36,272 bases of DNA. Source: Chloroflexaceae bacterium. GTDB lineage: Bacteria > Chloroflexota > Chloroflexia > Chloroflexales > Chloroflexaceae. Location: assembly GCA_028282325.1 (NCBI GenBank), contig JANQID010000100.1, forward strand, positions 1 to 36,272. The letters run 5' to 3'. Positions 1-36,272 of the stretch are shown piece by piece; the stretch's first letter is position 1, and the number at the start of each line of letters is the position of its first letter. The notes below the pieces were generated by a model. That model was not told where the DNA came from. It made no database searches and saw only the letters and a program-made list of their open reading frames with translations. The translations under genes and the position numbers were made by a program.

Positions 1-15
1 ATCAGCGCTGTTGTC

Positions 16-228
16 ATGTTCCTGCTCATCGAGTACGCGCTGTCCATCAGCCCCCGCCGCCCGCTCGTAGCGCTCGCTGTCGCCCTGGGCATCATCGTCA
101 CCCTCTGGATGCTTCGACCAACACCCGTGATTACGAGCGGCGGCGGCACCGTGTGTAGCGACGGATGGGAGTCACCTTCAACCGGACCAGGAACTTGCTC
201 GCATCACGGAGGGGTAAGAAACAAATGA
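16..228 (+). CDS. DUF3761-like small membrane protein (5' end may lie outside window)
   Basis: The predicted product has a hydrophobic segment at about residues 17-33 followed by a short C-terminal domain with the pattern C-x-D-G-W ... S-x-G-P-G-T-C-S-H-H-G-G-V, which is the signature I associate with DUF3761 (a small extracytoplasmic Cys/His domain of unknown function). The reading frame is open to base 1 of the window, so the ATG at 16 may be internal and the true protein longer at its N-terminus. It ends just before a TATAAT-like box and precedes the block of phage-type genes on the same strand. No enzymatic function can be assigned; a role in the element's lysis or envelope interaction is only a guess. 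Confidence 0.55.
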   Translation: MFLLIEYALSISPRRPLVALAVALGIIVTLWMLRPTPVITSGGGTVCSDGWESPSTGPGTCSHHGGVRNK

Positions 229-250
229 GTCTTGGACCCTACACCTGTGC

Positions 251-256
251 TATAAT
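251..256 (+). promoter_or_regulatory. possible -10 box upstream of GRD-repeat gene
   Basis: A perfect TATAAT lies in the gap between the first two genes, about 90 nt upstream of the ATG at 347. No good -35 lies at the normal distance (TTGGAC at 232-237 is only 13 nt away), so this is a weak promoter call. Confidence 0.3.
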
Positions 257-346
257 CAAACCGACAGTCGCGCGTCACATCAGTTGATCGCGCGACGTTT
301 TTATGATGTGACGCGGCGGCTGCAACAGTCGCCGTTTTTCTATGCC

Positions 347-832
347 ATGAACGAAACCACCATCGGGCGCGACAACGTAGGTCAGGATGCCGTCGGTCAG
401 GACAAGATCGGACGCGACAGCGTCGCAGCGGGACGCGACAGCGTCGCAGCGGGACGCGACATCAACAACTACGCCGCCGCACTTGATCAAGTGCTGGTCG
501 TGCTCAATGAGCGACATGACGACCTGGCGCAAAAGCTGGTCGAACTGGAGGGGCGCATGGCGGCGCTGGAGGAGCAAGAGCGGCAACGGATAGAGGACCG
601 CCGGGCATTAATGCGCGTTGTCGGCTCAATGGGAGTCGAATCGGCGACGGTCAAAGACGTGCATGCGATGCTCAAACAACAGATAGAAGCTGACAGCGCT
701 GACCGCGAATCGCGGCGGCGCTTTTTAGATCGCGCCCTGTTCGCCATCCTGGTGATTTCAGCGGTGCAAGCCGCTGTGACGATATTCCAGTTATTCAACA
801 AGCAGAGGAGTCCATCATGCCTTTTACATTAG
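347..832 (+). CDS. GRD/GQD-repeat, coiled-coil, single-pass membrane protein
   Basis: The N-terminus carries five or six short repeats of the type G-R-D-x-V / G-Q-D-x-V, ending in G-R-D-I-N-N-Y. These resemble the short GD-rich strands found at the N-termini of many NTPase or effector-associated proteins in Chloroflexota and Cyanobacteria; the NACHT protein at 27665 has a related stretch. Then follows a charged coiled coil (about residues 50-90, L-x-x-K-L-V-E-L-E type) and a C-terminal transmembrane helix (about residues 132-151). I chose ATG 347 because the repeat domain starts right there; a TTG at 284 would add 21 residues. Neither start has a clear ribosome site. The last 16 nt overlap the next gene, implying one operon. 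It could anchor a coiled-coil assembly to the membrane (inference); function unknown. Confidence 0.6.
   Translation: MNETTIGRDNVGQDAVGQDKIGRDSVAAGRDSVAAGRDINNYAAALDQVLVVLNERHDDLAQKLVELEGRMAALEEQERQRIEDRRALMRVVGSMGVESATVKDVHAMLKQQIEADSADRESRRRFLDRALFAILVISAVQAAVTIFQLFNKQRSPSCLLH
416..457 (+). repeat. two perfect 21-bp tandem copies inside the GRD-repeat gene
   Basis: Bases 416-436 and 437-457 are identical, coding D-S-V-A-A-G-R twice. The exact duplication preserves the frame and adds one unit to the GRD repeat array, suggesting recent expansion by slippage or recombination. Confidence 0.85.
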
Positions 833-1320
833 GACCCGTGACAGAGATCACCTTGACCTTTGAAGATCGCGACCTCAACAAAGCCCATGCAACGTTTTGT
901 CTGGAGATCGCAGATACCGTGACGATTCTCGATATTATCGGCTATGCAACCGGCCTGCTGGCTAAGGTAGCCCCCTTGACCGAATGCAATATCCTAGATA
1001 GCAGCGTTCATATGACTCTGAAACAAACAGACGCATGGGCGTTACCGCCTGAGAGCGCCGAAGTGCAGCGCAAGGGATCGTTCAGCTTCCTGACCGCCGC
1101 CGGCACAACCGGAGCATTAGAAATTCCTGGCCTGGTTAACACGCTCGTGGTTGACCGGTCAAACACCATTGACATCAGCAATGCTGCTATCACGGACTTT
1201 ACCAACTACATTGTCAATGGACCAATTGGCTTCGGGAACGGGTTTGTGACCGGGGCGGGCATCCAATACACGCAATTCCGCAGCGCACGGAAAATTCACC
1301 GGTCCAGTAGCAAAGGATGA
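817..1320 (+). CDS. phage-element hypothetical, paralogue of next gene
   Basis: A 167-aa protein with a GAGGAG ribosome site at 805-810, seven bases before the ATG. It overlaps the previous gene and the next one (4-nt ATGA overlap), so it is translated as part of one operon. The N-terminal half aligns by eye with the next gene: both have an F-x-D-R turn, a T-I motif, and K-V-x-P-(L/I)-T-E-C-x-(I/L) at about residues 50-60, followed by a V-x-x-x-L-K strand. The C-terminal half is rich in beta residues and Asn/Gly. No signal peptide or membrane segment. Its position among compact same-strand genes before fibre-like proteins suggests a virion structural component; the family itself is not recognised. 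Confidence 0.6.
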   Translation: MPFTLGPVTEITLTFEDRDLNKAHATFCLEIADTVTILDIIGYATGLLAKVAPLTECNILDSSVHMTLKQTDAWALPPESAEVQRKGSFSFLTAAGTTGALEIPGLVNTLVVDRSNTIDISNAAITDFTNYIVNGPIGFGNGFVTGAGIQYTQFRSARKIHRSSSKG

Positions 1321-1775
1321 TGTTACGCTTTCGCTTTACATTTTTCGATCGCGAGAACACCAGCTCGTGCTACCTCCAACTGAAGAGCCTGGATACAATT
1401 GTCCAGGCTCTTCAGGTTGCCAACGAATTTGAAACAAAGGTGCTTCCCATTACAGAATGCCAGCTAGGTGATGCGCATGTCAAACTCAAAGTGTTAGGAA
1501 ATATTCCCGGCCGGCCGCTAGAGACTTCGGACGTTTTCAACCAGGTGGTTTATCTTTGCAAAGATAACCAGATTTCCGGTTCGTTCAAGATTCCTTCAGC
1601 GCCGGCAAGTTTTTATGACGAAAGCGGATCATATACCGGTATGCGTATTTTTTATAAACTTGATCAGGTCAACCCGTTGGTGCAGGAAATCTTTGCAACA
1701 TTGCCGGGCATGTGCCGCCCTGATGGTGCTCCGTTCCCCCAAAACCTCATCGTTGGCGGGCGGTTACGGATGTGA
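1317..1775 (+). CDS. phage-element hypothetical, paralogue of preceding gene
   Basis: A 152-aa protein starting at ATG 1317 (or the adjacent ATG at 1320), overlapping the upstream stop by 4 nt. It shares with its neighbour the motif K-V-L-P-I-T-E-C-Q-L at about residues 40-50 and the preceding F-x-x-x-F-F-D-R strand, so the pair probably arose by tandem duplication. A central I-S-G-S-F-K-I-P segment corresponds to the G-x-F-S-F/E-I-P-G-L region of the paralogue. No known domain recognised. Adjacent paralogous small structural proteins occur in tailed-phage tail modules, so a tail or baseplate role is possible but unproven. Confidence 0.55.
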   Translation: MMLRFRFTFFDRENTSSCYLQLKSLDTIVQALQVANEFETKVLPITECQLGDAHVKLKVLGNIPGRPLETSDVFNQVVYLCKDNQISGSFKIPSAPASFYDESGSYTGMRIFYKLDQVNPLVQEIFATLPGMCRPDGAPFPQNLIVGGRLRM

Positions 1776-1781
1776 CGGGCT

Positions 1782-2696
1782 ATGGACCCCTGGAAGGAAC
1801 CGCCTGTTACTGCGCCCAGCTCAGAGGTATGCGAGCTGGCGCCAATCAATACGCATGTTGTTCCGCTGCTTCTCGATCTCATCGAACGACGAAAGAAGCC
1901 GCGACACTGGGAGGAAGGCGAGTTCTCGAACGGATTGACCGCACTGTGTGACGCTCAGATAGGCTTGCTTATGGGCTGTGGAGATCAAATTACTGAAAGC
2001 ATTGACCGGATGCATCGAATGCTGGCCAATGCCCTGAACGGTATCGAGTACAGCGTCACCGGCACTGACCCGGAAACCGGGAAGCCCATCATCGAGCCGG
2101 AAATACCTGATGTACCGGCACCGCTCAACCCGGAGCGGGCCGCGCTGCGCGTCGCCCTCGACGAGCTACCCGGCATTGTCGATGCAGGATGGTTCGGTTT
2201 TGGCGGTCGCAAAGCGACGATTGCTGACTTGCTGGCGGCGCTTCGTATTGGAAATTCACAGGAAGCGTCAGATCTTGGCGATGAAATTCGATCCCTTCTG
2301 GACGGGACCAGTAGTACGGCGGTAATAGCCGATTTCATCGAGGACCTGATCAATAACAGTGCACAAACCGCAGCCGAAGGCGGTCTACTCGTAGTGTCGG
2401 CTGCTTCTGCTATCGCCAACGCGGCAATGATGGGCATGCTGAGTGGACAAATTGACCGGCTGATTGCCAGCCTGGACGGCGGCGGTCTCATCGGTCCCGG
2501 CGATAATGTGCTGAAGGCTCTGAGGGGCGATATGGAAGCCAGCGAGACGCGCAACGTGATTGATGCGGCTCAGAACGTCATCTTACGCGACAAGATAGAT
2601 CAGCTCATTGCGGAAGTGATAAAGATCAACGACTCTGAAGCTGACCTTACCGATCTTCTCGCAAAACTCGAAGACATTAGACTGTCACTTGAATGA
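1782..2696 (+). CDS. hypothetical alpha-helical protein of the phage-like block
   Basis: A 304-aa protein, mostly helical and acidic, with no signal peptide. A proline/glutamate-rich linker (about residues 90-117, P-E-T-G-K-P-I-I-E-P-E-I-P) separates an N-terminal helical part from a long C-terminal helical part rich in I/L/A/D (I-x-x-L-x-x-x-L-x-x-I spacing). It starts 6 nt after the preceding stop and overlaps the next gene by 4 nt (ATGA), so it is within the same operon. No clear Shine-Dalgarno is visible and translational coupling is likely. I do not recognise the family; the helical linker-like build fits a scaffold, tape or structural adaptor but this is inference only. Confidence 0.55.
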   Translation: MDPWKEPPVTAPSSEVCELAPINTHVVPLLLDLIERRKKPRHWEEGEFSNGLTALCDAQIGLLMGCGDQITESIDRMHRMLANALNGIEYSVTGTDPETGKPIIEPEIPDVPAPLNPERAALRVALDELPGIVDAGWFGFGGRKATIADLLAALRIGNSQEASDLGDEIRSLLDGTSSTAVIADFIEDLINNSAQTAAEGGLLVVSAASAIANAAMMGMLSGQIDRLIASLDGGGLIGPGDNVLKALRGDMEASETRNVIDAAQNVILRDKIDQLIAEVIKINDSEADLTDLLAKLEDIRLSLE

Positions 2697-3589
2697 TCGA
2701 ACACACGTTACCGCCTGACTATGATCCAGAACAAACCAGCCTGATTGAGATGCCCAACGCGCTGCTTAGTCACCTGGCTGGGCTGATCAGTCCGATGGAA
2801 ACGGAGGAGTACTGGACAGAAAGTGATCGCACAAGCGGAACAGAGGCAGGACACCGCATTCTAGAGGCGCTTTTTAATGCTATGAGCGACATTGTACGAA
2901 AAACAGGCGAACCAACAACGGGCAACCTGGCCGCATGGCTCGACTCCGAGACGATAGAGGACGCAGGCTACGCGGCAGACGATGTTGCTCGACTAAGCCA
3001 GGCGAACACGTTTACAGGAAACCAGGAGATAACCGGAAACCTTCAGTTTGCAGAGATGTCTGTAGGCACGAGTCCGACGGCACTCCTGCCTGGGCTGTGG
3101 ACAGAGGGGGGTCCAGGGGATCCCCCGGTACTGACCTGGAGACCGTCTGACACATATATTAGCGTGATAGAGGGAACTGGCACCATACATATGCACGGAG
3201 GTGCGACAGCTCGAGCTCGAGCCGCCTTCAAAGAAACTGAGACGGAGCTAAACACCCCGCTGAAAGCGGGCGGCGGCATCATCACCGAGGATTGGAACAC
3301 TCCAACGTTACAAAACGGTTGGGTATGGTACGGTGCGCCATTTGCTTCTCCAGCTTACAAGAAAGACCCACAGGGGTTTGTGCACATAAAAGGATTGGTA
3401 CGATCTGGTACTGGCTCCACTATATTTACTCTTCCTCCCGGCTACCGCCCTGCGGAGGTGTTACATATTGCGTCGCAGGCAAACCTGGCGCTCGCACTTG
3501 TTCGTATCGATAACGTAAGTGGAAATGTCGATGCTACCGGCAGCAATGTTTGGTTCTCATTGGCGATTCCCCCATTCGAGGCGGCGTGA
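2693..3589 (+). CDS. putative tail-fibre / receptor-binding protein
   Basis: A 298-aa protein whose middle reads N-T-F-T-G-N-Q-E-I-T-G-N-L-Q (about residues 103-116), the spacer seen in many phage fibres that list tested conditions as repeated strands. The C-terminal 100 residues have W-N-x-P-x-L-x-N-G-W, then V-H-I-K-G-L-V-R-S-G-T and F-T-L-P-P-G-Y-R-P, a pattern typical of trimeric phage tail-fibre/tail-spike tip domains. There is no signal peptide. Start overlaps the upstream stop by 4 nt. The role would be host recognition at the virion tip. The pattern is seen directly; assignment to fibres is from general knowledge of those families and the receptor is unknown. Confidence 0.65.
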   Translation: MIEHTLPPDYDPEQTSLIEMPNALLSHLAGLISPMETEEYWTESDRTSGTEAGHRILEALFNAMSDIVRKTGEPTTGNLAAWLDSETIEDAGYAADDVARLSQANTFTGNQEITGNLQFAEMSVGTSPTALLPGLWTEGGPGDPPVLTWRPSDTYISVIEGTGTIHMHGGATARARAAFKETETELNTPLKAGGGIITEDWNTPTLQNGWVWYGAPFASPAYKKDPQGFVHIKGLVRSGTGSTIFTLPPGYRPAEVLHIASQANLALALVRIDNVSGNVDATGSNVWFSLAIPPFEAA

Positions 3590-3602
3590 TGGATGAGCGG
3601 AA

Positions 3603-3621
3603 TCACCGCCAGCGGCGGTGA
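3603..3621 (+). other. small perfect hairpin between fibre and last phage gene
   Basis: TCACCGCC and GGCGGTGA form an 8-bp stem with a 3-nt loop, 16 bases upstream of the ATG at 3637. There is no T-run, so it is probably a processing or translation-modulating structure rather than a terminator. Confidence 0.4.
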
Positions 3622-3636
3622 GAACCCTAAAGACTG

Positions 3637-4575
3637 ATGACCAACCTTACCGAAAAACTCGACGAGCTGGCCGAACGCATGGAAGCCAAGTTTGATGAAG
3701 TCATCGCGGCGATCACCGCACTGCGCGGCGATGGGCCGGAAAACACCATCAAAAGCGTCAACGAGTCGATCTGGAATGTCGCCGGCCCGGCGCCGGGGCG
3801 CAATCTGGCGGAGATCTACGCCGCGCTGGTTGGCGACGACTCCGATCCAATTGACATTCGTACAACGATCTGGGGACTGGCCGGCGCAGCGCCGGGCAAG
3901 ACACTGGCCGACATTCACGCCGCCCTGGTCACAGGCGGCGGCGATCCGTACCTGCAAAACATCGGCTTAGTTTTAGGGTATAACCCATCCTATCCATACC
4001 ACATAAGCGGCCAACTAGCCGACATTGTAGATAACTTGAAACCTACAAGCGGATATTACTTATGGGAGATCCTAACGAACCTGAATAACGCCGTTGGCGG
4101 AGTTCCCAACGAGAGTCTCCAGCTCGGAACGGTGCGAGGGTTACTTGACGCTGTTCGTATATGTTGCGAAGAAAGCGCCGGCGGCACAAGCTGTAGCATA
4201 CATTTCGCCGGTGAGGCCTCAGCCACCGCCGGCGAGGGTCAATATTCGATTACCCTTTGGGAAGGGGATCTAGTCGATGTTGATACCTATGACTATTTTG
4301 AGGTGACAGTTAATAGCTCAGAGAATCTAGATGATTGCCATATCGTTGTAGAGGGTCCCGACTCGTTCTACGAGTCGTGGGGGTCCCGCGCTCAGGACTG
4401 GGAAAACGGGTATACGGTGACGCATTGGAACTCGTTTAGCTGGCCTGATGGCTTTTGGAAGATTTCTGTAGGCTCGAATTACCAACCGCCTGAAGGAGCG
4501 CTTATTTGGGAACACACATACGCTGCGCTCGTGACTATAAAGCATTGCACTGAACCGTATAGCGGAGGATCGTAG
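3637..4575 (+). CDS. repeat-bearing hypothetical, last gene before attachment site
   Basis: A 312-aa protein. Residues 1-30 form a short coiled coil (L-x-E-K-L-D-E-L-A-E-R-M-E-A-K-F-D). Two clear internal repeats follow, each of the form I-W-x-(V/L)-A-G-x-A-P-G-(R/K)-x-L-A-(E/D)-I-(Y/H)-A-A-L-V, at about residues 45-65 and 79-98, with a diverged third copy ending L-W-E-I-L-T-N-L-N-N-A-V-G-G. The C-terminal 120 residues look beta-rich, with aromatic and Ser/Gly residues and several cysteines. The TAG stop lies 2 bases before the tRNA-Lys fragment, so the gene marks the very end of the integrated element. A fibre-associated or host-interaction role is plausible; I do not recognise the family. 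Confidence 0.6.
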   Translation: MTNLTEKLDELAERMEAKFDEVIAAITALRGDGPENTIKSVNESIWNVAGPAPGRNLAEIYAALVGDDSDPIDIRTTIWGLAGAAPGKTLADIHAALVTGGGDPYLQNIGLVLGYNPSYPYHISGQLADIVDNLKPTSGYYLWEILTNLNNAVGGVPNESLQLGTVRGLLDAVRICCEESAGGTSCSIHFAGEASATAGEGQYSITLWEGDLVDVDTYDYFEVTVNSSENLDDCHIVVEGPDSFYESWGSRAQDWENGYTVTHWNSFSWPDGFWKISVGSNYQPPEGALIWEHTYAALVTIKHCTEPYSGGS

Positions 4576-4577
4576 CT

Positions 4578-4622
4578 CTTTTAATCAGAGGGTCGTGGGT
4601 TCGATCCCCACCCGGCTCACCA
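4578..4622 (+). other. attachment-site scar: 3' part of tRNA-Lys(TTT)
   Basis: The 45 bases read as the anticodon loop CTTTTAA, the 3' half of the anticodon stem, variable region GGTCG, a T-arm with GTTCGATC, the 3' acceptor strand CCGGCTC, a discriminator A and CCA. The 5' half (acceptor GAGCCGG, D-arm, 5' anticodon stem) is absent: the bases before it belong to the 3637-4575 gene. This is what an attR/attL site of a tRNA-targeting integrase looks like. The intact tRNA-Lys and the integrase would be at the other end of the element, left of this window. Confidence 0.85.
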
Positions 4623-5146
4623 TCCACACGGTTTGTTCCCTCCCATCTGGGTGCGTTTCCACGCCCTATGCGAGAGCCTCGACATCGGCGCCGCCGTCGA
4701 TCTGGGTTGCTGATAGCAGCGTAGGTCGGTGGCGGCGCTTTTTGGTGCGCCCCGCCGACCGCAGAGGTATGCCATGGCAACATCTGACAACGTGCGCCCG
4801 CAGCACGACGCGAACCAGTCACCGCCAGGGATGCCCCAGATTGGCGGCGACGTGGCCTCACACGTCCTGGTGATCGACCGGCAGGTGAGCCACTCGGCCT
4901 TCCGGCTCTAGTGCGTGCTGCATCGATTCTGATTCCTGCACGAGTCGCCCACGATGGGGTTGCTGCAAGAGCTGATGGGTACGGTCATCACAGGCAGGGC
5001 CACCCGATCCGACCCCGCCTCGCCCGAGGTCTTTGCCTGCCAGGCGGTGGCCCAGCTCACTACGACGCCGGGCGACTTGTCGAGAACCACCGTCGCTTCC
5101 GGGTTGAGATTGGCGCCGAAAATGGTACAATAAACCTGACCGTAGA
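4623..5146. other. gene-poor stretch after the attachment site
   Basis: About 520 bases with no convincing gene. A GC-rich imperfect hairpin at about 4724-4762 (GGTCGGTGGCGGCGC against GCGCC...GCCGACC) could be a terminator-like structure. Short frames of about 45-60 codons exist at 4774-4911 and 4954-5133, but none has a recognisable product. It may hold decayed genes of the integrated element's former target neighbourhood. Confidence 0.4.
4954..5133 (+). CDS. possible small ORF or gene remnant
   Basis: A 59-codon frame from ATG 4954 to TAA 5131-5133, with strongly GC-biased third positions in the middle (T-G-R-A-T-R-S-D-P-A-S-P-E-V-F). There is no clear ribosome site and no recognised family. 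It could be a fragment of a larger decayed gene; low certainty. Confidence 0.15.
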   Translation: MGLLQELMGTVITGRATRSDPASPEVFACQAVAQLTTTPGDLSRTTVASGLRLAPKMVQ

Positions 5147-5280
5147 TACCAAACGATGCTACCCATACCGCATGTCACCCTGAGCTTGTCGAAGGGGAAG
5201 GGTCTCGGCGTTGGTTGGAATCCGAGATTCTTCGCTACGCTCAGAATGACGCCATGCGGTGTCTCCCATATTGTTTGGTA
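5147..5280 (+). repeat. dispersed inverted-terminal-repeat element, copy A (134 bp)
   Basis: Begins TACCAAACGAT and ends ATTGTTTGGTA, near-perfect inverted ends. The inside carries the CACCCTGAGCTTGTCGAAGG segment followed by GGTCTCGGCGTTGG and GATTCTTCGCTACGCTCAGAATGAC. Other copies with the same ends are at 8330, 18901 and 26308, and a one-ended copy at 30748. No coding capacity: a MITE- or REP-like element. Confidence 0.75.
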
Positions 5281-5346
5281 GATATGCAATGAAACTGGCC
5301 GGAAAAGTGGGTGACAGGTAGACCAGATTGTCGTATCCAGGAAGCT

Positions 5347-5360
5347 CGATCGTACGATCG
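5347..5360. promoter_or_regulatory. 14-bp perfect palindrome upstream of adaptor remnant
   Basis: CGATCGTACGATCG is a perfect palindrome about 105 bases upstream of the ATG at 5464. It could be an operator for a dimeric regulator, but no adjacent regulator gene is present and it may be chance. Confidence 0.2.
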
Positions 5361-5463
5361 TTGGGAAACCCTGCTGAATACGTACAGTTTGAAATACTCG
5401 TCGGGTTGTTTTCACGAATGGAATGTTGACCGCTCGCACCTCATCGTTTCGGGAGGATTGCCG

Positions 5464-5955
5464 ATGGAATCGCTCGACATCGCCCGGCAAATACTGCTTG
5501 CGCTGGCGCCCTTTGCCAGCAACGGCACACTGACCACGTCCGGGGCTGGCCCGTCCGATCCGGCGCCGCAACTGGCCCAACGGGCCTGGAGTTTGCTGAC
5601 GGCCAATGCGCAGAACAATCCGCGACTGACCGTTGCGCTGGAGATCTTCCAGGCCGAGCCCGACGATCAGCGCAACCTGGAGCGGCTGGCGCAACAGCTA
5701 GCCGACCACCTGCACCAGCAGACCCTGGGCGAATTGCGCGCGATTATTGGCCAGCTCCAGCAGCACGCCCGGCAGGCCCAACCCCAGGTCAACGTCAGCA
5801 ATACTGGTGAGAACGCCGGCCAGCAGGTCGGCATCAATACCGGCCAGATGGCGCAACAGGTCGATCAAAAGACCGACATTACGCTGGGCGACCGGATCAG
5901 TACCGGGCGACATCAGCGGCAGCGGGATTGCGATCGCCGACGATGTCTCGTCTGA
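5464..5955 (+). CDS. repeat-tailed adaptor-like protein, C-terminus frameshifted
   Basis: From ATG 5464, preceded by GGGAGGATTGCCG (a good ribosome site), a 163-aa product. Residues 1-100 are helical (L-A-L-A-P-F-A ... Q-R-A-W-S-L-L), then a Gln-rich linker and short repeats N-T-G-E-N-A-G-Q-Q-V-G-I-N-T-G-Q followed by T-D-I-T-L-G-D. In related effector-associated proteins this tail continues as G-D-I-S-G-S-G-I-A-I-G-D. Here the current frame turns into Arg-rich nonsense after base 5905, while the +1 frame from 5906 to the TAG at 6032-6034 reads exactly G-D-I-S-G-S-G-I-A-I-A-D-D. One inserted G explains this. The gene is probably a decayed adaptor of the kind that precedes STAND ATPases; the ancestral end is 6034. 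Family assignment is inference. Confidence 0.55.
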   Translation: MESLDIARQILLALAPFASNGTLTTSGAGPSDPAPQLAQRAWSLLTANAQNNPRLTVALEIFQAEPDDQRNLERLAQQLADHLHQQTLGELRAIIGQLQQHARQAQPQVNVSNTGENAGQQVGINTGQMAQQVDQKTDITLGDRISTGRHQRQRDCDRRRCLV

Positions 5956-6172
5956 CGTGGGCGACGAGAGGAGGCCGGGGAGCGGGAGGCCAGTGGGCGG
6001 AACCGCCGGTCGCTATGCCGGCAGTGTAGCATAGGTGGGAGGGCGAGGGCAAGGAAAACAAGTCAGGTCTCGATCGGCATAGGGCTGTTTTGGCTAATAA
6101 AGGGGAAACAAGGGCTACAGTCAATTCACCAAGAAATTGTTTGATCTTCAATTATTTTGTGCAATGCAATCC

Positions 6173-6202
6173 TTGTAGAAAGTTCGTTAATGCGAGTATA
6201 AT
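6173..6202 (+). promoter_or_regulatory. promoter of the STAND operon, leaderless type
   Basis: TTGTAG (6173-6178), 18-nt spacer, TATAAT (6197-6202). The -10 ends only 6 nt before the ATG at 6209, so transcription should start at or within one or two bases of the start codon. No Shine-Dalgarno is present, consistent with a leaderless mRNA. Confidence 0.55.
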
Positions 6203-6208
6203 CATCAG

Positions 6209-7447
6209 ATGATTGATCAATTAGATCCAAGCATTGATGCGATGCATTCAGATGGCTTCAACCTACAACTCGCTACGGTCTATACCTACCTTGGCCAATG
6301 GCTCGAAGCGCCGATTAGACCGGATACCTCAGCCCTGACATATGTATCGTTAGCGCAACACCATTTGTTCCCCACAGTTATTTCCGAGATTGCGAACGCC
6401 GTCGATCTCCCAGAGCCTGTCACCGCATTATTCACCGGAATTGCCCTGCTCGCACCGGAGCAAGAACGCAATCACGATCTTCTCAAGGAACTGATCGTTC
6501 AGTCCACGGTCCTCCGCTGTGATCAATTTGTTGATCGCTACTATGAACTGGTGCTGACCTGGGGTTGCGGATGCCGATTTGCATCTGCCGCAACTTTCCC
6601 GCCCTGGGAAACTGCCGTCATCGCACTGGAAAGCCTTTGCGAGCCACTGGTAGAAAAGGCGCTGTGGCAACTCGCTGCGCTGCACTTCCCTCCTCCTGCC
6701 GGAGATAAGATACGACGTCTAGCGTCAGATCATGCGAAAGGCAAACAGAGCTATGGGTCGTCGCTCGCACTTGAGCTTGTAGCACTCGATAAATTACGTA
6801 CCTGGAAGCTAGATCAGTATAGCCTCAGAAGTCACTTGCTCTTGCAGATTGGAGGTCAGCCGGGTGGCATCAGTGTGCGTAGCGGTTCATTCTCCAGTAG
6901 CGTACTGTACCCATTGCTGCGCGACGAAATCGGCATTCGAGATGGTACGGTTGGGTTCTTCGTATGTCATAGCCCGGAATGCAATGGCGCACAGGTGGCT
7001 GAAGCGATCGCCCTGGCTTGTCCACCGAAGATCATCGACTTGCAGCGCCACGGGCTCTTTGAGGGGAATCATTGTAGATATTGTGGCCGGGTTAGCGATC
7101 CAGAACAGACGTATCGCCTGGCTCGTCGCCACTGGCTGATCGTTCCAGCAGCGTATGGCGGTGCCTATGAGCAACGACAATTCTTTCGATGTACCTCCTG
7201 CGGACACCATTTTCTATGCTCGGAGTCCTATACGAATCTAAACAATATTATTGATGAGTTCAAGAAAGTTACTGATGAGGGTCAACTGCAACAACATAAG
7301 GTGTTCAAAAAAGCGAAAATCGAACTCGCCCGGATGCGCTCCGAGGAGAAGTGTCCAATCTGTTCGTGTACTTCGATCTCGCAGCGTCTGGTGCATCTCT
7401 GGGTCTACAACCCTGGTTCGCGCCTGACACGGCATATGGAAACCTAA
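6209..7447 (+). CDS. cysteine-cluster (zinc-ribbon-like) protein of the STAND operon
   Basis: A 412-aa protein with no signal peptide. The N-terminal 230 residues are helical. The C-terminal part has paired cysteine/histidine motifs: C-H-S-P-E-C at about 251-256, C-R-Y-C at about 289-292, C-T-S-C-G-H-H-F-L-C at about 329-338 and C-P-I-C-S-C at about 385-390. These look like two zinc ribbons or treble-clef fingers, spaced by a helical insert. I do not recognise the family. It starts at ATG 6209 directly behind a TATAAT box, without ribosome site, and its stop lies 4 bases before the next ATG. As first gene of the operon it could act as nucleic-acid-binding or protein-binding component of the STAND system; this is inference. 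Confidence 0.7.
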   Translation: MIDQLDPSIDAMHSDGFNLQLATVYTYLGQWLEAPIRPDTSALTYVSLAQHHLFPTVISEIANAVDLPEPVTALFTGIALLAPEQERNHDLLKELIVQSTVLRCDQFVDRYYELVLTWGCGCRFASAATFPPWETAVIALESLCEPLVEKALWQLAALHFPPPAGDKIRRLASDHAKGKQSYGSSLALELVALDKLRTWKLDQYSLRSHLLLQIGGQPGGISVRSGSFSSSVLYPLLRDEIGIRDGTVGFFVCHSPECNGAQVAEAIALACPPKIIDLQRHGLFEGNHCRYCGRVSDPEQTYRLARRHWLIVPAAYGGAYEQRQFFRCTSCGHHFLCSESYTNLNNIIDEFKKVTDEGQLQQHKVFKKAKIELARMRSEEKCPICSCTSISQRLVHLWVYNPGSRLTRHMET

Positions 7448-7451
7448 GGCC

Positions 7452-8321
7452 ATGAATTCAGACTCTGACGCATCTACAGTTCACGATGCCGATGCACGAG
7501 CACTGCTTGACCGGCTGCATTGGCCAGGCGTCGGTGGATGCTATCTTGCAAGCGATTTCTTTCATACTATCGTTCGCCCAATGTCGCCGGATGCTGACGG
7601 CACAAGAACAATCATTATTGCTCTTCGTCCACGGCGTGCTGAGGTGTCGTTACCAGTACATCTCGCGTTCGTGCTGATCAACGATACCCGATCAAACCTC
7701 CTACACTATGGCACCTTCAATCGTATCGGTCAGGCACAGATCGCCAATGTTACATCCGGACTCCTGCGTTTACGCAGTGCATCTGCAGGTGCCTCCAACG
7801 TGCATGCGAGCATGCTATCGCTGTTACCGACAGCATGGGTTGTCGACCCTGCCCAAAGTGCCTTCGCTGCCGATCAGGATCGCTCCGATACACTCCAGTT
7901 TCAGCACGCAGATGGAGATTTGAGCGCCCGGCTGCAAATGGAAGACGGCGTCACCTACTTGCTGGTGACGGCTCATCATCAGCGCTGGGCGTCGTCACTG
8001 GTGTGTTTGGGTTGGGAGGGTACCGATAGTGATGGACAAAACCAGATCCATGAGGCGATGCTCCCATTGATCTGGTATCAGTCTCTGGAATGCTGGGGTG
8101 GGCGAATCAAACTTACCAATGGCTATCCGTTGCGCTTCTGGCCACCGCAAGAGCCACTTAGCCCGACCTGGTTGGAGAACATACCACTCTCGGTGGTGCA
8201 GTCTGCAGTTGCAGCATCAGCCTCACTGCCGACACGCAGAGCATGGCAGGAGCTTGCGCGTACTACCGATCTTTCAAGCACGATTCGCGACGCCATTCAG
8301 AAACAACTCGATATGTCATGA
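7452..8321 (+). CDS. unknown protein of the STAND operon
   Basis: A 289-aa soluble protein, no signal peptide or membrane segment. It is mixed alpha/beta, with several aromatic-rich strands (W-x-x-S-L-V-C-L-G-W-E-G; L-I-W-Y-Q-S-L-E-C-W-G-G) and a helical C-terminus. The ATG at 7452 is 4 nt after the previous stop, with AAGG close upstream, so translation is probably coupled. A 109-bp inverted-repeat element was inserted between this gene and the STAND gene. No family recognised. The constant company of a cysteine-cluster protein and a STAND ATPase suggests a partner or ligand-recognition role (inference). Confidence 0.65.
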   Translation: MNSDSDASTVHDADARALLDRLHWPGVGGCYLASDFFHTIVRPMSPDADGTRTIIIALRPRRAEVSLPVHLAFVLINDTRSNLLHYGTFNRIGQAQIANVTSGLLRLRSASAGASNVHASMLSLLPTAWVVDPAQSAFAADQDRSDTLQFQHADGDLSARLQMEDGVTYLLVTAHHQRWASSLVCLGWEGTDSDGQNQIHEAMLPLIWYQSLECWGGRIKLTNGYPLRFWPPQEPLSPTWLENIPLSVVQSAVAASASLPTRRAWQELARTTDLSSTIRDAIQKQLDMS

Positions 8322-8329
8322 GTTGTTGC

Positions 8330-8438
8330 TACCAAACGAAAATGAATACGTCGCATGTCACCCTGAGCACCGATGGCCCTCCGCCGGGCCATCGGTGCTC
8401 AGGGTGGCATCAGGCGGTATCTCCAATATCGTTTGGTA
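8330..8438 (+). repeat. dispersed inverted-terminal-repeat element, copy B (109 bp), with 21-bp hairpin
   Basis: Ends are perfect inverted copies of TACCAAACGA (12 bp with the outer GC). Inside, bases 8359-8379 and 8386-8406 are perfectly complementary over 21 bp with a 6-nt loop. The hexamer AGTTGT flanks it at 8321-8326 and 8441-8446, a possible target-site duplication with a 1-nt offset. The hairpin sits between two operon genes, where it could reduce read-through or stabilise the upstream mRNA. Confidence 0.8.
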
Positions 8439-8494
8439 GCAGTTGTGCCGCAACATCTTCAAACACATACCCCCAATCGTTAAGGAACGGCATT

Positions 8495-11400
8495 ATGAAA
8501 GTATTGGGATCCATTGCTGCGGCTCAGCGCGGCACAAGCGAAGATCATCTGCGTTGCTTTCGCCAACTGGTAGGACCGGAGCAACATTGGATTGCTGCCT
8601 GCCGTGAAGTTGTTGCGACCCGGCGTAGCGAGCTTCTGGATCTCCCCACCGGCACACCCCTGAAATGGGCCGCAGTGCTGATTGAAGAGAACCTGCCCCT
8701 CGATGCATCAAGCATCACCGGGCGTGCAAAGGCGATCGCTTCCGTCGCCCAGGCCATCTTGCTGGCTGAAACAGAGCCGGTTGCTGCGAAACAGTTGATG
8801 GTGCGGGCTGCCGAAGACTGGAGCAATACGCGCATCTCGGAGACGCCCCTGGCCTGGGCGCGTACATCTGTTTCTATCGGAAGCACCGGTGTGACGGTGT
8901 CGTTGGCATTTGAGCCATTGTTTGACGCTCTCGCTGTGTTCCCTCCCACCCTGGCCGCGATCCTTACTGACCTCACGTACGATCTGGCCAGTTCCAGATT
9001 ACCCTCAGATTCACTGGTTACACTCCCGATTGTGCTTGACCACAGTAGCGGTGGTCTGGTAGCAGACCTCACACTCGAGAAAGTGAACGGCTTACCACCG
9101 GTGTGTTATCCGGATCCGGCGCGGATGGCATTCTATGCGCTTGGCAAGGAATTTGTGCAGGCACTGGCGCACGCTGAGGAGCGGGTTCGTTCGACTCAGC
9201 GCCTGTCTGATTTGGGAGCCGTGCGCTGGCGGCTTTCCCCTCGGTCAAATCGAGCGAGGGAAGATATCTCATTACATGCCCTGCGTGGCGGATCGGTCGG
9301 CCTCGGCTTTGCGCTAGGCCTGCATCAGCTTGCCGACCCGGTCGACGCGCCACTCCAGCGGCATTGGGCCGCAACCGGAGCCTTGAGAGATAATGACGGC
9401 ACGCTTGGCTCCGTCCAGGGCTATGCACGTAAGCTCGCCGCAGCCGACAAATCGCGTTTAGGGTTGATCTACCCGGTAGCAGATCAAGAACAGGTCAGTC
9501 ATTTACTCCAGGCGTCACAAATCCAGACCCGAGCAGTTGCCACGGTCGATGAGGCCCTCGCATTCCTCAGCGGCTCCGAACGTCCGCCCTGCCCCTATCG
9601 TGGACTGAATCAGTTTAGCGAAGCCGATGTCCACTTCTTTTTCGGTCGTGATGCCGAGATCGACGAGATTCGCACGCGGGTCGCGGCATGCCCCCGGTTA
9701 CTTGCACTCCTAGGTTCTTCCGGTAGTGGAAAATCGTCGCTGATCCATGCTGGCCTGCTTACCGGTATTGCAGCGCGGCACCCGGAGTGGCAGGTGCGAA
9801 TTGCCAGGCTGGGCGAGCACCCATTCAGTGCTCTGGCTGAGATTGGCCTGGTCAACTCCGGCGGTGATCTGGTCGACACCCTCAAACATGAGCTTGAACG
9901 CAAGCATCCCGGCACACACCTGCTGCTCGTGCTGGATCAGTTCGAGGAAGTGCTGGCGCTTTGCCTACCTGATGAGCGCCAGCGTTTCCTCGATCAACTA
10001 ACGGAGATACTGCGTTGTGATCTGCCAGTGACGCTGGTGCTGGTGATGCGGAACGATTTCTATAGCCAGCTCAACCGGCTTGCGCCCGGTATCATGGGCT
10101 ATGTCGTCGGCAACCAGATGCACTTACCCGATACGCCTGATCGAGCCAGCCTGGAAGAAATGATCGTTCTCCCGGCGCTTGCTACCGGTGTCGATCTGGA
10201 AGCGGGTCTGCCGGAACGCATCAGTAGCGATCTGCTGCTGGATCGTGCACTTGATGAAAGCAGTGTTGGTGGTATTTTACCGATCCTCGCCTTTACGATG
10301 GCACGGTTATGGGAAGAGAGTAGCACCGACAGCTTGAGCCATGCAACGTACCATGCAATTGGTCGTGCAGCCAATGTGCTGGTCGAATGGAGTAGCCAGG
10401 CCATCGCGCAGCTTTCGAAACCTCATCAAAGGCTCGCCAACCAGATCATCCTCGAACTGGTGCAACCCGGTGATGTCAGTGACGGTCTGCCCGACAGTCG
10501 GCGACGACGGCTGATCAGCGATCTCTACAGGAGCGTTGGTGAAGATGCGGAGTTGACGTCTACGTTGCACCATCTCATTCGGTCCCGCCTGCTGGTGAGC
10601 GGACGCGTCGGCGAACGGGAAACGATCGAGTTAATTCATGACGTGCTGGTACGTGAATGGGACCACTTGCGTGATCTGATCGATCAGAATCGACGCTTCT
10701 TGGCCTGGAAACGTGATTGCGAAAGCCAGATGCAGCGCTGGCAAGATGCCGGTGAACAGGTAACCCGGTTACTGCCGCGAGAAGAGATAGTTGAAGCCGA
10801 GCGTTGGCAGCGCGAACATCTAATCGAAGAACGCCTGCTCGCTTATATCAATATGAGCGCAGCATATCGGGATAAGCAACGCCGAAATACTCGGTTGGGC
10901 CTGGTTGCAGCATTCGTTGCATTGATGATTGTTGTTATCTTCACGTCGTATGCCTACGTGGTAACCAACGCGAGCCTGCGGCGTTCCGAAACTGAGCGTA
11001 TGGCACTGACTGCCCGTAACAGTCTTGCAACAGCACCTGAAGAGGCAATCCGGCAAGCGATCGCAGCCTTCAACAAAGATGCAAATCCATTCACCGAGGA
11101 GACCTTGCACGTTGTGGCGCAGGCAACCAGTGTGCGGGCAATCCTGAGTGGTCATCAGGAGAGTGTCCTGGCTGTAGCGGTGAGTCCTGATGGGCGCACC
11201 CTGGCCACCGCTAGTAGCGATCAAACGATCATCCTCTGGGATTTGCCAGAAGGTCAGGTGCGACAACGCCTGGAAGGCCATTTTGATCAAGTCAACACGC
11301 TTGCTTTTAGCCCTGATGGGCGTTTGCTAGCCAGCGCCGCCGGACCGACCGACCCGTCCGTCCGGCTCTGGGATGTCGCACGTGGCCAGGTTGTCGGGGC

Positions 11401-12937
11401 GCTGGAAGGCCACATCGCTGGAATTGTCGATCTTGCATTTAGCCTTGATGGATCGAGGCTTGCTAGCATCGAAGGCCTGGATGATATCGCCGTCAATGGC
11501 AACCGGAGCGTACGAGTCTGGGATGTTGCATCGCGGACTGAACAGGCAATGCTAACCCTTGAAGAACAAGAGCTAGGCTATGTCGAGTTTGATGCGACAG
11601 GTAAGACGCTGATAGTCGCCAGCGAGCAATCGATCCTGCGCTGGGATTTCACAAACAACGAGATCTTCCCCATAGCGACCATCCCCATGCTGCGCGAAGC
11701 CGACATTGCACTCGAACGGGAACTGCTGGTACTCGCAAGCAAAGATGGCAGCCTCCATCTGATGAACCTACACGCTTCCGAATCCTATCGTACGTTCCAG
11801 GCCGATAATGAACCAGTCACGACAGTGGTCTTTAGTCCTGACGAGCAGACGTTTCTCAGTGGGCATAATGATGGGATAGTACGTCTCTGGGATGTCGAAA
11901 CCGGGACAGTGATCCACACCTATGCTGGTCATACTGATGAGATTATGGATCTGGCCTTCACCCCCGATGGCCAGACGATCATCAGTGGCGGACGTGACAA
12001 GCAGGCTCGGATCTGGGCGCGCGAACCGGGCGCGGAATTGCATGAACTTGTACACGTCGGCGACGGGGCGACACAGTCGCTGACCTTTAGCCCAGATGGC
12101 AGCACACTGGCAATCGCCAGCAGCGATGGTCACGTCTATCGACAAGTGATCGGTAGCGGGGAGACAGCTCAGGAACTGATAGGCGCGGGAGAATCACCAA
12201 CGGCAATCGCATTCTCCAACGATGGCACAATGCTGGCGATTGGCTATGACGATGGGGCGATTGTACTCTGTGATCCAACCACAGGCCGACTGCTAGACCG
12301 GCTCGAAGGCCACATTGGAGCCATCCAGGTACTACGCTTTCATCCAAGCCGCCCCTTACTCGCCAGCATTTCGACTGATGACACCTTGCGCCTGTGGGAT
12401 CAACGCGCCAACTGGCAGAGCCAGGCAATTAAGGCCCACAGCTTCGACCCGGTCGGATTGGTCTTCAGCCCTGATGGAACCGTCATCTTCACGGCTGGGC
12501 GTGACCAGTTCGTTCGGCGCTGGACAGTCGCCGGTGGGCAAGCTGATGGTGAACCGTTTGGGCTTGATGCTGTGCTCAGCGCGCTAACTGTTGATGCTGC
12601 CGGCAGCATCTATGTTGGCCTGAACTCAGAGGAGGTGGTAATTCTAACGCCCCAGGGAAATCAGCAATCACGTATGTCCGTTAGTTCCATACCACTGGAA
12701 TTGGTGATCACTCCCGACCAGGAGCTGATCACCATCAGTAAAGCTGAGGCCGCCCGCTATATCGCCGATCAGCCAATGCGCTACATGCAGGCCGAGCGAC
12801 CAATCACTGCCGCAGCATTGCATCCCGATGGGCAACTTCTGGCACTAGGCGATGCCGATGGAACGGTTCGCCTGATTCTGATCGACCCGACCACAATCGA
12901 GGAGCTGTTGGAGGATCGACTACGCATTCGCGAATGA
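8495..12937 (+). CDS. Lon-like / nSTAND1 NTPase / transmembrane / WD40-repeat protein
   Basis: A 1480-aa protein starting at ATG 8495 (AAGGA at 8482-8486); an in-frame upstream start at 8243 would cross the repeat element and previous gene. Domains in order: residues about 110-360 resemble an S16 Lon-type protease fold (R-G-G-S-V-G-L-G-F-A-L-G-L near 260, A-T-G-A-L and G-x-V-Q-G-Y-A-R-K-L-A-A-A near 300). Then P-Y-R-G-L-x-x-F and F-F-G-R-D opens an nSTAND1 ATPase, Walker A G-S-S-G-S-G-K-S-S at about 407-415, Walker B L-V-L-D-Q-F-E-E at about 477-484. One transmembrane helix at about 803-825 after K-Q-R-R-N-T-R, then about ten or more WD40 blades (S-P-D-G-x-x-L-A-T ... L-W-D). STAND proteins switch state on ligand binding. 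The topology suggests ATPase inside and propeller outside (inference). Lon activity is doubtful because the usual catalytic Lys position appears to be Ala. Confidence 0.85.
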   Translation: MKVLGSIAAAQRGTSEDHLRCFRQLVGPEQHWIAACREVVATRRSELLDLPTGTPLKWAAVLIEENLPLDASSITGRAKAIASVAQAILLAETEPVAAKQLMVRAAEDWSNTRISETPLAWARTSVSIGSTGVTVSLAFEPLFDALAVFPPTLAAILTDLTYDLASSRLPSDSLVTLPIVLDHSSGGLVADLTLEKVNGLPPVCYPDPARMAFYALGKEFVQALAHAEERVRSTQRLSDLGAVRWRLSPRSNRAREDISLHALRGGSVGLGFALGLHQLADPVDAPLQRHWAATGALRDNDGTLGSVQGYARKLAAADKSRLGLIYPVADQEQVSHLLQASQIQTRAVATVDEALAFLSGSERPPCPYRGLNQFSEADVHFFFGRDAEIDEIRTRVAACPRLLALLGSSGSGKSSLIHAGLLTGIAARHPEWQVRIARLGEHPFSALAEIGLVNSGGDLVDTLKHELERKHPGTHLLLVLDQFEEVLALCLPDERQRFLDQLTEILRCDLPVTLVLVMRNDFYSQLNRLAPGIMGYVVGNQMHLPDTPDRASLEEMIVLPALATGVDLEAGLPERISSDLLLDRALDESSVGGILPILAFTMARLWEESSTDSLSHATYHAIGRAANVLVEWSSQAIAQLSKPHQRLANQIILELVQPGDVSDGLPDSRRRRLISDLYRSVGEDAELTSTLHHLIRSRLLVSGRVGERETIELIHDVLVREWDHLRDLIDQNRRFLAWKRDCESQMQRWQDAGEQVTRLLPREEIVEAERWQREHLIEERLLAYINMSAAYRDKQRRNTRLGLVAAFVALMIVVIFTSYAYVVTNASLRRSETERMALTARNSLATAPEEAIRQAIAAFNKDANPFTEETLHVVAQATSVRAILSGHQESVLAVAVSPDGRTLATASSDQTIILWDLPEGQVRQRLEGHFDQVNTLAFSPDGRLLASAAGPTDPSVRLWDVARGQVVGALEGHIAGIVDLAFSLDGSRLASIEGLDDIAVNGNRSVRVWDVASRTEQAMLTLEEQELGYVEFDATGKTLIVASEQSILRWDFTNNEIFPIATIPMLREADIALERELLVLASKDGSLHLMNLHASESYRTFQADNEPVTTVVFSPDEQTFLSGHNDGIVRLWDVETGTVIHTYAGHTDEIMDLAFTPDGQTIISGGRDKQARIWAREPGAELHELVHVGDGATQSLTFSPDGSTLAIASSDGHVYRQVIGSGETAQELIGAGESPTAIAFSNDGTMLAIGYDDGAIVLCDPTTGRLLDRLEGHIGAIQVLRFHPSRPLLASISTDDTLRLWDQRANWQSQAIKAHSFDPVGLVFSPDGTVIFTAGRDQFVRRWTVAGGQADGEPFGLDAVLSALTVDAAGSIYVGLNSEEVVILTPQGNQQSRMSVSSIPLELVITPDQELITISKAEAARYIADQPMRYMQAERPITAAALHPDGQLLALGDADGTVRLILIDPTTIEELLEDRLRIRE

Positions 12938-12952
12938 CGATGAGGAGGCCCG

Positions 12953-13900
12953 ATGCGACACGTACTACGACTGACCCTGCTCATGCTCGGATTGGCTCTG
13001 GCAGCCTGTGGCACTGCTCCTGAAGCATCGAATACTGCCGAACCAGTCCCAGGGGTGCCACCTGAACCCGAACTGGTCGACGGCATGGTTGCCGTGCCGG
13101 AAGGATCGTTCCTGCGCGGCAGTACAGATGAAGACATCGACGCCTATGTTTCGTTATGTGAGCAAGCCCAGGCAGCGTGTGTCCGCGACAACTTTCTGGA
13201 CGAACAGCCGCAGCGAGACATAACGCTCTCAACGTTCTTGATTGATCGCTACGAGGTCAGCAACCGCGATTTCGCTGCGTTTGTCGCGGCGTCTGGTTAT
13301 CAGACATTTGCCGAACAACAGGGCGAGAGCACGATCTGGAACGACGCGGTACGTGAGAGTCAGGTGATTCCCGGTGCGTCCTGGCGCACCCCCGATGGCC
13401 CAGACTCGAACATTGACAACCGCCTGGATCACCCTGTGGTACACGTGACCTGGGCTGATGCGGCGGCCTACTGCGCGTCGCAGGGGAAGCGCTTACCGAC
13501 CGAAGCCGAGTGGGAGAAGGCCGCCCGAGGCGACGCCGACGGACGGCGTTTTCCCTGGGGCAATGAGTGGCAGACCACATTCGTGAACGGGGTACTCCCC
13601 GATGAAAGAGCCGTCGGCACTGTTGCAGTGACGGAATTCTCCGAGGGTGACAGTCCCTACGGCGCACGCCAGATGCTCGGCAACGTCTTCGAGTGGGTCG
13701 CCGACGCCTACGACGAAAGCTACTTCGCCACCAGCCCTGATGTCGATCCGGCCCTCCTCGACGACGGTAGCGGTCTACGGGTCGCACGTGGCGGTGGTTG
13801 GGCCACACGCGCCGGCTTCTTCCATATTGGCTGGCGGCGCGTGCTAGGGCCGGATACGAGCAACAACACCACCGGTTTTCGCTGTGCACGCGATGGGTAA
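12953..13900 (+). CDS. lipoprotein with FGE-sulfatase-type (C-type-lectin fold) domain
   Basis: A 315-aa protein with signal peptide and lipobox L-A-A-C (Cys at about residue 19), then a Pro/Glu linker. From about residue 43 an FGE/SUMF1 domain: M-V-A-V-P-E-G-S-F-L-R-G-S, I-D-R-Y-E-V-S-N-R-D-F, P-V-V-H-V-T-W-A-D-A-A-A-Y-C, R-L-P-T-E-A-E-W-E-K-A-A-R-G, W-G-N-E-W, G-N-V-F-E-W-V and a final R-G-G-G-W ... G-F-R-C-A-R. True formylglycine-generating enzymes need two active-site cysteines just after the GGSW strand; these are not present, so a binding role is more likely than sulfatase activation. GAGGAGG precedes the ATG, 15 nt after the STAND stop, so it is the last gene of the operon. In a single-membrane cell it would sit on the outer face, beside the WD40 part of the STAND protein. 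Confidence 0.8.
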   Translation: MRHVLRLTLLMLGLALAACGTAPEASNTAEPVPGVPPEPELVDGMVAVPEGSFLRGSTDEDIDAYVSLCEQAQAACVRDNFLDEQPQRDITLSTFLIDRYEVSNRDFAAFVAASGYQTFAEQQGESTIWNDAVRESQVIPGASWRTPDGPDSNIDNRLDHPVVHVTWADAAAYCASQGKRLPTEAEWEKAARGDADGRRFPWGNEWQTTFVNGVLPDERAVGTVAVTEFSEGDSPYGARQMLGNVFEWVADAYDESYFATSPDVDPALLDDGSGLRVARGGGWATRAGFFHIGWRRVLGPDTSNNTTGFRCARDG

Positions 13901-13913
13901 CATCGAGGGTTTA

Positions 13914-13952
13914 GAGTGCAGGTAGTTCGGTAAAACCGAACTACCTGCACTC
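13914..13952 (+). terminator. hairpin terminator after the FGE lipoprotein gene
   Basis: A perfect 17-bp stem (GAGTGCAGGTAGTTCGG with its complement) around a TAAAA loop, starting 14 bases after the stop. The following tail (GCATTATTT) is only weakly T-rich. It probably ends the STAND operon. Confidence 0.65.
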
Positions 13953-13972
13953 GCATTATTTCGAGCCTGGTT

Positions 13973-14008
13973 CGAGCCGGGAAGGAGTACGTGCTCCTCC
14001 CCGGCTCG
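13973..14008 (+). other. second GC-rich stem-loop between operons
   Basis: CGAGCCGGGAAGGAG pairs with CTCCTCCCCGGCTCG with one mismatch and a short loop. No T-run follows. Together with the preceding hairpin it isolates the STAND operon from the lipoprotein gene at 14093. Confidence 0.5.
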
Positions 14009-14092
14009 ATTGCGTTGGGGAGCGGGAACTCGGCGTACTATATGAAAAATGAAAGAACTTCATTCCGGCTGTCAATTGCAAAGGAACTCATA

Positions 14093-15241
14093 ATGAAGCT
14101 TAATTCGCTCACTGTCACTTCCATGTCTGGCTTCATGCTCATAGCTGTCCTATTACTTTCGTCGTGCGGTAGTCAACCTTTAACTAGCCCAGCACCAGCA
14201 CCTTCGGTAGAGACACAGATGCCTTCACTTCCTACAGCGGAAAGCGCAACATCGTCTATCGAAACACCAGAGCCACCTACCTCTACAGCTATTCCTTCAT
14301 CACCGTCAAGAACTGGTTTCTCAATTCCTCTTTCCGGGTTGAACTACAGAGTGCAAAATACCGGAGACGGTTGGGTTGAAGGGCAACTAGATTTAGTTTA
14401 TGAGAACATTGGTGAGGAGGTACTTCCTCCTCAGTGTCTTATTTTTGATGAAGAGCGTGCAGCAGCGAATGGGTTATTGAGCTATTGCCCAGAGTCGCCT
14501 CGTACATTCATCAGTGAAGCATATATCGAGACGAATGAGGGCGTAACCTATCCTGCCGAGATATCTCCTGCTGTGCTACGAGTGGGCGATCTTGAAGGCG
14601 GTAGCCCGATTCCAGTTGGGGTTGTTTTTCGGAATGTAAGACGTCCGTTCGCTTCAAGCTACACCCTCGACACAGTAACATTTCGCTTTGCTCAAGCAGC
14701 CAGCCCAACAGAGCTTATCTTGGTGTTGTCAGGTGAAGATGGTTTCCAGCGTGAAGACAGAATTGATTTGAGCAACGTTCCTCAGGCATTACCCGAAGCT
14801 CAATTTGCTGAAGAGCGGCCTATTTCGGAGTTGCTCACCGCACCAATCCCTGGTGACAACGAAGAAGTTGAAACGACCTTTGATGGAGGGTGCAGCTATC
14901 AGGAGGTCTCGATCTTTTTCAAGAATGGATACGTTATTCCTTATACCTTCGTCAACCAGAATCAGTATGAAGATGAATCGGTCATCCTCAACTTCTCTTA
15001 TGCAGTCTACTATCCAGGCGGTATGCTGCAATACTCAATGCCTGAAATCGAGGATCTCTCCTGGACAATTGGTCCTGGTCAATCAGAAGGTCATCGAATC
15101 TTGATATTGGATGAACAAGCCGACACAAATTTTAACTCTATGCAAGAACTCGATGATATGGTTGCCGCTTCTCATCTGCTTGTTTACACAGATCAGGGTG
15201 AAGTAGATGCTTATCGCCTGGATTGTGAAATCATAGAATAA
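14093..15241 (+). CDS. secreted lipoprotein, unknown function
   Basis: A 382-aa lipoprotein. The start at ATG 14093 is chosen because AAGGA lies 8-12 bases upstream and it gives a proper signal peptide (M-K-L-N ... F-M-L-I-A-V-L-L-L-S-S-C, lipid Cys near residue 24); an upstream in-frame start at 13991 would lie in the stem-loop. A Ser/Pro/Thr-rich stalk (residues about 27-75) leads to two beta-rich segments, the second with C-S-Y-Q-E-V and Y-A-V-Y-Y-P-G-G. The gene is visibly AT-richer than the STAND operon. Its stop lies 18 nt before the ParB-like gene. Family not recognised; probably surface-exposed and anchored in the cytoplasmic membrane. Confidence 0.7.
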   Translation: MKLNSLTVTSMSGFMLIAVLLLSSCGSQPLTSPAPAPSVETQMPSLPTAESATSSIETPEPPTSTAIPSSPSRTGFSIPLSGLNYRVQNTGDGWVEGQLDLVYENIGEEVLPPQCLIFDEERAAANGLLSYCPESPRTFISEAYIETNEGVTYPAEISPAVLRVGDLEGGSPIPVGVVFRNVRRPFASSYTLDTVTFRFAQAASPTELILVLSGEDGFQREDRIDLSNVPQALPEAQFAEERPISELLTAPIPGDNEEVETTFDGGCSYQEVSIFFKNGYVIPYTFVNQNQYEDESVILNFSYAVYYPGGMLQYSMPEIEDLSWTIGPGQSEGHRILILDEQADTNFNSMQELDDMVAASHLLVYTDQGEVDAYRLDCEIIE

Positions 15242-15259
15242 GCAGAAGGACTTGAAGTG

Positions 15260-15697
15260 ATGCATCTGGAAAACATGCCTCTCTCATCAATCGAAGACGT
15301 AAGCCGTGAGGAGTTGAGCGAGGATCGCCTCAATACACTTCTTAATGGATATAGCCCCTTTGACGAGGTGCTGTATAGCAGTGGAGAACCCATAGCCCTT
15401 GATTTACCAGGCCCTCCTTACCGAATCATTGCTGGAAGGCATCGGATCTATCTCGCACGTCAGCGTGGCTACACATCTGTACCAGCCCAGTGTTTATGGG
15501 ATAAGCCGCAACCAGAGATATCTGATAGATCAAGCGCACCAATGATCCAGGACACAACATACGAAGACATCACCAGGGAAGGCAAGGATGCCTTTCGAAT
15601 GATTTTTCTTGTAGCCATTGGTATTATGGTTTCTGTATTTGTTTGTGGATTAATTGTCGTTTTTGCCGTTTTTGAGATCGGGTTTACGATCTATTAA
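15260..15697 (+). CDS. ParB-like domain with C-terminal membrane anchor
   Basis: A 145-aa protein. The N-terminal 90 residues match the ParB/sulfiredoxin-type nuclease fold: E-D-V-S-R-E-E-L-S-E, then the diagnostic Y-R-I-I-A-G-R-H-R-I-Y-L-A-R-Q-R-G-Y-T-S-V-P-A, in which G-R-H-R is the phosphate-binding loop. A transmembrane helix follows at about residues 113-138 near the C-terminus. Ribosome site AGAAGGA at 15244-15250; a GTG at 15257 is an alternative start. A membrane-tethered ParB-like domain is unusual: it may be a nuclease or CTPase-type switch at the membrane rather than a chromosome segregation factor. It is followed by a small membrane protein gene with its own ribosome site. Confidence 0.65.
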   Translation: MHLENMPLSSIEDVSREELSEDRLNTLLNGYSPFDEVLYSSGEPIALDLPGPPYRIIAGRHRIYLARQRGYTSVPAQCLWDKPQPEISDRSSAPMIQDTTYEDITREGKDAFRMIFLVAIGIMVSVFVCGLIVVFAVFEIGFTIY

Positions 15698-15740
15698 TTT
15701 ATCGTCGTACCGAGTCAATCAACCTACTTAGGAGGAAACA

Positions 15741-15986
15741 ATGGCAGGCAATCTCAGTCCAGAAGAGCGCGCACGCATCGCAGAGGAAGAGAAAATTCGG
15801 CTAGAAACACATATCAATACGGGCGCTCGTTTCCTGAAATGGGGCCTCAAGTGGTACCTGATCATTATTGCAGTAGTCGTGGTGCTTGGTGCTTGCAGTT
15901 GCTTTGCTTACTTTGGTATGCTTGGCAGCTTACTGTCACAATCTTCAACAGATGCGCTGCTTGCCTCTGTTAGCTTTTTACCGTGA
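15741..15986 (+). CDS. small single-pass membrane protein
   Basis: An 81-aa protein with the excellent ribosome site TAGGAGGAAACA directly before ATG 15741. The N-terminal 35 residues are charged and helical (S-P-E-E-R-A-R-I-A-E-E-E-K). A transmembrane segment lies at about residues 39-62 (Y-L-I-I-I-A-V-V-V-V-L-G-A-C). No family recognised. It follows the ParB-like gene by about 40 nt and is followed by a hairpin terminator, so it may end the small operon beginning at 14093. Confidence 0.6.
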   Translation: MAGNLSPEERARIAEEEKIRLETHINTGARFLKWGLKWYLIIIAVVVVLGACSCFAYFGMLGSLLSQSSTDALLASVSFLP

Positions 15987-16015
15987 CAAGCAGTGGATCG
16001 CATGTGCCAGCGATG

Positions 16016-16052
16016 CTCAGCAGTTGTTCGGTTTGACCGAGCAACTGCTGAG
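16016..16052 (+). terminator. hairpin terminator after small membrane protein gene
   Basis: CTCAGCAGTTGTTCGGT pairs with ACCGAGCAACTGCTGAG over 17 bp with one G-U pair and a TTG loop, 30 bases after the stop. The tail has no long T-run, so it is terminator-like. Confidence 0.6.
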
Positions 16053-16103
16053 TACAACTGTTGTTTCTAGATGTCTGGGTTACTACTTCATTAAAGAGGG
16101 GCG

Positions 16104-16868
16104 ATGATGTTAGGTCGACACATCCAACAGATCAATATTGCAACGCTCGTATGCATTGCCTTGACATCAGCTGCCTCCGCTCAAGGCAACTGGGAGCGTG
16201 GCAACATCGTCGGATTGCGTGCCGGGACGTGTATTCGTGAGGGACCCGGCCTGCAATATCGAGCCCATACCCAGGTTCCGGAAAACGACTGGCTGGTTAT
16301 GGTGATCGATGGCCCAAGTATTGTTGGGGATCGTGTCTGGTGGGATACGAGTCGGCGTGCTGCCGGAGATCCAAGTGGCGGAACAGGATGGGTAACCCAG
16401 GATCAGGCTGATACTGATTGCGGCACAGCTGGCGCACCAGCCCCGATCAGCCCGAACCCTCCTGCAGCGACCAGTGGAAATACCCCAAGCCTACCAGAAC
16501 CCGAGATTTCAGACACGACTTCTACGAACCTCAATTTCTTTGAGGTGCTACAAACCTGGTGGTATCAGCAGCCAGCCATGGTCAAATGGGCAATCGCTGT
16601 CATCTTTCTGTTGCTCATCCCGGTGCTGTGGCGTTTCATCGGCGGTGTGATCATCGAGGGCATTGTTGCAATGTTTCTGGCTCTGATCATCTGGATTGTA
16701 CTCGATCTAACCCGTCCATTCTGGCAGCAGTTATGGTTGAGCCTGGCCAATCCACTTTTTGGAAGTGACATCCCTGATCTCGCCTTGTTGCTCGGTGTGT
16801 TGCCAATTGTTTCCTGGGCTTTAATGGTCTTGAGGCGACTGATACTGACAAGACGCTATAGTCATTAA
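16104..16868 (+). CDS. SH3-domain protein with C-terminal membrane helices
   Basis: A 254-aa protein with an N-terminal signal peptide (residues about 1-28, ending S-A-A-S-A-Q). Residues about 30-110 match a bacterial SH3 (SH3b) domain: G-L-R-A-G-T-C-I-R-E-G-P-G-L-Q-Y and R-V-W-W-D ... G-T-G-W-V. A Pro-rich linker follows, then hydrophobic segments at about 165-182, 187-208 and 225-247. AGAGGGG precedes the ATG at 16104 (ATG 16107 also possible). SH3b domains generally bind cell-wall peptides or other proteins outside the membrane. Its stop lies 63 nt before the next likely start, so it may be co-transcribed with it. Confidence 0.7.
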   Translation: MMLGRHIQQINIATLVCIALTSAASAQGNWERGNIVGLRAGTCIREGPGLQYRAHTQVPENDWLVMVIDGPSIVGDRVWWDTSRRAAGDPSGGTGWVTQDQADTDCGTAGAPAPISPNPPAATSGNTPSLPEPEISDTTSTNLNFFEVLQTWWYQQPAMVKWAIAVIFLLLIPVLWRFIGGVIIEGIVAMFLALIIWIVLDLTRPFWQQLWLSLANPLFGSDIPDLALLLGVLPIVSWALMVLRRLILTRRYSH

Positions 16869-16931
16869 CCCGTGAGCATTGCAGTTCCGGCGCAAGAGAT
16901 GACCATGCGCTCACATCTAGAGGAGGCTCTG

Positions 16932-17906
16932 ATGAACTCACAGCCACGACCGCCATTCCATATCGCTTTCTGGCGTCTACTGCGCAGCTACATGCCCTCT
17001 TTCAAGGTCAGGCAATCGGCGTGGCTGCGGAGACTCTTGCCAACTCCCGGGAATGTGATTTTCACCCTCTTGCTGGTTGGTGGCCTGTTCTGGGCCGGCA
17101 CTGCCGGTGCGGTACCCCTGCTCCAGGGCGGTGAGTTGATCAGCACGATACCCTACCAGGGACGCTTGGCCGATGCCGACGGTGCGCCGCTCACCGGCAC
17201 CTACAGCATAGCCTTCCGGCTCTACAGCGCAGCTACAGGCGGCGCGCCGCTCTGGGAAGAGCAGTGGACCGGCTCCAACGGTGTCCAGGTATCGGACGGG
17301 TTGTTCAATGTTATGCTCGGAAGCTTAACACCCGTACCACAGAGCGTGATTACGGGTAATAGTAATCTCTGGCTGGGGGTCACAGTTGGCACCGATGACG
17401 AGATGACTCCACGTGTCCAGATTGGCACGCTACCCTTCGCCGTACAGGCGCTCACCGTACCAGATGGTGCCATTACGACTGAGAAACTGGACGACGGTAG
17501 CGTTACATCAGACAAATGGAACCCAACGAGCGGCATCATTCATTCTCCGGGCGATATCGCTCTACCCGCTGCTACCAATCAATTCATCGATCTGGCCAGC
17601 ACGCCTGTAACGATAAACCTTGAGAAACCAGCCATCCTTACAGCTTATCTGACTGCAGATATTGCAGTTGGCCCAAACACCACCGCTGCGGCAGTTCTCT
17701 GGGTAAATAACACGAGCGCGGGATCCGGCGCAATCCTCGGCTCCGATAGCAGCGGTGGCATTCGCGCAAGTGTCGCCCAGCAATACCGGCAAGTGCTTCC
17801 TGCTGGATCATATACGTTGCAGATCCGAGGAGTGCGCATCTCAGGATCTTCATCTGCCACCGTTATGGGGCATACCTATCTCACATATGTTGTGCAGAGC
17901 CAATAA
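16932..17906 (+). CDS. membrane-anchored YQGRL-type surface protein, intact paralogue
   Basis: A 324-aa protein starting at ATG 16932, directly after a consensus AGGAGG; the upstream in-frame start at 16872 is disfavoured, and the paralogue at 18090 begins with the same M-N-S-Q-P. An N-terminal membrane helix (about 43-63, T-L-L-L-V-G-G-L-F-W-A-G) is followed by the widespread bacterial domain I-P-Y-Q-G-R-L-A-D-A-D-G-A-P-L-T-G-T-Y, F-R-L-Y, W-E-E-Q-W, D-G-L-F-N-V-x-L-G, G-V-T-V-G-T-D-D-E-M-x-P-R and P-F-A-V-Q-A. A Gly/Asp-rich linker leads to a C-terminal beta-sandwich ending T-Y-L-T-Y-V-V. Function unknown; found in surface or fibre-like proteins. Confidence 0.7.
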   Translation: MNSQPRPPFHIAFWRLLRSYMPSFKVRQSAWLRRLLPTPGNVIFTLLLVGGLFWAGTAGAVPLLQGGELISTIPYQGRLADADGAPLTGTYSIAFRLYSAATGGAPLWEEQWTGSNGVQVSDGLFNVMLGSLTPVPQSVITGNSNLWLGVTVGTDDEMTPRVQIGTLPFAVQALTVPDGAITTEKLDDGSVTSDKWNPTSGIIHSPGDIALPAATNQFIDLASTPVTINLEKPAILTAYLTADIAVGPNTTAAAVLWVNNTSAGSGAILGSDSSGGIRASVAQQYRQVLPAGSYTLQIRGVRISGSSSATVMGHTYLTYVVQSQ

Positions 17907-17936
17907 GTAGTTCGTAAAGTAAGTTTTCCAGTAGAA

Positions 17937-18030
17937 GTACGGGCTTCGACAAGCTCAGCCCGCGCCATCCGTACCCTGAGCTGGTTCCTGAGCTTGCCGA
18001 AGGAGCGAAGGGTCTTGAGAGGATGTCAGT
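17937..18030. repeat. remnant of dispersed repeat
   Basis: The stretch contains CTTCGACAAGCTCAGCCCG and CCTGAGCTTGCCGAAGGAG, inverted and diverged versions of the core segment of the element described at 5147. Neither terminal repeat is seen. It lies between the two paralogous genes. Confidence 0.45.
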
Positions 18031-18089
18031 TACCGAACTTGCTGGATGCACCGCTTTGCACTCCATGCTTCAAGCCTGAGGAGTAGATT

Positions 18090-18877
18090 ATGAACTCACA
18101 ACCACACCCACCATTCTACATCGCGATCTGGCGTCGATTGTGCGACTATCTGGCTACACACAAGGCCGGGCGAGCAGCATGGTTGCGAGCGTTCTTGCCA
18201 ACCCCGGGAAATGCGCTGTTCACGCTCATGCTTGTCGGTGGGTTGTTCTGGGCCAGCAGCGTCGGCGCCGTACCGCTGCTCCAGGGAGGCAGTACCATCA
18301 ACACGATTCCCTACCAGGGGCGGCTTGCCAACGCCGAAGGAACACCCCTGACTGGCATGTATCCGATGGCTTTTCGGCTCTACAGCAACTCCACAGGCGG
18401 CGCGCCACTATGGGAAGAGCAATGGACTGGCTCGAATAGTGTTCAAGTATCGGACGGGTTGTTCAACGTGATGCTCGGAAGCTTAACACCCGTGCCGCAG
18501 AACGTGATTACCGGCAATAGCAACCTCTGGCTTGGGGTCACGGTCGGCACCGATGATGAGATGGCGCCGCGCATCCAGATCGGCACCCTGCCCTTCGCGG
18601 TGCAGGCACTGACTGTACCCGATGGGGCGATCACGATTGAGAAGATTGCTGATGGCAGTGTTACAACGGAGAAATTAACGGAAGGGGTGGAGGGATCACC
18701 ATTACCTTCCCACAAGTATTCAACCGGACTCCAATAGTTGTCATCACCCAACATGAAACAGTTAATAACCCTGCGAACTACGTGACCACAAGGGTCACCA
18801 ATACGAGCTTTCAGGTCGCCAAAGTCACAAACTGTTCAACTAAAGGTAACGTGGATTGGATCGCGATTGGCAATTAG
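18090..18877 (+). pseudogene. frameshifted paralogue of the YQGRL protein with H-type-lectin-like tail
   Basis: ATG 18090 follows TGAGGAG. The first 190 residues closely match the 16932 product from M-N-S-Q-P to P-F-A-V-Q-A-L-T-V-P-D-G-A-I-T. The frame then ends prematurely at 18737. From about base 18692 another frame continues without stop to 18877 and reads G-G-I-T-I-T-F-P-Q-V-F-N-R-T-P-I-V-V-I-T and later F-Q-V-A-K-V-T, ending W-I-A-I-G-N. This pattern (T-F-P-x-x-F ... P-x-V ... W-x-A-I-G) is that of an H-type-lectin-like domain. A one-base deletion near 18685-18692 explains the break, so the ancestral protein was an anchored YQGRL protein with a lectin-like tip. A sequencing error or a programmed shift at the G-rich site (GGGGTGGAGGG) cannot be excluded. 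Confidence 0.65.
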
Positions 18878-18900
18878 CAAGGTTGGCTCTCTAGCAACTC

Positions 18901-19039
18901 TACCAACCGATAGTGGAGATACTGCATGGTGTCATTCTGAGCGCAGCGAAGAATCCCGGCTGCCGCTACGCCCGAGACCCTTCATTCCGCCTGCGGCTCC
19001 ATTCAGGGTGACATGCGGCATTTGTATTATTGCTTAGTA
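18901..19039 (-). repeat. dispersed inverted-terminal-repeat element, copy C, reverse orientation
   Basis: Begins TACCAACCGAT and ends ATTGCTTAGTA (one and two mismatches to the other copies). Internal segments GTGTCATTCTGAGCGCAGCG and GAGACCCTTC ... CAGGGTGACATGC are reverse complements of those in the copies at 5147 and 26308. It lies between the broken paralogue and the C39/Ig gene. Confidence 0.65.
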
Positions 19040-19167
19040 TCGTCCGCCAATACTTGGCGTGTGGTGCTATCTTGCGCCACACGCCCCGGGAATACGCACC
19101 ACGGCCATGCAAACGAGCCTGGTTGTGCGCAGGTGGCAATCCTCGTCAATCCACGAAAGGCAATGAG

Positions 19168-22100
19168 ATGATCAGAAGCTTCGTTTCACATCGTATCGTT
19201 GCAATCCTTCTGTTTGCACTGATCGCAGCCTCGATGCTGTTCCTCATGCCACTCGTTGATGCCTCGGGAATCGCTGCCAGCGATGCTGATGCGCAGGAGG
19301 TTCGTGCTGACGAGGATTATTTGATACCGCCTATTGATGTTGCACAAGCGTCGGAGTTAGATTCAGAGAGTATTGCGAGGATATCGGTTTCGCCCTTTTA
19401 CCAAGGCAATTATTCTGATGATTTAGGTCTAGGAAATTGCCAGAATACTATTGCATCACATGGTTGCACCATAACCTCTTTAGCAATGGTTTTTAACTAC
19501 CACCAGCCTGGCTTCACAGATCCTCCCCGGCTTAACAGTTGTAAGCAAAACCTGGGATTTTTTGACGGTTGTTACGCCCAATTGGATCGATTATGGGGTC
19601 CATGTACGCCCGATGGTGTTTCGGTTGATGGATCAAACATATGGGGGTCATTCTCTTGGGATAGGATTGACTCTGATCTTCGGAATAGATTGCCAGTTGT
19701 GGTTGGTATTGACGGTCGTCCTGGCGCTAGCGAACATTGGGTGGTACTTGTTGGAAAGAATAGAGATGGGACATATATTACTCGAGATCCGTCCCCAGGA
19801 TCTTACTACCATCCTGAAGACAGGCTTCCAGCATGGAGGATTAATGCGGCTATTCATATTGACGGCCCGCGAGGCGGCGGCGGTGGAAGCCAACCGGTTC
19901 CAACGGCTAAACCTGGCCAGCCTGAACCAACACCCAATCCAGTACCCCCAACACCAGTACCCATACAGCGCTGCGATCCGCCATCAACGAACGAGCCGAC
20001 GCCCCGCTCGTATCACAGCAACGCCAATGTGACGTTTCGATGGGGCTCGGTTAATTGTGTTGGAAGCAATCACGGGGGCAACTATCGGATCCAGGTGTTC
20101 AAGGATGGGGGCCAGCGCATTGTTGATCGCATGGTGAATGGCAACAGCACAACGATTGCTATTCCCAGCGAGTTCCATAACCAGTTGCTCTATTGGCGAG
20201 TCGCTGCTGAGGCGTCCGGTCGCAGGTGGAGCGGGAATATCCCATTCTATGTCACCCCCAATCAGCAGCCGCGCTTCTCGCTCATCCAGGTCAATGAACA
20301 GACTGTTTCAAGCAATGGCCAGACGATCGTGCTAAACACAGCTACAGTAACCCTCTCGGGTGTCGCCAACGATCCTGATGGGCAGGTATCCTATGTGGAA
20401 CTGGAGTGCGCAGGTGATACCTGCAATCGACGGGGCATACGAGCCTCCGGCACAGAGAATTGGAGCAGTACGTTCTCTGGCCTCGAAGGCCGGCATACGA
20501 TCGGGCTCTATGTCTACGACAATACCACCGCTGGTGGGAGACGTGGTCGTAGTGACCGTCGCACTGTTGTGGTACTGGTCGATACTGCCCCACCGACAAC
20601 AGACGTCACCGTCGATGGAGCGCAGAACTGGCCTGACTGGTTCCAGAAGCCGGTTGAGGTTGTTATCCATGCTGACGATCGACCAACCCGCAGTGCATTG
20701 GCAGGTGTCCAGAACATTCGCTACCGTGTGATCGAGAACGGCTCGGCCGGCCCGTGGCGCACGATTACCGGTAGTCGTGCATCATTCGTGTTGAACAACG
20801 ATGCCCGCTATGTCGTTGAGTATTACGCAGTTGATAATGCCGGGAATGCAAATGGAAGTAACCAGAGTCCCAGGACGTTGACGGTTGGTATCGACCGCCA
20901 GGGGCCGGAGTTGCCTGCAACCGCACAGGAAACAAACGGCGTGACGAACGGCCAGTGGCAGCGTGATTCGCAGACCCCCTTGTTCACATGGAATACGGCA
21001 ACGGATGCACTGTCGGGTGTAGCCGGTTATCAGGTCTACTTCGGGAAAAACCCGAACGGAACCAACCATGAGTATCTTCCGGCTGCGCGGCGTAGCTGGC
21101 CGCCACGCGAGGTAACGGTTGGGACGGCGACCTACTACCTGCGGCTACGTGCGCGTGACAATGCCGGTAATTGGAGTGGATGGCAGACTCTGTTTGTCTA
21201 TCGTTACGACGGTACACCCCCGGCAAACCCTACTGGCCTCCAGCATCGTGATGGGATTGTGAGCAATGTCTGGCAGAATACGACCGCCGAGTTGAGCGTC
21301 GTCTGGCCAGCCGTGGTGGATAAGGGCTCCGGTATTCGTGGACAATACGTCTACTGGGGCACGGACGAGGCCGGAACCGGCACGGCCTTTGTGACCAACA
21401 ACCAGTACACTGCCGCCGAAGCCCTTTGCGACCGAAATGCGGCATGCACTGGCTATGTGCGGCTCCTTAGTGAGGACAACGTCGGGAATCGTGCAGATGA
21501 ATCGACGACCAGTTTCATTCTGCGCTATGACGGCGTGCCTCCGACCGTTGATTTCACGATCAATGCAGGTGCCAGTGAAACTAACCAGAGCCGGGTTACG
21601 CTGGCGCTGGAAGCAGCCGATGTCGGCAGTGGTGTCCGCGCCATGCGCTTCTCGTATGACGGAGTGCGCTGGACTGATTGGGAGGCCTATCAAAACCAGC
21701 GGATCGTTCCTATTCCGAGTGTCAGTGGGATTGCCTGGCCAATCTACGTGCAGGTGCAGGATGAAGTCGGGTTGATATCGGAGGCTGTCGATCATTCGAT
21801 TGTGCTGGATGTAAACCCCGATCAGCCTCAATCGGCAAGCTTTCGCCTGTTTGATCACACTCTCAGCGCCGGAAGTGCTGCATTCAATTCAGCAAGCTTT
21901 CGTTCACGCGCAACTGTTGGTCAGGCGACCGACGGCACACCGGCAACAAGCAACCGGTTCATGCTGGGGAGTGGGTTCGAGCCTGCCAGCCAGGCCCTGC
22001 CACTCGAAATACCTGGACGCGACTCATATATGTTGTTGAATGCTGTCTTTGCGTCTGGATCGGACGCAACTGCTATGGACTCGGCAGCATACAACATGAC

Positions 22101-23484
22101 CGGTATTGTCGGTGAACTCGGCGTGCCAAATAACGAGGTCGATCTCGCAAGCGCCGCATTCATCCACCGTCCCGGCTTTCTAGCCTGGTTCCCGCGGCCG
22201 CTCCCGGATGCTGAAGCACCGCCTGAGGAAGATTCGCCATCCGCCTGTGAGGAACCCCAGATCCGGATCAATGCTGATGCAGCCTACACAACAACTCCGA
22301 TTGTCCAGCTCGACATTTGCGCACCACGAGCAGTTGCCATGGCCGTCAGCAACACATCGGATCTTAGTGCAGCCATATGGGAGCCGTATGCCGAGCAGAA
22401 GAGCTGGTCGCTTGGAGTGGTAGATCAGCAAGTGTTGCCGCGTTTCGTCTACATTGCGTTCCAGGATGCAGATGGGAACATCCTTAACACATACGCTGAC
22501 GACATCATCTATGATCCGACTGCGCCGGAGGTTGAGGTGTTGGTAGGCGATAGTGTTGCACAGAACGAAGCTCTTGCGCGAAGCTCTGGTGTCTGGGCCC
22601 AACAGGCATTGCTGCAAACGATCACGCCACAGGCTACCGCTGATGACGGCCAGATCACTCTGTACCTGAATGCCTTTGACGATAACAGCGGGATCGAAGC
22701 AGTGCAATTGAGTGCCACCGCCGATTTCTCCAACGCCACCTGGAAGGCTTATGAGGCAGAACAGGGTTGGATTCCGGTGGAGGCAGACGGACTCCAGCAG
22801 GTGTTTGTGCGCCTACGCGATGAGGCGGGCAATATCTCTGAGGCAGTTACCGCCAGTTACATCGTCGATACGGAAGGGCCTGAAGGTGGGGTGACCGTCG
22901 AACCGGAAGTTATCGGTGCAGATGCCTCGTTCGTAACGCTGCGTCTCACCAGTGCAGATAACCTGGGTACGCCGAGCGCGATGCGATTGAGTACCGCATC
23001 CGACATGAGTGGTAGTTCGTGGCAACCGTTTGTATCAACAGTGCTCTGGCCAGTTGTGATCGGGGATCGCACGTGGGAGACAATCTTTGTCCAGTTCCGT
23101 GATAGCAACGGGAACGAGTCGCAGATATACGATGCCACATACGCTGTTGATCGCTTTGCGCCAGTGATCGTCTTCAGTGAGGTTGCGGAGAGTGACAGTG
23201 CGACACGGTCAGTGCAAATCGTTGGTTACGATGGCCTTGGCTCTAGCCCAACAACGATGTATCTCAGCAATGATCCGCTGATGGAAAATGCAGAAGTACA
23301 ACCTTACAGCGAGCAGTTCGATTGGAGCTTCACCGAAAGTGGAGTACTCTGGATTCAGCTCGAGGATGCCATGGGGAACAAGAGTGATCCGCAAGGAGTA
23401 TTCACCTGGGCGGTAGAAGATGATCCAGTTGATCCGGGCCGGTTACAACAACGGCGTCTATACATGCCGCTCGTTATGCGCTGA
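19168..23484 (+). CDS. secreted C39-like protease with Ig-like repeats
   Basis: A 1438-aa protein. ATG 19168 follows GAAAGG and opens a signal peptide (about residues 1-32, I-L-L-F-A-L-I-A-A-S-M-L-F-L). Residues about 75-235 resemble a C39-family papain-like peptidase (Peptidase_C39_2): N-C-Q-N-T-I-A-S-H-G-C-T-I-T-S-L-A-M-V with the likely catalytic Cys, later E-H-W-V-V-L-V-G with the His and T-R-D-P with the Asp. A Gly then Pro-rich linker (P-V-P-T ... P-T-P-V-P) leads to at least eight Ig/fibronectin-like domains marked by D-T-A-P-P, D-G-T-P-P and D-N-A-G-N motifs. The last residues are R-R-L-Y-M-P-L-V-M-R, a C-terminal tag I associate with secreted Chloroflexota proteins. Substrate unknown; the repeats suggest a surface-bound or extended enzyme. 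Confidence 0.8.
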   Translation: MIRSFVSHRIVAILLFALIAASMLFLMPLVDASGIAASDADAQEVRADEDYLIPPIDVAQASELDSESIARISVSPFYQGNYSDDLGLGNCQNTIASHGCTITSLAMVFNYHQPGFTDPPRLNSCKQNLGFFDGCYAQLDRLWGPCTPDGVSVDGSNIWGSFSWDRIDSDLRNRLPVVVGIDGRPGASEHWVVLVGKNRDGTYITRDPSPGSYYHPEDRLPAWRINAAIHIDGPRGGGGGSQPVPTAKPGQPEPTPNPVPPTPVPIQRCDPPSTNEPTPRSYHSNANVTFRWGSVNCVGSNHGGNYRIQVFKDGGQRIVDRMVNGNSTTIAIPSEFHNQLLYWRVAAEASGRRWSGNIPFYVTPNQQPRFSLIQVNEQTVSSNGQTIVLNTATVTLSGVANDPDGQVSYVELECAGDTCNRRGIRASGTENWSSTFSGLEGRHTIGLYVYDNTTAGGRRGRSDRRTVVVLVDTAPPTTDVTVDGAQNWPDWFQKPVEVVIHADDRPTRSALAGVQNIRYRVIENGSAGPWRTITGSRASFVLNNDARYVVEYYAVDNAGNANGSNQSPRTLTVGIDRQGPELPATAQETNGVTNGQWQRDSQTPLFTWNTATDALSGVAGYQVYFGKNPNGTNHEYLPAARRSWPPREVTVGTATYYLRLRARDNAGNWSGWQTLFVYRYDGTPPANPTGLQHRDGIVSNVWQNTTAELSVVWPAVVDKGSGIRGQYVYWGTDEAGTGTAFVTNNQYTAAEALCDRNAACTGYVRLLSEDNVGNRADESTTSFILRYDGVPPTVDFTINAGASETNQSRVTLALEAADVGSGVRAMRFSYDGVRWTDWEAYQNQRIVPIPSVSGIAWPIYVQVQDEVGLISEAVDHSIVLDVNPDQPQSASFRLFDHTLSAGSAAFNSASFRSRATVGQATDGTPATSNRFMLGSGFEPASQALPLEIPGRDSYMLLNAVFASGSDATAMDSAAYNMTGIVGELGVPNNEVDLASAAFIHRPGFLAWFPRPLPDAEAPPEEDSPSACEEPQIRINADAAYTTTPIVQLDICAPRAVAMAVSNTSDLSAAIWEPYAEQKSWSLGVVDQQVLPRFVYIAFQDADGNILNTYADDIIYDPTAPEVEVLVGDSVAQNEALARSSGVWAQQALLQTITPQATADDGQITLYLNAFDDNSGIEAVQLSATADFSNATWKAYEAEQGWIPVEADGLQQVFVRLRDEAGNISEAVTASYIVDTEGPEGGVTVEPEVIGADASFVTLRLTSADNLGTPSAMRLSTASDMSGSSWQPFVSTVLWPVVIGDRTWETIFVQFRDSNGNESQIYDATYAVDRFAPVIVFSEVAESDSATRSVQIVGYDGLGSSPTTMYLSNDPLMENAEVQPYSEQFDWSFTESGVLWIQLEDAMGNKSDPQGVFTWAVEDDPVDPGRLQQRRLYMPLVMR

Positions 23485-23631
23485 ACGCGAAATATCAAAT
23501 CCTATAGGAGGGTTAGGAGCCATCATTGTGCCCCATGTACCGATGGGCGTCAACTAGCAATCACGGTAACCTATCTAGCGTCGCAATAGGGTATTACAAC
23601 TCAGAGTCCTACATTTTGGGTGAAAGCTTTA

Positions 23632-23671
23632 TTAGTAATCTTACTAGTAAGGGCTTCGGTAATACTATTAC
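23632..23671. promoter_or_regulatory. palindrome pair upstream of RiPP precursor
   Basis: Two short perfect palindromes, CTTACTAGTAAG (23640-23651) and GTAATACTATTAC (23659-23671), lie immediately before the ribosome site of the precursor gene. The first overlaps a larger inverted repeat TTAGTAA...TTACTA. Binding by a dimeric regulator or an mRNA structure controlling translation is possible. No regulator gene is adjacent. Confidence 0.35.
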
Positions 23672-23686
23672 TGAGGAGGTATAAGA

Positions 23687-23908
23687 ATGCGCCTACAACC
23701 AGTAGCCAAGGTTAAACCGTTCGTGCTGGAGGCTATGTCTCGCCGGGAAATCAAGCTCATCGGTTACAATTTCCCAGGTGGCCCTGCAGAGTACGATCCT
23801 TCGACACAAGTAGCAAGTGGGCCCCGTGGGTTCTCAATGTGCCCCAGCAGTGCTTCAACAAGTACAGCAATTTTCGATCACGATAAGGACACCAAGAAAG
23901 ACGACTAA
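23687..23908 (+). CDS. graspetide-type RiPP precursor peptide
   Basis: A 73-aa peptide behind a strong GGAGG ribosome site (ACTGAGGAGGTATAAGA). The N-terminal leader has K-P-F-V-L-E-A-M at residues 10-17, reminiscent of the P-F-F-A-R-F-L leader helix of microviridins. Y-D-P-S-T-Q-V-A at 36-43 matches the D-P-x-T-Q motif I recall from ATP-grasp-target RiPP precursors (SAV_5884-type). The C-terminal part S-T-S-T-A-I-F-D-H-D-K-D-T-K-K-D-D (57-73) is rich in Ser/Thr, Lys and Asp, the residue types joined by ester and amide links in graspetides. A G-G pair (31-32) could mark a processing site. The next gene is an ATP-grasp ligase. Recognition is by eye; the exact class is inference. Confidence 0.7.
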   Translation: MRLQPVAKVKPFVLEAMSRREIKLIGYNFPGGPAEYDPSTQVASGPRGFSMCPSSASTSTAIFDHDKDTKKDD

Positions 23909-23919
23909 CTGGAAATCAA

Positions 23920-23970
23920 GAACAAGCTTCTGGCTGTTTCTCTAATTGGAGAACAACCAGGAGCTTGTTC
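23920..23970 (+). terminator. strong hairpin between RiPP precursor and maturase genes
   Basis: A nearly perfect 22-23-bp stem (starting GAACAAGCTTCTGG, ending GGAGCTTGTTC) around a TAATT loop, 11 bases after the precursor stop. No long T-run follows, so partial termination or mRNA stabilisation is more likely than a full stop; it would keep precursor mRNA in excess over maturase mRNA. Confidence 0.6.
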
Positions 23971-23996
23971 GCTCTTTGCAGAAAGGCATGGCTGCT

Positions 23997-24974
23997 ATGA
24001 AGAACAAATTGCTAATTGTCACGGCCAAGGAAGACGTTCACGTTGATTACATGATCCAGGCAATTCAAGCAAGAGGTTTCCAAGATTGCGTTGTCAGGTT
24101 GAATACAGAAGATCTGTTGCGGAATACAACTTTCACTTTTGATCAAGGTAGCTTCAAAATGAAGTTAAGCGACTCGGGTCGTGAATTCACGGACTCGCAG
24201 ATAGGTTGCGTCTGGTATCGCAAACCGCACGATGTGACTGTTCCTGATCTCTTTGAAGAAGATGCACGCGACCTCGTTGAAGGTACAGCCGAAACGGTGT
24301 TGCAAGGCATATACTATTTGATGACTGAATCAGCCGTTTGGATTAATCCAAGAAAGACGGCTCAATATAGTAGCAATAAACTAAAACAAACCCAGGTAGC
24401 TGAATTGATAGGTTTCAATGTTCCTCGAACAATCATCACAAATGATCTTTCAGAAGCGCTTGCCTTTGTCGAAATGACAGGGAAGGTTTGTACAAAAGAT
24501 TTCGACACTTCAGGCCGTAATTCGTACAGAGGTGAGCCGACATTTACTGTTGTATTGGAGAAATCCGAGATAAGAGACATGATCAAAACTGTAGAATTCT
24601 GTCCAACTTTATTTCAAGAATATATAGAAAAAGCCTTTGATCTGCGCGTAACTGTAATCGGTGAAGCTATGTATGGAGTGGAGATTCACTCTCAGGATCA
24701 CAAGGAGTCAGAAATAGACTTCAGGATAGTGGCCCCTGATCGCATCAAACATGTCGAGCACTCGATACCAGATGCATTGCGCCAGCAAATCCTGGCCTAT
24801 ATGCATCAGTATGATCTTGTCTATTCCGCGCTTGACTTCGCAGTAACTCCTGATGGTCGATACTTCTTCTTGGAGAATAACCCGAATGGACAATGGTTAT
24901 GGCAGGAATTGCTGTGCAGTGTGCGGATTAGTGATGGCTTCATGAAGTTTTTTCAGTCGACACTGGAATGGTGA
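23997..24974 (+). CDS. ATP-grasp peptide ligase (graspetide maturase, MvdD/SAV_5884-like)
   Basis: A 325-aa enzyme. ATG 23997 is chosen because GAAAGG ends 10 bases upstream; the in-frame ATG at 23988 is only 1 base from it. The N-terminal part (K-L-L-I-V-T-A ... D-Y-M) is the pre-ATP-grasp fold, with V-W-Y-R-K-P near residue 72. The central region has N-x-R-K-T-A-Q-Y-S-S-N-K-L-K-Q-T-Q and K-D-F-D-T-S-G-R-N (nucleotide clamp), then Q-E-Y-I-E-K-A-F-D-L-R-V-T-V-I-G and the metal-binding F-L-E-N-N-P-N-G-Q-W near the C-terminus. This is the RimK-like architecture of MvdC/MvdD-type enzymes that make omega-ester or omega-amide cross-links in the precursor. The gene is AT-rich compared with its neighbours, and the IS element begins 13 bases after its stop, so downstream export or protease genes of the cluster may have been lost. 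Confidence 0.85.
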   Translation: MKNKLLIVTAKEDVHVDYMIQAIQARGFQDCVVRLNTEDLLRNTTFTFDQGSFKMKLSDSGREFTDSQIGCVWYRKPHDVTVPDLFEEDARDLVEGTAETVLQGIYYLMTESAVWINPRKTAQYSSNKLKQTQVAELIGFNVPRTIITNDLSEALAFVEMTGKVCTKDFDTSGRNSYRGEPTFTVVLEKSEIRDMIKTVEFCPTLFQEYIEKAFDLRVTVIGEAMYGVEIHSQDHKESEIDFRIVAPDRIKHVEHSIPDALRQQILAYMHQYDLVYSALDFAVTPDGRYFFLENNPNGQWLWQELLCSVRISDGFMKFFQSTLEW

Positions 24975-24987
24975 AGGGGTTACTCCC

Positions 24988-26248
24988 GTCAAAGGATATC
25001 ACTTGACAAATGGAGGTGGACAGAATGCGCCAATTGCGTATGATCGTGCGTGCCAAAGCCGATCACGCGAAAGGATCATTCGATGCCCACCTCGCCGCTC
25101 TATGATAGCACACGCGCCCGCCTGGCGCAGCATCTGCCACAGGCGTTGGCAAGTCAACTGGATATCTTGAGTTATATGCTCGTCGGTATCGTTCAAAGTA
25201 TGAGCAGTCAATTGGCGCAAATTGCCCGCGCCATGCCGCTCGATACCGCTGCGCTGTCCAAAGAGCAGCGCCTGCGCCGGTTGCTGGATAACGAACGAGT
25301 GACCCAAGCCTCCCATTACCATCCGGTGGTGAAACAGGCGCTGCATGGCTTGCGTGGCCAACGGGTGCAACTGCTGATGGATCGCGTGCTGTTGCGCAAC
25401 CAGCACAACATCCTGGTGGTCAGTGTGGGGTTCCGCCGCCGCTCGATCCCGCTGGTGTGGCTGGCGTTGCCGCATCGCGGGTCGAGCCATCCGCGCGAAC
25501 AGCAGGAGCTGATTCAACAGGCGGTGACGTTGTTGCCCCCTGGCGTGCGGATCAGCGTGCATGGCGATAGTGAGTTTCGCTCGCAGGAGCTGTTTACCTG
25601 GGTGCGGGAACAGGGCTATGACGCCATGCTGGGCATCCGCGGCCAGATCTGGGTCTACACCAGCGCGGAACCGCATGCGGCCGGGCAACCATTGGCGGAT
25701 CGCGTCACGGCGTTGCCGCCGCAAACGGCCACCGGACGGAAACGGCGCCATCGCCCCTCGCCGGTGACCTATCTGGCGCAGGTCTATCTCGGCCAGGAAC
25801 AGCACTACGGGCCGGTCAATGTCCTGGCGTGGTGGGAACGCGATGATGATGGCAAGGTCGTGCTGCACGCCGTCATGACCAATCTGCTGGCCACGGCGCA
25901 GACAAAAGCGTATGGCAAGCGCCGGATGTGGATTGAGACGGTCTTTCGCGACTGGCAAAGCGGCGGCTTTCACCTGGATCAGAGTGGCTTGACGGACACC
26001 AAGCGGGTCGTCCGGTTGCTGTTGGTGCTGGCGCTCGCCTATCTGTGGCTGGTCAGTGTCGGGCGCTGGGTGGTCAAACGGGGCTACCGGCACATCATTG
26101 ATGATGGGGAGTGCGCGCCAATGGCATTTCAGCCTCTTTCAATTGGGGGTGGGGTGGAAAGAACATCTGGCAAGTTACACCCTCCCATTATCGGTGCTTT
26201 TTTACGTTTACGTGTAGGGCGAGGGGTGTCCAGGTGACATCCTTTGAC
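24988..26248 (+). mobile_element. IS4-family (IS231-like) insertion sequence, about 1.26 kb
   Basis: Ends match as inverted repeats: GTCAAAGGATATCACTTG at the left and, on the opposite strand at the right, GTCAAAGGATGTCACCTG (two mismatches in 18). It contains one transposase gene. Both flanks are 11 bp of the form GGG-N5-CCC (GGGTTACTCCC at 24977, GGGGAATCCCC at 26249), the target pattern known for IS231-type elements, but the two are not identical, so there is no perfect target duplication. The right flank lies in repeat sequence shared with 30690. Confidence 0.8.
25083..26237 (+). CDS. IS4-family DDE transposase
   Basis: A 384-aa transposase starting at ATG 25083 (AAAGGA about 9 bases upstream; a start at 25050 is possible). 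It has the DDE triad in typical settings: D in L-L-M-D-R-V-L-L-R (about residue 100), D in V-H-G-D-S-E-F-R-S (about 161) and E in M-W-I-E-T-V-F-R-D-W-Q-S-G-G-F-H-L (about 283), which matches the IS4 Y-(2)-R-(3)-E-type region. Full length, no internal stop, so the copy is probably functional. The C-terminus ends 11 bases before the right inverted repeat end. Confidence 0.85.
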   Translation: MPTSPLYDSTRARLAQHLPQALASQLDILSYMLVGIVQSMSSQLAQIARAMPLDTAALSKEQRLRRLLDNERVTQASHYHPVVKQALHGLRGQRVQLLMDRVLLRNQHNILVVSVGFRRRSIPLVWLALPHRGSSHPREQQELIQQAVTLLPPGVRISVHGDSEFRSQELFTWVREQGYDAMLGIRGQIWVYTSAEPHAAGQPLADRVTALPPQTATGRKRRHRPSPVTYLAQVYLGQEQHYGPVNVLAWWERDDDGKVVLHAVMTNLLATAQTKAYGKRRMWIETVFRDWQSGGFHLDQSGLTDTKRVVRLLLVLALAYLWLVSVGRWVVKRGYRHIIDDGECAPMAFQPLSIGGGVERTSGKLHPPIIGAFLRLRVGRGVSR

Positions 26249-26307
26249 GGGGAATCCCCCCTTGCACACGCCGCCTGCCCTGAGCCTGTCGAAGGCGCCG
26301 GTGTCGA

Positions 26308-26535
26308 TACCAAACGATGATGCGTATGCTGCATGTCACCCTGAGCTTGTCGAAGGGTCTCAGCGTTGGGGGAAACTGAGATACTTCGCTGCGCTCAGAA
26401 TGACCGCATTGAGCATGCTGCATGTCACCCTGACCCTGAGCGCAGCGAAGGGGAAGGGTCTCGGTGGCCTTGGGATCCGAGATTCTTCGCTGCGCTCAGA
26501 ATGACACCATGCGGTATCTCCAATATTGTTTGGTA
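26308..26535 (+). repeat. dispersed inverted-terminal-repeat element, copy D, two core units (228 bp)
   Basis: Starts TACCAAACGATG and ends ATTGTTTGGTA. Inside, the core unit occurs twice with an 89-bp offset (GCGTATGCT at 26322, GAGCATGCT at 26411), the same period seen at 30748. The second unit has an extra GACCCTGAGCGCAGCGAAGG stretch. The right end abuts a reverse-transcriptase fragment. Confidence 0.75.
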
Positions 26536-26537
26536 GC

Positions 26538-26645
26538 TACCGCCACTTCTACATCTACGAGCCGAAGAAGCGCAAGATCAGCGCTGCACCCTTCCGCGAC
26601 CGGGTTGTGCATCACGCGCTCTGCAACGTGATCGAGCCGATCTTC
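26538..26645 (+). pseudogene. reverse-transcriptase fragment (DGR/group II-like)
   Basis: Thirty-six codons read [16 protein letters not shown], then [12 protein letters not shown] and I-E-P-I-F. This is the early fingers region of a retroelement reverse transcriptase, most like diversity-generating-retroelement or group II-type enzymes (P-K-x-R-x-I-S ... [10 protein letters not shown]). The rest of the enzyme, including the Y-x-D-D catalytic box, is missing: it begins where the repeat element ends and runs into a Uma2 fragment. A remnant, not functional. Confidence 0.75.
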
Positions 26646-26696
26646 AAGCTGAAGCGGCGTGAGCGCGGATCGAGTTGCTACGCGGTTCCGGCGCAC

Positions 26697-27104
26697 GTGG
26701 TATACTTCGACCAGTGGATCGACGGCGGCGCCGGGGGCTATGCCGGGGTTGAGGCCGGTTTTGTGCTGGCGCGCGACCCCGACACGGTGCGTGCGCCGGA
26801 TGTCGCATACGTCGCGGCAGAACGCGTGCCTGCCGCTGGGGTGCCGGAAGGATTCTGGCCGACCGCGCCGGATCTAGCAGTCGAAATCATCTCGCCGAGT
26901 GAAACGGCCGACGAGGTCCGTGACAAGATCCGCGACTATTTGCAGGCCGGAACCCGCACGGTCTGGGTCGTCTATCCACGGAGCCGCGAGGTGCTGGCCT
27001 ACACCCCCGACGGGCGGGCGCAGACCTTCGGATCGACGATGCTGCTGGAAGATCCGCTGGTCGTGCCCGGTTTCAGCTGTGCTGTGAGCAGCCTGTTCCA
27101 ATAG
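26697..27104 (+). pseudogene. 5'-truncated Uma2-family (PD-(D/E)XK) gene
   Basis: From about 26730 the frame reads [33 protein letters not shown] and [14 protein letters not shown], the core of Uma2 endonuclease-like proteins (PD-(D/E)XK fold) with its acidic residues. About 60-70 N-terminal residues (W-T-x-E-x-Y-x-x-L type) are missing, replaced by sequence running on from the reverse-transcriptase fragment in the same frame. A GTG at 26697 could permit expression of a truncated product. Compare the complete family member at 35691. Confidence 0.65.
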
Positions 27105-27144
27105 ACCGGTTGGCTCGCCGACGATGGGAAGGAGCGCAAGATCC

Positions 27145-27360
27145 ATGACCACGCTGCTTGAACAGGCGTTAGCCGAAGTCCAGAAGCTGGCGCCGGAACA
27201 ACAAGATGCGATTGCGGCCTTGATCCTGGAAGAGCTTGCCGATGAGCAGAAGTGGGATCGAGCGTTCGCTGAGTCGCAGGATGTGTTGGCGCAGTTGGCG
27301 CAAGATGTACGGGCAAAGAAACAGAGTGACAGGCGCACTGCCGGTATCGATGATCTGTGA
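27145..27360 (+). CDS. antitoxin-like protein of a RelE/HigB-type module
   Basis: A 71-aa acidic helical protein from ATG 27145 (AAGGAG about 10 bases upstream; ATG 27124 is an alternative). It begins T-T-L-L-E-Q-A-L-A-E-V-Q-K-L-A-P-E-Q-Q-D-A-I-A-A-L-I-L-E-E-L, the helical pattern of small antitoxins paired with RelE-type toxins in Cyanobacteria and Chloroflexota. It overlaps the toxin gene by 4 nt (GTGA), so translation is coupled. It would bind and neutralise the toxin and repress the operon; this is inferred from the arrangement. Confidence 0.7.
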   Translation: MTTLLEQALAEVQKLAPEQQDAIAALILEELADEQKWDRAFAESQDVLAQLAQDVRAKKQSDRRTAGIDDL

Positions 27361-27599
27361 ATTCGTATCTCACTGATGACTTTGTGGAGGCGTTTCGTGC
27401 GCTTCCCAAAGTGGTGCAGGATCGGGCACGTACCTGCTACCGTCTGTGGCGTCAACATGCCTATCATCCCAGTTTGCAATTCAAGCGGGTTCACGCGGTC
27501 GAGCCGCTGTACTCAGTACGCATTGGCCTGGGTTGGCGCGCCCTGGGATTGATGGGATGGGATTACCTGGTTCTAGATTGGCTCGCACGCCGACTATGA
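27357..27599 (+). CDS. RelE/HigB-like toxin with decayed C-terminus
   Basis: An 80-aa product from GTG 27357. It starts T-D-D-F-V-E-A-F-R-A-L-P-K-V-V-Q, then Y-H-P-S-L-Q-F-K-R-V and Y-S-V-R-I-G-L-G-W-R-A-L-G, the usual RelE/ParE-fold mRNA interferase core. The expected C-terminus (W-F-W-I-G-S-H-A-D-Y-D-R-L) is broken: after A-L-G-L-M-G the frame is wrong, and in the +1 frame the sequence reads W-F-stop-I-G-S-H-A-D-Y-D-R-L-I-R to a stop at 27622-27624, with TAG in place of TGG. So a frameshift and a nonsense change have hit the last 20 residues. The toxin is probably inactive; the antitoxin is intact. Confidence 0.7.
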   Translation: MNSYLTDDFVEAFRALPKVVQDRARTCYRLWRQHAYHPSLQFKRVHAVEPLYSVRIGLGWRALGLMGWDYLVLDWLARRL

Positions 27600-27664
27600 C
27601 CGATTGATCAGGCGCTTTCGGTAGCATAACGAGCATGCTCTTGAGCAATGTGGAATGACACCTC

Positions 27665-30604
27665 ATGACCGACCAGCTCGCCATCCTGCGCGCCCAGCGC
27701 GACGCCGCCAGCGACCCGGCCCTGCGAGCGGCGCTCGACAGCGCGATTGCGGCGCTCGAGTCCTCGACCGCCCGCGAGATCGCCACTGGCGGCGGCGACT
27801 ACAGCGAGGGCGACCTCGACAAGCGCCGCGGCAACTTCGTCGAGGGCAACCAGTACAACCTCGTCTTCAGCGGGGGCCATTTTCTGGAGGGCCTGGAGGC
27901 GCTCTACCAGACCCCCGCGAACGACTATGGCGGGGCGCTGCGGCGCTACCTGCGGCATCTCTACCGCGAGTACGCCGGGCTGGATCTGCGCGGGATCGAC
28001 GACCGGCCCCTCGATATGCCGCTCAGCGAGCTGTATGTCTCGCTGAGCCTGCACGAACCGCCGCCCGAAGTACTCGCCGGCCCCGGCGCCTTGCGCGGTT
28101 TTATGCAGAAGGTGGGGCGCTGGGTGCCCCGGCAACTGGCCGATGGCGAACCCGAAGCGGAAGAGCTGCTCGGTCGCGGCAGGCCGCCCGATCCGGTCGA
28201 CTGGACGACGGCCCTGCGTCATCCGCGCCTGGCGGTGGTCGGTGCGCCCGGCAGCGGCAAGACTACCCTGCTGCACTATACGGCGGTGCGGCTGGCCGAG
28301 GTTCTCGCCCGCGACGATGCCGGGCAGTTGGCGGCGTTGGGGCTGGGCGCTGAAGACGACGCCTCCGGCCCGCCGGCGCCGCTGTTCCTGCCCCTGCGCG
28401 AGCTGGGCAGCTTCGTGCGCGAGTGCAACGGGCGCGAACTGGCCGGGGCCGGGCCGCGACTGTTGCTCGATTGTCTGGCCAACTACTACACCCGTCTCGA
28501 ACTCGACCTGCCGCCGGACTTCTTCAGCCGCCTGTGCGAGGCCGGGCGGGCCTTGCTGTTGCTCGACGGACTCGATGAAGTTGCCAGCAGCGACGACTGG
28601 GCGCTGGTAAGCAGCATCGTGCGCGCCTTTGTCGGGCGCTACGAGCATTGCCGCTATGTCGTCACCTCGCGGGTGGCGGCGTATCAGGGCGATGCGCGGG
28701 TCGGGGCCGGGTTCCGCATCTGTACCGTCGCCGACCTCGACGAAGCCCAGCAGCGGCGCTTCATCGCCAACTGGAGCCGCAGCCTGCACCGCTTGCTGTA
28801 CCAGTTGCAGGGCCAGGAACTCGATCGCCGCGCCGAACGCTATGCCGGTGAGTTGTGGCAAGCACTCGAAGCGAACGCGCGCGTGCGTGGGTTGGCCTCC
28901 AACCCGCTGCTGCTCACGGTGGTGGCGGTGATCTTCTACAACAAATACGTGCTGCCCGAGGACCGCGCCGCGCTGTACGAGGAGTGCATCGAAGTACTGC
29001 TGCGCGGCGGGCGCGGCAAGGCCGACCGACCCACCCAGCAGCGCCGCGACTATGCCGGCCGGCCCGACTTGAAGATGGGCCTCGGCCCCAAGCGCGAGAT
29101 CCTGGCCGCGATTGCCTACCGCATGCACCAGCGCGGCGAGAACGGGCTGTTCATCCACCGCGACGATCTGGTGCGCGAAGTGGCCGCGGCCCTGCGCGGG
29201 CGCTATCCCGAACCGGACGACCTGGCGAAAAGCTTCGTGGCCGAACTGCCGGTGCATATCGGCCTGCTCGACGAGCGCGAACCCGAGCGCTACCGTTTCA
29301 GCCACCTCTCGTTCCAGGAGTTCCTGGCGGCTCGTTCCATCGCCGAAGCGACCGAGGATCGCTGGGACGAGCTGCTCGATCGCTACCGCGATAGCTGGTG
29401 GCGCGAAGTGATCCTGCTCTGCGCCGGACACCTGAGCCAGGAGCGCTGCTGGCGCTTCCTGGGCCGGCTGGTCGAGCGCGGCGACACCCCGGACGAACGG
29501 GCGCCGGCGCTGGGCCTGGCGAGCGACGCCCTGGCCGAACTGGAGCGCTTCAAGGGCCAGGGTCCGCTCAACAGCACGATTCAGGCCGACGCGCTGCGCA
29601 TCCTCGAACTACAGCCGGCAACTGCGGCGCCGGCTGCGGCGCGGGTCGAGTGCGGGCGGGTGCTGGCGCGTATGAGCGACCCGCGTCCGGGCGTGTGCGA
29701 CCTGCCGCCGGCGATGATCGAACTATCCGGCGGGAGCTTCGTGATCGGCAGCGCCCCTGAGCAGGCCGAGGCTGCCGGGCGGGCCTGGGAACAGTACTGG
29801 CTGGATCAGGGTGATAAAGACAGAGCAAAGCAGGCACGGAAATGGCCGGAGGATGAGATCAACAGTGCGTCGCTGAGACTCCCGCCCTTCGCGATCGGGC
29901 GCTACCCGCTGACGAACGCGCAGTACAAACGCTTCATGGCTGCTGGCGGCTACGACCCGAGTGCGCCCTGGTGGGACGATGCAGCCCGGGCCTGGCTGGC
30001 GCGGGATGACGCGGCGACCGAGGGCTTGCAACCCTGGCAGTGGCGTGAGTACAAAAACCGGCCCGAGTTCTGGGACGACGATAGGTTTGGCGTGGCCCGT
30101 CCGAACTATCCGGTAGTCGGCATCAGTTGGTACGAAGCGATGGCCTACTGCCGCTGGCTGACCCGGCTGCTGGACGACGGCTACGAGTATGTGCTGCCGA
30201 GCGAAGCGGAATGGGAGTATGCCGCTCGCGGCGCAACCCGGCGCATTTATGCCTGGGGCGACCAGCAACCGGATGGCGAGCGGGCCAACTTCAACCAGAC
30301 CTACAGGGGCACGACGGCAGTCGGCTGTTTTCCAACCGGGGCAACGCCGGAGGGGGTGTTCGACCTGACCGGCAATGTCTGGGAGTGGACGCGCAGCGCG
30401 TACCGACCCTATCCCTACGATCCGGACGATGGTCGTGAATCTGGCGACAACCCGGCGCAAAAACACTTTACACTTCGCGGCGGCTCGTGGTTCTATCTAC
30501 CGTTCTTCTTGCGCGCGGCCTACCGCGACCGCAATTCGCCCGACCACCACTTCAGTTATGTTGGATTGCGGCTTGCCCGGCACCCTTCTCGTGTCAAGGA
30601 TTAA
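27665..30604 (+). CDS. NACHT NTPase fused to C-terminal FGE / C-type-lectin-fold domain
   Basis: A 979-aa protein from ATG 27665. Residues 1-60: helical, then G-G-G-D-Y-S-E-G-D-L-D-K-R-x-G-N-F-V-E-G-N-Q-Y-N, a short-strand repeat like those at 347. Residues about 185-480: NACHT ATPase with Walker A G-A-P-G-S-G-K-T-T (about 193-201), Walker B L-L-L-L-D-G-L-D-E-V (about 296-306), an A-S-N-P-L-L-L-T-V-V-A motif and a helical arm ending F-S-H-L-S-F-Q-E-F-L-A-A. Residues about 680-975: FGE-type fold (M-I-E-L-S-G-G-S-F-V-I-G-S, I-G-R-Y-P-L-T-N-A-Q-Y, L-P-S-E-A-E-W-E-Y-A-A-R-G, G-N-V-W-E-W-T, R-G-G-S-W ... V-G-L-R-L-A-R). The formylglycine-forming cysteines are absent, so it is a sensor/binding domain. 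Such proteins act as regulated conflict or death switches; the ligand is unknown. Confidence 0.9.
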   Translation: MTDQLAILRAQRDAASDPALRAALDSAIAALESSTAREIATGGGDYSEGDLDKRRGNFVEGNQYNLVFSGGHFLEGLEALYQTPANDYGGALRRYLRHLYREYAGLDLRGIDDRPLDMPLSELYVSLSLHEPPPEVLAGPGALRGFMQKVGRWVPRQLADGEPEAEELLGRGRPPDPVDWTTALRHPRLAVVGAPGSGKTTLLHYTAVRLAEVLARDDAGQLAALGLGAEDDASGPPAPLFLPLRELGSFVRECNGRELAGAGPRLLLDCLANYYTRLELDLPPDFFSRLCEAGRALLLLDGLDEVASSDDWALVSSIVRAFVGRYEHCRYVVTSRVAAYQGDARVGAGFRICTVADLDEAQQRRFIANWSRSLHRLLYQLQGQELDRRAERYAGELWQALEANARVRGLASNPLLLTVVAVIFYNKYVLPEDRAALYEECIEVLLRGGRGKADRPTQQRRDYAGRPDLKMGLGPKREILAAIAYRMHQRGENGLFIHRDDLVREVAAALRGRYPEPDDLAKSFVAELPVHIGLLDEREPERYRFSHLSFQEFLAARSIAEATEDRWDELLDRYRDSWWREVILLCAGHLSQERCWRFLGRLVERGDTPDERAPALGLASDALAELERFKGQGPLNSTIQADALRILELQPATAAPAAARVECGRVLARMSDPRPGVCDLPPAMIELSGGSFVIGSAPEQAEAAGRAWEQYWLDQGDKDRAKQARKWPEDEINSASLRLPPFAIGRYPLTNAQYKRFMAAGGYDPSAPWWDDAARAWLARDDAATEGLQPWQWREYKNRPEFWDDDRFGVARPNYPVVGISWYEAMAYCRWLTRLLDDGYEYVLPSEAEWEYAARGATRRIYAWGDQQPDGERANFNQTYRGTTAVGCFPTGATPEGVFDLTGNVWEWTRSAYRPYPYDPDDGRESGDNPAQKHFTLRGGSWFYLPFFLRAAYRDRNSPDHHFSYVGLRLARHPSRVKD

Positions 30605-30685
30605 GTGTTCTGTGTTCTGTGTTTCGGCGTCAGGGAGATCGTGTCGTGTGGTAGACTCGGACAGCGGAGGCGGCAAAAGGGGGAT

Positions 30686-30747
30686 GCAAGGGGGAATCCC
30701 CCTTGCACGCGCCGCCTGCCCTGAGCTTGTCGAAGGGCAGGCGGCGC
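30686..30747 (+). terminator. two consecutive perfect hairpins after NACHT gene
   Basis: GCAAGGGGG-AAT-CCCCCTTGC (30686-30706, 9-bp stem) is followed by GCGCCGCCTGCCCT ... AGGGCAGGCGGCGC (30709-30747, 14-bp stem, 11-nt loop). No T-run, but the double structure about 80 nt after the stop is a likely 3' boundary. Most of it is also found, diverged, at 26249-26300. Confidence 0.5.
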
Positions 30748-31117
30748 TACCAAACGATGATGAGGATGCTGCAAGTCACCCTGAGCTTGTCGCAGGGTCT
30801 CGGCGTTGGGGGAATGCGAGGTCCTTCGCGGCGAACAGAATGACCGCAATGAGGATGCTGCAAGTCACCCTGAGCTTGTCGCAGGGTCTCGGCGTTAGTG
30901 GAACCTGAGATTCTTCGCTGTGCTCAGAATGACCGCAATGAGGATGCTGCAAGTCACCCTGAGCTCGTCGAAGGGTCTCGGCGTTGGGGGAATCTGAGAT
31001 ACTTCGCGGCGAACAGAATGACCGCAATGAGCATGCTACATGTCACCCTGAGCTTGTCGCAGGGTCTCGGCGTTGGGGGAATGCGAGGTCCTTCGCTGCG
31101 CTCAGAATGACCATCCA
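30748..31117 (+). repeat. dispersed element, copy E: four tandem 89-bp units
   Basis: Starts TACCAAACGATG like the other copies but lacks the right inverted end. Four units begin at 30762, 30851, 30940 and 31029, an exact period of 89 bp. Each contains CACCCTGAGCTTGTCG(C/A)AGG, GTCTCGGCGTTGG and CAGAATGACC. Units differ mainly in short segments (GCGAGGTCCTTCGC or CTGAGATACTTCGC). No spacers, no coding capacity. Confidence 0.85.
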
Positions 31118-31194
31118 TATGCGGAAGTGGTTGCGCAGACAGGCGATGCGGGCATGTGAGCGGGAGATCTGATGGTCGGCGGGGCTTGCGGAAA

Positions 31195-31284
31195 TGGCGG
31201 GGAGGGAGGGATTCGAACCCTCGAGGGCTTTCAGACCCTACTCGTTTTCGAGACGAGCACGTTCAACCGCTCCGTCACCTCCCC
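31195..31284 (-). tRNA. tRNA-Ser (anticodon CGA)
   Basis: On the minus strand: 5' acceptor GGGGAGG, D-arm, anticodon stem CTCGT/ACGAG around loop CTCGAAA (anticodon CGA), a long variable arm typical of class II serine tRNAs, T-arm GAGGG-TTCGAAT-CCCTC, 3' acceptor CCTCCCC, discriminator G and encoded CCA. All stems pair. It reads UCG codons. It lies downstream of murE with its own promoter. Confidence 0.97.
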
Positions 31285-31300
31285 GTGGGCAACAGCGAGT

Positions 31301-31329
31301 ATTATACGCGGAATCGCAGGGCTGTGCAA
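31301..31329 (-). promoter_or_regulatory. promoter of tRNA-Ser
   Basis: On the minus strand, TTGCAC (-35, 31324-31329) and TATAAT (-10, 31301-31306) with exactly 17 bases between, 16 bases upstream of the tRNA 5' end. Very close to the sigma-70/SigA consensus. Confidence 0.85.
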
Positions 31330-31356
31330 GGCGTATGTGCACTATGATACCGTACT

Positions 31357-31403
31357 TTTTTTCGGTCAATTTTTGCCCGGAGGGCAAAAATTGACCGAAA
31401 AAA
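31357..31403. terminator. perfect bidirectional terminator between murE and tRNA-Ser
   Basis: A perfect 22-bp stem with a 3-nt GGA loop, A-rich on one foot and T-rich on the other (six to seven T on each exit strand). It ends the men-mur operon on the minus strand and could also stop transcription from the plus side. It lies 46 bases downstream of the murE stop. Confidence 0.9.
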
Positions 31404-31448
31404 GATGTTCACTTCCGCGTAACTCGTGAAAAATGACCGAGTTGGAGG

Positions 31449-33059
31449 TTAAGCGGTGTAGCCCAGCTCCTGCAACGCGGCGCGGGCTTCGGCGGCTTCG
31501 TCCCAGGGTTGGGCGTGGTCGGCGTACAGAATGCTGCCCTCGTGGCCTTTGCCCAGGAGCAACACCAGGTTGCCGGGGCCGGCCTGCGCAAACGCGGCGC
31601 GGATGGCGGCGGCGCGGTCGGGGATGCGCACATAGCCCAAACCCTCGACTTTGCCGGCCTGCTCCGCTCCAGCGGCGATTTCGGCGATAATCGCGTCGCG
31701 ATCCTCGCCGCGCGGATCCTCATCGGTCAGCGCCAGCCAGTCGCAATAGCGGGCGGCGATAGCGCCTTGCAATGGGCGCTTGGCCCGGTCACGCTCGCCG
31801 GCGCTGCCGAAGACGACGATCATCCGCCCGGTCGCCAGCGGGCGTAGCATCCGTAGCACCTGTTCGAACGAGTCGGGGTTGTGGGCGTAATCGACGATCA
31901 CGCCGAAGGGCTGGCCCTGGTCGATGCGCTCCATCCGCCCGCGAATACCGCGCACCTCCTCCAGCGCGGCGACCGCGCGCGGCAGGGGCGCGCCTTGCGT
32001 GAGCGCCACGCCGAGCGCGGCCAGCGCGTTGAGCACATTGAAGCGCCCCGGCAGACGCAAGCCGAGCGGCGTCGATCCCCAGGGCGTCGCCACGTGCAGC
32101 CGCGTCCCCTCCGCCGTCGGCTCCAGCGCGGTCGCCCGAATGTCGGCGGGCGCGTCGATGGCGTAAGTCAGGCGATTCGCGATCAGCGGCGCGGCGTCGA
32201 GGAAAAACTGCGCGTTCGGGTCGTCGGCGTTGACAATCGCGTAGCGCCGGGCTTTCATCGGAGCGGCGACCGGAGGAATGGCGCCGGTCAACGCGCCGGA
32301 ACGCGCCGCCTGCGCCACGGCGTCGGGTATCGGCGGCTCGCGCAACGCGGCGAACAGGCGCGCCTTGTCGCTGCGATATTGGGAAAAACTGCCGTGGTAA
32401 TCGAGATGCTCGTGGGTGATGTTGGTGAGCACCGCGACATCGAAGCCACAGTTGCCCAGCCGATTCCAGCCCGCCGACAAGGCATGCGACGTCGCCTCGA
32501 TCACCGCGTAATCGCACCCGGCGGCGGCCATTTCGCGCAGCAGCGCCTGCACCTCCGGCGCTTCGGGCGTGCTCTGGCGCGTATCGTTGGGCCAGCGGCG
32601 CGGGCCGACCTTGAAATCGACGGTGCTGGTCATCCCGGTGGCGAACCCGCCGCCTTCCAGCACCTGGTTCACCAGGTCGGCCGTGGTGCTTTTGCCCTTG
32701 GAGCCGGTGATGCCGATCACGCCGAGCCGTTGTCCTGGGTAGCCGTTGAAAGCGGCGGCCAGCGGCGCCAGCGCCGTCCGGCTGTCGGGCGTGATGACTA
32801 CCGGCGCGTTGATCGGCGCGCGATCCCAGTAACGCGCATCGACGACCAGCGCCGCCGCGCCGCGTTGCAGGGCCGCCGCGATGTAGGCGTGGCCATCGAC
32901 GTGGTAGCCTTTGACGGCGACAAACAGCGCGCCCGGCGTCACCCGGCGCGAGTCGTAGGCCAGGCCGGTGATCGCAATGTCGGGCGATCCGATGACCTGC
33001 GCGTCGGGCAGATCGAGGAGCAGATCGCGGAGGCGCAGCGGGGGGCGTTGATTATCCAT
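31449..33059 (-). CDS. murE: UDP-N-acetylmuramoyl-tripeptide synthetase
   Basis: A 536-aa cytoplasmic ligase that adds the third amino acid to UDP-MurNAc-L-Ala-D-Glu. N-terminal UDP-binding domain (I-T-G-L-A-Y-D-S-R-R-V; G-A-L-F-V-A-V-K-G), ATP loop G-I-T-G-S-K-G-K-S-T-T near residue 115, E-A-T-S-H-A-L, T-N-I-T-H-E-H-L-D-Y-H and S-D-K-A-R-L-F with the carbamylated Lys, then V-D-Y-A-H-N-P and F-G-S-A-G-E-R-D. The third-residue selectivity motif, D-N-P-R for diaminopimelate, reads D-E-D-P-R (near 450). The protein is about 35 residues longer than E. coli MurE, with an extra P/A-rich insert after L-F-A-A-L-R. Its ATG overlaps the menE stop by 8 nt, so the two are translated together. Confidence 0.93.
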   Translation of the reverse strand: MDNQRPPLRLRDLLLDLPDAQVIGSPDIAITGLAYDSRRVTPGALFVAVKGYHVDGHAYIAAALQRGAAALVVDARYWDRAPINAPVVITPDSRTALAPLAAAFNGYPGQRLGVIGITGSKGKSTTADLVNQVLEGGGFATGMTSTVDFKVGPRRWPNDTRQSTPEAPEVQALLREMAAAGCDYAVIEATSHALSAGWNRLGNCGFDVAVLTNITHEHLDYHGSFSQYRSDKARLFAALREPPIPDAVAQAARSGALTGAIPPVAAPMKARRYAIVNADDPNAQFFLDAAPLIANRLTYAIDAPADIRATALEPTAEGTRLHVATPWGSTPLGLRLPGRFNVLNALAALGVALTQGAPLPRAVAALEEVRGIRGRMERIDQGQPFGVIVDYAHNPDSFEQVLRMLRPLATGRMIVVFGSAGERDRAKRPLQGAIAARYCDWLALTDEDPRGEDRDAIIAEIAAGAEQAGKVEGLGYVRIPDRAAAIRAAFAQAGPGNLVLLLGKGHEGSILYADHAQPWDEAAEARAALQELGYTA

Positions 33060-34581
33060 ACTCGCTCGCGGGCGTTTCCGCGTTCATCGTGCGCAAGACG
33101 CAGCGCCGCAGCTTTCCGGCGGCTGTGCGCGGCAGAGCTTCGACGACATTGATGCGCTGCGGCACTTTGTGCTGCGCCAGTCGTTCGCGGCAAAACGCTA
33201 TAATGCCGGTTTCGTCGAGGGAAACGCTGGGATGCGGCACGATCCAGGCTTGTGGCGACGGCCCCCACTCTGTGTCGGACGAACCGGTCACTCCGGCTTC
33301 AACAATCGCCGGATGCGCCAGGAGCACCGCTTCGATTTCCGCCGGGTAGATCTGCTCGCCGCCGCAGATGATCAAATTGTTGCGGCGATCAACAACTACC
33401 AAATAGCCGTCGTCGTCGAGAAAGCCCAGATCGCCGGTGTGTAGCCAGCCATTGCGCAACACCGCGGCGGTCGCGTCAGGACGATTGACGTAGCCGGACA
33501 TCACCGTCGGGCCGCGCAGCAGAATTTCGCCCACCCGGCCCAACGCTGCAGGTTGGCCGTCGAGCAAGATCCGCACTTCCAGCGGCAACAGCGGTTGGCC
33601 CACCGATCCCGGCTTGCGCGACATATCCGCCGGCGTCAGCGCGACCACGTGCGAGGCCGTCTCGGTCAGACCGTAGGTTTGCACAACCGGAAGGCCGCGC
33701 CGTTCGCAGACATCGAGCAGCGTAAGCGGCGCCGGGTCGCCCAGCAAGATATACCGCAACGTCGCAGGATAGGATTGTGTGCCGCGTTCGTCGAGCATAC
33801 ATTGCAGCATCCTGCTCGTCAGTGGGACGATACTGGCGCCAGATTCGTCGATGACGCGGTTAGCCGCCGCCGCGTCGAACGCTGCGTGCAGGATCACAGA
33901 TGCGCCATACACTGCACCCCGCATCAGGATCGCCAGGCCATTGATATGGAACAGCGGCAGCGTCACCAGCCAGCAATCATTATTGTACAGGCCCAGATGC
34001 AGCGCCGAGCCGACCGCGCTCCACCAGTGATTGCCATAGGTCAGCATCGCACCTTTGGGATGGCCCGTCGTGCCGGAGGTGTAGATGATCGTGTGGAGCG
34101 CGTCGAGGTCGATAGTTTCGCGGAGCGGCAGATCGAGCGTTGGCGTGTCGGTCAGGTTCTCGACGGTGACGATATCCAGGCGAGGGACATAGTGTTGGAT
34201 GGCTGCGGCCTGTGACGCGCGATCGTCGTCGTAGATCAGTAAGCGTGCGCCGACATCGGCCAATTGCCAGGCCAGTTCGGGCGCGGTCAGGCGAATGTTC
34301 AGCGGCACGAGCACGGTTTCCAGCAGCGGCATCGCGTGAACCATCGCGGCAAACTCTGCCCGGTTGCGGGTTAACAACGCCACGCGATCGCCCGCCATCA
34401 CCCCGCGCGCGGCCAGCGCGCCGGCGCATTGACGTGCGGCGCGATCAAGATCGGCGAATGTCCAGTGTGTGTCACCGGCGCTCAGGGCGAGACGGTCGGG
34501 CATGGTCGCTGCGCGCCGGATCAGCCAGTTGGGCAATATCTGTTCGGCGTACGGCAACGACGGCGTCTCTTCGTCAGACAT
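33052..34581 (-). CDS. menE: o-succinylbenzoate-CoA ligase, AMP-forming
   Basis: A 509-aa acyl-adenylate ligase. It has the P-loop-like Y-T-S-G-T-T-G-H-P-K-G-A (about residue 168), Q-T-Y-G-L-T-E-T-A-S, G-E-I-L-L-R-G-P, T-G-D-L-G-F-L-D-D-D-G-Y, D-R-R-N-N-L-I-I-C-G-G-E and the final catalytic Lys in R-T-A-A-G-K-L-R-R. MenE activates o-succinylbenzoate for ring closure in menaquinone synthesis. ATG 34581 with a TGAGGA site upstream is preferred over the TTG at 34590. The next gene upstream is menA, which supports the assignment; other acyl-CoA ligases share these motifs, so the substrate is inferred from context. Confidence 0.85.
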   Translation of the reverse strand: MSDEETPSLPYAEQILPNWLIRRAATMPDRLALSAGDTHWTFADLDRAARQCAGALAARGVMAGDRVALLTRNRAEFAAMVHAMPLLETVLVPLNIRLTAPELAWQLADVGARLLIYDDDRASQAAAIQHYVPRLDIVTVENLTDTPTLDLPLRETIDLDALHTIIYTSGTTGHPKGAMLTYGNHWWSAVGSALHLGLYNNDCWLVTLPLFHINGLAILMRGAVYGASVILHAAFDAAAANRVIDESGASIVPLTSRMLQCMLDERGTQSYPATLRYILLGDPAPLTLLDVCERRGLPVVQTYGLTETASHVVALTPADMSRKPGSVGQPLLPLEVRILLDGQPAALGRVGEILLRGPTVMSGYVNRPDATAAVLRNGWLHTGDLGFLDDDGYLVVVDRRNNLIICGGEQIYPAEIEAVLLAHPAIVEAGVTGSSDTEWGPSPQAWIVPHPSVSLDETGIIAFCRERLAQHKVPQRINVVEALPRTAAGKLRRCVLRTMNAETPASEYG

Positions 34582-34640
34582 CACAGGCAATCCTCAGGCA
34601 GCGCGGCGTCGTGGCCGCACCGGCGCTACAGCAATGCGAA

Positions 34641-35543
34641 CTATACCAGCAAGCTTGCCGACAGAAGCAAGCTAAACCACAGATTCAACCGGGCCGTATC
34701 ACGTAGACCAGGGTTGAGCGCCGGGCCGGTCTGAGTGAATATCAGACGCAGCAACGGCATCGCCAGCGTCAGCGTCAGCGCGGGCAGCCAGAACCAGATG
34801 TCGAGCACGCCGAGCAGCCAGCCGAGCGGCAACAGCAGATACGCGCCGATCACCAGCGCGGCAAATTCGATCTGCGTGTTGCGTCGCCCCAGAATCACGG
34901 CCAGTGTGCGTTTGCCCGCAGCCCGGTCGGTCTCGATGTCGCGCAGATTATTCACCACCAGAATCGCCGTGATCAACATACCCACGGGCAGCGCGTTGAA
35001 GAATGCTGCGAAGGGCCAGTTCCCGGTGTGTAGGTAGGTTGTGCCGGCGACGGCAACCAGCCCGAAGAAGATGAACACGAACAAATCGCCGAGGCCATTG
35101 TAACCCAACGGCCAGGGGCCGCCGGTGTACAACACGCCCGCCGCGATCGAGCAAACGCCGATCACGAGGATCGGCCACCCGCCGACGAAGATCAGATAGA
35201 CGCCGATCATCGCCGACAGCGCGAAGGTCAGGAGCATCCCCAGGCGCACCCGCTCCGGCGAAATCAGCCCGCTCTGCGTGACGCGGGTCGGTCCCAGGCG
35301 TTCGGCGGTGTCGGCCCCTTTGCGAAAGTCGAAATAGTCGTTCGCCAGATTCGTCCCGATCTGGATCAGCACCGCCGCGAACATTGCGGCCAGAAACGGC
35401 GCCAACCGGAACGAACCGAGGCTGATTGCAGTGGCTGTACCAACGATCACCGGCGCAATCGCAGCCGGCAGTGTCGGCACACGGCTGGCGAGCAACCAGG
35501 CTCGCCACTGGCTTGTCAGCGCAGGCGGCATTTTTGTGGTCAT
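34641..35543 (-). CDS. menA: 1,4-dihydroxy-2-naphthoate polyprenyltransferase
   Basis: A 300-aa integral membrane UbiA-family prenyltransferase with eight or nine hydrophobic segments. The first Asp-rich motif reads N-L-A-N-D-Y-F-D-F (about residue 70), followed by T-Q-S-G-L-I-S and Y-T-G-G-P-W-P-L-G-Y-N-G-L-G-D, and the second motif N-N-L-R-D-I-E-T-D. These are the MenA hallmarks. The enzyme attaches the polyprenyl tail to DHNA in the cytoplasmic membrane, giving demethylmenaquinone. It is the first gene of the menA-menE-murE operon on the minus strand, 59 nt upstream of the menE start. Confidence 0.93.
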   Translation of the reverse strand: MTTKMPPALTSQWRAWLLASRVPTLPAAIAPVIVGTATAISLGSFRLAPFLAAMFAAVLIQIGTNLANDYFDFRKGADTAERLGPTRVTQSGLISPERVRLGMLLTFALSAMIGVYLIFVGGWPILVIGVCSIAAGVLYTGGPWPLGYNGLGDLFVFIFFGLVAVAGTTYLHTGNWPFAAFFNALPVGMLITAILVVNNLRDIETDRAAGKRTLAVILGRRNTQIEFAALVIGAYLLLPLGWLLGVLDIWFWLPALTLTLAMPLLRLIFTQTGPALNPGLRDTARLNLWFSLLLSASLLV

Positions 35544-35690
35544 TGGGTCACTGAGTCGATCAGGTAATCGGTCTGCGCGGCATTGCCGAATATCGAGATC
35601 GGTTCGCAGGCGTTGGGTATACCTCTCTCGTCGGTCTTCCGTCGGTCGGCCATAGTATACCCGAGAAATGCAAGCGTCGTGCGCGGGTTG

Positions 35691-36272
35691 CTACTCGGCG
35701 TCGAACACATCGGCGACCGGCGCGCCGAAGCCGACCAGCAGCGCCGAGACGGCGGTCGTTCCGCGCCCGAAGACGCTGTGCGCGACATAGGTGTCGCCTT
35801 CCAGCCGCAACACCGTGATCGTTTCATCCAGGGGATTGACGATCCAGTACTCCGGGATGCCGGCCTCGGCGTAGTCGGCGACCTTGGCGACGGTGTCGCG
35901 TTCCGGATCGTCTTCGCTAACCACTTCGACGACCAGGTCGGCGCCGAGCCAATAGCGGCTCTGATTGCGCGGATCGTGTGCATCGCGCAGCAACAGTAGA
36001 TCCGGCTCGCGGAAGCGCCCCGGACTTATCTGCAACCGCAACGGCGCAAACAAGACCTTGCCGCCGCGCGGGCGGATGAATAGCAGAAAGAGTTCATACA
36101 GCAGCGCGAGTATAACCTGATGTTTGCGGGTCGGCATAGGGAGAGCCTCGATTCTGCCGTCGGCAAACTCGACCAGGCGGTTGGTGTGATCGGTGAGCCG
36201 GAGGTATTGCTCCTCGGTCCAGAGGCCTTGCAGCGGCGCGAGGTCGAGGGCCAGCCCATCGGCTTCGCGCAC
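35691..36272 (-). CDS. Uma2-family endonuclease-like protein, possibly 5'-partial
   Basis: A 193-codon frame running off the window edge; the first in-window codon is GTG, so the true start may be outside. It carries the Uma2/PD-(D/E)XK core: W-T-E-E-Q-Y-L-R-L-T-D ... E-F-A-D-G-R-I-E-A-L-P-M-P-T, E-P-D-L-L-L-L, G-A-D-L-V-V-E-V-V-S-E-D-D-P and K-V-A-D-Y-A-E-A-G-I-P-E-Y-W-I-V-N-P. The acidic and Lys residues of the fold are present. The biological role of this abundant family is not settled; it occurs in many copies in Chloroflexota and Cyanobacteria. About 150 bases separate it from menA. Confidence 0.85.
   Translation of the reverse strand: MREADGLALDLAPLQGLWTEEQYLRLTDHTNRLVEFADGRIEALPMPTRKHQVILALLYELFLLFIRPRGGKVLFAPLRLQISPGRFREPDLLLLRDAHDPRNQSRYWLGADLVVEVVSEDDPERDTVAKVADYAEAGIPEYWIVNPLDETITVLRLEGDTYVAHSVFGRGTTAVSALLVGFGAPVADVFDAE

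Follow-up and report, generated by a model that had tools for sequence, protein, structure and literature searches.

A four-gene operon of a Chloroflexaceae bacterium carrying a predicted Lon protease on a transmembrane STAND protein

Introduction

STAND proteins are prokaryotic relatives of the apoptosome and inflammasome switches. According to the logic described for this family, NTP-dependent assembly starts once a ligand has bound the C-terminal repeats (PMC7159879). The STAND/CLec(FGE) loci of multicellular bacteria, described as putative conflict systems, build on this switch, and some of their sensors are predicted to be periplasmic or secreted (PMC7159879, PMC8195603, PMC10907252). A second point of reference is CalpL: oligomerisation switches on its Lon domain, which cleaves a partner protein dedicated to it (PMC11417357).

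Here we analyzed a stretch of 36,272 nucleotides (hereafter the window; contig JANQID010000100.1) from a Chloroflexaceae bacterium, a relative of filamentous photosynthetic bacteria, which contains a rare operon resembling both. A sequence-only reading of the window had proposed four genes on one strand, encoding a Cys-cluster protein, a second partner, a membrane STAND NTPase with a Lon-like N-terminus and a WD40 propeller outside the cell, and an FGE-fold lipoprotein. The operon was compared with those of its relatives, namely two Candidatus Chloroploca genomes (G285 and G287) and one further genome of the family (G352).

Results

Operon layout and gene start

The four genes proved to be consecutive on the + strand, and a strong terminator stands at the end of the series. 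The features of the region are as follows:

6209-7447, + strand: ORF1, 412 aa, with Cys clusters, a probable zinc-ribbon protein with homologues in G285, G287 and G352
7452-8321, + strand: ORF2, 289 aa, predicted to comprise two beta-sandwich domains and C-terminal helices, with homologues in the same 4 genomes
8320-8445, no strand: dispersed palindromic repeat separating ORF2 from the STAND gene, outside the system, with 58 genome matches
8495-12937, + strand: Lon-nSTAND1-TM-WD40 protein (the STAND protein), 1480 aa, corrected start
8987-9574, + strand: S16 (Lon) proteolytic domain by remote homology, borders approximate, the N-terminal one a matter of judgement
9284-9307 and 9419-9433, + strand: Lon dyad motifs by alignment, S267 in GGSVG and K313 in GYARK, respectively
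9593-10759, + strand: nSTAND1 NTPase, with Walker A GSSGSGKSS at 9713-9739 and Walker B LLLVLDQFEE at 9920-9949
10895-10951, + strand: single transmembrane helix, N-side predicted cytosolic
11144-12934, + strand: WD40 repeats, predicted extracytoplasmic, nearly cysteine-free
12953-13900, + strand: FGE-fold lipoprotein, lipobox LAAC (Cys19), FGE copper-site cysteines absent
13914-13952, + strand: intrinsic terminator, a perfect 18-bp stem 13 nt past the FGE stop
16872-23484, + strand: associated secreted module, with tandem paralogues at 16872-17906 and 18090-18737 and a 1484-aa C39-like/Ig-like protein at 19030-23484

The terminator closes the operon. The gap between the STAND and FGE genes is 15 nt in the window, and both this gap and that between ORF2 and the STAND gene are 12 nt in G285 and G287. 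The STAND open frame itself spans 8243-12937; a start at 8243 was rejected, and the ATG at 8495 is most likely the gene start, because the palindromic repeat occupies 8320-8445 and the alignments with both orthologues begin at the Met encoded at 8495. Further copies of this repeat, which creates spurious ORFs, lie at 5147-5281, 26302-26346 and 26494-26537. Promoter-like sites were not enriched over shuffled sequence. A short upstream gene (5461-5955, + strand) with a weak CATRA-N match was excluded from the system, as it is absent beside the operon in relatives.

The N-terminal Lon-like domain

The first 383 residues of the STAND protein gave no direct match in Pfam. The Lon-like domain was matched by the NCBIfam S16 model SepM_fam_S16 (E=2.7e-3), by solved structures of the protease domain of Lon from A. 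fulgidus (E=1.8e-3) and by a PDZ-Lon protein encoded in this genome (E=1.3e-8), and a profile-profile comparison (hhalign) with 13 Lon-type domains gave 97.9%. These four lines bear out the S16 call of the earlier reading, and by significant remote homology the N-terminal domain is identified as an S16 (Lon) proteolytic domain. In the alignment to 13 canonical Lon-type domains, S267 takes the position of the catalytic Ser (GPSAG motif) and K313 that of the catalytic Lys. All four homologues keep both residues, even the G352 copy with its 30% identity. Because of these canonical positions and this invariance, the Lon protease is predicted to be competent. A hand alignment had suggested loss of the Lys and hence an inactive Lon, which was rejected once the canonical-set alignment placed K313 at the catalytic position. 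RadA-type proteins use a Lon-like domain as a non-proteolytic scaffold, and the domain studied here, too divergent for a direct Pfam match, might likewise be a structural scaffold without protease activity in an ordinary nSTAND1-WD40 signalling platform; the invariant, canonically aligned Ser and Lys argue against this explanation, which we consider improbable.

The nSTAND1, membrane helix and WD40 chassis

The remaining domain calls for the STAND protein, namely an nSTAND1 NTPase, a single helix and WD40 blades, agree with the profile matches and with a conserved helix. The nSTAND1 domain was matched with E=7.9e-84 (282.9 bits against a curated cut-off of 27.1), with both Walker motifs intact, and the WD40 repeats with E=1e-72. 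One strongly hydrophobic helix covers aa 801-819 and begins at 799-801 in both orthologues. In the STAND protein and its orthologues the helix is preceded by 3-5 K/R and followed by 2, and nine other nSTAND1 proteins carry on average 5.6 K/R before the helix and 1.7 after it. Cysteines show a parallel but weak trend, with 0-1 on the WD40 side versus 7-8 on the N-side (Fisher P = 0.046, for the window protein alone). Judged by hydropathy and charge, the N-side of the helix would be inside, and therefore the WD40 propeller and the FGE lipoprotein would both lie outside. The topology proposed by the earlier reading, with the ATPase and Lon parts inside and the WD40 part outside beside the lipoprotein, is thus supported by the conserved helix, the K/R bias and an HTH-TM-FGE relative described below.

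The nSTAND1-TM chassis is common in this genome and in the phylum, where it carries an N-terminal trypsin, TIR, guanylate cyclase, BTAD/kinase or HTH part instead of Lon. Since the same chassis bears these other effectors, the outside propeller is ordinary for the nSTAND1-TM-WD40 class, and what sets the window protein apart is its Lon effector.

Conservation and distribution

The same four-gene order was found in G285 and G287, so the lack of conservation that would have spoken against the operon was not seen, with identities to the window proteins of about 43% (ORF1), 36-37% (ORF2), 47% (STAND) and 68% (FGE). Between G285 and G287, dN/dS was 0.16-0.27 for all four genes, which indicates purifying selection; dS was 0.37-0.43 for ORF1, ORF2 and the STAND gene, 0.33 for the upstream SulP gene, and 0.11-0.18 for the FGE and secreted genes. 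Synteny in two other genomes together with purifying dN/dS argues that the operon is not a chance arrangement. Profile searches detected ORF1, ORF2 and the STAND N-terminus, always adjacent, in one identical set of 4 among the 41 family genomes (the window's own, G285, G287 and G352), and the chance of two families landing on the same 4 of 41 genomes is about 1e-5. When 150 to 400 genomes from the class or phylum were searched, no additional members emerged, and the matches were confined to Lon domains in ordinary PDZ-Lon proteins and to the starts of other nSTAND1 domains. A scan of species-representative genomes for ORF1 returned only the same three relatives under strict peptide patterns, which distant members could escape. 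The set of homologous loci thus comprises four, all within one family.

This patchy distribution bears on whether the operon could be an anti-phage or suicide conflict system, in which an invader would be detected at the surface and the Lon protease would degrade host proteins, leading to death or arrest of the cell; ORF1 and ORF2 would then serve as adaptors or regulators. Besides the patchiness, such a role would fit the swapping of effectors on the chassis, and combinations of nSTAND1 with FGE and peptidases have been described as putative conflict systems (PMC10907252). The label 'conflict system' would accordingly be drawn from family resemblance. On the other side, PADLOC matches were weak and confined to the P-loop (best E=0.003), searches of plasmids, phages and viral contigs gave no matches to the system, and there is no sign of unusual allele turnover, because the dS of ORF1 to STAND is close to that of the SulP flank. 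We therefore hold a defence role to be possible but doubtful.

ORF1, ORF2 and the exchangeable sensor

Neither partner gene belongs to a recognized family, in agreement with the earlier reading: ORF1 and ORF2 stayed below every family cut-off, with nothing convincing in Pfam, NCBIfam, PHROGs, PADLOC or PDB. ORF1 has conserved cysteines at C253/H254/C258, C289xxC292, C328xxC331 and C382xxC385, and its CxxC pairs are probable zinc ribbons; its structure model (mean pLDDT 51) was too poor for a fold search. The ORF2 model (mean pLDDT 64) consists of two beta-sandwiches and a helical end, and its fold search returned nothing more specific than Ig/FN3-like sandwiches (best Z 5.8).

In G352, ORF1 (25% identity) and ORF2 (22%) precede a Lon-type N-terminus whose Lon part is 30% identical. 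Joined to this N-terminus is not nSTAND1-TM-WD40 but a soluble NTPase of STAND type, which carries TPR repeats and lacks a membrane helix. The G352 Lon-STAND gene is broken by an apparent frameshift, on a contig with about 5x coverage, and neither the FGE gene nor the secreted module is present on this short, 9-kb contig. Because G352 keeps the trio with a STAND-TPR sensor, we take ORF1, ORF2 and Lon to be the probable core of the system and the sensor half to be exchangeable. The expectation that the four genes co-occur therefore held only in part: they stand in the same order in two other genomes, but they are not one inseparable unit, given G352 and an FGE gene that tracks the secreted module.

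The FGE lipoprotein and the secreted module

The FGE fold of the lipoprotein was matched by PF03781 (FGE-sulfatase, E=5.9e-60) and by a solved FGE (E=1.8e-45). Alignment to 6s07 shows that the lipoprotein lacks both copper-site catalytic cysteines; this and the lipobox LAAC together substantiate the proposal of an FGE-fold lipoprotein lacking catalytic cysteines. Hypermutation of the FGE gene was deemed unlikely given 68% identity across genera and a dN/dS of 0.17. FGE domains are abundant across the family genomes, and the nearest non-orthologous relative, at 51% identity, occurs in another genus (genome G214) in a STAND-free protein of HTH-TM-FGE architecture. By its layout this protein would be a membrane regulator with its FGE domain across the membrane from its HTH, which supports an outside FGE sensor. 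Its gene is divergently oriented and adjoins homologues of the secreted genes at 16872-23484 of the window.

The secreted module also follows the operon in both Chloroploca genomes, and thus in three genomes including that of the window. The FGE gene may travel with this module rather than belong to the switch, because it shares the module's low dS and because its STAND-free relative lies beside the module in G214; such a link weakens the case for the four genes as an inseparable unit. We accordingly treat the module as associated with the operon and its relation to the switch as putative.

These observations bear on another possible role, envelope signalling, in which the FGE and WD40 parts would sense the state of the surface and proteolysis of ORF1 and ORF2 would alter transcription of secreted C39/M23-type proteins. 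The adjoining module in three genomes, the HTH-TM-FGE protein that adjoins the module in G214 (judged by its domains, a transcription regulator in the membrane) and the shared low dS all fit this role, for which CalpL/T/S, a Lon protease freeing a transcription factor, is a precedent (PMC11417357). G352, with ORF1, ORF2 and Lon and neither FGE nor module on its short contig, speaks against it, as does ORF1, which matches no recognized DNA-binding family. Envelope signalling is in our view tentative, to the same degree as defence: the secreted module and the HTH-TM-FGE relative speak for signalling, the likeness to STAND/CLec conflict systems for defence (PMC10907252).

Several further genes were noted. 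In the G214 homologue of the 1484-aa protein, an M23 peptidase stands where the window protein has its C39-like domain, and the remainder is about 42% identical. Large secreted proteins (19030-23484 in the window, 8054-13120 in L093 and 9146-12931 in L096) share similar motifs near their C-terminal ends (LYMPLVMR, IYLPFVRR and VYLPLIRR), perhaps a sorting signal. Elsewhere in the window, a 979-aa NACHT-FGE protein (27665-30604, + strand) is a second STAND-plus-FGE candidate conflict protein, and an MvdD-type pre-ATP-grasp protein (23946-24974, + strand) is possibly a graspetide-type peptide maturation gene.

Discussion

To our knowledge, a Lon-type effector on a STAND switch has its only parallel in the CRISPR-associated CalpL. 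The word Lon is absent from the main texts of PMC7159879, PMC8195603 and PMC10907252, and within the open-licence literature no paper was found that combines nSTAND1 with Lon as whole words, or STAND, Lon, NTPase, WD40 and protease together. A Lon protease as a STAND effector with two partner proteins thus appears undescribed. The earlier reading was not aware of a description of this arrangement; what appears new in it is the Lon effector with ORF1 and ORF2, not the helix and propeller, which belong to a common nSTAND1-TM-WD40 chassis.

We propose, with about equal weight for and against, that the operon encodes a STAND switch in the membrane, which would turn a cytosolic Lon protease on its neighbours ORF1 and/or ORF2. 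The WD40 propellers would read an extracytoplasmic ligand, with the FGE lipoprotein as a co-receptor; the cytosolic nSTAND1 domain would then exchange nucleotide and oligomerise at the membrane, as in the STAND family. Oligomerisation would cluster the N-terminal Lon domains and activate the Ser-Lys dyad, by analogy with CalpL (PMC11417357). In view of their obligate linkage, the conserved neighbours ORF2 and/or ORF1 would be the proteins cleaved, which would release or destroy a zinc-ribbon regulator or effector, and ORF1 and ORF2 could be adaptors instead of substrates. What can be read from the sequence in this model is the operon with its conservation, the intact Lon dyad, the intact Walker motifs, the conserved single helix, the lipobox and a core of ORF1, ORF2 and Lon with a swappable sensor.

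The locus is thus a STAND chassis with a Lon-type protease and a conserved pair of candidate substrates, and offers a compact case of putative outside-in signalling to an intracellular protease, in which the sensor swap of G352 indicates which genes go with the protease and which with the sensor.

Among described systems, the nearest sequence relatives of the Lon domain are the SepM and PDZ-Lon (YlbL-type) S16 proteases, which share its dyad motifs but, unlike the window protein, are fused to PDZ and have no STAND link. The nSTAND1-TM-WD40 proteins of Chloroflexota have the same NTPase, the same single helix with a positive N-side, a WD40 or other C-terminus and a swappable N-terminal effector, and differ from the window protein in its Lon-type effector, its two dedicated partner genes and its FGE lipoprotein gene. 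The STAND/CLec(FGE) systems likewise combine a STAND NTPase, a peptidase effector and an FGE/CLec sensor in each locus, but the peptidases described for them are of the trypsin or caspase type and are accompanied by EAD adaptors, whereas the window locus has Lon, and its FGE is a separate lipoprotein (PMC7159879, PMC8195603, PMC10907252). The type III CRISPR-associated CalpL/CalpT/CalpS system likewise has an N-terminal Lon, a C-terminal sensing and oligomerisation part and two small conserved partners (PMC11417357). CalpL is activated by cyclic oligoadenylate through SAVED, which is not among the families listed for the window protein, whose C-terminal part is nSTAND1 and WD40; no CRISPR-associated genes occur among the window proteins scanned, and no sigma or anti-sigma partner as in CalpL/T/S was recognized in the locus. 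The window protein would be an NTP-dependent STAND with a predicted outside sensor, and we suggest, tentatively, that it is a transmembrane STAND receptor that turns extracellular recognition, possibly of the cell surface in filamentous bacteria, into cytosolic Lon action on two dedicated partners, a counterpart of CalpL/T/S that works without a nucleotide second messenger.
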